Shown piece after piece: positions 1-64,000 of a DNA stretch of 64,000 nucleotides (its first letter is position 1; every line of letters starts with the position of its first letter). The stretch comes from Catonia carolina (Eukaryota; Arthropoda; Insecta; Hemiptera; Achilidae): positions 27,352,672-27,416,671 of the forward strand of contig JAQMRL010000003.1 in the NCBI GenBank assembly GCA_035578175.1, in the 5' to 3' direction. The notes under the pieces are model-generated. The model worked only from the letters and a program-made list of their open reading frames with translations. It did no database searches and was not told where the DNA came from. The translations under genes and the position numbers were made by a program.

Positions 1-2140
1 CCAGGGTTAATTTAAAAATTCACGTATGACCAAGTCACGACAGCTTTGTATCAAACTTCCCACATCTCTTTTCCTTTGCAATGATTTTAATAATTCCAGT
101 TGCAATAATGTGCCTACAGTTCTTTCCTCAAACATTGTAATAAAAAGGAATGAATAAAATTTATATTTTCTTTGGAATGGACCATATGAGGGTAGCGGGA
201 AAGAGTGTAAAAACTAAAAATCTCTACAATTTTGTTTCTTAAATAGGTGCGATATCCAAAAATTATGAAATCAGTGGTGGCTTATCTTAATCAGAATAAC
301 CAACAGTGAAAAAACTTGTTATAATTGGTACATTTAGTCATAAGATGAAAAAAAAAAAACATTCGCTTAGAGTCAATGAGCGATGTCAGTCTCATTGGCT
401 GGGTGTGATTACGCATTAAGTATATATTTTTATTTTTTTCTAACTAAATAGTCTAAATAGGACAAAACTTCCAATAGCTGGGTATATTTTTGCCAATCAT
501 TTTGTTGAGGGCATAATGTTGAGGACCTGAAAGAAAGTCTTGGTTCATCGTTATAACAATAAGTAACTAATTATAAAAAAACTAGCTTAAAAAAATAGAA
601 AATAATTGAAAGTCAATACAAAATTATTATTTCTGAACAAACTACAATACCTATCTAAACATTATGATACCTTTTCATTTAAAAAAAGAATCGTCAAAAT
701 CTGCATAGCATTTTCGGAATAATCACTGGACAAACATAAAAAAAGATCATAGAAACAGTAGCATTGAGAAACTCCTCTTTTGTTGAAGTCTGTAAAAATA
801 AACTTTTTAAAAAATTAGGTTTACATACTTATTTGGCATTTATTTTATTTCGTACTTATTTTGTATGAAATAAGAAGCATTCAAAGAAATGCAGGAATAA
901 TATAAAAAACTTTAGTATCTAGTTGATCTATCTAATAAATGAATTTTCTAACACCCTGTACCTACTATGATATTGTTTTCTATTAACAAATAGAATAAAA
1001 TGTGACATTATTGACCAGTTAATAAATAATTAATGTCTGGAAACTCAGTAATAGACCTGATTTAAAAATAATGCATTTCATACTTTGATTACCATTTATG
1101 TGAATAATATAAATTGGGTTTGCATTTTTTCCACACATCTTTCTAAGCATACAAAAATAACAGTATCATTTCATTACAAATTCCTTAGAAAACCCCTCCT
1201 TTTCTTAGTTCTTAGTAGGTACTAAGAACTGAAATTGTAAAAATATTTTGGGCACTCTATACATAGCTCAGATCAGGAGCTTAAAGTGAGGGATCAAACA
1301 TCACTTTTCTTTCTCTTCAATTACTAGGAGATACTGTGTGTGTTGTTATTTAAATCTTGTATATAAAATATGTATGAGTTACAGTAATAACTTTTATCAT
1401 TACATAGGAGAATTATTATTAACATAAATTGTATATCGATGTAAAATTTTTAGTTACAAAAAATACATCTGAAACAGCACCTCTCACAAAAATTTGACAG
1501 GATTTTTTTTTTTTTGGTGGTGAAACATGTTAAAAACACTAGTTACAAATGAAAAAATGTAACTTTACCAGATTATCTTTTGCAGGAGTGAAACTTTCAC
1601 AGGGATTTGGCAAAGTTGCCAGATCAACCTACTGACCACTTTTTATTTTTTCAATGGCATCTTTGTATTGAAGCACACATCTTTTTTTACATCTAGCCAA
1701 GCTTGCCAGGCCAGATTTTCTAGTATCTGTTTATATCATACTGTTTATCATACATTTGGAGACATGCTTGTAACGTCGATAAGATGTTATTATCTACAAC
1801 GAAAAAAACTTATATTATTTAACTGTACAAAATTATAAAGATTACCAATATACTTTTTTTTATTGCTTACCATACCTAATGATTGTAGATGAAAAAACTT
1901 GTAATTAATAAGCAAGATAATGTGAGATAATTTGTAAAGCATTAAGCTTGATAATGCGGAAAGTTGCTTTAGAAAGGAAAATGTCGCTGTTTGGAATAAA
2001 TGCCTTTAAAACAGTTGCTTAATTTTCAATGTTGTGTATTGCAGATGTTACATAACAAAATAATTTGTTACAACTGAGTTTATATTTTAGGTTAAATTCA
2101 CAGAAATCAAATGACTCCTACTTTTTCTTTAATCTCTATT
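1..2140. other. AT-rich stretch downstream of the small spliced gene
   Basis: No complete gene is visible. It lies 3' of the minus-strand spliced gene that ends at 2141 and may hold its 3' UTR or further exons. The only coding-like patch is at 1643-1793 (separate entry). The rest is A/T homopolymer-rich with scattered stops in all frames. Confidence 0.5.
1643..1793 (-). other. possible extra or alternative terminal exon (frame broken)
   Basis: On the minus strand a pyrimidine-rich tract ending in TTGTAG (AG at 1795-1794) precedes a coding-like block. It reads in one frame (includes ACLQMYDKQYD) and then, after about 1720, in another (includes ENLAWQAWLDVKKDVCF) up to a TAA at 1645-1643. The switch equals one missing base. 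I found no good donor in the 2141-2229 exon to join it, so it could be an alternative last exon, part of another gene, or chance. The same interval also has an open plus-strand frame, which weakens the call. Confidence 0.25.
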
Positions 2141-4219
2141 CTAGTATTTCGTTACTGGCAGGCATTCACAACTACAGCCTACTGCCAGCTGATCTGGGCG
2201 GTACTTTTTGTGGCAGGATGTATTTTTCTCTATAGTAAGCAACATAAAAAGTGTTTAGATACAAGAACTGCAATAGACAGTAGTTTGCAATTTCTGGAAT
2301 TTAGTAGTATGCTACTAATTCGAATGGTAACTAAAAAATAATTCATTGCATTAATTTGCTTTATAGTTTCAGTGCAGCGGTTAACCAAAAATATAAATTT
2401 CACTGGAAATATCCTGCATAAAATTTGTAAATTGTTTTCAAAACAACTCAATTCATTTTACTTTAATTCTTTCAAAACAACTTTTTCTTTGTAAACAATC
2501 AATTTTAAAAAACATAATTATTTAAAAAGTTACTGAAAACATTTTACCTGTATGTTTCTCAACTTCATTACAGTTACTGCTGATAAACATCTGCTGATTT
2601 CTGTTATATATTTTTTCGCCTGCAGATTTTTTGTTATCTATTGTGGAGAAAAGTCTCCTTCGCACTACAAAAAAAAACATAATGTAAACGAATATTACAG
2701 AAAATAGAATGAATGAAATATGTTAAACAAACTAGAATATCATGCTGCTACAAAAATTGAAACAATTAACTAAATTCAAACAATTTTTTTTAAAATGTGG
2801 TTTGCTAGAAATTACAGAAAGGATAAAATATATTCCTGTGTTAACTTGTCAAATATTCTATTCATTCTCAGTGTGTACAAGACTCTACACATTACTTACA
2901 ACATCACATACAAATTGCCTTCATCTCATTGTAACTTGATGTGAAATAATTATATATCTACATTATGATTCTAAATTAATTAACTGTTATACTTGCCTAA
3001 ATTTTCATAGTGTTTTTCTATTCCTACATCTCTTTCCCAAGGAAGTGTGCCTTTAGTGTCGTACTTGGGTAATGCCAAGTTCTGGAGATATGTATTGTCC
3101 TACGGGAGTGACAATATTTTTGCTCAATTCGATAATGTTTTCAGTCCTTGATGAGTAAACTCCCTGCAATGAAAAATAAAAATAAAATTAACACACTATA
3201 TAGAATCATGAATATCGGACATCAATAGTATTTAAGAAAACTATTTAGTCCAGTAAAAGTATTTATAAACATTATAAATACAAAAGGGCCATGTCACTCC
3301 TTGCTGTAAATTTTACAACTGTATCTTAAGTAATTCTCTACAAATATTACTAACATGAGAAGTACACTACCGTGCCGTACGACATATTGCTAAAAGGATT
3401 GTACTTAAACTTATGAATTTTATAATGAATACAACATGGTGTTCTAAATTTGTCATACTGTAAATAATTTTTGTAATTTAAATAACAGAATAACTTTTTA
3501 TATTTATTTGTTGAGCCCCTATTCTAACACTCCAGCATACACTGTTATGTACATTTGTTTTTTGTAATAATATACTTTTGTCTACAGCCAATTCAAGTAT
3601 TGGTAGTGTATACCAATTCACTAACAAATGGACCGCTTAAAGTATTAAATTCTCTTAAAAACCAATAGATATACACAAGTAGCTTAATTTTATTCAATAA
3701 GCTTCAAAACCCTTATCGCCTTGGTGGCTTGGATATTAAGGGCGTCAGTCTTAATCAACAGAAAGCAGTAGACTAATATTGAGGTCCCAGCTTCGATTCC
3801 CGGTTGGTCTGGGCAGCCGAACTGTAAGTGCTTTTCTGCTATTGTACCAGCAGGATAATCGAGAGATAAAATGTACTGAAAATATTATATCTCTGAGAGT
3901 ACCACAACTCCTTAAGAAACTTTACAATTACCTTGCTGTTAATTTCACTTTTCACATATAGAGTAAGTGGTTACTGCAGCACTGAACTCTTAAATACAAA
4001 AGTTTATAAGATTAAGGGAAAACTAACAAAATAACGATATAGGCCTATATTATAAAAAAACCATTTCTCAGAATTCAGCACTTCACAACTGAAATATGCT
4101 GAAGAATAACCCATGTTTTATTTTTATCTTAAATACTATGTTAAAAATACAATTAAAAACATAATTATTTCAAGTTAACTTACCTTTGGTTTGCATTCCT
4201 CATTCCGCCTCGATGTCAT
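2141..4219 (-). CDS. small four-exon gene, function unknown, with a one-base frame break in exon 2
   Basis: I do not recognise this gene. Minus-strand exons: (1) 4184-4219, ATG then 12 codons (MTSRRNEECKPK), donor AAAG|GTAAGT; (2) 2997-3163, acceptor TTTTCATTGCAG, with a GC-type donor TTTAG|GCAAGT; (3) 2548-2664, acceptor after a long T tract ending GTAG, donor ACAG|GTAAAA; (4) 2141-2229, acceptor CTTACTATAG, ending in TAG at 2143-2141. Phases agree for 1 to 2 (phase 0), 2 to 3 (phase 1) and 3 to 4 (phase 1). Exon 2 is open in one frame up to about 3103 and in another from about 3100; removing one base near 3099-3100 would make it continuous. An alternative acceptor (CCCGTAG, AG at about 3102-3101) would also put exon 1 in frame with the second half. 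The predicted product is about 135 residues, has no signal peptide, and ends in a Cys-rich tail (CHKKYRPDQLAVGCSCEC). It could be a pseudogene, or the break could be an assembly indel. Confidence 0.5.
3712..3830 (+). repeat. possible tRNA-derived SINE head, decayed
   Basis: The sequence has a tRNA-like start (CGCCTTGGTGGCTTGGATATT) and a box-B-like stretch (GCTTCGATTCCC near 3790), the pattern of a tRNA-derived SINE promoter. It lies in intron 1 of the spliced gene. No poly-A tail or TSD could be placed, so this is weak. Confidence 0.3.
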
Positions 4220-4319
4220 TGTTGAAAATTAAAACTTACAAACTTACAAACAAAGGATTGACAGCAGCAAAAGACACGAGGTCGATGACGCTATCAAACG
4301 AATCGTGATTCGTGAACGA

Positions 4320-4741
4320 GTCGTACGATTGAGTTGGCAACCGCTAGGAGCTCTCTGAATCTCGATGTGTGAATGTGGAGTGGGGGGATAGCATATGCAG
4401 TGTTAAGTAGCTAATCGCGTCTGCGATCAGCTGTGGTCCGACCACAGCTTTTTTTTCGCGACAACCTACCCTCCCGACCGGAAGTACGGAAATTTTTTTA
4501 AAATCTAAGGTCCCGGACCCGTGAGGGGTCGGTCCTACGCCCCCAAAATTTTTGAAATTTTCAAAATTATCGAAATGTTTTACAAGCACCTCGTTTGGCG
4601 TTAAAAGTACAGAAAAATTTGTTTTCTTAAAATTTTTCAAAAAACACCCCTCTTAGGTTGGGGGAGGGGTGGTTTTTATCTCCTTAACGGTTCATCGGAC
4701 CTAAAAAGTGTATACAACCTTTTTTGTTCCCCTGCCGAAGT
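4320..4741. repeat. dispersed repeat, copy 1 (partner at 8122-8545)
   Basis: The interval shares long matching stretches, in the same orientation, with 8280-8545: a GC-rich patch around ACGCCCC, the block CGTTTGGCGTTAAAA, an AAAAAGTGTAT block and the end GAAGTACTTTAAGAA. It also contains a perfect 10-bp-arm hairpin at 4429-4449 (AGCTGTGGTC, one base, GACCACAGCT). The RTE-like LINE inserted at its right edge. No coding function is supported. Confidence 0.6.
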
Positions 4742-4752
4742 ACTTTAAGAAT
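4742..4752 (+). repeat. left target-site duplication of the RTE-like LINE
   Basis: ACTTTAAGAAT is repeated exactly at 8111-8121. It sits next to the element's poly-A tail (a T run on the plus strand). Confidence 0.8.
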
Positions 4753-7700
4753 TTTTTTTTTTGTCATCAGTCTCTCGACTGGTTTGATGCAGTTCTCCAA
4801 CCTGTTCTATCTTGCGCAAGTCGTTTCATATCTACATACCTGTAACACCCTACATCTTTTGTAATTTGCTTTACATATTCTAATCTTTGCCTCCCTCTAC
4901 AATTTACTCCCTCAATGTTACCCTCCATTATTGATAGCCCAATACCTGGATGTCTTAGGATATGCCCCACTAGCCTATCCCTTCTTTTGGTAAGATGCTT
5001 CCATATACTTCTTTTTTCATCCACTCGCCTAAGAACCTCTAAATTACTTATTTTGTCCACCCACCTAATCTTTAACATTTTCCTATAACACCACATTTCA
5101 AAAGCTTCTATCCTCTTCCGTTCTACAGCCCCTATCACCCACGTTTCACTTCCGTATAATGCTACACTCCAAACATAATGTTTTAAGAAATTTTTCCTAA
5201 TCTGTAAATCAATGTTTGTAGTCAGTAAGCTGTTTTTCATTTCAAAGGCTTTTCTAGCTTGAGCAATTCTACTCTTGATATCACTCGTGCTTCTACCATC
5301 CTTTGTTATTTTACTCCCTAGATAGCAGAATTCCCCAACTTCCTGTATGTTTTCGTTGCCTACTTTTAAATTTCCCATCTCTTCTAAACCACTCTTGCTG
5401 CTGCACAACACTTTCGTTTTGTTCTTATTAATTTTCATGAAGTAATCCTTCCTCAAGATCTCATCCATTCCATTTAAGGCATCCTCTAGTTCATTCTTTG
5501 CCTCGGCTAATACTACTATATCATCGGCGAATCTCAACATTTTTATTGTTTCTCCTTGAATTTTTATTCCTACGTCAAATTTCTCCTTCACTTCATTTAT
5601 AGCCTCTTCTATATACAAGTTAAAAAGTAGTGGTGACAAAGAACAACCTTGTCGTACACCTTTTCTTACAGCAGCCTCTTTTTCGTACCCCTCGATTCTC
5701 AAAACAGCCGTTTGATTCTTATACAGACTGTAGATAACTTTCCTTTCTTTGTATTTAATTCCTAGCCTTTTCAAAGTTTTAAACATTTTACTCCAGTCCA
5801 GATTGTCAAATGCTTTCTCTAAATCTACAAATGCCATAAAAGTAGTTTTATTTTTCTGTATCCTTTTCTCAATAATCAGTCTCAGAGCCAATATTGCATC
5901 TCGAGTTCCCATTCTCCTTCTAAATCCAAATTGGTCATCGTCCAATACTTCTTCTACTCGGTGTTCTATTCTCCTGTATATAATTCTTGTCAGTATCTTA
6001 GATGCATGGCATGTTAGGCTGATGGTTCTGTAATGTTCACACTTCTCCGCTCCTGACTTTTTTGGTATTGGAATCATAATATTTTTTTTAAAGTCCGATG
6101 GTACCTCTCCACTCTCATACATTTTGCACACAAGTTTGTATAATTTGTTTTGAGCAACTTTGCCACATCGTAATAATAATTCCGATGGTATGTTATCTAT
6201 TCCTGGTGTCTTATTCATATTCATATCCTTAAGTGCCCGATCGAATTCTTCTCGTAGTATAGGGTCCCCTTTTTGATCTTCTTCAACATCAGTTTCTTGT
6301 TCTATCGCATCATATTCTAATTCTTTTCCCATGTAGAGTTGATTTACGTATTCCTTCCATCTTTCAGCTCTCTCTTGGCCATTCAACAATGGTTTACCAC
6401 CTGCGCTTTGTAAATTAACAGCTTTCATCTTTCGTTCTCCAAAGTTTTCCCTTATTTTTCTATAAGCTGCGTCCACTTTACCAACTGCCATTTTACTTTC
6501 AATGTCCGTACATTTCATCCACTCTTCCTTCGCTTTCTTACACCTTTTGTTTATGGTATTTCTCAAGTAGTAATATTGCCTTTTACCTCTCTCGTCCTTT
6601 GCGTTTTTATATTTTCTTCGCTCATCCATCAGTTCTAAAATATCATTAGTAATCCACGGTTTCCTACCTCTTCTTTTAGTATGTCCTAACCATTCTTCCG
6701 CTGCTTTCACTACCACCTCCTTGAAGTTTATCCACTCCTCCTCTACATTTCCTGTGTCATTACCTCTTTCTTCTATCCCTTTTTGAATACTCTCCTGGAA
6801 ACCTACCTGGTTGTCTTGTTCTCTTAGTTTGTCTACATCCCACCTAGCATTTCCCTGTCCCTTCTTCAGTTTTTTAAGTTTAAGCCTGCTCTCCATTACT
6901 ACTAAGTTATGATCACTCCCTATGTCTGCACCTGGATAGGCTTTACAATTCATAATCTGGTTTCTGAATCTTTGTCTAACCATTATGTAATCTATTTGGT
7001 ATCTTCCCTTGTCACCTGGCATCATCCAAGTGTATAACCTCCTTTTGTGATTCTTAAAAAGTGTATTGCCTATCACTAAATTATATTTGGAGCAGAAATC
7101 TACCAGCCGACTCCCTCTGTCATTTCTCTTCCCTAGACCATATTCTCCGACTATCTTTCCTTCTTTTCCTTCTCCAACTACTGCATTCCAGTCTCCCATA
7201 ACTATCAAATTTTCATCACCCTTGACATATTTTATTACTTCATCTAATTCCTCATATACTTGTTCTATTTCTTCCTCTCTGTGTGAAGACGTAGGCATGT
7301 AGACCTGCACTATAGTGGTAGACTTTGGTTTCGTATCTACTCTAACCATGATAATCCTATCGCTACACTGCTTATAGTAAGTCACTCTTTGTCCAATTTT
7401 TTTATTCATTACTAGACCCACTCCGCCCTGCCCTCCGATGGCTTTAGTGTTAATAACCCTATAATCCCCGGACCAAAAGTCTTGATCATCATCCCAGCGT
7501 ACCTCACCAATGCCTACAATATCTAACTTCAACCTATCCATTTCCCTTTTTAAATTCTCTAACCTACCAGTTTGTTTTAAACTCCTAACATTCCATGTTC
7601 CAACTCGCAGAATTTCAGAAACTTTTATTTTTTTGATGAAGTCCCCTCTGATAGTCCTCGCCCGGAGATCCGAATGGAGGACTAGTTTATCTCCGGAATG

Positions 7701-8110
7701 TTTTACCAGAGAGGACGCCATCATAAATTTTCATATTTTGAAGTTCTCGAAGTTCTTGAAGATCTGCATATACTAAGTAAGCCTAACCAGAATCATACAT
7801 GAAGGAGTTTCCTTACGATAATTCTAGTCAGACAGAAAAAGCTGTAGTTTACTGTTGCTTTCAGCTTTTTGATTGGCAGACTGAGTGCCCCAAGCCACCG
7901 TCTGCCAGGGTGGAATGGGCAGCCCTTCCAGTTCCGTTCACCATGAGCCGGTTATCGTGCTGATGAGCGGTCACATGGTTACTAACAGGCCACACAACGT
8001 GAATGTATGGATAGGACACTAGCCTTCTATCCCGGCTGGTTCCCTTAAGCCTTTTGTAAAAGGAATTAAGGGGTCTCCTTCCAGTTGACGACAGAAGCCC
8101 TTTATAGCCC
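4753..8110 (-). mobile_element. full-length RTE-like LINE retrotransposon
   Basis: This is a complete non-LTR retrotransposon of about 3.36 kb on the minus strand. It has a 5' region of about 386 nt (8110-7725), one long ORF (4767-7724), and an almost absent 3' UTR: the stop codon is followed within a few bases by a run of 11 A. An 11-bp direct repeat (ACTTTAAGAAT) flanks both ends, as expected from target-primed reverse transcription. Single-ORF organisation, endonuclease plus RT and a tiny 3' end fit the RTE clade; the clade name is inference. An intact ORF, both ends and a perfect TSD point to a young copy that may be active. Confidence 0.85.
4767..7724 (-). CDS. endonuclease-reverse transcriptase of an RTE-like LINE
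   Basis: The 985-codon ORF starts at an ATG pair (MMASS). The product nicks target DNA and copies the element's RNA at the nick. Residues 40-275 form an apurinic/apyrimidinic-type endonuclease: GTWNVRSL (42-49), GEVRW (73-77), GDWN (177-180), QIDYI (243-247) and SDHNLV (270-275). The RT domain follows at about 500-800: FVDLEKAFD (632-640), RQGCSLSPLLF (691-701) and the catalytic FADD (732-735). The C-terminal part carries LYGSETW and the GHILRH region seen in related LINE proteins. No stop or frameshift interrupts it and the visible catalytic residues are present. Similar proteins are sometimes mislabelled as craniofacial development protein 2. Confidence 0.9.
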   Translation of the reverse strand: MMASSLVKHSGDKLVLHSDLRARTIRGDFIKKIKVSEILRVGTWNVRSLKQTGRLENLKREMDRLKLDIVGIGEVRWDDDQDFWSGDYRVINTKAIGGQGGVGLVMNKKIGQRVTYYKQCSDRIIMVRVDTKPKSTTIVQVYMPTSSHREEEIEQVYEELDEVIKYVKGDENLIVMGDWNAVVGEGKEGKIVGEYGLGKRNDRGSRLVDFCSKYNLVIGNTLFKNHKRRLYTWMMPGDKGRYQIDYIMVRQRFRNQIMNCKAYPGADIGSDHNLVVMESRLKLKKLKKGQGNARWDVDKLREQDNQVGFQESIQKGIEERGNDTGNVEEEWINFKEVVVKAAEEWLGHTKRRGRKPWITNDILELMDERRKYKNAKDERGKRQYYYLRNTINKRCKKAKEEWMKCTDIESKMAVGKVDAAYRKIRENFGERKMKAVNLQSAGGKPLLNGQERAERWKEYVNQLYMGKELEYDAIEQETDVEEDQKGDPILREEFDRALKDMNMNKTPGIDNIPSELLLRCGKVAQNKLYKLVCKMYESGEVPSDFKKNIMIPIPKKSGAEKCEHYRTISLTCHASKILTRIIYRRIEHRVEEVLDDDQFGFRRRMGTRDAILALRLIIEKRIQKNKTTFMAFVDLEKAFDNLDWSKMFKTLKRLGIKYKERKVIYSLYKNQTAVLRIEGYEKEAAVRKGVRQGCSLSPLLFNLYIEEAINEVKEKFDVGIKIQGETIKMLRFADDIVVLAEAKNELEDALNGMDEILRKDYFMKINKNKTKVLCSSKSGLEEMGNLKVGNENIQEVGEFCYLGSKITKDGRSTSDIKSRIAQARKAFEMKNSLLTTNIDLQIRKNFLKHYVWSVALYGSETWVIGAVERKRIEAFEMWCYRKMLKIRWVDKISNLEVLRRVDEKRSIWKHLTKRRDRLVGHILRHPGIGLSIMEGNIEGVNCRGRQRLEYVKQITKDVGCYRYVDMKRLAQDRTGWRTASNQSRD

Positions 8111-8121
8111 ACTTTAAGAAT
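8111..8121 (+). repeat. right target-site duplication of the RTE-like LINE
   Basis: This is an exact copy of ACTTTAAGAAT at 4742-4752. It marks the 5' (right-hand) boundary of the minus-strand LINE. Confidence 0.8.
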
Positions 8122-8545
8122 ATATAATCAAAAGTGCTGTATGTTTACCCTTGGTTGCAAAAATTCAAAAAAACAAATTTTGACTTTTGTGCATCCGAGT
8201 TTCAAGTGATTTTTCTTGCGCCTCCAAAATAGTTTTGAGTCAAAATTTTTGTTGTGGAACGTGTTCATCTTAATACCGAAACACGAGAAAATTTTTTTGA
8301 AATCTTTCGTCCGGGCCCCGTAGAGGGTGCTACGCCCCTCCAAAATTTTGAAAATTTTCAAAATACGAAAAATCTTTTAACAGCATTTCGTTTGGCGTTA
8401 AAAACAAATAGGAACGGCTTGCTTCAAAAAATTTTATACCTACCCTCTTCCTAGGAGGAGGGCGTAATTTTCATCTTTTAAATGGTTGGTCGTAGCTAAA
8501 AAGTGTATTGGACCTTTTTTGTTCTCAGCCGGAGTACTTCAAGAA
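8122..8545. repeat. dispersed repeat, copy 2 (partner at 4320-4741)
   Basis: Direct-orientation homologue of 4490-4752: it shares the ACGCCCC patch, CGTTTGGCGTTAAAA, the AAAAAGTGTAT block and the GAGTACTTCAAGAA end. The two copies are clearly diverged. They now bracket the LINE because the LINE inserted at the end of copy 1. Confidence 0.6.
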
Positions 8546-8559
8546 TGTGTAAACAAAGG

Positions 8560-8740
8560 TCCCGTCAGAATTGTCAAATGCCTTATCGAAATCTACAAAA
8601 CCTGGGTGTGTTTCCAGGTCGAATTATACTCTCTTTTCTAAAATTTGTTTGAGAGTGAATACTCCGTCCGTTGTTGTCGGCCCTTTCCTAAACCTTTGCT
8701 ATTGTTCCAACAGTATAGCGTCAGCGATTGAAGCCAGTCT
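8560..8740 (-). pseudogene. decayed LINE reverse-transcriptase fragment
   Basis: The minus strand encodes FRKGPTTTDGVFTLKQILEK, a stop, then FVDFDKAFDN, matching the RT region that precedes and includes the first catalytic Asp. It has an in-frame stop and no continuation on either side. It belongs to a different lineage from the intact LINE at 4753-8110. Confidence 0.65.
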
Positions 8741-9044
8741 ACAATTTAATATAACTTGTATTTTTTGTGTGTTTGTTACACAGTAACACTGCGTAGTCTC
8801 TCCATTTTTTTTTTTTTCAGATGTAGAACGTCGTAATGTGATTTTGTAAAAATCTGTCCTTCGCATGTTGGCCTACTGCTATTGTACTTAACTAATACAG
8901 GACCTAATTAGATTACTGCAATATAATATGTAAATTCGTTACAAAAATAAAGAAAATATCAAGCAAAGTACTTAAAAAATCAGGTGTAAAACACTTACAT
9001 GACTTTCACTTGCCAATGCAAATAATGAACCATAAAACCTATGT

Positions 9045-9560
9045 TTAATCATGAGTGAACGACGGAAAATGAAAATCAACCACTGGAGAACTTAAAAATA
9101 CAGAAAATCACTAATTGACGCTAAACTAAGTGTTGTAAAAAAAGTGTTTAAAATAACAGTTGTAGGTTTTTTACCGTCCTCCAACTTTTATTTTATACTT
9201 TGTCATAAATGCATACTAAGGCCGCAAGCTTTAAAAAAATGCACTTTTTACAGATTTTCATGAAAAAACAGAAAACCACTTAATCGCTGCTAACCTATTT
9301 TTTTGTAAGAGTTGTACAAAAACATGTTTGAAAGAAAAGTTGTAGGGTTTTTAATGCTCTACAACTGATTATATGCACTTTTGCTCTAAAATGCATATTA
9401 AGGCAAAAAAACCATTTTTCTACGAGAGAAGTCTTCCCAAGAGTTTTGGCAGACTTGGGGCTTACCCTATCTTGTAGATCATAAAAAATGTAGCAAATAA
9501 GGCGATTTAAAAAAAATCGTAGGAGCCGTTAGGAGAAAACGTTTTTACGTTTATTTATGA
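9045..9560 (-). repeat. diverged inverted copy of the ~1-kb dispersed repeat (see 37764)
   Basis: Read on the minus strand it matches 38100-38615. Shared features include alternating ACAACTTTT/GTTGTAGAG blocks, a CTACAAGATAGGGTA-like stretch (plus-strand CCCTATCTTGTAG at 9465-9477), and the end CACTCATGATTAA. Both terminal parts of the element are missing. No long ORF is present. Confidence 0.6.
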
Positions 9561-10478
9561 ACTAAAAATTTGAAAAAATTACTGTCCCACAAAAATAGGT
9601 ATACAGACTGTCACATAGCTTTCACCCCAGCTATTTTCTTCTTTGTTTTTAATAAAAAATGTATTATTATTTTAGCCGTTTAGATTACCTTAACTGTCAG
9701 CTTGAAACTCTACCGAAATAAATTGTAAATTTTCATTCGTAGTACAGATCTTTTATTTTTCATCTCATTTTTTATAAAACTAACTTTCGAGGAAAATATT
9801 TTTATTGGTGGGGACCTTTCGCACTGCCTATTCTGCCCACATAGTAAATGTGGCACCGATAAGGTATAAAAAAATAAATACTATTTTTCTCGGAATCTAG
9901 ATGCAGCAGAGTACCGGATAACAATAGTTAAACCACTTTTTTCAAGACCAACAACAAAATAGGCGGCCAATGTTAACACGAAGCTCCCTCATTTTAAAAA
10001 CTCACTCAATTTAAAAACAAACTAAACAGACTACGACAAAAAGTAAATACACGGGTTTGATCTGCATAAAAATACGTAGAATGCTGCAATTTAAAGAAAA
10101 CATTTGGCCTTTTGTAAGTTAAGATTAACGGATGGTTACCAGTTATTTTTTTGTAAACTTTGTTATTTTTTTGATGATGCATGTGCTATAATTAACTATA
10201 AATAATACTATTAGTTTTTGTTTATTTTCTCTTATTATTAATTTTATTTTCATGTTACATCATTTTTATCAGTAATAAAGTGATTGTTTATTTTGATACA
10301 CTGATTGAAAAGTAAAATTTTGTTTTCATTTTACCAAATAATTCTAACATTTTTTATGAAGCTGTTTATAAATTTAATAATACAACATATATTAATTATC
10401 ATAAGCATAATTAAGTCAATACGCAAACATTTAAACAAAATACATAAACATTACAAGTAAACTATAATAAAAATAATA
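9561..10478. other. unannotated AT-rich stretch left of the foldback element
   Basis: I see no gene, repeat boundary or coding-like frame. A slightly richer patch near 9800-9990 has no recognisable coding frame. Confidence 0.4.
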
Positions 10479-10487
10479 CAGAATTTC
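10479..10487 (+). repeat. left 9-bp target-site duplication of the foldback element
   Basis: CAGAATTTC abuts the left terminus ACGTCTGTGA and is repeated exactly at 18898-18906 next to the right terminus. Confidence 0.8.
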
Positions 10488-10549
10488 ACGTCTGTGAAGT
10501 TGGCCCCACCCATACAAAAATTTGAAAAAAAAATTAGTGCATTCGATTG

Positions 10550-11690
10550 TTCTACGTTTGTTCCGGATTGTTCCGCAAAAATTTTCGTTTGTTCCGCTCA
10601 AATAAGCGAGAAAATCGAGAAAAACCGTGGGTGGGGCTAACTTCACGATGGCCCCCCCCATTTAACTTTTTCAACTTTTTTTTGCATAGATCGATAGATC
10701 TTCGTTTGTTCCGGATTGTTCCGCAAAAATTTTCGTTTGTTCCGCTCAAACAAGCGAGAAAATCGAGGAAAACTGGGTGGGGCTAACTTCACGCTGGCCC
10801 CCCCCACTCAACTTTTCCAACTTTTTTTTACATAGATCGATAGATCTTCGTTTGTTCCGGATTGTTCCACAAAAATTTTCGTTTGTTCCGCTCAAATAAG
10901 CGAGAAAATCGAGGAAAACTGCGGCGAGCTAGCCCCCCCCACTCAACTTTTTGAACTTTTTTTTACATGGATCGATAGGTCTTCGTTTGTTCCGGATTGT
11001 TCCGCAAAAATTTTCGTTCGTTCTGCTCAAATAAGCGAGAAAATCGAGGAAAACTGCTGGGGGATAGCGTGAAGTTAGCCCCACCCACTCAACTTTTTGA
11101 ACTTTTTTTTACACGGATCGATAGATCTTCGTTTGTTCCGGATTGTTCCGCAAAAATTTTCGTTTGTTCCGCTCAAATAGGCGAGAAAACCGAGGAAAAC
11201 TGCGGCGAGCTAGCGTGAAGTTAGCCCCACCCACTCAACTTTTTGAACTTTTTTTTACATGGATCGATAGATCTTCGTTTGTTCCGGATTGTTCCACAAA
11301 AATTTTCGTTTGTTCCGCTCAAATAAGCGAGAAAATCGAGGAAAACTGCTGGGGGATAGCGTGAAGTTAGCCCCACCCACTCAACTTTTTGAACTTTTTT
11401 TTACATGGATCGATAGATCTTCGTTTGTTCCGGATTGTTCCGCAAAAATTTTCGTTTGTTCCGCTCAAATAAGCGAGAAAATCGAGGAAAACTGCTGGGG
11501 GATAGCGTGAAGTTAGCCCCACCCACTCAACTTTTTGAACTTTTTTTTACATGGATCGATAGATCTTCGTTTGTTCCGGATTGTTCCGCAAAAATTTTCG
11601 TTTGTTCCGCTCAAATAGGCGAGAAAATCGAGGAAAACTTTGTAGTGGTGGGGGTAAACAAGCGCGTTTAATATATTTAACATTGTTTTT
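10550..11690 (+). repeat. tandem array of ~146-bp units in the left arm
   Basis: The motif TTCCGGATTGTTCCGC recurs at about 10561, 10709, 10855, 10990, 11136, 11282, 11428 and 11574. The steps are 148, 146, 135 and then 146 bp. Each unit carries several GTTCCG words, ATCGATAGAT, a T tract and a CCACCCACTCAACTTTTT block. A ninth, decayed unit lies near 11700-11760. Short ORFs recur once per unit, but 146 is not a multiple of three and each is closed within the next unit, so I do not call them genes. Confidence 0.85.
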
Positions 11691-12042
11691 GTCTATATCG
11701 ATAGCTTTTAAATTGTTGTGGGTTGTTCCGCATAAAGTTTCCTTTGTTCCGCTCAAATAATATTTAAATTGATACCGTATTATTCCGAAAACAAGCCGTA
11801 CCCGAATTTAAGCCGAATCGGAAAAATACTATAAAACTAGGAAAAAAATTAAAGTACAGTACTTGTATGTTTTTGAAAATATTCTATTTTATAAGAAACG
11901 ATTACCGTAGTCTACAAACAATATACTTACTACTTAATTAGCATTTAGAAGTTTTTGTTTATTTTTTGTTGAATGCTGAACACAAGATTCATCTACATGA
12001 TAGGTATTTTCTTCCGGCTTCTTTGTTGGATGTCTTTTCCGC

Positions 12043-12249
12043 GTAGTTAATTTGATTTTTCTGACTTCTGAAATTACTGCTAATGCAGACGGTGAAGGAT
12101 GAAATGATTTTTTGTAAAGTATGAAAATATGCCGTGCCTGAATAAGATTCGAACCCAAGACCGCATGATGAGAGGCGAGCAAGTTACCAACTACGCCAAT
12201 ACGGCCGGCATAGTAGTAGTAGTAGGTAGCATAGTAGTAGTTAATTTGA
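12043..12249 (-). repeat. SINE-A copy with 13-bp TSD, left arm
   Basis: A tRNA-derived SINE in minus orientation (12056-12236) with box-A-like TAGTTGGTAACTTGC and box-B-like GGTTCGAATC. It is flanked by the 13-bp repeat GTAGTTAATTTGA at 12043-12055 and 12237-12249. An identical insertion lies at the mirror position in the right arm. Confidence 0.75.
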
Positions 12250-12445
12250 AATTAGTATCGTAAGCCCTGCGCTGATTTTTAGGTATTTATATAGACGAAG
12301 TACCCTTAACCTACATAAAATCACTCATAGCGATTTATAAAATACAACAAAAAAAAAATGATCGGATAAAAAAAACAAAATGAAATATAAGAAAACTGCT
12401 ATCAAACTTTATACTGTATCTCCAAACTGATCAAAATGACTATAC

Positions 12446-14267
12446 TGAATACTCACATTAACGGAAAACCGGCTAAAATCTGAGTATTTTTTTGCGTAAA
12501 TTGCTGTATCTCCGACTAATTTCTACATAAAATAATCTAAACAAAACCAATCAACGCAGAAAAGAACAGGTTTTAATTTGGTGTAGCGATCATTTTTTTC
12601 CGTTTGTTTGTTTTTAGATAAATCTCTTAAAACACAACGGACTTCTTCCATAGTACGTACTGTAAAACACTACAAATTGATAGAGGCGTGCCATAGCGCA
12701 TGCCTCGTTTCTTCTGCTCAAATACGCGAGAAATTTAAGGATAACTTTGGAGTGGAGGGTATAATCCAGGGCGTTTAATATTTTAAACTTTTTTTTCCTA
12801 TATCGATAGCCTTTCATTAGTTTCGGAAGGTTTCACAAGAAGTTCCGTTTGTTCCGCCTAAATAAGCGGGAAAATCAAGGAAAACTTTGGAGTGGAGGGG
12901 ATAAGCCAGCGCGTTTAGTAGTTTTAACATTTTTCGGCCTATATCGATATCCCTTCAATAGTTCCCGAATAGTCCGCATAAATTTTCAATACTTAGAATA
13001 CGAAGGATTAACTGAATGTCATCATTTTTACTTTTTACTGCATGTACTTGCTGAACGAAAAGGATTGCGATAAATAATGTACAGTAATTTTTTTGTTTAA
13101 ACATGATATTATGCCTATTGTAACAGCGAATGCAATGAGTAATAATAAGAAAACATATAAAAATGTATTGGAAAGGTAATGAAATCTTTTACGATAGTCT
13201 GGTAGAACAGGAACAAGCATCAGGCAGTGTGATAACGTAAACAAATTACTAAAGGTTATTTATTGTTTATGGAATCAAAAGGTTGGTTTATACCAAGTTT
13301 GAAAAAAGAAATCAAAGCGGCATACGATGATTTATATGTAGGGAGGTCGACAGAATGACGACTTTTCAACATTGGCCTTCTGAATACAATGCGTTTAGAA
13401 AAATATAGTTAGTCATAACAATCTAATCCAGACTTCATTATTCGCAGCACCGGTTCCTTCCCGGATAGTGTTTAGCCCAAATAGAAAATCTTCTGAGAGA
13501 AATGAGAATTTTTGATTTATAAAAATATCTATAGTTAACATAAATCATTTACACTGATATAATTAACTTGGCGTGATTTCTCGTAAATTCAGTTTTTACA
13601 TATACGACCATTAGTTTATAATAAGATTACCAGTCTGTAGTTTGAGTGATTCTTCTGACAATAAGATATTTAGTTTTATTTTATGTTAAACGGGATATTT
13701 ATACTCTTTTAGATTAAATTAGTTAAGGAAGTTACTTTAAAAATAGTTCACCTGAACGATGAAAAACTGAAAGAATATTCCGTATGAAAATGTAAATGAA
13801 AAAATATATAGTAAATGTTTAGGCCTAATAGGTATGTGTTTGGTTAATTTATTACGGTTAGTTATTTATTGTTTTAAATCATCACCGATTCTAGTTTTCA
13901 CGCCGCACAATGAGATATTTGATTGATTTAGGCGGCCAAAATTATTTTTGCAGTTTAACATCGTTTTGGACTTTCGAACCGGGCTGATCCGAAATCCGAC
14001 CGACTGGGATAGTCAGTCAGACGATAGATTTTAGCTCTAAATAGTTAAGTAACACCGGTTGTGCAACAAGCTTGGTGTAGTGACCAGTTGTTGGCCTGTT
14101 AAATGAACTGAAATCGCTCTTCAATCTTTCTTGAGTTTCACATATTATACTCGAGATAAAATGTTCACACAAAAATAAACAAACTTTGCGACCAAATTGC
14201 GCCTATGTTTAAAATATGATTTCTCAATACGATACAAACGAGTTAAGGGTAAAAAATATAGAGTTGA
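12446..14267. other. foldback spacer, left part, with decayed arm units at 12690-13000
   Basis: Around 12690-13000 (plus orientation) two degenerate copies of the arm unit can be seen: GTTTGTTCCGCCTAAATAAGCG near 12847, TATCGATA words at 12800 and 12945, and GGAGTGGAGGG blocks. The rest to 14267 shows no coding or repeat signal that I recognise. Confidence 0.5.
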
Positions 14268-14391
14268 CTAGCTTATCCCCACCACTCCAAATGGTTCCTT
14301 GATTACCTCGCTTATTTGAGCGGAACAAACGAAATTTTTTGCGGAACAATCCACAACTATTAAAGGGCTATCGATGCAGACAAAACAAATA
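14268..14391 (-). repeat. decayed arm unit, left half, split by a MITE
   Basis: Minus-orientation copy of the arm unit (CTTATTTGAGCGGAACAAAC, GGAACAATCC, CTATCGATG). It stops at the TTAA at 14392. Its other half resumes at 15290 after the inserted element. Confidence 0.7.
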
Positions 14392-15293
14392 TTAACCCTT
14401 TTACTAACCGGGAAGCCCAATATCACCCATTCGTCACCATCGTTTTTTAAACTCAAATATCTCCGCAACTATTCATTATATTCTAACGGGATTGGTTTTA
14501 TTAGATAGACTTTTTTCTTCTTTCATTTGATGTATCTTGCATATTTGTATGATGAAAATTGACGACGTGGTGTTACGTGAAAAAAATGTATATTTTTTGA
14601 ACAGCCAGTACTAAAATTTGAACGTTTTTATCTATAACTTTTCAACAAAAAACCGTATTTGTTTGGGAATAACATCATCATCACTACCCGTCTCGTCTAC
14701 CCTTCGGTTAAAACTTACAATTAGCGTCAAAATAAACAATAACATATTTTGATTTATGCTATCCTGTTTAGAAAAGGATAATACACAAAGCAACAGGCGC
14801 AAAAGAGATAGAACTTGCATAGAAAACGAGTAAATAAAAATTGAAAAGACACCACATTATTTCTAGGTGATTTTTTGTCATTTTTTTCATCCAGCACGTT
14901 ACATTGTTGAACAAAAATTGTGATATCTTTTGAATGCGTCTATCAATTATTTGCAATATCTAAACGTTGTTTTTTTTGCAATGAATTGCTTTATTTATCT
15001 ATATATAGCTAAACATATTTTTTTGTATATTTTACTGATTTTGTGACACTTTTTCGTACTAAAGTGATATTACTAAAAGAAAATATTTTTTCTTAAATTT
15101 CAATTTTTATTCTGGTCGTAAATGAAAACGGTAAAAATTGGTTTAAACGTTGTTCTAATAAAAAAATTTTTAAAAATAAACGGTATTTTTTTGAAATTTT
15201 TAGAAATGAAACTGAATGAAATAAAAGAGTTTTTATTAGGCGTAAAATGACAATCCGCGTGATCGTTAAAAATCTCCGTTCTCGTCGGGTTAA
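14392..15293. mobile_element. non-autonomous piggyBac-like element (TTAA insertion)
   Basis: About 0.9 kb bounded by TTAA at 14392-14395 and 15290-15293, with outer ends TTAACCC and GGGTTAA. The outside flanks join into one arm unit. The intact unit in the right arm (17690-17720) reads ACAATGTTAAATATATTAAACGCGC-like sequence with a single TTAA; here the same site is split with TTAA on both sides. That gives an internal empty-site comparison for a TTAA-specific insertion. No transposase is encoded, so piggyBac-type mobilisation in trans is inferred. Confidence 0.7.
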
Positions 15294-15680
15294 AATAATA
15301 AACGCGCTTCTTTACCACCACCACTCCAAAGCTTTCCTTAATTTCTCGCTTATTTGAGCGGAACAAACGAAATTTTTTGTGGAACAATCCGGAACAAACG
15401 AAGATCTATCGATCCATGTGAAAAAAATGTGGAAAAGTTGAGTGGGTAGGGCTAACTTCACGCTATCCCCCGGCAGTTTTTCTCAATTTTCTCGCCTATT
15501 TGAGAGCGGAACAAACGAAAATTTTTGCGGAGCAATCCGGAACAAACGTAAAACAATCGAATGCACTAATTTTTTTTTAAATTTTTGTATGGGTGGGGCC
15601 AACTTCACAGACGTCTTCAATAGTTGTGGGTTGTTCCGCATAAAGTTTCCTTTGTTCCGCTCAAATTTCTATGAAATTTA
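15294..15680 (-). repeat. decayed arm units with an internal foldback terminus
   Basis: It begins with the second half of the unit split by the MITE. Two more minus-orientation units follow, then a complete outer terminus reading GGCCAACTTCACAGACGT at 15607-15624, the same as the element's right end. Directly after it a plus-orientation unit fragment starts (CTTCAATAGTTGTGGG). This looks like the relic right end of an older foldback copy nested in the spacer; I found no matching left end. Confidence 0.6.
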
Positions 15681-16270
15681 ATATTATAATTTCATTAATA
15701 GTGAAGTTGTATTTTAAAGTTTTATTGTTGTTTAGTGTAATTTAACAAGTATGTTGTTCAATGTGAGGGCTCGGTTAAGAGTAAAACTGCTAATTTGAAC
15801 AAGATTGTAATACTGTATAACACTAAGGGTCTATTATTAAACACGATATTATAATTATAGTCGAAATTAATTGGGTTTATTAGTTTTGAGATCATACTTG
15901 GCAAAATCATTCTTGGCAAGTGACTGAAACTGAAACTGACAAAAGATAATTTAGAAGGTAGTGGGAAATGCCACCAGATCTTACGAAGATAAATGACGGG
16001 GCTAGGTTTCTTCTAGGAAACATTACGGATGGGTAGTTGGAAGTAAAATTTAGTTTCAGAATCAGAAACACGAGCGGGACTAAATACCAATATACATCAA
16101 TATTATAAATACATATCATACATCTATACATCAATATCATACATCAATAATCACATCAACTTATATTATAGAACAATCACCAGATTTTCCATAATACCGT
16201 ATTGTTCCGAATACAAGCCGCAGGTTTTTCTTAAAAATCGGTTCCATAATTTGACCTGCGGCTTGCATTC
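15681..16270. other. foldback spacer, right-central part
   Basis: No gene is visible. A fragment at about 16190-16220 (ACCGTATTGTTCCGAATACAAGC) resembles arm sequence near 11773-11805, another sign of older duplicated arm material. Confidence 0.4.
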
Positions 16271-16296
16271 ACGCTTTAATAATAGTATTAATAATA

Positions 16297-16328
<32 letters not shown>

Positions 16329-16930
16329 TAATTATTTATTTATTCCCATGATGTTACGCATTACAAAAATAGAAATTTCCGTAATACACAATTTCTTACA
16401 GTAAACTACTATCCTGTTATAGGCTACCCTAGAGGAGGTGGAAATCATCCCATCCAACTATGGACAAAACCATGTACTAGGATGGACTGGAAATTTTTAA
16501 ATAAATATCAAAAAAATCTGAAGTATTAACTATTAGCAATAGCATTCAATACCTACTATATTTACTTACTACAGTAACTTAACTAACTTAATAAGGATAA
16601 TTATACCTGAAATTAATTATTACATTTAAAAATTAAAAACAATAAAAGAAATGTATTCTATTTCATTTTCCTCCTGTCTCTTTATTTATATCTACATTTG
16701 AATATTGCTGACCATTTTGCTATTTTCTCTCTATCTGTTTGGCTATCCATTTTTTTAGTTTTTTATAAAATTTTAAACTTGTTAAATTCTTTAAATGGTT
16801 CGGGAGCAGGTTATATATTTTGGGTGCCAAGCACTCAAAATACTCAACGTACTCAAATTAATGATTTCATATTAAGCATAAGTAGCTACGAAGTGAGAGA
16901 TACACGCAGTCTTATACGCACACTTCTTAC
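16270..16930 (-). pseudogene. CR1/Jockey-like LINE 3' end (RT C-terminus plus tail)
   Basis: The minus strand encodes EYFECLAPKIYNLLPNHLKN followed by LTSLKFYKKLKKWIAKQ at about 16870-16740, the typical 'LYN-LP--IKN' C-terminus of CR1/Jockey-type RTs. A 3' UTR follows down to a (TAA)n tract at 16275-16325, a common LINE tail. It is 5' truncated close to where the right arm begins (16940). A related tail lies at 62670-62770. Confidence 0.65.
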
Positions 16931-17135
16931 GTAGTGCATGTATAGTCATTTTGATCAGTTTGGAGATACAGTATAAAGTTTGGTAGCAGTTTTCTTATAT
17001 TTCATTTTGTTTTTTTTATCCGATCATTTGTTTTTTGTTGTATTTTATAAATCGCTATGAGTGATTTTATGTAGGTTAAGGGTACTTCGTCTATATAAAT
17101 ACCTAAAAATCAGCGCAGGGCTTACGATACTAATT

Positions 17136-17342
17136 TCAAATTAACTACTACTATGCTACCTACTACTACTACTATGCCGGCCGTATTGGCGTAGTTGGTA
17201 ACTTGCTCGCCTCTCATCATGCGGTCTTGGGTTCGAATCTTATTCAGGCACGGCATATTTTCATACTTTACAAAAAATCATTTCATCCTTCACCGTCTGC
17301 ATTAGCAGTAATTTCAGAAGTCAGAAAAATCAAATTAACTAC
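17136..17342 (+). repeat. SINE-A copy with 13-bp TSD, right arm
   Basis: The SINE lies at 17149-17329, flanked by TCAAATTAACTAC at 17136-17148 and 17330-17342. The head is tRNA-like (GGCGTAGTTGGTAACTTG, GGTTCGAATC). It is the mirror image of the insertion at 12056-12236, TSD included. Confidence 0.75.
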
Positions 17343-17689
17343 GCGGAAAAGACATCCAACAAAGAAGCCGGAAGAAAATACCTATCATGTAGATGAATCT
17401 TGTGTTCAGCATTCAACAAAAAATAAACAAAAACTTCTAAATGCTAATTAAGTAGTAAGTATATTGTTTGTAGACTACGGTAATCGTTTCTTATAAAATA
17501 GAATATTTTCAAAAACATACAAGTACTGTACTTTAATTTTTTTCCTAGTTTTATAGTATTTTTCCGATTCGGCTTAAATTCGGGTACGGCTTGTTTTCGG
17601 AATAATACGGTATCAATTTAAATATTATTTGAGCGGAACAAAGGAAACTTTATGCGGAACAACCCACAACAATTTAAAAGCTATCGATA

Positions 17690-18840
17690 TAGACAAAAAC
17701 AATGTTAAATATATTAAACGCGCTTGTTTACCCCCACCACTACAAAGTTTTCCTCGATTTTCTCGCCTATTTGAGCGGAACAAACGAAAATTTTTGCGGA
17801 ACAATCCGGAACAAACGAAGATCTATCGATCCATGTAAAAAAAAGTTCAAAAAGTTGAGTGGGTGGGGCTAACTTCACGCTATCCCCCAGCAGTTTTCCT
17901 CGATTTTCTCGCTTATTTGAGCGGAACAAACGAAAATTTTTGTGGAACAATCCGGAACAAACGAAGATCTATCGATCCATGTAAAAAAAAGTTCAAAAAG
18001 TTGAGTGGGTGGGGCTAACTTCACGCTATCCCCCAGCAGTTTTCCTCGATTTTCTCGCTTATTTGAGCGGAACAAACGAAAATTTTTGTGGAACAATCCG
18101 GAACAAACGAAGATCTATCGATCCATGTAAAAAAAAGTTCAAAAAGTTGAGTGGGTGGGGCTAACTTCACGCTGGCTCGCCGCAGTTTTCCTCGGTTTTC
18201 TCGCCTATTTGAGCGGAACAAACGAAAATTTTTGCGGAACAATCCGGAACAAACGAAGATCTATCGATCCGTGTAAAAAAAAGTTCAAAAAGTTGAGTGG
18301 GTGGGGCTAACTTCACGCTATCCCCCAGCAGTTTTCCTCGATTTTCTCGCTTATTTGAGCAGAACGAACGAAAATTTTTGCGGAACAATCCGGAACAAAC
18401 GAAGACCTATCGATCCATGTAAAAAAAAGTTCAAAAAGTTGAGTGGGGGGGGCTAGCTCGCCGCAGTTTTCCTCGATTTTCTCGCTTATTTGAGCGGAAC
18501 AAACGAAAATTTTTGTGGAACAATCCGGAACAAACGAAGATCTATCGATCTATGTAAAAAAAAGTTGGAAAAGTTGAGTGGGGGGGGCCAGCGTGAAGTT
18601 AGCCCCACCCAGTTTTCCTCGATTTTCTCGCTTGTTTGAGCGGAACAAACGAAAATTTTTGCGGAACAATCCGGAACAAACGAAGATCTATCGATCTATG
18701 CAAAAAAAAGTTGAAAAAGTTAAATGGGGGGGGCCATCGTGAAGTTAGCCCCACCCACGGTTTTTCTCGATTTTCTCGCTTATTTGAGCGGAACAAACGA
18801 AAATTTTTGCGGAACAATCCGGAACAAACGTAGAACAATC
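17690..18840 (-). repeat. tandem array of ~146-bp units in the right arm
   Basis: Mirror image of the left-arm array, with the same unit count, spacing and irregular 135-bp step. A few substitutions distinguish the two, for example GCGAGCTAGC versus GCGAGCCAGC and a CGC/CAC difference in one unit. Confidence 0.85.
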
Positions 18841-18897
18841 GAATGCACTAATTTTTTTTTCAAATTTTTGTATGGGTGGGGCCAACTTCACAGACGT

Positions 18898-18906
18898 CAG
18901 AATTTC
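18898..18906 (+). repeat. right 9-bp target-site duplication of the foldback element
   Basis: Exact copy of CAGAATTTC at 10479-10487, directly after the terminus ACAGACGT. Confidence 0.8.
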
Positions 18907-19075
18907 AAACCATTATTTTTTAAGTGTCTTTCTTGATTTATTATCTACATTTATTTATAAATGACAATAAAATTACAAACACATGTACAATAAAACTATA
19001 TATTTTTTTATAAATGACAATTACATACACACATACAGTAAAACTTAAACATAATTTTGAAAAAAATAAAAGGAG

Positions 19076-19810
19076 TTAGCTGTCGTCATCAGAAGCACCT
19101 CCAATGCAAGTCTCACAGGTAATAATTTGTTGGCTGTGATTTTTGCAGACATTTTTGCCGCATGTACCACATGTAACACCCGTTTTTGAATTTTTATGAC
19201 TACCGCACAAAAAACAAGCTTTCTTCTGAGAAACAGCTTTCTGAGGCTCGCGGTATTTCGATAGGAAACACGATATATCTTTGGGAAGACACCATAGTTG
19301 AGCTCTAATTTTTAAATTTAGCTCCATCATGCTCATTGCGAGATTGGTGAGATAGTTTCTTCTCGCAAAAATTTTTTCTCTGTTATTGGCTAGGAAGATT
19401 TTGAACGAATTTATTCCAGCTATGTCAAGTTCTCGGAAAAATACTACAAGCGGCCACCTTCTTGTTTTCCTCGCTGTTGAATACAACGAACACAGTTGAT
19501 CTACAGTGTCGACTCCACCTTTTGTCAAGTTATAGTCTAGGATTATTTCAGGTTTCTTACTGTCTGGATCCACCTCATTTAGATCATGCATCGTTGATAG
19601 TAGCAGTACTACTTTTTTTCTTTTTCGGGACGTAAGATACAAGTGTCTTGTCGTATTGAAATCCAAAAACCGTGGACCCAACTTCCCTTTATTTATAGAT
19701 TTATAAATAATAATTTTTTTTTTCAGTGTACCCAAGAATGTTAGCCCTTCTTGTAACAAATATTCCGCAGTAGTTCGTAGTAATATATCAACACACGTAT
19801 CACAAAATAA
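19076..19810 (-). pseudogene. piggyBac transposase, C-terminal part only
   Basis: Minus-strand ORF of 227 codons (19076-19759, with no real Met). Recognisable upstream sequence (LLRTTAEYLLQEGLTF) extends it to about 19805. It shows the piggyBac catalytic-core end: GTLKKK (10-15), EIILDYNLTKGGVDTVDQ (71-88) with the third catalytic Asp, RRWPLVVFF, and a C-terminal Cys/His-rich zinc-binding domain (CFLCG, CGTCGKNVCKNH, CETC) that binds terminal DNA in this family. The N-terminal two-thirds, including the first catalytic Asp, are missing, so the protein would be inactive. It sits directly right of the foldback element, which may have interrupted its 3' side. Confidence 0.8.
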
Positions 19811-19983
19811 AAATAGAAATAAAAATAAATAACAGTACTACAACGGAAAAGGATGAGCTAAAAATATAAATACATACTAACATACGATATGAAAACAATA
19901 CTCATAACATAAAATAACGCAAATAAAGCAAGAACAAACATAAGAAATAAAAGGACAAATAAAAATATTCACTTACATTACTG

Positions 19984-20222
19984 TGCGCGTGGCGGTGTTT
20001 AGACCGCAGGAACGATGCTATGCCAGAGGGTTCTCACTTTACACTGTCTGTTGTGAAAACCGGGAGGAGTAGGAAGGCGGTATTAGCGCTACGTTATTCA
20101 AAAAATAATAACTGAAGAATATCTTAAGCCCTTGGTCAGCAATTAAAGCGGAAATCCGTGGAATGAAACAATTATTAAATTTTGCGGTCTAAACACCGCA
20201 CACGCGCGCTTTAGAGGGTTAA
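19984..20222 (-). mobile_element. piggyBac terminal and subterminal inverted repeats
   Basis: The minus strand starts at TTAA (20222-20219) with TTAACCCTCTAAAGCGCGCG, the expected TTAA-CCC form of a piggyBac end. The 16-bp word GCGGTGTTTAGACCGC lies in the terminus (20199-20184, minus) and again inverted at 19992-20007, like the subterminal inverted repeats of piggyBac ends. It marks the 5' end of the truncated transposon. No matching 3' end was found right of 18906. Confidence 0.65.
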
Positions 20223-21542
20223 AGACTGCAGATTATTACTCAGGAGTTAAAGCATTTGCTGCGTGCCCGATCTACGTTTGGGATTTCAGATTTACTACAA
20301 TGTCTTTTGAATATATTTGCAACATATGCAAACTATGTCCACGATTTCAAGAAATATATTTCAATAATTCCAAAAACACTAAGCACTAAGAAAATAAATT
20401 CGTAGTAAGTACTGGGCTGATTACAATGCAATACAGCAAGCAATACTTGAAAAATGTAGATGTAGCCTACTTTTGGTGAAAACAAAACAAATACAGGATT
20501 ACTGACACTAGCTACAAAAATGGACCTTAACGGCAGCTGGAGACATAAGCAAAAATTTATTTCGTATCTTACAGGCAGTAATTTGATAGAAAACGTCGTG
20601 TAAAGTAATAAAAAAAAAAATTACAATTAATATTTGAAGGGCTGTAACTCAGTTTTAAGGGTAGTTGGGGCAAAACGATACCGGACCATTTTACGTACCT
20701 ATTAAAGGACAATTGTGAGAATATCACTTTGATCGGCTGGTTAAAAAATGTCAGTATGCGATTCGTTAAGAAATACGAAGACAATGAATCTTTGTAATAC
20801 TGAACATTGATTTTGCCAACGGATTTGAATAAAAAATGCTTCCCAGCTTCCAGTTAGCTTATTTACACACAAAGTGCCATCAAACTATACATCGATTTTG
20901 ACCAATTTTCTTGCTGAATAAAACTGTGTATTCGGATCCAGGCTATCTCTCTCGGGTAAAAGTCACAAAATGTTCGACCTTGAATAACTCTTGAGGGAAG
21001 GGTATAAGGAAAAAATATTTACTACTTTTCAATGCGATTGAAATCTCTTTTTTGTAATATAGTCAAAAATCGAGCGCGAGTAATTTTGCTTGTACCGGTA
21101 CTGGGGTGCAAATATTTACCGTGAAACTTGAATAAAGTTTGTCCCAAATGTGTTTCCGGGTAATTTTAATTTGTTTAATGATCATTTCAGCTGTTTGTGA
21201 ATTACAGCGCTGAGTGAAGTGTTGTTCCTGTGAATATACTATTAGAACTGATAGCTGCTCCAGCTACGTAAAAGGCGGTAGAAATAGTACGGATAGAGGT
21301 TAGTTAGCATTAGTATTAGTCTAAGCTAGCCTAGTTAGCTAACAAATTACGATAAAAGATTATCAAAATGAAACACCTTTGCGATTAAAATTTCAAATTT
21401 ATTAATTGTACAGTAAGGAGGCATACATACAGTATACTGAAAAAATACAGTAATTACTTTGAATTTAGAATACGACAAAGAAGCAAGAAAATTAAATTCT
21501 AAACAGGACAATGAGATAAAACTAGCTATTTATGCTGAAAAC
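20223..21542. other. unannotated stretch
   Basis: No coding-like frame or recognisable repeat boundary. Moderately GC-richer patches at 20650-20760 and 20880-21010 resemble general repeat DNA but match nothing else in the window. Confidence 0.4.
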
Positions 21543-21752
21543 AAGAATAGGCCTACATTGGCGCAGTTAGTAACGTGCTCGCCTCTCATCATGCGGTCCT
21601 GGGTTCGAATCCCACTCAGGCACGGCATATTTTCATACGTTACAAAAAATCATATCATCCTACATTGCATACAGATTCACCCCAACGTTGTCGCTAATGA
21701 CCGTTGCAGTTGATGCGACGTTAAATAAATTTAAAAAAAAAGAATAGGCCTA
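21543..21752 (+). repeat. SINE-A copy with 13-bp TSD
   Basis: The SINE (21556-21739) has a near-complete tRNA-like head (TTGGCGCAGTTAGTAACG; box B GGTTCGAATCC), the body CGGCATATTTTCATACGTTAC and an A-rich tail. It is flanked by AAGAATAGGCCTA at 21543-21555 and 21740-21752. Its 3' half (CTAATGACC..GTTGATGCGACG..TTAAATAAA) differs from the other SINE-A copies and matches the tail of SINE-C at 41270-41310, so it is a chimera or a subfamily with a swapped tail. Confidence 0.8.
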
Positions 21753-22757
21753 ATGTTATTAGACCTTTTCGAAATTGAATAATGCAATTTATTTCATTTA
21801 ATTTTTACTCGTATTATTACAAAGACTAAAACGAAACCTCAAATTTAATGGTACAAAAACTAATTTATTTCATAATCCGGGAATGCTTAAATTAGCTACC
21901 AATTAAAATTTGTACTTTTTTCTTAGGCTCTATAAGAAATCCTTATTTAAAAAAGTCCCGTCCGGGTTAGCGGGACTCTACTGTAATTTATTTTACCATT
22001 CTAAAACAGCTTCCGAAAACGTAAAATTGTAGTTAAATTTCTTTTTTTATACTTGCACATTTAGACGAACGAATCTATACAAAATACCACTATCGACTTT
22101 AATAATATAAAAAAATACAGTTGTCGAAGAATTAAAAGCTTAAAAAGAATTAAAAACACCATAAAACTTCTTAAATTAAAATTAAAATGAATTTAAATAA
22201 TTAATTAATAAAATAAAATAATTTAATTAATAAAATAAAATCAATTAATTAATAAAATAAAATAAATTAATTAATAAAATTAAATGAATGAATTAAATTA
22301 AATTAGGCAGAGATGAGAATAAATCGTAAGGTATACATTATATAGAGAGCATACAATTCTGACCGGGGCAGAATTGTATTAACTATCCTGACCGGGTCAG
22401 AATTGTATTGGTTCTAGTAGAAAAAGGTCAGAATTGTATCGTCTGCATACTTATATTTATATATATATATATATATTATATATATAAAATTTATCTTATA
22501 TGTTATATATTTTTGTCCTTGAAGTCATTTTGTTTTAATTTATGAGATTAGTACTACTTTGTTCACGACTTGCCATGTGTTTTAAAATATTAAGGTATAT
22601 TATGTTAAATTTTTCACCACTTGATTAAATGCAAAAATTAATCATTTTTTTTAAAAACTTTACTACTGAAAAGTCAGGCCTTTAGAGTTGAGGAAAGTTG
22701 AAAATGATAGATAAACAAAAAAAATTCGGAATATTACATACGACTGATATGTAGGCC
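21753..22757. other. AT-rich stretch with simple repeats
   Basis: Contains an AATTAATTAATAAAATAAA low-complexity tract (22180-22300), three copies of a GTCAGAATTGTAT-like word (22340-22440) and a TA microsatellite (22450-22490). No gene seen. Confidence 0.5.
22340..22440. repeat. short triplicated motif with inverted copy
   Basis: CAGAATTGTAT occurs at about 22369, 22400 and 22429. The first is preceded by its inverse ATACAATTCTG, giving a hairpin around GACCGGGG. Possibly the tip of a decayed MITE. Confidence 0.4.
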
Positions 22758-22885
22758 TACACTAAAAGATGCGGTCTTGGGTTCGAATCCCATTCAGGCA
22801 TGGCATTTTTTCATACGTTACAAAATATCATTTCATCCTTCACCGTCTGCATTAGCAGTAATTGCAGAACAGTCGGACGTTAAAC

Positions 22886-22922
<37 letters not shown>

Positions 22923-22932
22923 CTAAAAGATG
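22758..22932 (+). repeat. 5'-truncated SINE-A copy with 14-bp TSD
   Basis: Starts inside the tRNA-like head (GCGGTCTTGGGTTCGAATCC), keeps the body (CACCGTCTGCATTAGCAGTA) and ends in a run of about 32 A. The 14-bp repeat TACACTAAAAGATG flanks it at 22758-22771 and 22919-22932. A long uninterrupted poly-A and an exact TSD suggest a recent insertion. 5' truncation is common for target-primed products. Confidence 0.85.
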
Positions 22933-23234
22933 AAAAATTATGTAAAATGAGAGATGAAAAGATGCCAGACCTAAACAGGGTTTAAACATTGGACTTCTAT
23001 CATAAGTAAGTTGTGTTTACATAATAGGTAGCTTAATACAGAATGTAGAATAGGTCCAACAAACGGTAGAAGAATTGAAAAGTTTGAAACGTATGGTTTT
23101 TCTGTTGCGTTGGACAAATAACAGAAAATATCTGATTTTGAAATAAAATAGGCATCAAATTATTAGAGAGCCGGTGAATGGAGCTCACCTTCACATATCA
23201 ACCAGATCCAGATAGAGAGAGAGAGAGAGAGTAC

Positions 23235-23840
23235 AACAGTACCGTTACCTGGGAACTGAGATAAACAAGTAGTGGAATTGTCACAGGAAATAAAATGTCG
23301 AATAGGCAAGGCAAGAGCAAAATTTCATAAAATGGTTCCTATTTTCAAGAGCCACAACTTTATTCTTGCAACAAAAATAAGTAATCTAAGATTTTACGTA
23401 TGTTCTATGCTCCTATACGGTGTAGAGCTCTGGACCTTGAATAAAGCCACCACAAAGAAAACTGGAAGCATTTGAGATGTAGCTGTACAATCGAATGTTG
23501 AGCGTTCCATGAACTGGTCGAATGCCAAAACAGAGTTTCCAGGAGAATGAATTAATACTTGGAGGTCATTTCCACCATAAAGTGTAGGAAGCTCCAATAT
23601 TTTGAACATGCCATGCAGAATGAATCACAATATTGCGTTACTACAAACTATTATGCTGGAAATAATATATGGAAGGCGTGGACCTAGCAGAAAAAGAGTG
23701 TCTTGGCTTCGAAATCTGAGAACTTGGTTTGGGAAGTACTCAGAAGAACTTATTCCGTAGTGCAACGAACAAAGTGAGAACTGCTTATGGTGTTTACCAA
23801 CATTCGGAAGGGATAGGCACCTGAAAAATAACGTACTTGT
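23235..23840 (+). pseudogene. LINE reverse-transcriptase C-terminal part, decayed
   Basis: Frames on the plus strand give YLGTEI, then CRIGKARAKFHKMVPIF, MLLYGVELWTLNKA, the frame-shifted IALLQTIMLEIIYGRR and SWLRNLRTWFG. This order (YLG motif, LYG-E-WTL, GRRG..SWL-NLR-WFG) is the C-terminal half of endonuclease-RT LINE proteins. Several stops and shifts make it non-functional. A short GA tract (23213-23232) precedes it. Confidence 0.7.
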
Positions 23841-24177
23841 AATTTTTTTTTGATTGCATTTATATTCTACGAGTGAATGTTTAGTTTTTTACAACTCTGT
23901 TTCAAAAATAATTTTGGTAAGCCATTTAAAAGATGTTGGAAAACTGAAAGGAAATGTTATATGAAAAGTGTACTTTAAAAGCTCATAATCTGTAAGCGCA
24001 GGCCTTTCTACACGATTTCTGTGTGGAATGTAATTGCTGTCAGCATTTTTGTTATAACTTCGAAAAGCGGTAAAACATAGGAACTCGAGAAAATGTGCAT
24101 TCTTCCTTTTATCTTTTTTAGATATTTATCAAAGCTGGAAGTATATTTTAGAGTATGAAATACGTTTAACTAAAGTA

Positions 24178-24273
24178 TGTGTCATAACATTGTAAGCTTG
24201 AAGGTTGTGACATTAGATCTAATATTCCCAGCATCTAATATCACAACTTTCAAGCTTACAATATTATGACACA
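24178..24273. repeat. long hairpin (about 41-bp arms)
   Basis: Arms 24178-24219 and 24233-24273 (TGTGTCATAACATTGTAAGC paired with its near-perfect complement) with a 13-bp loop. Likely a MITE-like hairpin or part of a larger inverted-repeat element with the next entry. Confidence 0.65.
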
Positions 24274-24372
24274 TTTATTATTTAGTAGGGTCTACATGTC
24301 ATGTACTATAATCGTAAAGAAGCTCTTGAACATATTTAAAACGACAGTTTGTAGCCTGTCTACAAAACACTG

Positions 24373-24503
24373 TATAGTAGAGAGATGACTTGAATGCTAC
24401 TGTAAGACAAAGTGGGGAGCAGGAAAGCAATTCCATAGACAGGATAAGCTTTCCTATTCCCCATTTTGTCTCACACTAGCATGCAAGTCATTTCTCCACT
24501 ATA
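24373..24503. repeat. long hairpin (about 56-bp arms)
   Basis: Arms 24373-24428 and 24448-24503 (outer TATAGTAGAGAGATGACTTG; inner GGAAAGC/GCTTTCC) with a 19-bp loop and a few mismatches. Separate in sequence from the hairpin 100 bp upstream. Confidence 0.65.
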
Positions 24504-24883
24504 CATAACTGATTCATTATTATTCTCTTTTGATTTTCAGTTTATTATATAGTTTCCTTTGTCCATTTATTGCGTGACGTAACCTAACATTTCTTTTACT
24601 TATCTGTATTCACCTGAGGGGTAGTATTCAGCGTAACTGGCTTCTTGTGTTTTTCTATTTTGTTTCCGAGAAAATACAGGACATGTTAAGAACTTATTAG
24701 TTAATACATCACCTGAATAAATATATTTTATTTTAATTACACATGGATCTACTTTTACAAGCTTACTTACTGCAATTTTATTATGTTATCTTTAATTATT
24801 TACACAATAGTGCACAGTTTACTTAGCATTCGCTTCAAAGTTTTGGGTGTTTATTTATTTTAAGTTATGTCTCTTTTTTATTA

Positions 24884-25420
24884 AACGCTTTTATTTAACT
24901 TACTCTTGGAAGCATCAAATCTTGCAACTTAAAATTTTAATACTTCTACCGTATCAATATGAATCCAACTTTGCACACTTGTTTATCTTCGATGACAATA
25001 CGCTGTGGAGGTGTTTGTAAAAAAAAATTTTTTAATTTTTAAATTTTATAACGCTTTTATAACGCTTTTAACGCTTTTAATTTAACTTACTCTTGGATCC
25101 ATCAAATCTTGCAACTTAAAATTTTAATACTTCTACCGTATCAATATGAATCAAACTTTGCACACTTGTTTATCTTCGATGACAATACGCTGTGGAGGTG
25201 TTTGTAAAAAAAAATTTTTTAATTTTTAAATTTTATAACGCTTTTATAACGCTTTTAACGCTTTTAATTTAACTTACTCTTGGATCCATCAAATCTTGCA
25301 ACTTAAAATTTTAATACTTCTACCGTATCAATATGAATCAAACTTTGCACACTTGTTTATCTTCGATGACAATACGCTGTGGAGGTGTTTGTAAAAAAAA
25401 TTTTTTAATTTAAAAAAAAA
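24884..25420 (+). repeat. 187-bp tandem repeat, three units
   Basis: TACTCTTGGA recurs at 24901, 25088 and 25275, an exact 187-bp step. Units share CACACTTGTTTATCTTCGAT and GCTGTGGAGGTGTTTG and are nearly identical. Each starts with AACGCTTTTA-TTTAAC, the same word that opens the palindrome to the right, so array and palindrome look like parts of one element. Confidence 0.85.
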
Positions 25421-25436
25421 TTAAAAAAAAGAAATT

Positions 25437-25987
25437 AAAAAACGCTTTTATTTAACAATTACTTAAAACAATTAACTAAAAAGAAAAAAAGAAAAAAAAT
25501 TTACAAAAAAATCACAGAAAAAAATTACAAAAAAATAAAAAAAAATAAAAAAAAAAAAATTTTAAGAAACGCTATTATTTAACAATTAATCAAAAAAATG
25601 AACTAAAAAGATAAAAATTAAAAAATTTACAAAAAAAAACATCACAGACATTACAGTTAAAAATAAAAGCGTGGCGCATTAATATATATAATATTTATTG
25701 TAAAATATTCGTTGTAAAATATTATATATATTAATGCGCCACGCTTTTATTTTTAACTGTAATGTCTGTGATTTTTTTTTTGTAAATTTTTTAATTTTTA
25801 TCATTTTAGTTCATTTTTTTTTTTGATTAATTGTTAAATAATAGCGTTTCTTAAAAATTTTTTTTTTTTTTGATTTTTTTGTAATTTTTTTTTCTGTGAT
25901 TTTTTGTAAATTTGTTTTGTAAATTTTTTTTCTTTTTTTCTTTTTAGTTAATTGTTTTAAGTAATTGTTAAATAAAAGCGTTTTTTA
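25437..25987. repeat. 550-bp palindrome (foldback MITE)
   Basis: Arms of about 260 bp (25437-25696 and 25715-25987) begin and end with AACGCTTTTATTTAACAATT and its complement and meet near 25705. The innermost 60 bp (AGCGTGGCGCATTAATATAT) pair almost perfectly. Outer parts are poly-A/T rich. Each arm holds two degenerate copies of an ACGCT-TTATTTAACAATTA block. Confidence 0.75.
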
Positions 25988-26101
25988 AATTTTTTTTTAA
26001 AATTTTTTTGTATAATATTATTTAGAAAGTAATTCTTATTCAATATAAAGGTTTTATCAATGAAGTAATTTTTCAGATTTTTCTAATATAAATGAGAATT
26101 A

Positions 26102-26455
26102 TTACAATTTAAAAATTGTGTAATTTATTGTTGTATTTTCTTTCAACATAATAAGTTTTTGTTCAAAAAATTTAGTATTGTTAGCCACATAATAATCATT
26201 TCTGTTTCTTGTGTTATGATAGTTAACATTGAAATGTTGCGTAAAAGTATTTTGCCTAATTTACTTTATCACCTCAAAAATGTAGAATGAGGGAACTGTA
26301 AGTAGTTTATGCTTCGTACATAGTGGTCTGCAAGAGGTGAGGTGGTTACCTCCCACCACACACCTAACTGCTTTCGTTCGAATTTTTAAAACTTTATCCA
26401 TGTTATCCGTACTAAGATTACTCCATACTAAAATACCGTAACGGGTAAGAGACAG
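26102..26455 (-). pseudogene. CR1/Jockey-like LINE RT C-terminal fragment
   Basis: The minus strand encodes RYGILVWSNLSTDN, VLKIRTKAVRCVVGG, LTVPSFYIFEVIK (then a stop) and NVNYHNTRNRNDYYV, ending at TAA (26104-26102). This matches the thumb/C-terminal signature of insect CR1/Jockey-type RTs (YG-WG..., K-A-R-I, L-PS-Y--E, NYNTR-K). It has an in-frame stop and is cut at the right edge, where another repeat begins at 26462. Confidence 0.75.
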
Positions 26456-26461
26456 AAGTTT

Positions 26462-26640
26462 TTTTTATCCGAGGCGGCGAGAAAAACTCATATTCACTCC
26501 CTCACGATGGGGAAATAGTGTTGGACTCAATTGAGGCGTCCTTGCCCATCTCCAAGGAGGCCGCAACCGCCTACCTACCAAAAACCCGCCACCTGGCCAC
26601 TTGATCCGAAATCAGCAAAGAACCCTCCAACAAGACGAAT
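26462..26640 (+). repeat. dispersed repeat, copy 1 (partner 42355-42530)
   Basis: Shares AAAAACTCATATTCACTCCC, TCAATTGAGGCGTCC and CCAAGGAGGCCGCAACCGCC with 42355-42530. It joins directly to a LINE C-terminal fragment at 26641. Origin unknown. Confidence 0.6.
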
Positions 26641-26770
26641 TTTTTGGTTGAAGAATCTTCGTGAATGGTTTTGTTGTACCTCAGCGGAGCTGTTCAGAGC
26701 TGCGGTGCCCAAGGTCTGAATAGCCGTCGTGATTACCAACCTCCGGTCGAAGATGGCACGAAAAAAGTAA
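26641..26770 (+). pseudogene. LINE endonuclease-RT C-terminus fragment
   Basis: The plus strand gives FWLKNLREWFCCTSAELFRA, then AVPKV and, after a stop, IAVVITNLRSKMARKK. This is the extreme C-terminus also seen at 33500-33720 (minus) and 23700-23790 (plus). Confidence 0.6.
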
Positions 26771-28017
26771 GAAGATTATAGAGTTGTTATGACTTTCAGT
26801 TCATTAATCCGTTTACGTTTTTTATTTTATTGTATAACATAACGAGTCAATGTTGGATGACGAGGGGAAAGGTAGAGTTGCTACTGTTATAAGACATTGA
26901 AGCTTACAATGAGATAAAACACATTTTCTAGTAGAATCAGAAGAAGACATAGAAATATTTTACCCATTTTTAATAAATTAAAAAGAAAATAACCGACCGT
27001 TGTATATTATCCATAAAATGAAGTCAAAAGAAAGATAACATCGGGATATAAAATACAATAAACGTAACAAGTTAAGTGATATAGCTGTATATATTCTTTT
27101 AAAATCCATTGCTAGACAATTTATTGGCAGTTAAAAATGTCGTTTCTGTTCGACTTGTAACTAATATAAACAACAATAAAACGCCTTTAGAGAATTGACT
27201 GCTAAAATAGAAGTGGTAGTTTTCCAATTGGGTGGGTGCAGGAAAGGCATTTCACTTAACAATTGACTTTCATACTAAATTCACTCTGTAAGTAAATGTT
27301 ATAAAAACAATAGAAGAAAAGATAATAGGTTTACTGCACTTAAATTTTCCGTATTCTATTTCAATACTGACTTAAATATTTACGCTTTCGTCACAATACT
27401 TTCTTTTCAGTTTAATCATCTATTTTTTATTTCAGTAAATAAAATGTGATATTTTAAGTTGATTTAAATTAAACTCAAAAAAGAAAATACTGAATGAGTT
27501 TTTTTTAATTGCAAGATAAGTTTATGGTTTTACATTTCCAGTGCCTTCATTTCATTAATCATTATAACGTTTTTTTATTTCAAATTTACTGCAACTGGTT
27601 ATTTATTTACTATGTAATAGTGTTTCTTTAACGATAATATTTATCCCTCCCTCTAAAACTATGCAATCACTCACTGGTTTCACTTATTCTATATAATTTC
27701 ACTTAGTGTTTTACTAAAATTATTTACATATTTTGACTTAATTTTATTTACAATTCATTTTTAAGTTATGTAATTTAATTTTGTATCTGTTCAAAGACAA
27801 TTAACTAGAATTATCAGAATACATTTTTTATATAAAAAAACAAACACGAACAATGTCGTTAATGGCTTAGGGAAGGACACTACCGAGTAATAATAATCCA
27901 TCAAGTTGAAATTGCGTTAATTTAAAATTTATGATTAAATCCTTTAGCTGTAGTGCGTCGCGCAAATTCCAAAATTAGTAGAAAAATTAGCGTTCAGGGA
28001 AATATCATGGATACCAT
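26771..28017. other. unannotated AT-rich stretch
   Basis: No gene, repeat boundary or coding-like frame seen. Confidence 0.4.
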
Positions 28018-28275
28018 ACCCCGGAAGCAATTAAAATGGTTTAGCCATTTATTTGGAGGAGAAATTTAAATGGTTTTGATGGAGGATAGTAGGTGACCAA
28101 AAAGGGTATGAGAGTGGATGCCAGCTGGTAGAAGAAGGGGTAGACCGGAAGTGACATGGTTCGATGGCGTGCAGGAGGCAATGTCTTTGCGGCGGCTATC
28201 CAATGGGAACTGGCGAGACAAAGAGAGGTGGTGCTTACGAAGCGAAATGCAGATGGGCTGTAAATCCTCGCTTGA
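28018..28275 (+). pseudogene. LINE endonuclease-RT C-terminal fragment
   Basis: The plus strand gives KQLKWFSHLFGGE, then WMPAGRRRGRPEVTWFDGVQ and GNWRDKERWCLRSE: the WFGH, GRR-RGRP--TW-DGV and GDW-DR-RWR blocks of the C-terminal domain. Stops separate the first two blocks. Confidence 0.7.
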
Positions 28276-30019
28276 ATATCTATCTTTACCTGCTAATAAG
28301 TTTAGTTATTATTTTGTGTTAATGTATCATGTATCTACTCCATCTTTGTTTCAGTTGTCTTTAGCGATTCCTGGTAGATGGGAAAAATTTATGTTGCGTA
28401 TTAAAAGATTATTATGACTCTGAAGTCTTGAAGCTACAGTAAAATTTTAGAAATAGTCCGTTGACATAAGGGACGTGTAAGCCATCGTGTAGTGTTTTAT
28501 TCTACAGATTACTCGAGGAATAAGTAATGAGTCATAAGAAATTACTTTGGAAACGCTGTATTCATGAAATGGGTAACGGATTTTCTGTACTATAAATCCG
28601 ATCACCATACTTCCAAATCGGTTGGAAATTTCTTTGTACGTCAACAGTTTCGACGTCCTGGGTATTGATTTTACAGTTTATTCATAACTTATTTTTTGAA
28701 TTTTAGTCTTTCTTTTAACACACCAAATCAACAATATCCTTGTACAAAAATACTGATAATAATCATTTTGTGAAATACAGGTGAAATGTAAATATTTTTA
28801 CAGCTTAGTTTGTGCAAATAACTGATACGATTTGAGACAGCTGTTTATTTACTAAAATGTTGAATGAAATTATTAAGGTGTCAATCAAATTTTCAAAAAA
28901 AATTATAATCAATATTGTTAACCATCATTTAATCAATCAAACTTTTATGAATTCATCAATTCATTTTTTATATCAGGATTACCTATATGGGTAAATATTT
29001 ATGTAATATGGGTAAAGACATATTTTTCCATTCTATGTATGTTTTTAAAACAACATTATATTATTTTTATAAAGTATATGGTCATAAATATTTACGTGTA
29101 TACATTACATCAAATCACATATTTATATTTTTTACAAGGCCGTTTTTTAATAAATAAAAGAGACCAAAAGCTTTTTTCAATATGTTGTTTTTACTTAAAA
29201 TTATTAAACCTGGACTGGTCTCAGTAGTAGGTTTCAATAAATTATAATATAATCTAATACAGACTGTTTACTGAAAAATATTACTTCTTTTTATTCGTTT
29301 AGGCCCATTTGCAGCCAATGTTCTCCATAATATTTCATAATGTGCTTTCTTCTTTCTTCAATTCATCGTCGCTACTGCTTTTGCTCTTTATACAAAATTT
29401 TAAAGTCTGGAATCTGTGAACTGTTCTTTCTTTTCTCCAATACGGCTGAATTTGTATTTTTAAAATTTAATGCAAAAGGACTTTCATGGTTAATACGAAT
29501 AATTATTTAACTGGATTGGTAAAATTTGTAAACGTGATTATTCTACATGTTTTAAAATCAGATAAAATTACAGGTCACACAAAGACAAAAAGATTACTGA
29601 TCAAAAACAAACGTAAAACAAATGTTAAATGTTTAATTGTTATAAAGTTTTCAGTTCAAGAAAAATAAATTTTATGAATATTTACGTAAAATAAAAAAGT
29701 AAAAAATAAATTCAAGGTATTAAAATCAAATTTTATCAGTAACAAGACCAGACTAAATTGTTTCTAAGAAAATCCGTATTTCAATAGAATGTTACAATGA
29801 TTTTGTAGATCAACATTAGTAGCTTATCAGTTTTTTAATTCAGTTCTAAAAACAATTAAGTATTAAACTAGAATAAAGGTAATGCTTACAATCTGAAGAA
29901 GAAAAGCTGCTCGAAATAGCTTCCTTTATATTCATTTTTTCATATCACTCAACAAATCCATTCTTTTCTATTAGATATTATAATGAGTTATAATTAATTG
30001 TAGGCGTATTTTAAACAGT
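28276..30019. other. unannotated AT-rich stretch
   Basis: No gene, repeat or coding-like frame recognised. Confidence 0.4.
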
Positions 30020-30175
30020 TTATGGAGATTCTATCATTTGATTTTTAGATCTTTCATGCATAAATCCATTTTGAATAAGCAATTGACTTCATCCAACCTA
30101 ATAAGATAAAGTCTGAAGGCGTGAGGTGAGAAAATTGTGGTGACCAATTTTCAGTTCGTTTCTATGTACTGATAA
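30020..30175 (-). pseudogene. mariner/Tc-type DDE transposase remnant
   Basis: The minus strand reads NWSPQFSHLTPSDFILLGWM, then KSIAYSKWIYA, a stop and further residues. It matches the common 'W-P-SPDLTPLDFFLWG-MK' block around the last catalytic Asp of mariner-type transposases. Stops follow, and only this segment is recognisable. A longer frame at 30419-30670 upstream is not clearly related. Confidence 0.55.
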
Positions 30176-31555
30176 GATAGTATCAATCAAAAGGTGCGCT
30201 CATATACAGACGGAAAGGAAACTTATTCAAAGTAGGTCCATAACAATAAAAGTAAATTTTCTATTCAAGTTGGATAGTTAATCACCTTTGATAAATTAAA
30301 ATATACTATAAATCTACCAACAGGCTATTCTTCAATAGAGTTCAGTGCAATGCAAAGCAAACGTGCTTGTCTACAAAAAAAGCTATTTTTAAGATGCTTT
30401 TTGTTATAGCCTACAATCTCACTTCCGACTAACCATATCTGAAATGCTCCACTTGGACACACGACCAAACTTAATAGACACATACACGTCGCACAGACAT
30501 GCTCTTACAAGTGTACCCATAAATGAGACGTCTGACTCAACAACACTAACTGATGTCGTGGAATGGTGAGGAAGGAAAGCATTACAATAAGGTGGCACTC
30601 TAAAAGTCTCAATTGAGTTTGTTTTACTATAATAAATACAAATAAATATATTAATACAACTAATTAACACTTCCGTTATTGAGTGATTGCCATTAATTAT
30701 AATTTAATTTAGTAGTAAATTTCTGAGAAATAAACTGGAAGAAAGTACAAACATGTAATTAATTTTGTTTTAGTCGATTACGTCAGAAGAATTTTCAAAA
30801 GGGTAAAGGTTTTCTCAAGAAAAATATTCTATGAAGAATGTTATATTTTCTACCAACACCACAATTTTCTCTAAATTTTTAGTAGGTTAGGCAATGGGTG
30901 CCGAATGATCGGCATAAATATCTATTAGACGCACACCAGAAAAACCTATTTCATCTTGTCGACATGAAATCCTAAACTATATGTTTTATAATATTACATC
31001 CCTTTGCATAAAATTTAGATGTTCATAAATATTTCTAAAAATTCGCAGAATTTTGTATCTATAAAATGAACGCCGTTGGGGTCGAATAGATAAATAAAAA
31101 TAGCCGATTTCATACGAAGGGTTTCATCCCCAACTGAAATAAAAACACAATTTTATAAAGCATAAATCACAAAATAAAATAAATCCGTTTTTTATGTTCT
31201 GAGAGAGCTATAAAGAAAAATCTCATTTTTCCCTTCTTTAATGATTCTTCAGATTTAGTTTTGTTTTATAAAATTCTAATTAAAAATTAGTCTAAATATA
31301 TTTCGAAGTTAATAACAGTAAATATTAAAGTTTAAAAGTGCTTAATCTCGTTTAATTAGTAACATGTTAATTTAAAATTAAAATTATTTTGACGAAAACT
31401 TTCAGAAACTTAAAACGATTTAGAGTTTTCAAATTATGGAAAATTCACTTTAATATGTTTTATCTAAAATTAAATATTAATTCTTTTTCCTGCATTAAGT
31501 GACAGAGTTTAATTAAATTAAAACATAATGTATGATAATAAATCTTTAAGATATG
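30176..31555. other. unannotated AT-rich stretch
   Basis: No feature recognised beyond a weak short inverted repeat (CGTTGGGG near 31073 with CCCCAACTG near 31128). Confidence 0.4.
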
Positions 31556-31720
31556 TCACTGCCTGCGTAGCGTAGTGGTAATCGTGATAAACTAAAGCGG
31601 AAGGTCAGAGTTAAATTCCAGGTTAAAATCTAATAACTATAAAAAATAGAAGCTTAGCTTAACCGTGCCATAATCAATAGTAGTCTCTAATGATTGAATT
31701 TATAATGTTTTTTTAAAAAA
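31556..31720 (+). repeat. SINE-C-like copy, decayed
   Basis: tRNA-like head GCGTAGCGTAGTGGTAATCG, box-B-like AGAGTTAAATTCC, and a TAGTAGTCTCTAATGATTGA body ending related to SINE-C at 41135. No TSD located. Confidence 0.5.
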
Positions 31721-32109
31721 GGAAAATATATTAATATTTATAAATTACTAATTATTTTTTTTACACATAATACATGAATGGATTATTATATTAAATTATT
31801 TTGATATTTTTACAAATATGTTGATCGAAAAAATATTTTTGTTTGAGGAAAAGATTAAGTGGAAAATCACGGTGAGCATGAATCAGAATGGAGCTGCTCT
31901 TCAAAGACTATATTCTATGCTTTAGTCTACAAACACATGTATGAGGGCAAAGAAGTTAGTGGCTACATCTGTATTGGAGTCCTATCTACATAAATGGCGC
32001 TAAAAACATCGTCAGAAATAAATGAAGGCTGGAGGTCTTAGAAATGGAATAGTTGCAAAGGTCATGCAGGATCTCCAGAGTGAAGCTCGTGAGAAATGAA
32101 AGCGAAAGG

Positions 32110-32405
32110 CAACAAGCAAGTTCTTAGAATGCCATTGTAAAAAAGAAAAAGCGATGACAGTTGATTTGGTTTGGACAAATCCAAAAAATAGTTGTGAATG
32201 GACAACTCCAATGAGTGTTCCTTTCTCGTTCTGTAAACAAAGACAGAATCGTTCGCCTTGGAAGTGCGGATATTGGAGATCCAAGAAGCTGTGATTGTAA
32301 GGAATCTCTGGGAGGGTGACTGGGAAGACAGTCGACGATGTAGAAGGAGGCTGTGGGATGTGCGAAGCGGAGAAATCCGTAGGAGAGCTGCAAAAAGTTA
32401 ATCCA
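32110..32405 (+). pseudogene. LINE endonuclease-RT C-terminal fragment (plus)
   Basis: The plus strand includes LIWFGQIQKI (WFGH-like) and then NLWEGDWEDSRRCRRRLWDV followed by RSGEIRRRAAKS and a stop: the GDW-DRRRWR C-terminus. Internal stops are present. It abuts an inverted RT palm fragment at 32410. Confidence 0.65.
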
Positions 32406-32409
32406 CAAA

Positions 32410-32542
32410 TATTTTTGAAAGAACAGGATATTTGCCCTGCTAATTATCAATGGAAGTTTTTAAGCAAAAATCTTTACACAGTTTGTGTTACACATGGGCC
32501 ACCCGTTGAATATCATCTTCCGTCTCCTGCACAATCCACACG
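32410..32542 (-). pseudogene. LINE RT palm fragment (minus)
   Basis: From 32542 leftward the minus strand reads VWIVQETEDDIQ, then a stop, then CKDFCLKTSIDN and GKYPVLSKIF, the sequence just after the catalytic FADD in endonuclease-RT LINEs. It is inverted relative to both neighbours. Confidence 0.65.
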
Positions 32543-32665
32543 CTAAAAATAATATTAATAATTAGACAATAGGTAAAGGCAGTGTTAGTCCTGGTATAAA
32601 GTTAAGTGACAGTAGATATTTGAAGGCACTTTTATTTGCAGATGACGTGTGGATTGTGCAGGAGA
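32523..32665. repeat. 20-bp perfect inverted repeat in LINE RT sequence
   Basis: TCTCCTGCACAATCCACACG (32523-32542) is the exact complement of 32646-32665. Both encode the same VWIVQE stretch of the RT, one on each strand, so two copies of one LINE family meet head to head. Confidence 0.8.
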
Positions 32666-32705
32666 AATCAGCATACATTTTAATACCATATAAAGACAAA
32701 AACAT
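32580..32705 (+). pseudogene. LINE RT catalytic fragment (plus)
   Basis: The plus strand encodes IKLSDSRYLKALLFADDVWI then VQEKSAYILI. It carries the FADD catalytic motif, then loses similarity. Confidence 0.7.
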
Positions 32706-33494
32706 CTGGAAAGATGAAAATCTGATTTATCTGTCTCATAGTATTTCTGGTAATATGAAGTGAGACACAAAATTATGTCCCTCAGCAGTCAACCAGTTAA
32801 TATTGAATGTATGTCATAATTTCCTCATTAGATAAATTGCGTAAATAGCGGTAAAATTTATTGAATTTATCCTTCAAATCAAAAGGGTAAATGAGATTAT
32901 GTGTTATAAATTTAATGTTTCTTCTTCAATTTGACGTTGAATAGGCACTATTAATGGCAACAAATTATATTGGAGTTGAAATAAAGAGTTATCGATAAAA
33001 GTTTTATCATAGGGTAAGTAGTACGTGGCTCGTATAATCAATGTAAACTAATAATAGCAACAGATTGGTTCAAGTTTCAAACGGAATAAATTAATTTGTT
33101 ATTTCTGAAAGGCTTTACCATATAAGCTTTCTCTACTATTAGATTACCATCGTATCGTTTCAGCGCACTGTAATAGCTAAATAAAATTAAACAAGTTATA
33201 TGGTTACGCACTTCAATTAATTGGGAAGTTTTAATAATTTAATATCGCAGTTAATTGGAAGGAAGAGTTGTTAGTAATTTATTTGTTACGTAATTATTAT
33301 AAATGGCAATGCTTAAAGGATTTAATTGTAACTTTAGTTTTAATATAAACGGATAAAAACTTTTACTAATAGTTTACTTTGGTTAGTTAATGTGTTACCC
33401 TAAAAGTAAATTATATAACCTCATAATCTGTTAAAGTTTCATAACTTCTAATTAATTCAAAAATAAAGAGAAATACATTTTATTTTTATAAAAT
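32706..33494. other. unannotated AT-rich stretch
   Basis: No feature recognised. Confidence 0.4.
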
Positions 33495-34040
33495 TTATTT
33501 CTGGATTATATTTCTAGATTCTATCACTTTTTGCTGATGTGGTTTTGAAATGCTTCCATTGAAGCCTTCGGTTTTTTTTTTGCCGCGTCCTCTCCGACCG
33601 GAGGTGACAATTAAGACAGCTATTTGGAACTTGGACACCGCAGCTCTGAACAGCTTCGCTGAGGTAGTACAACGAAACCAGTCGCAAAGATTCTTCAACC
33701 AAGAAATATTTCTTCTTCCTACGTCTCTCTCTTTCCCTGAATCTTACCCTGTATTATCAAGTGAAGAATTTTGTATCTTAGACCACACATAATGTGACGC
33801 AGATATTCCATTTACCTTTTTTTAGATAGTGTAAACAAGCTCTTTTTCTGTTCCTAATATCCACAAGACTATCTCGTTGGGTATTTTATCCATCCAGGGT
33901 ATTTTTAGCATGTGCCTGTGCAACCAAAGCTCAAACGCATCTATTCTCCTGATATTCATCGTCTTTAACGTCCAAGCCATATAAAACTGTTGACAAGATG
34001 TAACATCGAACCATTCTCAATCTCAGATCAAGGGTTCTTC
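33495..34040 (-). pseudogene. LINE endonuclease-RT C-terminal half, decayed
   Basis: Minus-strand blocks appear in the right order: LRLRMVRCYILSTVLYG, IDAFELWLHRHMLKIPWMDK, MEYLRHIMCGLRYKILHLII, QGKIQGKRE, then NLCDWFRCTTSAKLFRAAV. Frames change between blocks. These match the LYG-E-WT, EAFEMW-YRRMLKI-W, LGHIMR and NLR-WFGCTS blocks of endonuclease-RT LINEs, so this is a single decayed insertion, same lineage as 23235-23840. Confidence 0.75.
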
Positions 34041-35729
34041 GATTTACGTAGCTTCAATTGAAGTGTTCAAATTTGCTTAATTTATTTTAGATAATAACAA
34101 AATATTTATGAAGTGATCCTAGAAAACTGAGGTTGAATGTTTTATCGTAAAAGCTCTCTACTTCATGATTTTTTAAGTCATCATAGATTTGGAAGCTATT
34201 TCACTGATAGATGTTGAACAAGTTCGTTTGGATGCCAATGAAACTTGTCACACAGTTGAACATACTTCTTTTGGCTACATCTTGTACAAGATAGCATCTT
34301 CAGATCATCATGAAACGTTGTTTTTAGACATGACATACTAAAATGGAGGTCTAGTTTCAATCGTTAGATATTTTTATTAGAAGTACTGAACTTACTGATG
34401 TTGTTCCAAAATTCTGGAATTGTATTCTCGAATTGGTTGTAGTACTGATTTATACAGTAATAGTTTTTGTAGTAATGGAATATTGGAATTTAAAAGTTCT
34501 TTTAAAAAAATTTTGTCAATCTACTTTTCTTGAAAAATCTGAATAATCCAAAAAATAAAGATAACTTATAATGACAGCTTATTTTTAATTATGGTATGAA
34601 ATTTATTTTTTCTAAAATTTAAATATTTATGCCACATAAAATATAGACAAAGTAAACTAAAATTATAATTTATTATAATTCATTATTTCTTTTATTGTTA
34701 TTTTGCTTTTACATATAAATCGTTTAATTTTTTATTTAGTAAACCCATTGTACGAAAAAGGAGCTAATTTATTTTATGATAATTTAAACTTTTAAAACTA
34801 AAATATAAAGTCTGCAATCTCGAAATTCAGTTTAAATTTTAGAATTTTAGTTTTTGTTTTTGTTTTAATGTTATAACGGCAACTTGTTACTCCGTTTTCT
34901 TATTTACTTAGGGTCGTGTAGCTTACTCGAATTGAATTTATTTGTGGTGATACGGAGTGGAGCGTTATCTTCTTTTATGAAGATTTATTTTAACTGAGTC
35001 AACCGGCATAAAACACTCGTGGAATAATAAAATATAAAAGACTTCATTAGGTACAACGTACAGACTCAAAATGATATAGCGTTTTACGAGTTGTTTCATA
35101 AATAAGCTATGTAGCTACTACAATAGGCATTAAACATTTTCCAAATTAATAATTTTTTCCATTATAAATGTACTAAAATTTTTATAAAGATAAGAAATTT
35201 TACTCTTAGATAAATGTTTTATCTTTTTTATAAATGAGCATTTCTTGAATTCTAAACAAAGACTTTTGTCTTCAATTATACGTTTTGTATTATTTGCATT
35301 GTAATAGGCTATGCTTTTTTTAAATCGTATGCCCAGTGTTGTTTTATGTTGTCTTGCCGTTCATTCATTCAGTTATCAATGTAGTTTTTTAATTTTAGAC
35401 GAGTTTAATTGTATATCAGGAGGTAATATTAAAAACAACATACGTTAAAAAGATCTGTGCGCATCTTGACTATTGTTAACATTTGAGCTGTTTTCTTGGC
35501 TGCTGATAAAGATATTGGCTTCAAAGTTTTACCGCTTAAACAGTGGTACCTAATACAACATTACACGAAAGGAGGTGTTTTAAAATAGAGTAGAATCTTC
35601 TCGATTGTGTTTTCTGTTATTCGTGGGTAACTGCGTTCGCAAATTAGATTTTTCGTAAATCGATTTGGTAACTAATCTGGACTTAATCTGTTATTAATTA
35701 AGTCTGTATAATCTGTAATTAATCTGGAC
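34041..35729. other. unannotated AT-rich stretch
   Basis: No feature recognised. Confidence 0.4.
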
Positions 35730-35789
35730 TCTGTGTGCAAAGAAAAACAGAACCTCTACTTAAAATACTGGACCAGATTTTGCATTTTA

Positions 35790-36077
35790 AATGAAATAAA
35801 AGTAAAGGTTCCTGATTCAAAACTTAGTAAAAGTAGTTACTTTTATACAGATTTTAATACTAAACAGTACCTGTGTACATTGATGGTTGGAGTTCAATTA
35901 ACCATATCCGGTAAGGAATGGTCGGCCTGGGTCTGTACAAGACTACACTTTATTTACACGTCATACTTCATCATCTTCATCTTATTGGTTTATGGTGTTG
36001 CTTATTGTTCTGAATTGAAACGATTGCAGTTTACACACTTCGTGTTGTTTAGGTCTTCAGCCGAAGGGCTGGTTTGA
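35790..36077 (+). repeat. SINE-B copy
   Basis: A box-B-like CCTGATTCAAAACTTAGTAA is followed by a body that matches the reverse complement of 43545-43836: GTAGTTACTTTTATA, GATGGTTGGAGTTCAATTAA, TGGTCGGCCTGGGTCTGTAC, TTGCTTATTGTTCTGAA. The head is poorly preserved. Confidence 0.65.
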
Positions 36078-37763
36078 ACATTTAGAGGTTTTACTAAGTA
36101 GAACGAGAAGTGAAGTTGTTTACGACTGTCTTACTCAGTGAGTTGAAAAGTATGCTTATCAACCTATTGAGCCTTTGAAAAGCATCTACTTTCCACCTTT
36201 CAAATGACAACTTCATTCATCACAGGCATCATACAGTAAGAAACAGAACTATTTTTGAAGCCCTGGAGCTAGCAGATCGAGTGCAAATAATCTAACATCT
36301 CACCGGACTGTTATTGGCAAGTATAAACATTAGGAATTAAAAGAAAATGTAACTATGATATAAAGAACATTATGTATCAAAACAAATTTTAATCTTCCGT
36401 ATTTTTCGTGATTAAAATTCTAACACCAAATAATAAATACAATTTATTCATGAACGAAAAGAAGATTATCACTTTAAAAGCTTATACTTTGGAAATTCGT
36501 TTTCAACTTCTATAAATAGGCTACAAACAAAGTCAGTTAAATTATTTATTTATAAGTAAATTTTATAAAAACAAATCTTTACGCCTACCAGCGTAACTCC
36601 AATTTAAAAATCAACAGTAGTTGTTTTATAAGGTTAATTTTCAATGTGTTTATTATAAATCAAAAATTTAGTTATTATTGGCAGTTAAAAAATTAAAAGA
36701 TATGAAATTTGATCTGGTTAATTTATAATTTTGTTTGTACGGTAAATTTTACATTTTGAAACGTTTCAGTCTGTGGTATTGGTTACTCTTATCTAAAAGG
36801 TTAATTAATTTAAGGTTTTGATGGAAGAGGAAATGCAATTTAACTGAATGGTCCAATTTTAAATTTGTGAATCCAAAGAAAATATATGCAGAGGTAAAAA
36901 AACATTTTAGTGGTAGAGTAATATTTCTCAGTACACAGTCAACCAAACAACAGAGTTAATTTTAGTTGTTCATAAGTACGTAGAATTAACGTCAGAAATA
37001 TAAAGTAAGGGACCGCGCGATAATTAATATGAGAGAAGGAATAAGAGAGATTGTTTGTTTGTGTATTAGAAAGAGAAAGAATTAACTATTTTCCTTCTTT
37101 GTGTACCGTGGAAAATTGAAACAAACCTAGGATGTATTAAAATATTCTACGAAACACCCACATTTTGCATATGTTGCTTGCTTGTTACTTTTACTTACTT
37201 GTGAGATGTGTAGTGAGTGCCCCGCGGAGATCTCTTTGCTTCGTATGTAACTAGTATGTAAAATGCAGATTGTGTAAATTTTCCTATTTCGAAGACCATT
37301 TCATATAATACTCCAGCAAAAGCAACTACAGTAACAACACTGTTTATATTATTAGTCGTATATCTCAAGAAAAGTACTCTTTGTGTACCACTGGATGTAA
37401 TTTATTCAGTGCATTTACGTTTATTACTTTACGTTATTAATAAATAATAACTTCTAATTTATAACCTAAGAAAGTTTAAGTTATAAATTAATTTTTATTA
37501 TATTTTATTTAAAATTGTAACTTCTAGTATAACTATATTTACTAATTTTAGTTTTTATTAATTCTTTTTTATTTTAATTCTTATGTAGTGACGGGTGTAA
37601 GGCAAAAAAATAAATTATACAGTAGCATCAGGCTAGAAATATTTAAAGTGAGATAGTTAGATGAGACATGGTATTGTATGAAAAAGGTTTATTTATATGT
37701 GAATAGCATTAATATCTTGAAAGGTTGCAGTGGTGGTGCCGGCTCTTATTGTTATTTCTTATA
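36078..37763. other. unannotated AT-rich stretch
   Basis: No gene, repeat boundary or coding-like frame seen. Confidence 0.4.
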
Positions 37764-37922
37764 TTTTTACTTTCTCTTGCCTATATGAATATATAGGAAG
37801 GAAAGTATTGTTTTCATGTCGATTTTTCGAAATCGAGTTTTCACCGGATCTATACGTTTTCAGACCCCCTGAACCCAAAAAACATGTTTTTAACGATTGG
37901 TCTGTGTGTGTGTCTCTCTCTC

Positions 37923-37961
<39 letters not shown>

Positions 37962-38749
37962 GAACAGAATATCTCAAGAACGGAACATCGTACGAACTTG
38001 AAACTGGAAACTTAAATTACATACAACTACCGGACCCGACACGAACATTTTCATCAAAATCGGTCAACCGGAAGTAGTAGTTTATTCGTATAATTTTTCA
38101 CTTTTTTGCGATTTTCTCAAACACTGGTCCTACGATTTTTTTTTAAAATCGCCTGGTTTACTAAATTTTTAATTCTCTACAAGATAGGGTAGGCGCCATG
38201 TTTGCTAAAATTCTGCGTGAGGCTGTTTTTACGTAAAAATATTTTCTTTTTAAGATTGCGGCTTTAATATGCATTTTAGCGCAAAACGTTATATAATAAA
38301 AGTTGTAGAGAATTTAAAATTCTACAACTTTTATTTCAAAAATTTTTTTGTATAACGCTTAGTTTAGCGGTAATTTGCGATTTTCTGTTTTTTTCTCACG
38401 AAAACGTGTGAAAAATTGATTTTTTAAAGATTTCGGCCTTAGAATGCATTTTACGACAAAAGTGTATATAATTAATTTTATAGGAAATTAAAAGATGTAC
38501 AACTTTTATTTTAAGAATTTTTCTCTACAGAGCCTAGTTTAGAGAGAAAGAGTGATTTTCCGTATTTCTAAGCCAAACTGAGGTTGATTTTCATTTTGCG
38601 TCTTTCACTCATGATTAAAATTAGGTTATGTTTATTGAGGTTAGTTTTTTTGTTTATTTCTAATGTTTTATTACTAATATTAGGTTTATTGTTAATTATT
38701 TCTATTGGCAAGAGAAAGTTGTGTGAGTGTTTCACACCAGATTTTTTGT
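37764..38749 (+). mobile_element. ~1-kb dispersed non-coding element, copy 1
   Basis: Starts TTTTTACTTTCTCTTGCC and ends TCACACCAGATTTTTTGT. It matches 53305-54275 over its whole length, a short piece at 39291 and, inverted and diverged, 9045-9560. Near the ends lies a 13-bp inverted repeat (ACTTTCTCTTGCC at 37769-37781; GGCAAGAGAAAGT at 38707-38719), and a small hairpin GTGTGA..TCACAC closes the 3' end. A TG/TC microsatellite lies at 37903-37960. The interior alternates ACAACTTTT and GTTGTAGAG blocks. It has no ORF, so it is non-autonomous; the class is uncertain (TIR element or Helitron-like). Confidence 0.7.
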
Positions 38750-38842
38750 GTAGTTTATTTAAAGTCGCATGAACAGGTTGGTTATTAGCTACTACGTTGG
38801 GTTACGTAACTGTAAAATTAAGCTTTGAATTGTAAAAATTTT

Positions 38843-38925
38843 CAGACCCCAGCCGAGAATTGAAACCGGGTTCTCCTCGATGTAGGTTAGCGCGCTAATC
38901 ACTACGTGAAGTCATTGTTATAAAT
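38843..38925 (-). repeat. SINE-C head relic
   Basis: The minus strand reads GTAGTGATTAGCGCGCTAAC (box A), GAACCCGGTTTCAATTC (box B) and GGCTGGGGTCTG, matching the head of the SINE at 41135. Confidence 0.55.
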
Positions 38926-39139
38926 ATTCAATATTTTATTCAATTATTATTTTTTTAAATAATTTTTATATTTATCTACAATCTTTTATGATTTAATTTT
39001 AAAACTGTTGAGAATATTTCAATGTTTTTCTTTCTGCTACAATCTAACTTATTTATTATTGTTTTCATGAATCGGAAGAAAGCCTTCGTACTTCTGTTAC
39101 TTGTTTGCTACCTTGTCATCTATCCTTTTCTAGAAATCT

Positions 39140-39290
39140 AATAGGGTAAGTGCTAGGTTGCAAAGCGGAGATCCCGGGTTATGTCCCGTCTAGGTTTTGA
39201 AGAATTAAACGTTTAAAATCAATGTTCCATCCCCCAAATTAGTCGATGATAAGCTAATAACCAATTCATTTTTATATGACGTTAAATAGG
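39140..39290 (+). repeat. SINE-C relic
   Basis: AAGCGGAGATCCCGGGTTAT..GTCTAGGTTTTG matches 41175-41215 of the better SINE-C copy. The end TGACGTTAAATAGG resembles its tail. The fragment at 39291 follows directly. Confidence 0.5.
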
Positions 39291-39375
39291 TTTTTACTTT
39301 CTCTTGCCTATATGAATATATAGGAAGGAAAGTATTGCTTTCATGTTGATTTTTCGGAATCGAGTTTTTTAAGTT
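39291..39375 (+). repeat. 5' fragment of the ~1-kb dispersed element
   Basis: TTTTTACTTTCTCTTGCC to TTTTTCGGAATCGAGTTTT matches the first 80 bp of 37764-38749; similarity then stops. Confidence 0.7.
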
Positions 39376-39599
39376 TTTGAAGCCTCATAAGACTATGTAG
39401 GTTCTTTAAGTTTGCAAAAGCTTTAATTTCGTCTTAGATTTTATCCATTTTCTTAATGTTCTTATTCTTGATTTTTCCTAATAATCCATCATTGTGTCAG
39501 ATCTGCTTTCCCTTTCTTCCTCAAAATACACCGCTGTTGGACGTTCGGTTGGTTCCTTTTGCTGGAGTCTAGTGGGGTCTAGTGTTTTTCAGATTATGA

Positions 39600-39900
39600 T
39601 AATTTTTGTCTTAGTTTTCAATTATTCAAGTGAGCTCTGAAGTTCTTCTAGGTCTTCTTTAGTTTTGCGAAACCAGTGCGGTTGGGTCTTTTTACTTAAA
39701 AAGTATTCAATGATCTGTCTGGACATTCTAGAGGGATTCATCCGCATGATATGTCCAAAAAAGAAATGTCTATTTTTATTTATTTGATTTGCAACCGGTT
39801 CCGTATTCCTGAAGATTTCTTTGAGCATCGGTTTCCAATTTTATCTGATAAACGCCTCTTATTGATATATCTTCCAATGACCCGTCGCTCCAGTTTGGAA
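39600..39900 (-). pseudogene. LINE RT C-terminal fragment
   Basis: Minus-strand blocks KLERRVIGRYINKRRL and, in a second frame, NRHFFFGHIMRMNPSRMSRQ then IIEYFLSKK. FGHIMRM is the typical C-terminal LINE motif. Only a short piece is left, with a frame change between blocks. Confidence 0.6.
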
Positions 39901-40599
39901 ATTCTGTGTTGTGAGTTTATATAAAATAGGTAATATTATATTATTTATAATTTTAATAACAATTTATTTTCAAATTGAGGGTTTGACATTTATGTAAACA
40001 GAACGAATAATAAGTTGTTTAGGCGCTCTAGTTTTTTCGATAGGTTGACCTAACTTGATTTACTTAGAATTCAATATTCTAAAACCTTTCTCTCAGATAA
40101 ATGTTACTCTACTGCTGGATTAGTGTCTTCTTCTATTCTCACGACGTTCATCATCTTTCAAATTTGGTAAGCTCATGCATTTCATTCTTGGTCAAATCAA
40201 ATAAATTTTCTTGTTTAAAATACGATGAATTGAAGAAATTTTTTTATAATGCCAAGGATTTAAACAAAAATCAATATATTTACTTATCGCATTACCAGTG
40301 GAAGAATATTTGTTTCAATATCTACCCGTTTCAAGAAAAATATGAATACTGACTAACAGTAACCACGTTACTTAAAACACCAATTCTCTCTTATTTTTAG
40401 AATTACCAAAATATTAAATATTTTGGTAATTAAATAAATTTACAAATTTTTGAGATTTTACATTGTAAAACAAATCTATAAAATTTTTCACAAGCTATTA
40501 AAAATATTTTTACATTTAATCAATAAGTAGTACGATTAGTTCACCAGAGGCTAAAGAGAACTTGGAATACTTGTTGCCATGTTGAAATTCAAAAGTAAT

Positions 40600-40665
40600 A
40601 ATCTCTTTCTTTTTCTGCTTCTTCTTCTTCTTCTTTCCCTCCTCCTCCTCCTCCGTTTTTAATTT
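40600..40665. repeat. (CTT)n/(CCT)n simple repeat
   Basis: Pyrimidine-only tract of CTT then CCT triplets on the plus strand. No function assigned. Confidence 0.8.
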
Positions 40666-41134
40666 ATGTCGAGTGTTTTAATGTGTATACCCCATGTCAG
40701 TCCTACGACGAGATTTGAACAGTACAAATATAAATTTAAAATTTTAAGTTTTTTTATTGAGTTAAAATAAATTAGGTAAATACTTCTTATATGTCTTGAA
40801 TTGCCTAACGATCTATTTTTTTTTTAAATGTTAATTAACATTCCTGACAATTAGAGTTTTCAACGTTATTTTTTTTGTTGAAAATAACCACAATATTTCT
40901 GTACAAGATACTCGTACCACACACAATACTGAATGAAAAAACACAGAACTTCTAAGTTCTAACAGAGAATTCATTATAATTGTATTGTATTTTTAATAAA
41001 TTATGAAAAGTTAAGTTTTACCTTTTAAAATTTTTAATCGAGAAATTAAAAAACCTTTAACAAACAATGCTTTTTATTCCAAACAGGTAATAATAAACGA
41101 CTTAAATGTTTTAAAAACTGAAATAAATTTTCTT

Positions 41135-41315
41135 GTCCGCCTCCGTGAATAGTGGTTAGCGCACTAGACTACTAAGCGGAGATCCCGAATTCGATTCCAA
41201 GCTAGGGTCTGGAAATTATTACGTGTCACAACTAACTGTTCCAGTTCCTTGACCCACAGTAGTCACTAATGACCAAGATGTTGATGCGAGTTTAAATAAA
41301 TAAACTAAAAATAAA
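41135..41315 (+). repeat. SINE-C copy
   Basis: tRNA-derived: box A AGTGGTTAGCGCACTAGAC, box B GAATTCGATTCC, body AGCTAGGGTCTGG, tail CAGTAGTCACTAATGACC..GTTGATGCGAG then TTTAAATAAATAAA. The tail matches the 3' half of the SINE at 21556-21739. Confidence 0.65.
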
Positions 41316-42354
41316 TTCCTTAATAATATCAGGTAGATTAAATTAGTCTTTGTTATTTGTAATTGTTAATATGTTTTATACGAAGTCTATTTCTGAAAAT
41401 GGGACCAAGCAATAAAAATTTATTTATCAATGGGTACTTGTTTGCTGTAAATTATAAGGAAAGAAATTAGTCTGTTTGTTTTAAATAAATTATTAAATTA
41501 CTAGAGAACATCTAGTGCGCTGTATTTTAGTAACTAAATAACATAGGGCTATGGATGATATAAAAAATACACTGAGCCATTGAATTTTCCATTATATTTA
41601 TAAATTTATGAATTCACAAATCACCAGAGTAACGTAATCAATGATAAAGTTAATTATTTTCAAGCCACTACTGTAAATTTGTAATTCATCAATTATGCGG
41701 AGGTTGTTTGTTGATTGACCCTCTAACCATTTTGTTGACCGTCAATTAGCATATTTATTTAAATTTATGCATAAGGTCAATCCTACATCTTATGCCATTT
41801 TGTTTACTCTGGTCTCCTGCATTTTAGATAAGATTCAAATATCTTAAGGCTATTTTTTTCTCGGTTTTCTCGTGTTTTAAATTTGGGAGGAACAAAGATA
41901 TTTTAGTTTTAGTAGGTTATTTTAATTTGATTTATTTATTTAATACAAAAGGGAGTTGTTCTTTTTAATATTTAAATAATAATAAAATTATCTCTTGTAG
42001 CTTAGCAGCAGAGAATATACCTACGTTACGAATAATTAGGTCAAATATTAAGCTTCTCCATTAGACCTAAAAATCCCCGACGAATTTTCTTTTTCTCTGT
42101 TTTTATAAAATTACACATTTCCAAAAATCCTTTTAATGCTAAAAATTATATATTTTATGATTTTAATTTTAATTGCTTCCTTATTAATAATTAGGTTACT
42201 GGAAACTTTTGTGTTGTCATAATTAACATTTCCTTTTCCCGGTATTTGGATTGAGCTTCAAAAGCCTTTCCTTTCTGTGATCCTGTAAAAAGACATAAAA
42301 TGCTAAATTTGTAGCCGAGTTAAAAATAACATTCAAGTTTAACATTATTTTTTT

Positions 42355-42530
42355 TTTATCTAAGGTGGCGAGAAAAACTCATATTCACTCCCTTACGATG
42401 GGAGAAGTAGTGTTGGATTCAATTGAGGCGTCCTCGTCCAGCCCCAAGGAGGCCGCAACCGCCTTACCAACCAAAAACCCGCCGCGTGACCATTTGATTC
42501 GAAATCAGCAAAAAAACCCACCACCTTCCC
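42355..42530 (+). repeat. dispersed repeat, copy 2 (partner 26462-26640)
   Basis: Same orientation as 26462-26640 with long shared blocks (AAAAACTCATATTCACTCCC; CCAAGGAGGCCGCAACCGCC). No LINE fragment follows here, so the unit is independent of the LINE joined to the first copy. Confidence 0.6.
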
Positions 42531-43539
42531 CGGAACTGTTTATATAATACTACAAGGGAAATGTCAGGTTAAAAAAAAATTACATACTGTCAGCGGGGCG
42601 TGGAAGGGAACCGTAACCTAATTCCCCTCTCGCTGTCACTGACCAACACTCACTCTCTCACTTTCATTCATCTCTCTTCATTGAGTAATAAAGTTTTACT
42701 TTATTACTCATACATATGATACTTTTTAAAAGCTGACGATTGTGGACATTTCTGTTTTTCAGAAATACTTGATTCATTTTATTGTAAAAAGGAGTAATCG
42801 AATTTTTGGTTGAATACGTACGTATTCTTCTGTAGATCAACGAGAAAAAGAATATATCTTGCGTAAGAAAATCGATTGACATAGCGGTTACAATTAAATA
42901 GGAAGAGCAGGAGAAGCATGTAATATTGGGTTGAAAAAAGATCAGCCTTTTGTATTTTCTGATAATTATTTTTGCAGTTGTTTTTATATATATCTCTCTT
43001 CGTCATTATTACCACAGTTTGTCCAAATATTCCAACGGTGTAAAGTACGAACTCGTTTTTTAATAGTAGAACGAGTTTTTTAATGCACTCTGCTTGGTTA
43101 TTTTATTGTAGAAATTTCTAAAGAGCGAAACCCTTTTTTATCCCTATTATTTTTCTACTTTGTTATTTTTCTCTCACTTAAATACCCGTAAAAATATTAC
43201 TTTTATTTACCATAGGGGGTCGAATATCTAGTGAACTCGTTGCTTACAAAAATTCTAAATTTTATATCAATATTGTTTCACCCAGAAGTTCAAATAAGAT
43301 AACCAATTTAATACTTAAGTAATTAAGTTATATTTAATTAAATTTAACCAATAAATTCCATTATGTTTCTAAAATAAAATTAAAGAAATTAAATTAATTC
43401 CTTTCGTTTTACTTATATAACCTCATTATATCTTACGGGTTGTAGTAGCTATTATATAATGACAATTTCAAAAATTACAAGACTTGTAATATAAGTCGTA
43501 ATATAAGTTTACTCTCAGTACTTACTCTCTTAATTTGTG
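42531..43539. other. unannotated AT-rich stretch
   Basis: No feature recognised. Confidence 0.4.
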
Positions 43540-43838
43540 TACATTACAATCTGTTCAGAGCAATAAGCAACCCCTTGACCTAATGAGATGAGGATGATGT
43601 GTATGACGTGTAAATGAGATGTAGTCTCGTACAGACCCAGGCTGACCATTCCTGAGAGAGTATGGTTAATTGAACCCCAACCATCAAAGCACACCGGTAA
43701 CCACTGTCTAGTATTCAAGTCCGTATAAAAGTAACTACCTTTACTAGGATTTGAACCAGGAACCTTCGTCTCCGAAAATCAGCTGTTGAACAGCTGACTC
43801 GCAGCGACGACTTTACCTCTAGACCAACCCGGTAGGTA
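43540..43838 (-). repeat. SINE-B copy with intact tRNA-like head
   Basis: The minus strand starts CCTACCGGGTTGGTCTAGAG (box A) and has box B TGGTTCAAATCC, then TAGTTACTTTTATACGGACT and GGGGTTCAATTAACCATACT. It is about 290 bp and is the better of the two SINE-B copies here; the partner at 35790-36077 lacks a clear head. Confidence 0.7.
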
Positions 43839-44720
43839 CATAAGTTTACTGACAAAAATAAATCAGGTGACCTATAGGTCTATATCTATTTTCTATTCCG
43901 AATTGATGTCACTTTCCGCGGAACCGACGATGGGTTACCAGGTAAATGTAAACAGTTTACATTTTAAATTTCAAAACTGAACCAAAATTTTCTAAATAAA
44001 GTAACATTAGGCGAATATTTGTATGTTTTGGTACCACATTTTCCAAATACTGTGGCGAAAACTGATCTTGTTACCCATTTAGGTTTTCACAAAATTGCAC
44101 ATTATTTTAACCATTTGTCATTTGTCTAAAAATTATAAAAGGGTAGATATGTAATTCCTCATTAATGTATAGAGTTAATATTGTATTGCCCTTAGAATAC
44201 TCACCTTATTTTTACATATAAGGGACACGAGATCAAAATGAAAATGATTTAGATTTGCTATTCAACCCTTAAGATAGAAATGTGTTAAATTTAAGCTTTC
44301 TAAGTGTTCGGGGAGTTATAGGATTAGTAATAAGTAAGTAAGTTAGTTATCAGTTAGTCAGTTAGAGAGAGCTTTCGTGTTATTGTACTGTGACGACATC
44401 TAAACCGAAAGTGTTGCTCCAGAATTCTTTACTAGGATTGAGATTTCAAAAGATGTTAATGTAAAAAAACAATAGTTAGTAGTAAAATAATAATAGTGGG
44501 TTTCCAAGAAATAGTTAGAAATATAGTGTACAAATGGTTAGGTATAATAAAGGCCTATTGTCGTAACGACGACCTACCTGAGGGGTCGGTGTACCTATTT
44601 AGATAATCGATTCTGTTGTAACCATTTTATTCAATTAAAAAATGTTGTTTAGGTTTCGAAAAGACTTTGTATTTTTATTACTATAACGAAAATCTCTGTC
44701 CTCGTTATTTCCATGGCTTC
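43839..44720. other. unannotated stretch
   Basis: No gene recognised. Confidence 0.4.
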
Positions 44721-44723
44721 ATG

Positions 44724-44768
44724 TATATAAGCAGCCACCGGTTTGGTATTCAGTTAGTCTACTAACTG
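44724..44768 (+). promoter_or_regulatory. candidate TATA-Inr core promoter
   Basis: TATATAAG at 44724-44731 is followed, 28 bp from its first T, by the A of a TTCAGTTAGT initiator-like word (A at 44752), the arthropod core-promoter spacing. CAGTTAGT..ACTAACTG (44751-44768) is a perfect palindrome over the start. No gene is visible downstream; an ATG at 44823 opens only a short frame. It could be the promoter of a solo LTR or simply chance. Confidence 0.3.
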
Positions 44769-47280
44769 AAACATACACACCGAAACAAGCGATTCAAAAC
44801 AAGATTCTACGAACGATAACACAATGCCCCTTTTCACAACCTCATCATCTCTTGTCACAAACTCAATGTTGCACAAAGACTTACAAAACCAAACGTAATT
44901 GATGTCGCGAAAAACTATACAAGACGATGCATGACCAATTTTGATTACATGACAACCCTTTTATACAAAATATGTAGGCTACACTAGGTCAATACCGGGT
45001 ACTGACCACACGTTTAAAACGCCTCTGGCCAAGGGATCTTCTTGGCCAACTGTAGGACTGTGATAATGACTGCACGCTCCTTCAAGTAAATCAAGTTTTG
45101 GAGCATTAGCTTCACATTTAGAAATTTTTGTATTAATATAATAACAGATACTAAATTTCAATTGAAAGTGTCAAAAAACCGTTAGTCTTTGATCTGTCAT
45201 CAACGGGTGTATACCGCGTAATGTAACAGTCAGTGAAAAGGACCGATGTATACTGTGGGCTTCGTACAGCTAACCGTTTGTGAGTAATATTTAGTTAAAT
45301 TGAGTGGAAAAATAAACCTATAACCTTGTAATTGGTTAGTTTATTTAATGGTATTAGTTCATTATAAGTATTTTGTTATTTATTATAAGTAATTTAATTG
45401 TAATAATTGTAATTTACATGTAGATTTAAGACACATTATTAATTGAAATATTCAGTTTGTAATAACTTTTTAACTCTAAAATTGAATTATTTATTTTACC
45501 CAGATCCCGAAACGGACCTTAACGATGTATTACAGTATAAAGTTAATTATAAAAAAGTTTTTACAAAGGTTTGATAAATAAATGTAAACGTGATATTTTC
45601 CCGTGAGTGGCCTAATTTTTAAGAAATATGTCTGTCGTTGAAGCTATGTGTTTTAATACGGGGGAAAAACCTGAGCATCAATTTGAGAATTCTGTGATGA
45701 GAGCGATATGGAAATGAAGAGGATGAGGCGTAGGGTGTTGGGTTAAAGGAAGGAAATAAGAGATAGGGAAAGCCAAGTTCTCACATCTTTGGAACCCCGA
45801 GTTGGCCGAGTTCCTGGCTGGAACCGACTCGAAAACGGAGTTCCAAGCTTTATCCAACTTGGCCATACGTTTAACAAGAACAACAAGCAAAAGGAGCGAA
45901 GAAGGGTGAGTTTTAAGTCCCGGACCACCCGTCGCTATCTACCCCCAACCCTTTACCATCAATCATTCCTTTATATAACTGACAGTTCGCACCACTTCCC
46001 TTAAACCATTGTTTCCTTTATTACTTACTGTAACTTTCTTTGTATCTGTGTTATGAAATGAAACGTACTCGGTCTGGTGGTGTACGCTAAGTAGTGTGCG
46101 CCGTGGTGCTGTAACTGTTATAATATAAATTTAAAAATTAATATTTATTACTTAGCCATTTTTCCATGTCTTCTTTATATTAACCCAACAATCTGTGAAC
46201 TGACTAAAAGCGCGTATAATAAAAGCATTTGTGTATATTGTTTTTGTTTGAGAAAAAATATTAATATTTATTACAAAATAAGAGAAAAAATTTGAATTAT
46301 AAATTATAAGCTATTGTTCGTATGGCCTACATTTTTATTTTGTTTCTGCATTTCTACAAATTTTAAAACGCCAGTGTAGGCTTTATTTTTTGATGTATGC
46401 TATTGTAGTGCTAGCTCATATTTTCATCAGACAACATTGTAAATAACGCTCATTTTTACTTAACTTACAAGAGTCATCTGCATCATTTTATACACTCTTT
46501 TTTTAATAAACCAATTTTATGCATTACATTTTTGATCTACTTTAGTTTTATAATTGTATAAAATATTTTGTTAAATTATTGAAATAAATTAACGCTTATT
46601 CCTTATTAACTTAATAGAATTATCGCTTTATATACGCCTAGTTTCTAATAAAACAAATATCAACGTTCTTTAGTTTCTTTCAGTAATAAATGTGGTACCG
46701 ATTTTTATATAAAATATCTTACAGGAATTTATTTGTTATACCTTTAATTCATTTATATGCTGCCATGTATTAATCCCACAAAATTTCTTAAAAATGTATT
46801 TTTATGACTCGATAATTCTTGGAAGGGCAAAGACCGTGGATAATGCTTCCAGGTTGGCACTGCAAAATTTTTAAGTAGGCCCTAATACAGGACTGGCCTA
46901 CCCGTTGGCGTAGGCCTATTAACGTTAACCAAAATAAATCAACCCTGGTTACGTTCACCTTACGATGTCAAACTTGTCCACCTGTGGTGCTCAATAACGT
47001 TCATATCCCTCAGGCGTGTGTGGTGTGACATCTTGGTTTGTGACTTGACAGAGGGACTAAGTTGAAAGCATCATCTGCGTACAAAACGTTTAGAACTTAA
47101 CCGCCGTCAGAAACTACTCTTCTGCTTAACAAACCCTCAATTGAAATTGATCCTCCGTTCTAAAATTTTTTTATATAAAAGGTTATTATTATAATATACA
47201 AAAAAAATTATTATTGTGCACACATTCGTCGGCAAACGTGTTCAGAATTATTTTTATTCAACCAACCTCTTCCGCAAGCA
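44769..47280. other. unannotated stretch
   Basis: No gene supported. A minus-strand frame at 44979-45161 and overlapping frames at 45675-46004 look somewhat coding-like but match no family I recognise and have no splice or start context. Confidence 0.35.
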
Positions 47281-47283
47281 AGC

Positions 47284-47830
47284 AATGCTCGGTACCTTGG
47301 GTTATATTTAGACAGGCGGTTGACGTGGAACAATCACGTCAACCAAAAGCGGCAACTACTAAATAACAGACTGAAACAGTTGTTCAGGCTATTAGCCAAG
47401 CGGTCAAAACTACCCATGGCTTCATAACTCTTAACATACTAGGTAATGCTTTAACCGATCTGGATGTATGGTAGTCAAATTTATGGTGCAGCAAAGCCAT
47501 CAGTAATTTCACGAATACAACGTTTTTAAAGTAAATTCTTACGACTGATTACTAATTGCCCTTGTTACGTATCCAATACAACACTACACGATGACTTACG
47601 CGTTTCTTATTTCAAAGACACATATCTAAAACTGTACAGTAGATTTAGATTCAGAGATAAACTTCATAATCATAACAATCCGTTAATTTGCAATATGAAT
47701 TCTGCGGACCTTCCAGGAATCGCACAAAGACGACTGAAACGTCGATGGAGTAGAGACATGATACATTAACTCAGCTGTAACATTATTACGTATACAAATA
47801 TTTAATTTAAAAATGAACATATTTTATCGT
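47284..47830 (+). pseudogene. Jockey-type LINE RT C-terminal part
   Basis: The plus strand reads ARYLGLYLDRRLTWNNHVNQ, KRQLLNNRLKQLFRLLAKRS, then after stops PIWMYGSQIYGAA, SRIQRF, SKFLRLITNCPCYVSNTTLH and QRRLKRRWSRDMIH before a final stop at about 47769. These are the YLG-LD--LTW--H, YG-QLWG and QS-LR-I--AP-YV-N blocks of Jockey-clade RTs. At least four in-frame stops are present. The 3' flank resembles that of the fragment at 60250-60450. Confidence 0.8.
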
Positions 47831-49568
47831 TATCTGAAGAGCTATCGCTGTGTGGTTTCTTCGTCAAAGCTATTGTTGTGGTTTCCTTACAGTTTTTTTC
47901 ATATTTTTAAAGACAAATTTCAACAAAGTTTTAAAACGTTTGGTTTTCCAGCGACTTTTTAATTTTAAGATTAAATTTGGTGTAGGTTGTATTAGATGTA
48001 GGTCTGGTGTATTAAAAATTCATAAATATTGCGGTGCCCACTCTTTTGTAATGTTCTGCTTGATAATATTTAGGTTAAACTATAAGAAAACTCTTTTAAT
48101 TTACTGGAACTAAATATTTACAACTCACGGACAGTTTTCTTTACCGATAAGATTTTCCTCTCGCCTATTTATGCTGTCACCTACAGGCGCAAACATTTAA
48201 TTTATACTTTCAAGTAGTAGCTTATAGATTTATTACTTAAATATTATTTTATTACTAAAATATTATTTTATAAATCAACGGCTTAGTTTCTTTTCAGACT
48301 CATAATTGTCACACTTGTGTACTACAACAGTTGAAATGTGTCAATATTAATGTGTTAGTGAAGACAAAATTATTTTAATTTTTGCCACATTTACGCTTTT
48401 CTTTAGCTACTGGAGTGATTTGTAAATAACAGTGGATGGCATTGCTGTGGAAACCAAAGAACGTGTATAATAATCCTGTGTATCTTATTTTGGAATAGCC
48501 TATTTAGATGTTAAAAGACAACTTTAGATTTAAATAAATCTTATTTGTTAAAGATAACTATTTAATATAGTACTTTTCTTTTATGTTTCAGGTAAAGTGG
48601 TTAAGAAGTTATCAATCGTTTAATTCATCTGATTTAATATAAATTAACGTTAAATATTTTATGATTGAACATCTGACGGGGATTCAATTTTACAAAGTTT
48701 TCACAAGCTGTTTTTTTTGGTAAATCAAAATCTTTGATATAGTTTGCTTACGTACTACGTTACAGGTACTGTAATTTTCTTTTTAATAATATTTCTACTA
48801 CGATTTAGTTCAGTTAGAAATATTTATTTTATAAATATTATTATTTATAAATAAATATTTATTGCATGATAATATTAAATCGTATATTTATGTGCATGAA
48901 GTCACTATTAAATTATTATACGTAAGTAACTAACAATAATTGATAGATTAAGATCGACGCATTAAATAAATTGGATGATTATGTTTTCCGATCTCACTGC
49001 ATGCTTTATGTTTCCTAGGTATCAATTTAATAAATTGTAAACCAATTTTTAGATTTGAAACACTTCGGGGTGTTATCATTTAATTTATATTGCTTAAGGT
49101 AGTTACTATATTTAAACCACAGGGAGTATGTGATTAAAATATTTTAATTTTCTTATAGTATAGGTATCTTTTGTAGAAGCATTAGCCGATTTTCAGGATT
49201 GTAGTGATTTAGGAAGCTGTAAAAGTATTAGAAAAACCCGCTTATTACGCTTAATAGTAAACTAAAGTTAAAACTTTTAATTTTTACACAACCATACACG
49301 ATGAAAACGAAATCACATTAGTACGAATAAAATTAATTATTAGTACTGGAAAAAAGTATTTTGTTGTCGTTAGTTTAAATCACAAGTAGAAAGGTATAAA
49401 TACGACGATAGGAAAAATAATTGACAGCCGACAGGGTGTTATGAAAAAAAGTAGTATACTTTATTTCTTAAAATATGGTACGATCTCGTTGATTTTTAGA
49501 ATGCTTACATAAATTTCTATTCGAAAATCAGATGGAATTTTATGATGTATCTGTCTTGTAAATAATTT
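47831..49568. other. unannotated AT-rich stretch
   Basis: No feature recognised. Confidence 0.4.
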
Positions 49569-49625
49569 AAAAAAAGTAAAGAGTAAAAGATTTATAAGAT
49601 AATCTTTTACTCTTTACTTTTTTTT
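49569..49625. repeat. near-perfect hairpin
   Basis: AAAAAAGTAAAGAGTAAAAG is followed after about ten bases by its complement CTTTTACTCTTTACTTTTTT. No adjacent gene. Confidence 0.75.
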
Positions 49626-50861
49626 AACATATTATGTTAGGGTAGCATATGGTATTGCCAGGTACCAGTACCTGGTACCTGGCTTCATATTACAATACGT
49701 TGTATGTACAGTAGATAGTATAATTGGCTATTAATGTACGTGTAAAAGAACTAAACTTCCCTTACGACATTATACCAAGCAAATGAAATAAAATAAAACT
49801 TCGTTTTACCAATCACAATTTTTTAGAAAATTTACAAATTCTATAATATTTACACTCAGAGAGCTCTAAGTTTTCCTGCAGTAAACATTTTTTAGGAATC
49901 TGTTGGGTAGTCGCTGAGAATATCAAGTACAAACAAACAAACGTTACTATTTTATAATTTTGGTATAGATGATTATTACTATAGAGTGATCAGTTTCAAT
50001 TCTACTCTTTAGAAGTATAATCAAACAATGGGTATGGAAAGAAATTAAATATCGAATTTTTATTGCTTTGGAGTAGCTACCGCTTTTTACTCTTTAGATC
50101 CTATTTTTTTTTCTTTTTTTTTTGGTTGAACTTTAGATCAATTTCACCAACCTAATGAACAAATGTACAATATTTCCTGGTCTATGTTTTTAGGGAGTTA
50201 AAGAAAGTTAAAATTAGTAATGATTGCATGAGTGAGTCAATCAGGTATCAGTCAATAAGGGGTTTCATATTGATATTTAGAAACGAACGGAAATATTCTA
50301 TTACTGTTGCTCTTTACTTCATAAATCATATTATAAACCGATTAATTTTTATACATTAATATTGTAATTAAATCACAATTCTATTTGTGAAATAGATAGA
50401 AATTAAGTCTTTTGTAAAAAAATTGAAACGCTTTATACACAGTAATTATTGTTTAAATTTTTTTAATTTAATTTACACAACTTTATACTAATGCTGTACC
50501 ATTATTAAATCGTATAGTAACATACAATAATAATAAAAAATATTAAAACCAAGTATTAATCAAAAGATGTGAAGTTCGAGCGAATAATTAAGATGAATGG
50601 AAACGTTCATGCAATGCAGAAAAATAAAATAACTAATATATTAATTTTATAATGATATTTGAATTCTTTAATTATACTTAAACAATTGATAAATAAAAGT
50701 TACACAAACATTAACTATGATTTAACTTTTATAGTAGCCTATTTCCTTTATAAAGCCCTGATTGACCACACTGATGTTCTTTCTCCGTAGCTCACAATAT
50801 AACATATTATAATTATCGCGGCTTTAATTAACTTTAAACTAAAATAACTGAACTAATAATG
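49626..50861. other. unannotated AT-rich stretch
   Basis: No gene. A near-palindrome GCCAGGTACCAGTACCTGG-TACCTGGC lies near 49658. Confidence 0.4.
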
Positions 50862-51110
50862 AAAAATACTGCCATACTCTACTCATACAAAGTAATGTCA
50901 TACTATAGGTACTGAAATTTCGGCATACTGTCATACTGTACTCTTACAAAGTAATGTCATACTATACTGAAATCTCGGCATACTGTCATACTGTACTCAT
51001 ACAAAGTAATGTCATACTATACTGAAATCTCGGCATACTGTCATACTGTACTCATACAAAGTAATGTCATACTATACTGAAATCTCGGCATACTGTCATA
51101 CTGTACTCAA
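50862..51110 (+). repeat. 55-bp tandem repeat, about 4.4 units
   Basis: TCTCGGCATACTGTCATACT recurs at 50973 and 51028 and CATACAAAGTAATGTCATAC in each unit, a 55-bp step. The last three units are almost identical; the first is diverged and carries a short insertion. Each unit itself contains several CATACT words. No gene overlaps it. Confidence 0.85.
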
Positions 51111-51554
51111 AATCAAACTTGCCCGTATATAAAACCTCTATATAAAAACTCGGTACAACCCCCCGTCCTATATTTATTACTTCGGACCAATGAGAACCCT
51201 TCTTTTAACTTTCGAAAGTCTCACTGTCGGTTAAAATTTCCGAAAGACACGTGTAAGCAATTACTACACATAACACAAGTTAATATACGGTGTAGTGATT
51301 GCTTACTTGAACACCGACACATTTATTCTACATTTAATGGGTTATTTAGACAACTAACGAACTTTTCGCCCCATACAAACATTCATTAAATTTTGCCGAC
51401 ACAAACATACAGAGAAATGAACATACAGAGAATATAGGTATCACTATTGTGTTGGTACCATTAATATAATATATTTGTGAGCTAACGGTTACATCAAATT
51501 GATAATATATTTTATTTTATTTTTAAAATGCTTATCCTACATCTTTTAATGAAT

Positions 51555-51812
51555 ACTTAAAATAAACTATTTTCTTCTTTTGTTTTAAATATCAATTAAT
51601 TTCTACGAACGTTGAAAAAAAAAATTTATTTCTAAGCAACATAATTAGAATCTCTAAAATAAACTATTAAAAATAAACTATTTTCTTCTTTTGTTTTAAA
51701 TATCAATTAATTTCAAAATAAACTATTTTCTTCTTTTGTTTTAAATATCAATTAATTTCTACGAACGTTGAAAAAAAAATTTATTTCTAAGCAACATAAT
51801 TAGAATCTCTAA
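51555..51812 (+). repeat. local segmental duplication
   Basis: AAATAAACTATTTTCTTCTT occurs three times (about 51559, 51668 and 51715), and the block CTACGAACGTTGAA...AATTAGAATCTCTAA occurs twice. Looks like recent duplication by slippage or unequal exchange. Confidence 0.75.
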
Positions 51813-52655
51813 TTATGTGTGATACAATGGATTATATTTTGAATAAAATTTTTAATCATTCAGTATAGCCTGTCTTTTAACTCTAATATAAATTGTTTAA
51901 TTTTCGGTTCGTGGGAAATGCAGGAAGAGATAATATAGGCCTATATCCTGTAATTTAGACTGATGAATATTTCTGATATTGAAGGGTAAAAGCATAATTT
52001 CAGCTCGGTGTAGTTGATTTTTGTTTAGTAGGCATGAATCAATAATCTATTACGCCTTTTAATGAACGTGAAAATACAAAAGAACGCAGTTCGATTCGGT
52101 TCTCTTTCAATAGAGCTACAACCTGAACAATATATGATTGATTTCTTTTAATAAACATTTTAAAAGCAAACTTCAAACTACTTCAAAAGTAAATATAAAA
52201 ACTAATGAGAATCAGTTATGTAGCTAATGAAAACAAGCAATAGGTCTACTACAGATATTTCCATCATAAGAAAATTGTTTTATTATTTTTATAAAATATT
52301 TTATATAAATGATGTATCTTTTATGTAAATGACCAAATCAATTTTAAAACAAAGGAACTAAGTTATAAATATGTCAATTTAAAATATTTTTAGCCATTAA
52401 TTTATGGTTGTCAATTGCATAAGAAAAATATTTTACTACATAGCCAACACGATTCTGTTAATTTTATTACTATGTTATTTCTCAAGCATTCGACCGAATT
52501 TTTCATCAAGGACATACATTTTTCTCTTTAATTAATCCTTTATTTATGACTATAAAAATTATACAATTAGTAAATGCAATGATGATGAAAACTGGGTTAA
52601 AATGACATGATAGGCAAAAGAGGGGTAAGGCCCCCATTTGTGCCTCAGCAATTTC
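51813..52655. other. unannotated AT-rich stretch
   Basis: No feature recognised. Confidence 0.4.
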
Positions 52656-52830
52656 TTCTTTTTTTGGTTTAACGTCCAACTCTTCTGCAATTACTGCTAA
52701 TGCAGACGGTGAAGGATGAAATGATTTTTGTAACGTATGAAAATATGCCGTGCCTGAATGGGACTTGAACCCAAGACCGCATGATGAGAGGCGAGCACGT
52801 TAACAACTACGCCTATGCGGCCGACGTACC
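52656..52830 (-). repeat. SINE-A copy
   Basis: The minus strand starts GCCGCATAGGCGTAGTTGTT, has a box-B-like GGGTTCAAGTCCCATTCAGG, the body CACCGTCTGCATTAGCAGTA, and ends GGACGTTAAACC then a short A run. The most complete SINE-A body in the window. No convincing TSD was found. Confidence 0.75.
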
Positions 52831-52913
52831 TCCCCAAGAATTGTTATTAAACATCTTATGAGTTTTGAATAAAATTTATTGAATTACATTTATAGTTCTA
52901 CTCCAGAGTGTTT

Positions 52914-53183
52914 TTAGGCAACTTGCGGGATTATCAGGTAGATGTAAGATGGAAAGGGAACATACAAGTGCGCTATCGCGTTCTTGTGATAGCGTTTATA
53001 CACATTCACTGGAATAAAGTTAGATGGAATTTTTGAAGAACGGTATTTAAAAATCTGTGTGTAGGTTTTGTTGCTAACATGAAAGCGTGCTTGTACAATA
53101 AGGCGTAATGATTTTGACTGGAACGCCTGAATGCGTTCATTATGCCATTCATTATAATCAAAGTTTAAAAATGTAAGTATCAC
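52914..53183 (-). pseudogene. Jockey-type LINE RT C-terminal fragment
   Basis: Minus-strand ORF of 89 codons containing NERIQAFQSKSLRLIVQARF then HVSNKTYTQ and VYKRYHKNAIAHLY. This matches the 'RIQ-FQSK-LR-I--AP-YV-N' and YH-RI--H blocks of Jockey RTs. It is truncated at both ends. Confidence 0.7.
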
Positions 53184-53203
53184 ATTATTTTGTTAACTAA
53201 TTT

Positions 53204-53245
53204 AATTGAAGGGGTTGGGAGAAGACAGTGCTAATCCACGTTTAC
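53204..53245. repeat. left member of an inverted pair around the 53.3-kb element
   Basis: AATTGAAGGGGTTGGGAGAA..AGTGCTAATCCAC matches, inverted with several differences, 54390-54433. The pair brackets the dispersed element at 53305-54275. Confidence 0.55.
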
Positions 53246-53304
53246 ATAATTTTACGCAATGTCATTTTAAAAGTTTACTGAAATCTACAAATAATGTTTA
53301 TGAA

Positions 53305-54275
53305 TTTTTACTTTCTCTTGCCTATATGAATATATAGGAAGGAAAGTATTGTTTTCATGTCGATTTTTCGAAATCGAGTTTTCACCGGATCTATACGTTT
53401 TCAGACCCCCTGAACCCAAAAAACATGTTTTTAGCGATTGGTCTGTGTGTGTGTCTGTGTGGGTGTGTGTGTGTGTGTGTGTCTGTGTGTGAACAGAATA
53501 TCTCAAGAACGGAACATCGTACGAACTTGAAACTTGAAACTTAAGTTACATACCACTACCGGACGCGACACGAACATTTTCATCAAAATCGGTCAACCGG
53601 AAGTAGTAGTTTATTCGTATAATTTTTCAGTTTTTTGCGATTTTCTCAAAAACTGGTCCTACGATTTTTTTTAAAATCGCCTATTTAACTCAATTTTTTA
53701 TTCTCTACAAGATAGGGTAGGCGCCATTTTTGCTGAAATTCTCGGTGAGGCTGTTTTCACGTAAAAACGTTGTTTTTTTAAGATTACGGCTTTAATATAA
53801 ATTTTAGCGCAAAAACTTATATAATAAAAGTTGTAGAGAATTTAAAACCCTACAACTTTTGTTTCAAACATTTTTTTGTATAACGCTTAGTTTAGCGGTA
53901 ATTTGCGATTTTCTGTTTTTTTTCTCACGAAAACGTGAGAAAAATCGATTTTTTTAACATTTCGGTCTTAGTATGCATTTTACGACAAAAGTGTATATAA
54001 TAAAAGTTATAGAAAATTAAAAGATCTACAACTTTTGTTTAAAGCATTTTTCTCTACAGAGCCTAGTTTAGCGTGAAAGCGTGATTTTCCGTATTTTTAA
54101 GCCAAACTGAGTTCGATTGTCATTTTGCGTCATTCACTCATGATTAAAATAAGGTTATGTTTTTGAGGTTAGTTTTTGTTTATTTCTAATATTTTATTAA
54201 TAATGTTAGGTTTATTATTAATCATTTGCATTGGCAAGAGAAAGTTGTGTGAGTGTTTCACACCAGATTTTTTGT
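53305..54275 (+). mobile_element. ~1-kb dispersed non-coding element, copy 2
   Basis: Full-length partner of 37764-38749 with the same ends. The 13-bp inverted repeat lies at 53310-53322 and 54233-54245. The TG microsatellite at 53443-53490 differs in length from the other copy. Outside the shared region the flanks of the two copies differ, which defines the element's ends. No coding capacity. Confidence 0.75.
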
Positions 54276-54389
54276 TTAACATTTACTATTTTCTATTAAT
54301 CTAGGTTCTTAAGATAGTAAATATGGCACGCATTTTAAAACGTTCCAAACATTTTATTTTTACAGAATATTTAAGAAAAATCATGCTGG

Positions 54390-54433
54390 AAATTTTGTGG
54401 GTTAGCACTTTCTTCCGCCGACCCCTTCAATTA
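54390..54433. repeat. right member of an inverted pair around the 53.3-kb element
   Basis: GGGTTAGCACTTTCTTCCGC..CCCCTTCAATT is the inverse of 53204-53245 with several mismatches. May be the ends of an older element into which the 53305-54275 copy inserted. Confidence 0.5.
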
Positions 54434-55479
54434 CAGTGCACATTCAAATTATTTCCATGGTTTTAATTTTATTTATTGTTACATTAAAATTAAATAACTC
54501 ACAAATTAATAAAACAGATTGTTAACTTATGAAATTACATCGCTTGTCCTTATATATTCTTAAAGAAATACTCCTATAAAAGTAGAAAAATCTGATAACC
54601 AAAGCAGTTTTATTACTGTGAAATTATAAAAACGATCAGACATAAAAAAAGTTATAATGTCGTAGATTTATTTTAGGTCAGTTGAATCAGTCATTTCAGA
54701 ATAGCCTATCCATATGTCAAAATTTTACACTTTTTCTTTAGTCCATCTTAGAAGTAACTGATGTAAACACACCATTCCTACAAAAATCACATAAGTCTGG
54801 CTTTCCTTTAGTAATATATATAACACTCAGAAAAGGTTTATCCTTAAGGATAATAAATGTTTCCTTCTAATTAAAAAATTAAAGCGGATGTTCTTTTGAA
54901 GGTTAAGCTCTACTTTCTAGTGGAAGAGCCATACAAAGATTTTATGCAAAAATCTCTCTAAGGTGAATAACTACTGTTTATGAGAACGAATTCGACTGGG
55001 GCTGTATAATAGCTCTGAAAATCAACATTTTTCTTTCTTAAAGCTAAGAATTCATTTTATTATTGTAGAAAGCTATTTTTAGTCATAAAATAAATGAGTG
55101 AAATAAATAAATAAATACTAACTATTGTACAACACAATTTTATTCTGGTCTAACAATATATTATTTTACAGAAAGAAACGTAAATTAACATTTTACTCCA
55201 ATTTATTTCAGAAACACCTAGTCTAAATTTTCTATTTTTCTTTTTTAACAAGTGGCTTGTTTTGAAAAAAAAACAAAGGTATATTTTATATTAAAGGGGA
55301 CAGCCCTCTGTGCAATTTATATTTTGTAATATTTTTCTAATTGAAACATAATAAATTACACGTTTTTTAATTTTTCCAAAAGTTAGTTTTTTGACTCATG
55401 GGCCTCCTAAAATGACTGATTCAATGTGTAGAACCGTAAATGTGGTAATTAAGTTTGAAACGAGAACAATATATTAAAC
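54434..55479. other. unannotated AT-rich stretch
   Basis: No feature recognised. Confidence 0.4.
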
Positions 55480-55499
55480 TTAATTTTTGTGGCACTGGT

Positions 55500-56110
55500 A
55501 ATTTTTAATCAAATGATGAAGTAGTGAATATAAAAGTGTAAGTGAGATGTTTAATAATAAACAGTTTTTTTTGGTAGGCCTATGTGTACTCCATGTCAGT
55601 CTTTTGTCAAAACTTTGATACTCCAACGTACCTGTCTTTGTGATAGGATGATTATCTATGTATATTGGTCGGCACTCACCATTAGAGTGTGAAAGTAACG
55701 TGAAGATATTTTGCTCCACTGAGCTTTTTTTATGTTTCATATCATTCGTATTAGAAATTGAGATGATGTTGGAGGGTTAGTAAGGAGTTTAAGGGTTTTG
55801 GTCTCGAGCTAGCATTGCTTTGTGTCGTCAGCATGAGTAGCAGTGAGGGTGTGAGGTAAAGTTGGTAATTCTGATTTATATAAAGCATAGAGAAGCAGGG
55901 CTAATTGTTTGTCCTGAGGTACGACAGCTATTACAGTAAAGAAATTTGAGTAGGACGATCCTACTGTAAATCTGAAGAATTTGTTACTTAAGCAGGAATT
56001 AATGAGAAGATGGTAAGTAAATAAGGTAATATTTCTTTCAGTTTCTGTTAGAGACCTGTTATGCCAAAATCTGTTAAAAGCATGAACGATTGACTTATAT
56101 ATAAACTCAA
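55500..56110 (-). pseudogene. Jockey-type LINE reverse-transcriptase fragment
   Basis: Minus-strand blocks in order: HAFNRFWHNRSL (the KAFD-VWH region), LLINSCLSNKFFRFTVGSSY, VVPQDKQLALLLYALYKSEL (the VPQGSVLGPLLY region), TATHADDTKQC (the YADD site), then EQNIFTLLSHSNGECRPIYI and FDKRLTWSTH. It covers the palm domain but has stops, a frame change, and losses in the QG and YADD motifs. Confidence 0.75.
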
Positions 56111-56599
56111 AAGGATTTTTCCACTGAATTATTTTCTAATAAAATATGTTTCATAATTTTGATCTTTATTCTTTTTACGAGGTAAATTTTCATGTCTCCA
56201 ATCAGCCCAATGAAACTTTACCAAAGTGTTTCCTTGCATCTTTACATAATTTTTGCAGCAGACATTTCAGTTTTTTCTAACATATTTTTAATGCCGCTAT
56301 TTTTAACAATTCTGCAACCATTCCACCTACACGGTATCCCTATGCCGGTCAATAGCTAATTAGGAAACACTTCGTACCCTACTAAAAAATCATTGATACT
56401 AGGTGTTTTAATCAACGTGTTATAGAAAATGGGAGCTTCATACGAATCTTTACAACAAAGCATTAATAAAATTTCGTCAGGTAAAGGCAGTGTAACAACT
56501 GCCTTCAGTTTGTTACGTTGATTTTTGTTTTGCTGGCGTAGCTAGTTATTTTTGATTGCCGGTAACTAGATTCTTCTGGTGATGTTGATTTAACTCACC

Positions 56600-57458
56600 G
56601 TCCGGTGGCGCGCTCTATCGTTTTTACGGCGAACTGCGTTCGGCCCTCGCGGTGTGCTGCCTCTCAACGAGCATGACTAGTCACTCTCAGTTGTACTTTC
56701 AGTGTGTATTGAACTATGAAATACGTAGTAATGGTTATTACTATTTTAAATTTATAACTTTTGTAAAAGTTAAAAGTATTTCGTCTGCCCATTTTAATAA
56801 AATGGTAAGTTAAATTTCTTTTTTAGTATTCCGAGAGCTGGGAATTTATTACGAGCTGTTTAAAATCATGTTTTGTAAAAGTAAGCTACGCTGTGTCTGG
56901 GCTTGCTTCTGATTGCTGGATACGTGTTCTATCCAACTAAAACTAATTTTGATTTTGATTATTTTATTTGTAAACGTTATTATGTTTTCTAATTGGGAAA
57001 TAATTTTTGCAATAATAATTGCTTAATTGTATTTTGTCTAGATCTTTTAAAGTTTTATAATTGTATTTCAACTCGTAGAAATTCTCTTTTCTTTAAATTA
57101 CTTAACCTAGTTTTTAATTTACTTGTATTACTTATGAGTTTGTGCTGTTGTTAAGATCGTCGGTTATTTTGGTTAATTATTGACACTCGCCCGATCTTTT
57201 CTTCAGGGTCGGAGTCCGTAGATGGAATCCTTCAATTTAACGATCTACCACCATTCATTGTCAAACCAATACTTGGACGTTCGATTCTCGAACATGACAT
57301 TTTTTCAACATACTTGTATCCTGTAATCTGATGGAATGTTTCCTGGTTATTTTGATGCCTGGCGTTCTTCCGAAACTAACTTGGATATTACTTCGTGATT
57401 GATCATCTTAGTTTGGCTCGTGAGTCTGTATCACTACTCTAAGTGTTAACGACATGGG
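56600..57458 (+). other. candidate promoter and two 5' exons of an unidentified gene
   Basis: A GC-richer patch (56595-56680) is followed by TCAGT initiator-like words at 56696 and 56709. A strong donor AAATG|GTAAGT lies at 56804/56805, a strong acceptor GATCTTTTCTTCAG ends at 57206, and a donor GGG|GTATGT follows at 57458/57459. Exon 2 (57207-57458) has three partly open frames and no single one open throughout, so it may be a 5' UTR exon; an ATG at 57454 sits just before the donor. No protein family is recognisable. This rests on splice consensus and local base composition only. Confidence 0.25.
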
Positions 57459-58257
57459 GTATGTTACTATTTTATTTTTTTATTTATGTGAAGTTCTCTA
57501 ACATCAGCCTACTGTGATTCGTGGTAACCGACGCATTTAATTTTTTAAAGAGATCCAACGAAATCGAAACCTTTATGATATTTACATGTGTTGGACAGGA
57601 AAATCTCTGTTTGGCTACTACTTGTTTAAAATGTATTTTCATGTCAATTCATAAATAGCAACAGGCAAATAGGAACATTAAAATAAATTTTTTCATCTGC
57701 TTAATATAATATTAACTACTTATTGATTCACTTTCATCAAAAATTTAATATGAATTGGTGCATTTATTTTTCTTAAAAATAAAATTTTTTTTGACAAATT
57801 TAAAGTAACCTTGAATCTTTACTATTTTTTTATTACACTTTGATAAAAAGGTTAAATAACTTTTATTTCTTTTATTTATAGTTTTGGGGAAATTCTAGGA
57901 ATTATAAATGAAAGGGTTTGTGAAAGCTACTAATATGCTAAAGAACGAAATATTAAAAGTTGGCCAACAATTTGTTATTATCAATTGATCTTTGTATGAA
58001 CACTTTTTTTACACTTTATAATTAATATTTATTAGTTTGCTAAAAAGGAAAGTTTACCACAGTAAATAACTTGTCTGCATCAAAATTTATAACAATTTAT
58101 TGAGTCTTTTAAAGGTGAAGTGCATTGTACCGCTTGTTGTTAAATTCTATTCTTATTTTGTTATTAATTAAAATTTTACTTACTACTATAATTGATTTTA
58201 TTTTCATTCATGCAACGATTTCCTGTGTGTTTGTTTTTGTGCTTCCTAAATTGTTTT
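57459..58257. other. unannotated AT-rich stretch
   Basis: No feature recognised. Confidence 0.4.
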
Positions 58258-58259
58258 GT

Positions 58260-58335
58260 TAACACCCTGTCCGACCTATCGCTTTATTTTTTTGCCGTAT
58301 GTGTTACCGGCGGCGATAGGGGTGTTACAGCAGGT
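58260..58335. repeat. GC-richer hairpin
   Basis: AACACC (58261) and CTATCGC (58277) on the left pair with GCGATAG and GGTGTT on the right, separated by a T tract and TTACCGGCG. A stem with a small bulge, in otherwise AT-rich DNA. Confidence 0.45.
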
Positions 58336-60199
58336 AAATTTCGTCAGGCAATTTTCTTCTCAGAAATGAATTTTTTTGAAAATACTGATAATATCACATA
58401 ATTTTTTACTTTAAAATCCTTCTTCCCCTTTACTTAAAAATGTTGCTATTCATCATGCTCCTGCTCAATTTTTAACTTTCTTTCGCTTCAAGCCATTATT
58501 TAAACTTAATTTACAATGCCCTAATTTTAATGTCTAATTTAATTTTCAAAGAAAAATGTTGGTTTGACAAAGTATTTTACAGAAACTTAATATGTTAAAA
58601 TCGAAGAAAGCAGTAATTTTTTATACATGATTGCAAAGAGTATAGGCCTACTGAATTTAAAGTTAATGTAAGAAACCAAAGCTGTGAATTTTATTTTTAT
58701 TATTGTGAATCCTTCTTCATAATGCTTCCTTAACTGAAAACCACTAGATAAACCAAATTTCGTTACGCTTTAGCAAATAAAAAAATATAATAAATTACAA
58801 TTATTCTCGGAACGTTTTAATTTCTATTCATCCCGGAACTTAACCACATATTCTTATAAATAACTCGGGTATTCCACCATCAAATCAGGCTAATTATTTA
58901 GGAGTTTAAATTACAATATAGTGAAGAACGCACACTGTCAAACTTGTGAATGTTTTTGTATTTGTTTGTGTGCACGCGTGACGTCCTTTTTCTTGGGTAA
59001 ATCTATTAAAGTCTACTTTTCTGGTAAGCTTTTCTGTCAACTAACGCTCAACCTGTGCCACAAAATATTGTAATACATTACGTAATTTTGAAAAACTAAG
59101 TTATTGGGTTTTTTAATACACCTTGGAAGTTATTTTAATTTATAATAATTTAAATCTTCCAAGAGCCACTGTCGAAATTCTTTATTTCTTTATTTGAAAT
59201 TCTTTAGTTGAATTCTTTATTCTTTATTTGAATTTGTGTTGTTAAATGACGGATTTTTGGATAAAATGTTAAAAAAGTTTTCAGAACAATAATGACAATA
59301 ATGTTGGCAGCAGTGTGTTTTGCGGTTAAATGATGTTGAAGAATCGGTGTATCGAAAGTGAATACTTTTATAAGAGTTCATGGATGACGTAATTATTGTT
59401 CATTGTTCATAACTTATCATTGATTATTAAAATCATTTGCACTTAAAATACAATACCTTTTAAGCATCGTAACTTATTCATGAAAGTTATAATCAAATAA
59501 ATTGTTAATTAAATTTTGTTTAAAACTGTTCAGACAATCTATACTTAGTATATACAGGGCTACCTTAAAATGTTATCTTAAGAAATACGAAATTTAATCA
59601 CGTTTAAATTCTCACTTAATAATATTGACTGTTTGACTAAGTTATACGTTACTTAAATTTAAAGTTTTACATGAAATACTTAGTTACCATTTTATATTCC
59701 ATTTACAGTTATCTGTATTTGCGGAGCATTTTGTACTCGTTTTCCAGGCAAACTCATTTTATTCATTTGATCTTATCTTCGTAAATTTATTAGCATATAG
59801 TTAAGAATTTAAATTCGTCTATTCTAATTTAGATTTCTGTAGAAAATTTCCATTGTACTTGATTTCTGAGTTATTTAATCAGCGTACAAGTAGGTAGATT
59901 AAAAGAAACTAACGTTATTAATTATTTCATAATTTAGACCTTTTAATTCTTTGAAAATACTTTTTTTACAATGGGTTACTTCAAAATATTTGTATTTGAT
60001 ACAGTGAGCTGTAAAACCTGAAGAAACAACGCAGGTTAAACTATACCACATATTTCGGCTTTAACGAAGAACATTTAGCATCTCTTCCAGGTCGATTATT
60101 ACAGTTACTTGCAATTTTACTATTCAAAGTAAATTCTTGTTACTTGCGAATCTTTACTAATTCCTTGAGTTATGTATAAATAGAACACTATGATTTACA
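58336..60199. other. unannotated AT-rich stretch
   Basis: No feature recognised. Confidence 0.4.
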
Positions 60200-60450
60200 C
60201 GTCCCTTACGTCAATCCCACATTTCTAAATTTGGACCACAGGTTTAGAGACACACTTTAAAATTAGTAAATAATATGCAACATAAACTTTCCCGATCTAC
60301 CAGGAACCTCATAAAGATGACTGAAAGGCCGCAATGATGTAGAGACATGATACATTAACACAACTCTAAGAGTAGTTAAAAGTTTCATATAAAACTAAAA
60401 TTTAAAACATTTTTATATTATCTGGAGCATGTAGAATAGCAGTCTATATT
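60200..60450 (+). pseudogene. Jockey-type LINE 3' end relic
   Basis: GGAACCTCATAAAGATGACTGAAAGG.. and TAGAGACATGATACATTAAC match 47715-47772, the C-terminal codons and stop of the better Jockey copy. The following sequence (TTATATTATCTGGAGC) matches its 3' flank. Heavily decayed. Confidence 0.6.
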
Positions 60451-61247
60451 CCAGTACGTCGTTGATCGATGGTCTAATTCAATTAATAAATTGTTTTAAA
60501 TTCAAGAAGGTAATTTAAAAATAATCATAAATAATAATCAAACTTGAACGATTTCTAATTGAAAATTTAAATATTCTAAACAGTAATTAAAAATATCAAG
60601 ATGACGTAAGATAAGAAGAAAATAAAACATTCAAAAACTTAATTCCAGAATCCAAATCAAATTAAAGCAGCAAAAGAAAAAATAATGTAATTTTAGTTAA
60701 ATAATATGAGATAAGAAAAAATAAGTAAAGGAAAATATTAAATTATCAAGAATCTTATTAATTACGGAACCAAGCAAAATGAATTTAATTGTTTTAAAAT
60801 ATGAAGAAAATATTTAAATAAAATTTATTCAAGACTAAATAACCAATTGCAACAATGACTCTACGCCCCATTTGATTCATGGTCAGTGGATGCACAATAA
60901 GCAAGAGCAAGGCTCCGTGGATAACAAGAAGTAACTATAAAAGAATAATTAAATTTGAGCTCATAGCTAGTATAAAATATTAATACTCAAATAGATATTG
61001 CAATAAACAATTATATTCATTAATAATTCATTAAAATACCTAGTTTTATAACGTAGTGTCGTCACTAAAAAAATAAGATCAAACATTTAATAATTTTGTA
61101 ATACATTTTTCTTTGTTAATTTTTCAGTTTTTTTTAACTTTTCGTCTTCATTAAATTTATTTTCAATTTCAAATTTGCGTTTAAATTATTTCATTCAAGC
61201 ACCATCCACTGGGTAGTGCACTTCTAAAACCTATTAACGCGGGTCTT
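60451..61247. other. unannotated AT-rich stretch
   Basis: No feature recognised. Confidence 0.4.
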
Positions 61248-62288
61248 TGTCGCCTCCGGCTGTAGTAGCACAATCTGCAGAGCTGTCCTGCCGGAGTTGC
61301 AGAGCAGCCGGTGGAGTAATTCAAAAGGAGAATAAACGGTTGGGAAAGCCTTCGCCGCAACCTCAAAGAGGAGCAGCTGCTGGCAAGCAAAGAAAGGTCG
61401 TCATTACCGTGGCCTGAACGATTAGGAGCAGTCACCGACGCAGCGAACACCTTTTACCGCTACCTCCAAAGAAGAGCAGTCGCCGGTGAAGCGAAGCAGG
61501 GTCGTCTGAACCGCTCTCTAATCGAGTAGGGGCAGTCACCGACGCAGCGAGCATCTTTTACCGCTGCCTCAGAGAGGAGCAGTCGCCGGTGAAGCCAGGA
61601 GAATGAAGGGAGGTGTAAGGAGCAGAAAGAAAAGACTCAAAGATGAGCGGTAATTCTTCCGTATCGACCTTCGATAATGATTGAATCGATACTGCATGGT
61701 CACCTTCATCTATCGCATTCGCCGATACCCCACATACATCCTGCCACTGGCACACACACTGTGAGGTGTGACCGCTACGCTTACTATCGGCAGCAGATGC
61801 ATATAGGGTATCGGTGAATGCAATAGTTGAAGGTGACCAAGCAGTATCGATTCCATCACTATCGAAGGTCGATACGGAAGAATTGCCGCTCAACTTTGAG
61901 TCTTTTCTTTCTGCTCCTTACACTTCCCTTCCCTTTTCCTAGCTTCACCTGCGACTGCTCCTCTCTGAGGCAGTGGTAAAGGTGCTCGCTACGTCGGTAA
62001 CTGCCCCTATTCGATTAGGCAGCGGTACATACGACCCTGCTTCGCTTCACCGGTGACTGCTCTTTTCGTAGGCAGCGGTAAAAGGTGTTCGCTGCGACGG
62101 CGAATGTTCCTAATCGTTTATGCAACGGTAAAGATGACCTCCCATTTGCTTGCCAGCGGCTGCTCGTCTTTGAGGTAGCGGCGAAGGTTTCCCCAACCTT
62201 CTTGCTTTACTTTTGAACTACGCCGCCGGATTCCCGGCCGGTCCTATGACAGCTCTACAGATTGTGCTACTACAAGCTGGTGGTGACA
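61248..62288. mobile_element. 1-kb GC-rich palindromic foldback element
   Basis: Two arms of about 480 bp (61248-61729 and 61806-62288) face each other across a ~76-bp loop. Outer ends are TGTCGCCTCCGGCTGTAGTA and a near-complement (..CTACTACAAGCTGGTGGTGACA); the inner ends near GTATCGACCTTCGATA pair best. Each arm contains tandem sub-blocks with GAGCAGTC-CCGACGCAGCGA and TTTTACCGCTGCCTC words. The arms have diverged noticeably, more toward the outside. It is much richer in GC than its flanks. Long frames inside it arise from this composition and have no recognisable domain. A weak 6-bp candidate TSD (CTATTA at 61231 and 62293) lies outside. Confidence 0.75.
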
Positions 62289-62660
62289 TCTTCTATTATT
62301 TATTTTTAAATTATAACCCACTGAACATTTTTGCAGGTTGTATATTTTGTACAGTTGAAAATTAAAATAATTTAAAAAAATTGTATAAAAAATGTTGAAA
62401 GAACAATGAACAAAAATACAAATTGACATCGTAGATTAATTTATTTTTGTAAAAATATAAAACCAGAGTCCATTCTCTCAGTTTTTCTAATAACAAAATG
62501 GGAAAGAGAAAAAAATAATTTAAAAACACACTTTGATTAGAAATTTTAGAAAAAATTAAAATAGGTTAAATTAACGTTAAAGACTGATAAAGTTATGATC
62601 TTTATAAATTTTAAAGAAAAGGGCTAGCTTTGTTAAAGGACACATGAAGAGGTCTGTTAC
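62289..62660. other. unannotated AT-rich stretch
   Basis: No feature recognised. Confidence 0.4.
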
Positions 62661-62664
62661 TCCA

Positions 62665-62775
62665 TCATGATAATATTAATATTATTAATAATAATAATAA
62701 TAATAACAATAATTATTTATTTCCATTCAAACATAAGTACAATACATTTCGCAACATTATTACAACAGAAATGAA
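62665..62775 (-). repeat. LINE 3' tail with (TAA)n
   Basis: An (AAT)n tract followed by AATTATTTATTTCCATTCAA resembles 16300-16350, the 3' tail of the CR1/Jockey-like fragment in the foldback spacer. Only 3' UTR is left. Confidence 0.45.
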
Positions 62776-63574
62776 ACAATTAAAGCCATACGCAACAATT
62801 CAACAATTTGTAACTAATACATAAAATAAAATACACTTTATAATATTTACATGGAATGGAAATTAGGTACCTCCAAAGGTTAATCCTGACTCGGAGATTA
62901 CCATCACTTACGAATAAACTTAAAAATGAAACGAGAAAAGACAATATAAAGCTTTGTGCAAAAAAATAAAACAAAGAAAAATACCGTAAATAATTTTTTG
63001 CCTACTTCAAAAGTTCTAAGAAAAAAATACAATAAAAATAAAATAAAAAGCAAAGAAATTACTCTCATTCAGCCAAATACAAATAATAGGTCATAAAATT
63101 ATTATGAATAATTATGGTACACAACTACATTTTTGAACTCAAACTTTTTATCTTCGTTATGCGAATCTTTCCACGTGTATATTTTGAATAAAACCTATTT
63201 TGATGATATTTGTTTTAGAATTTGGTGTATAACCTAATGACAGGGTTTTATGAATGAGATGTTTAAGTCAATGATTTAATTTAATAAAAACTCAACAAAA
63301 TAAGTAGCCTACTTAATTGGTATTTTAAATTTTGTACCGTTTTGTACAGTTGAGCTTTTGTAATTTCTTGTTTTCTTTAACTTTTTTAGTCATATTTTGT
63401 TTAGTGAACTTTTAAATCTTGTTCTATTTCTCTTCTAGTTATGTTGAAATATAACAGTTAAAATTACTTATAATTGGGTGCAACTTTTAAGAAATAAAAG
63501 AAAAGTAATTTTGTAGTCTACGTTTTTATTTCACAATATTAGTATGATTTCTTAGAATGTAAAAAACGAGAAGG
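62776..63574. other. unannotated AT-rich stretch
   Basis: No feature recognised. Confidence 0.4.
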
Positions 63575-63780
63575 CTACCTCCGTGGGCCAGTGTTTAGAG
63601 CGATAAAATGTGCTGTCTACTGCACATTTCAAATTTCAATTTGATTCACAGCTAAATTTTGCAGTTATTACGCATAAAACCCATAATTTTTGTGCTGTAG
63701 CACAATAACAATAATAATAATAACAATAACAATAATAATAGTAGTCGCTAATAACCAAAACTATTCATGAGACTTTATAG
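63575..63780 (+). repeat. SINE-C-like relic with microsatellite
   Basis: CTACCTCCGTGGGCCAGTGTTTAGAGCG resembles the SINE-C head (CGCCTCCGTGAATAGTGGTTAGCGC at 41137). An (AAT/AAC)n tract (63700-63740) is followed by TAGTAGTCGCTAATAACC, similar to the SINE-C tail. Confidence 0.4.
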
Positions 63781-64000
63781 CTGCTGAAACTAAAATAAAC
63801 TAGGATTTATACACAGATATCTAGATTATTTTGGAGGTGTAGGCTTGTACCGTTATAAAAGTGCAATTGTATAAACAATGGAAGTTATGGTCATTCCTAA
63901 TTACCGTAACTTCCATTATTAAAGTAATATCCAAATAAATAATGAAAGGGGAAACCCCTCCCATTGTTAGAATAAGTTAATTAGAATAGTTCTTAGCCAA

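Follow-up and report, generated by a model that had tools for sequence, protein, structure and literature searches.

A probable non-autonomous foldback transposon of Catonia carolina with tandem-repeat arms and a SINE-like insertion mirrored in both

The DNA analysed in this study (the window) is a stretch of 64,000 nucleotides from the achilid Catonia carolina (contig JAQMRL010000003.1, positions 27,352,672 to 27,416,671). It contains an element that displays two features of foldback-type transposons, namely long inverted arms carrying tandem repeats and a flanking 9-bp target-site duplication (TSD). The arms enclose a spacer and each of them carries a SINE-like insertion (Table 1).

Table 1. 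Coordinates of the foldback element and its component parts (positions within the window)
Feature	Position	Strand	Remarks
Whole foldback element	10488..18897	.	8,410 bp
TSD, left copy CAGAATTTC	10479..10487	+	exact
TSD, right copy CAGAATTTC	18898..18906	+	exact
Left arm, 1,958 bp	10488..12445	+	4 mismatches vs right arm, 0 indel
Right arm, 1,958 bp	16940..18897	-	4 mismatches vs left arm, 0 indel
Tandem array, left arm, ~146-bp units, 7.6 copies	10543..11639	+	Tandem Repeats Finder
Tandem array, right arm, ~146-bp units, 7.6 copies	17746..18842	-	Tandem Repeats Finder
Terminal-type motif GTGAAGTTRGCCCCACCCA, inverted, first unit boundary	10628..10646	-	also 10774-10792
Terminal-type motif, terminal orientation, unit boundary	11069..11087	+	also starting 11215, 11361, 11507
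SINE-like insertion, left arm	12056..12236	-	13-bp direct repeats 12043-12055 and 12237-12249; matched core 12065-12207
SINE-like insertion, right arm, mirrored	17149..17329	+	same 13-bp repeats at 17136-17148 and 17330-17342
Spacer	12446..16939	.	no Pfam family at E<=0.5, six frames
Older, diverged arm units in spacer	12705..12987	+	69-81% to arm stretches
Older, diverged arm unit in spacer	14273..14395	-	80-91%
Older right-end piece with complete second terminus TCACAGACGT at 15605-15614	15289..15614	-	
Inner-type arm unit adjoining second terminus	15616..15666	+	96% to arm positions 1221-1271

The ends of the element are exact (left, ACGTCTGTGA from 10488; right, TCACAGACGT to 18897), and 9 bp is the only direct-repeat length that fits them (lengths 4 to 15 were tried). 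Judged by base composition, two 9-mers would match by chance with a probability of 1.2e-5, and 47 of 2,000,000 random 9-mer pairs drawn from elsewhere in the window were identical. The length of the duplication falls within the range of 8-11 bp given for the Mutator superfamily in the consulted part of PMC6446971.

A preliminary description of this locus had reported exact termini with an exact 9-bp repeat outside both, arms of 1,958 bp without net indel that are built of ~146-bp tandem repeats, and the absence of a transposase. The termini and the repeat were re-found letter for letter, and Tandem Repeats Finder returned a period of 146 with 7.6 copies per arm. The complementarity of the arms, which the program prints as 100% (a rounded value), amounts in a letter-by-letter recount to four substitutions and no indel. 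Besides its terminal stretch and ~7.6 units of 146 bp, each arm contains a single divergent unit of the inner type (near 11640-11760) and ~690 bp of non-tandem DNA. In the left arm, successive unit anchors are spaced by 148, 146, 135, 146, 146, 146 and 146, and seven units of this arm share 86-99% pairwise identity (mean 92%, 21 pairs).

Near-identical inverted arms could also be produced by faulty assembly, by a long-read foldback artefact (such read artefacts are described in the portion of PMC12870357 drawn on here) or by a plain segmental inverted duplication. However, a 4.5-kb spacer, sharp ends and a 9-bp direct repeat right outside both of them are not expected in these cases, and we consider an origin of this kind extremely improbable.

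The reported absence of a transposase was borne out as well. No Pfam family was recognised in the six frames of the spacer at E<=0.5, not even as a transposase remnant, and the longest stop-to-stop stretch in the whole element spans 105 aa, which together argue that this copy is non-autonomous. Neither a DDE transposase with a PHD finger (as in Rehavkus) nor a MULE transposase (as in Mutator) is present in the spacer of this copy, as expected of a non-autonomous element.

The unit boundaries carry a motif of the transposon end. This 19-bp terminal motif, GTGAAGTTRGCCCCACCCA, starts 6 bp inside the end of the element and recurs at six of the seven boundaries between anchored units. There are seven occurrences per arm (including the terminus) and one at the internal terminus described below, which gives 15 in the element, compared with none in the rest of the window. 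The recurrence of the motif at the boundaries suggests that the arms have grown out of the transposon end. The two outermost units carry the motif in inverted orientation, and reversing a 31-bp block raises their match to a typical unit (60 bases) from 0.75 to 0.83 and from 0.78 to 0.90, respectively. The older right-end piece (15289-15614) contains, at 15449, a motif variant in the ordinary orientation, and the inverted motifs therefore look derived. A second word, TTGTTCCG, is found 55 times in the element (0.16 expected) and is absent from the remainder of the window (1.04 expected); each unit holds two or three of these words. DNA folding of three unit boundaries yielded only modest hairpins (z from -1.3 to -1.8), so that a special structure is not strongly supported. 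For the terminal stretch, folding was poorer than that of its shuffled versions (200 of 200 were at least as good).

The spacer is a patchwork that contains diverged arm units in both orientations. One of the older pieces ends in a complete second right terminus, and the segment 15330-15614 is 87.5% identical (12.5% diverged) to arm positions 1-287. The end point assigned to the element in the preliminary description thus recurs in another copy inside the window: the second right terminus shares its final base with the outer terminus. Such agreement between diverged copies speaks for an authentic end of the family and for activity in at least two rounds. The second terminus is directly followed by CTTCAATAG and a unit of the inner type. 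A single copy of the left end ACGTCTGTGA is present in the window (at 10488), and there is no left end in the window to pair with the second right terminus. Two other copies of CTTCAATAG, at 12953 and 30330, were considered as its 9-bp left partner and rejected; neither adjoins a left end, and the one at 12953 lies inside an uninterrupted unit. The segment 15616-15666 would represent an interrupted unit of another family member, the nested insert having lost its left half.

The clearest trace of the history of the arms is the SINE-like insertion, whose limits were set by the flanking 13-bp direct repeats. The flank TCAAATTAACTAC occurs only four times in the window (0.01 expected by chance), in each case beside one of the two insertions. 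Related SINE-like copies are present elsewhere in the window, at 21557-21664 (90.7%), 22769-22869 (93.1%) and 52682-52823 (92.3%); the other matches to the element found outside it at E<=1e-5 within the window are simple repeats only. We use the label “SINE-like” because one of the related copies terminates in an A-run and because the repeat contains a GGTTCGAATC box which, in our own reading, resembles a tRNA promoter. Comparison of the repeat with tRNA and Rfam models gave no match at the gathering score; the low-score matches (2 and 4) were all far below the gathering scores and none of them was to a tRNA.

It is implausible that the repeat was inserted twice, independently, at exactly the same base. 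In the single copy studied, the arms thus very probably became near-identical by the copying of one onto the other after the SINE-like repeat had been inserted. Moreover, the divergence between the arms (0.2%, 4/1,958) is far below that between the units within one arm. Since the units differ more inside an arm than the arms differ from each other, it is the whole arm, and not the single unit, that has been equalised. Of the four mismatches, two fall within 91 bp of the inner edge (chance 0.012 if uniform, for a cut picked after their positions had been seen), a cluster which is a weak hint of the border of the copied tract.

The same cluster, together with the small number of differences over 1,958 bp and the abrupt inner edge (12445/16940), would also fit a history with no repeated homogenisation, in which a one-armed or asymmetric element gained its second arm, SINE-like insertion included, by a single recent inverted duplication. 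The older arm pieces of the spacer, which lie in both orientations, suggest instead that earlier members of the family were already two-armed, and we regard a single duplication as possible but rather unlikely. Copying of one arm onto the other is not new as an idea, arm extension by copying having already been proposed for Galileo in the available part of PMC3573991; the SINE-like marker for it is, however, unusually clean. In the portions of the literature that we drew on, the way in which foldback arms stay identical is proposed rather than demonstrated. A third-party insertion that brings its own target-site repeats and is mirrored in both arms constitutes a clean internal marker of arm-to-arm copying, and if other copies of the element hold the SINE-like repeat in just one of their arms, they could directly reveal in which direction, and over what tract length, copying proceeded. 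Foldback elements have been implicated in chromosomal inversions and in the origin of satellite DNA (passages of PMC4079207 and PMC3688188).

The relationships of the element can be approached only through its anatomy. Drosophila FB elements generate a 9-bp TSD, as observed here, and their repeat units measure ~10-31 bp. The FB / NOF elements thus share the foldback anatomy with our element, but have units much shorter than 146 bp. The term “FB-like”, applied in the preliminary description, is appropriate as far as anatomy is concerned (foldback-type, non-autonomous, with a 9-bp TSD); it does not stand as a statement of kinship with Drosophila FB, since Rehavkus-1_TC of Tribolium fits at least as well in the size of its unit, its arrangement and its TSD (PMC10218199, PMC6446971, in part). 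Foldback anatomy arose in several superfamilies, and a likeness to Drosophila FB therefore shows no kinship. Inverted tandem-repeat arms combined with a 9-bp TSD would suit an element of the FB/NOF family proper, or of an FB-like branch whose transposase comes from a NOF-type partner. Nevertheless, the 146-bp unit is nearer, when compared by description with the extracts at hand, to those of Rehavkus-1_TC (164 bp) and Tetris (~220 bp) than to the short FB repeats, and such an affiliation seems to us quite improbable.

Long or tandem-repeat arms are known from the P-type element Galileo (PMC3573991) and from the Mutator-type elements Tm1 (PMC3169594) and Muta1 (PMC5225508), according to the sections of these papers used here, as are the cited comparisons that follow. 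By description, the nearest architecture among those consulted is that of Rehavkus-1_TC rather than that of Drosophila FB in particular. This Repbase entry from Tribolium castaneum has a length of 9.5 kb (8.4 kb for our element) and bears in its inverted termini mostly five and eight copies of a 164-bp satellite (PMC10218199). The Rehavkus group, whose hosts are arthropods and annelids, is characterised by a 9-bp TSD, identical in length to that found here, a transposase with a PHD finger and TIRs of 26-400 bp (PMC6446971). A satellite or minisatellite array in the termini, typical of the group, is present in our element, although the sources differ on whether it occupies one or both ends (PMC6446971, PMC10218199). 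The minisatellite is placed before the 3' TIR only in one of them (PMC6446971), whereas both arms carry the array here; likewise, the PHD-finger transposase and the TIRs of 26-400 bp contrast with the lack of a transposase and the 1,958-bp arms of our element.

About equally close in organisation, again by description, is Tetris of Drosophila virilis (PMC4079207). It is non-autonomous, contains tandem units in inverted arms (TIR-220), is flanked by 8-10 bp TSDs and has no known partner transposase in the account given there. Furthermore, a 37-bp stretch (~80%) is common to its unit and its terminal domain. It differs in its ~220-bp unit, and the study recorded it from no species other than D. 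virilis and D. americana (PMC4079207).

Tm1 of Meloidogyne (PMC3169594) and Muta1 of Aedes (PMC5225508) also have composite inverted repeats with tandem motifs, and non-autonomous derivatives of them are common. Their TSDs, mostly 9 (8-10) bp in Tm1 and 8-9 bp in Muta1, resemble the 9 bp observed here, while their units are shorter (13-15 bp and 12 bp, respectively). The arms of Muta1 measure 145 bp as compared with 1,958 bp (PMC5225508), and those of Tm1 are on average 93.15% identical (100% in 5 of 61 elements) as compared with 99.8% in our element (PMC3169594). In the listed rows of a survey of complete arthropod MULEs published in 2026, TIRs reach at most 1,527 bp, a value which the arms described here exceed (PMC13359780). 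From TSD length and architecture only, we infer that the element belongs to the Mutator/Rehavkus group.

The element differs from the P superfamily in its TSD. Galileo makes a 7-bp TSD, and the superfamily as a whole 7-8 bp, whereas the duplication found here has 9 bp. A Galileo-type foldback element would otherwise be compatible with long arms, some of which contain ~210-bp tandem repeats (PMC3573991), but Galileo is, in the accounts consulted, described from Drosophila, and we judge this assignment very improbable. Galileo has long arms, tandem units in some subfamilies and inner sequence recruited into the arms (PMC3573991, PMC3688188), and the arms of one copy are 98-100% identical (95.2% in the longest-armed copy); it differs in superfamily and in its longest arms, which reach ~1.26 kb.

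These comparisons suggest how the element may have moved. It would have been inserted through a 9-bp staggered cut made by a transposase that a partner element provided in trans, and TSD length and architecture, the only basis for this choice, make the Mutator/Rehavkus group the most likely source of the enzyme. The THAP domain of the Galileo transposase has been shown in vitro to recognise sites within the tandem units of the arms (transposition was not obtained in that work; PMC3688188, in part). By analogy, the unit array, with the 19-bp motif at 6/7 boundaries and two or three TTGTTCCG words per unit, may be read as a set of multiple putative transposase-binding sites. After the SINE-like insertion one arm would have been rewritten from the other, a step strongly implied by the mirrored repeat, possibly through the repair of a break or a switch of template from one inverted arm to the other; such repair, together with nested insertion, may have produced the patchwork spacer. 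Taken together, we consider it probable that the element is a non-autonomous foldback DNA transposon, mobilised in trans (most likely by the Mutator/Rehavkus group), with arms equalised by copying. It is conceivable, though unlikely, that a more general rule applies, according to which the lineage keeps its arms identical by periodic whole-arm rewriting, thus mirroring any insertion into the mobile element, while the arms have grown by iterating their own end, so that most units hold a spare terminus-like motif that can be flipped by short inversions.

Foldback transposons are a known kind of element; the additions made here are the mirrored SINE-like repeat, the recurring and partly inverted terminal motif, the older spacer pieces and the second terminus. 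The mirrored repeat, the internal second right terminus, the inverted boundary motifs and the older arm pieces go beyond the preliminary description.

The family to which the element belongs is likely undescribed. Four unit and end strings did not occur in the literature searched, and topic searches returned no account of the family among the matches listed, Repbase and most subscription journals lying outside their coverage. The unit core and the terminal motif had no match in a viral contig collection, an absence which says little for a host element, and the unit pattern had none in a prokaryotic contig collection, where a host element is not expected.

Other mobile DNA is also present in the window. 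A complete piggyBac element around the inserted element was considered and rejected, as only a C-terminal piece is present and the flanks contain no convincing inverted ends (best 20 matches). The protein relatives of this piece include sequences from Callosobruchus, Gonioctena and Araneus with 41-47% identity (3 named of 20 matches) and unnamed ones with up to 61%. For a LINE located in the window, the named relatives come from Cacopsylla, Diaphorina, Macrosiphum and Uroleucon (41-50%), and unnamed ones reach 64-65% (best 120 of 289). Among the matches listed, all organism-named protein relatives of the piggyBac piece and of the LINE are from arthropods.

The imperfect palindrome near the end of the window (see table below) is a further foldback-like element, besides the 8,410-bp non-autonomous foldback transposon at 10488-18897. 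Its left arm carries an 82-bp direct repeat, present twice with a spacing of 104 bp, and no clear target-site duplication of this palindrome was recognized on inspection by eye. The shorter, A/T-rich palindrome is immediately preceded by a 187-bp tandem repeat (24884-25411; 2.8 copies, 98%).

Other features of the window

Feature	Position	Strand	Description
Non-LTR retrotransposon	4767-7724	minus	open 985-aa endonuclease/reverse-transcriptase ORF
piggyBac-type transposase	19076-19768	minus	C-terminal piece
A/T-rich palindrome	25411-26012		~600 bp; 89% vs own reverse complement
~1-kb repeat, two copies	37763-38752, 53304-54278		92% identity between copies
55-bp tandem repeat	50866-51109		4.4 copies, 95%
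Imperfect palindrome	61248-62288		~1 kb; 83% vs own reverse complement

The piece of a piggyBac-type transposase lies approx. 180 bp from the right end of the foldback transposon. For the ORF of the non-LTR retrotransposon, the top full-length relative among the best 120 of 289 matches was 64% identical. Within the spacer that separates the two arms of the foldback transposon, the segment 16277-16939 extends from a (TAA)n run up to the right arm's inner edge; its minus-strand reading at 16720-16857 is a candidate LINE reverse-transcriptase C-terminus, which it appears to resemble.

Both copies of the ~1-kb repeat contain a TG run and a 175-176-bp tandem unit (1.8-1.9 copies), and a relative of this repeat (74%) was found in inverted orientation at 9036-9539.
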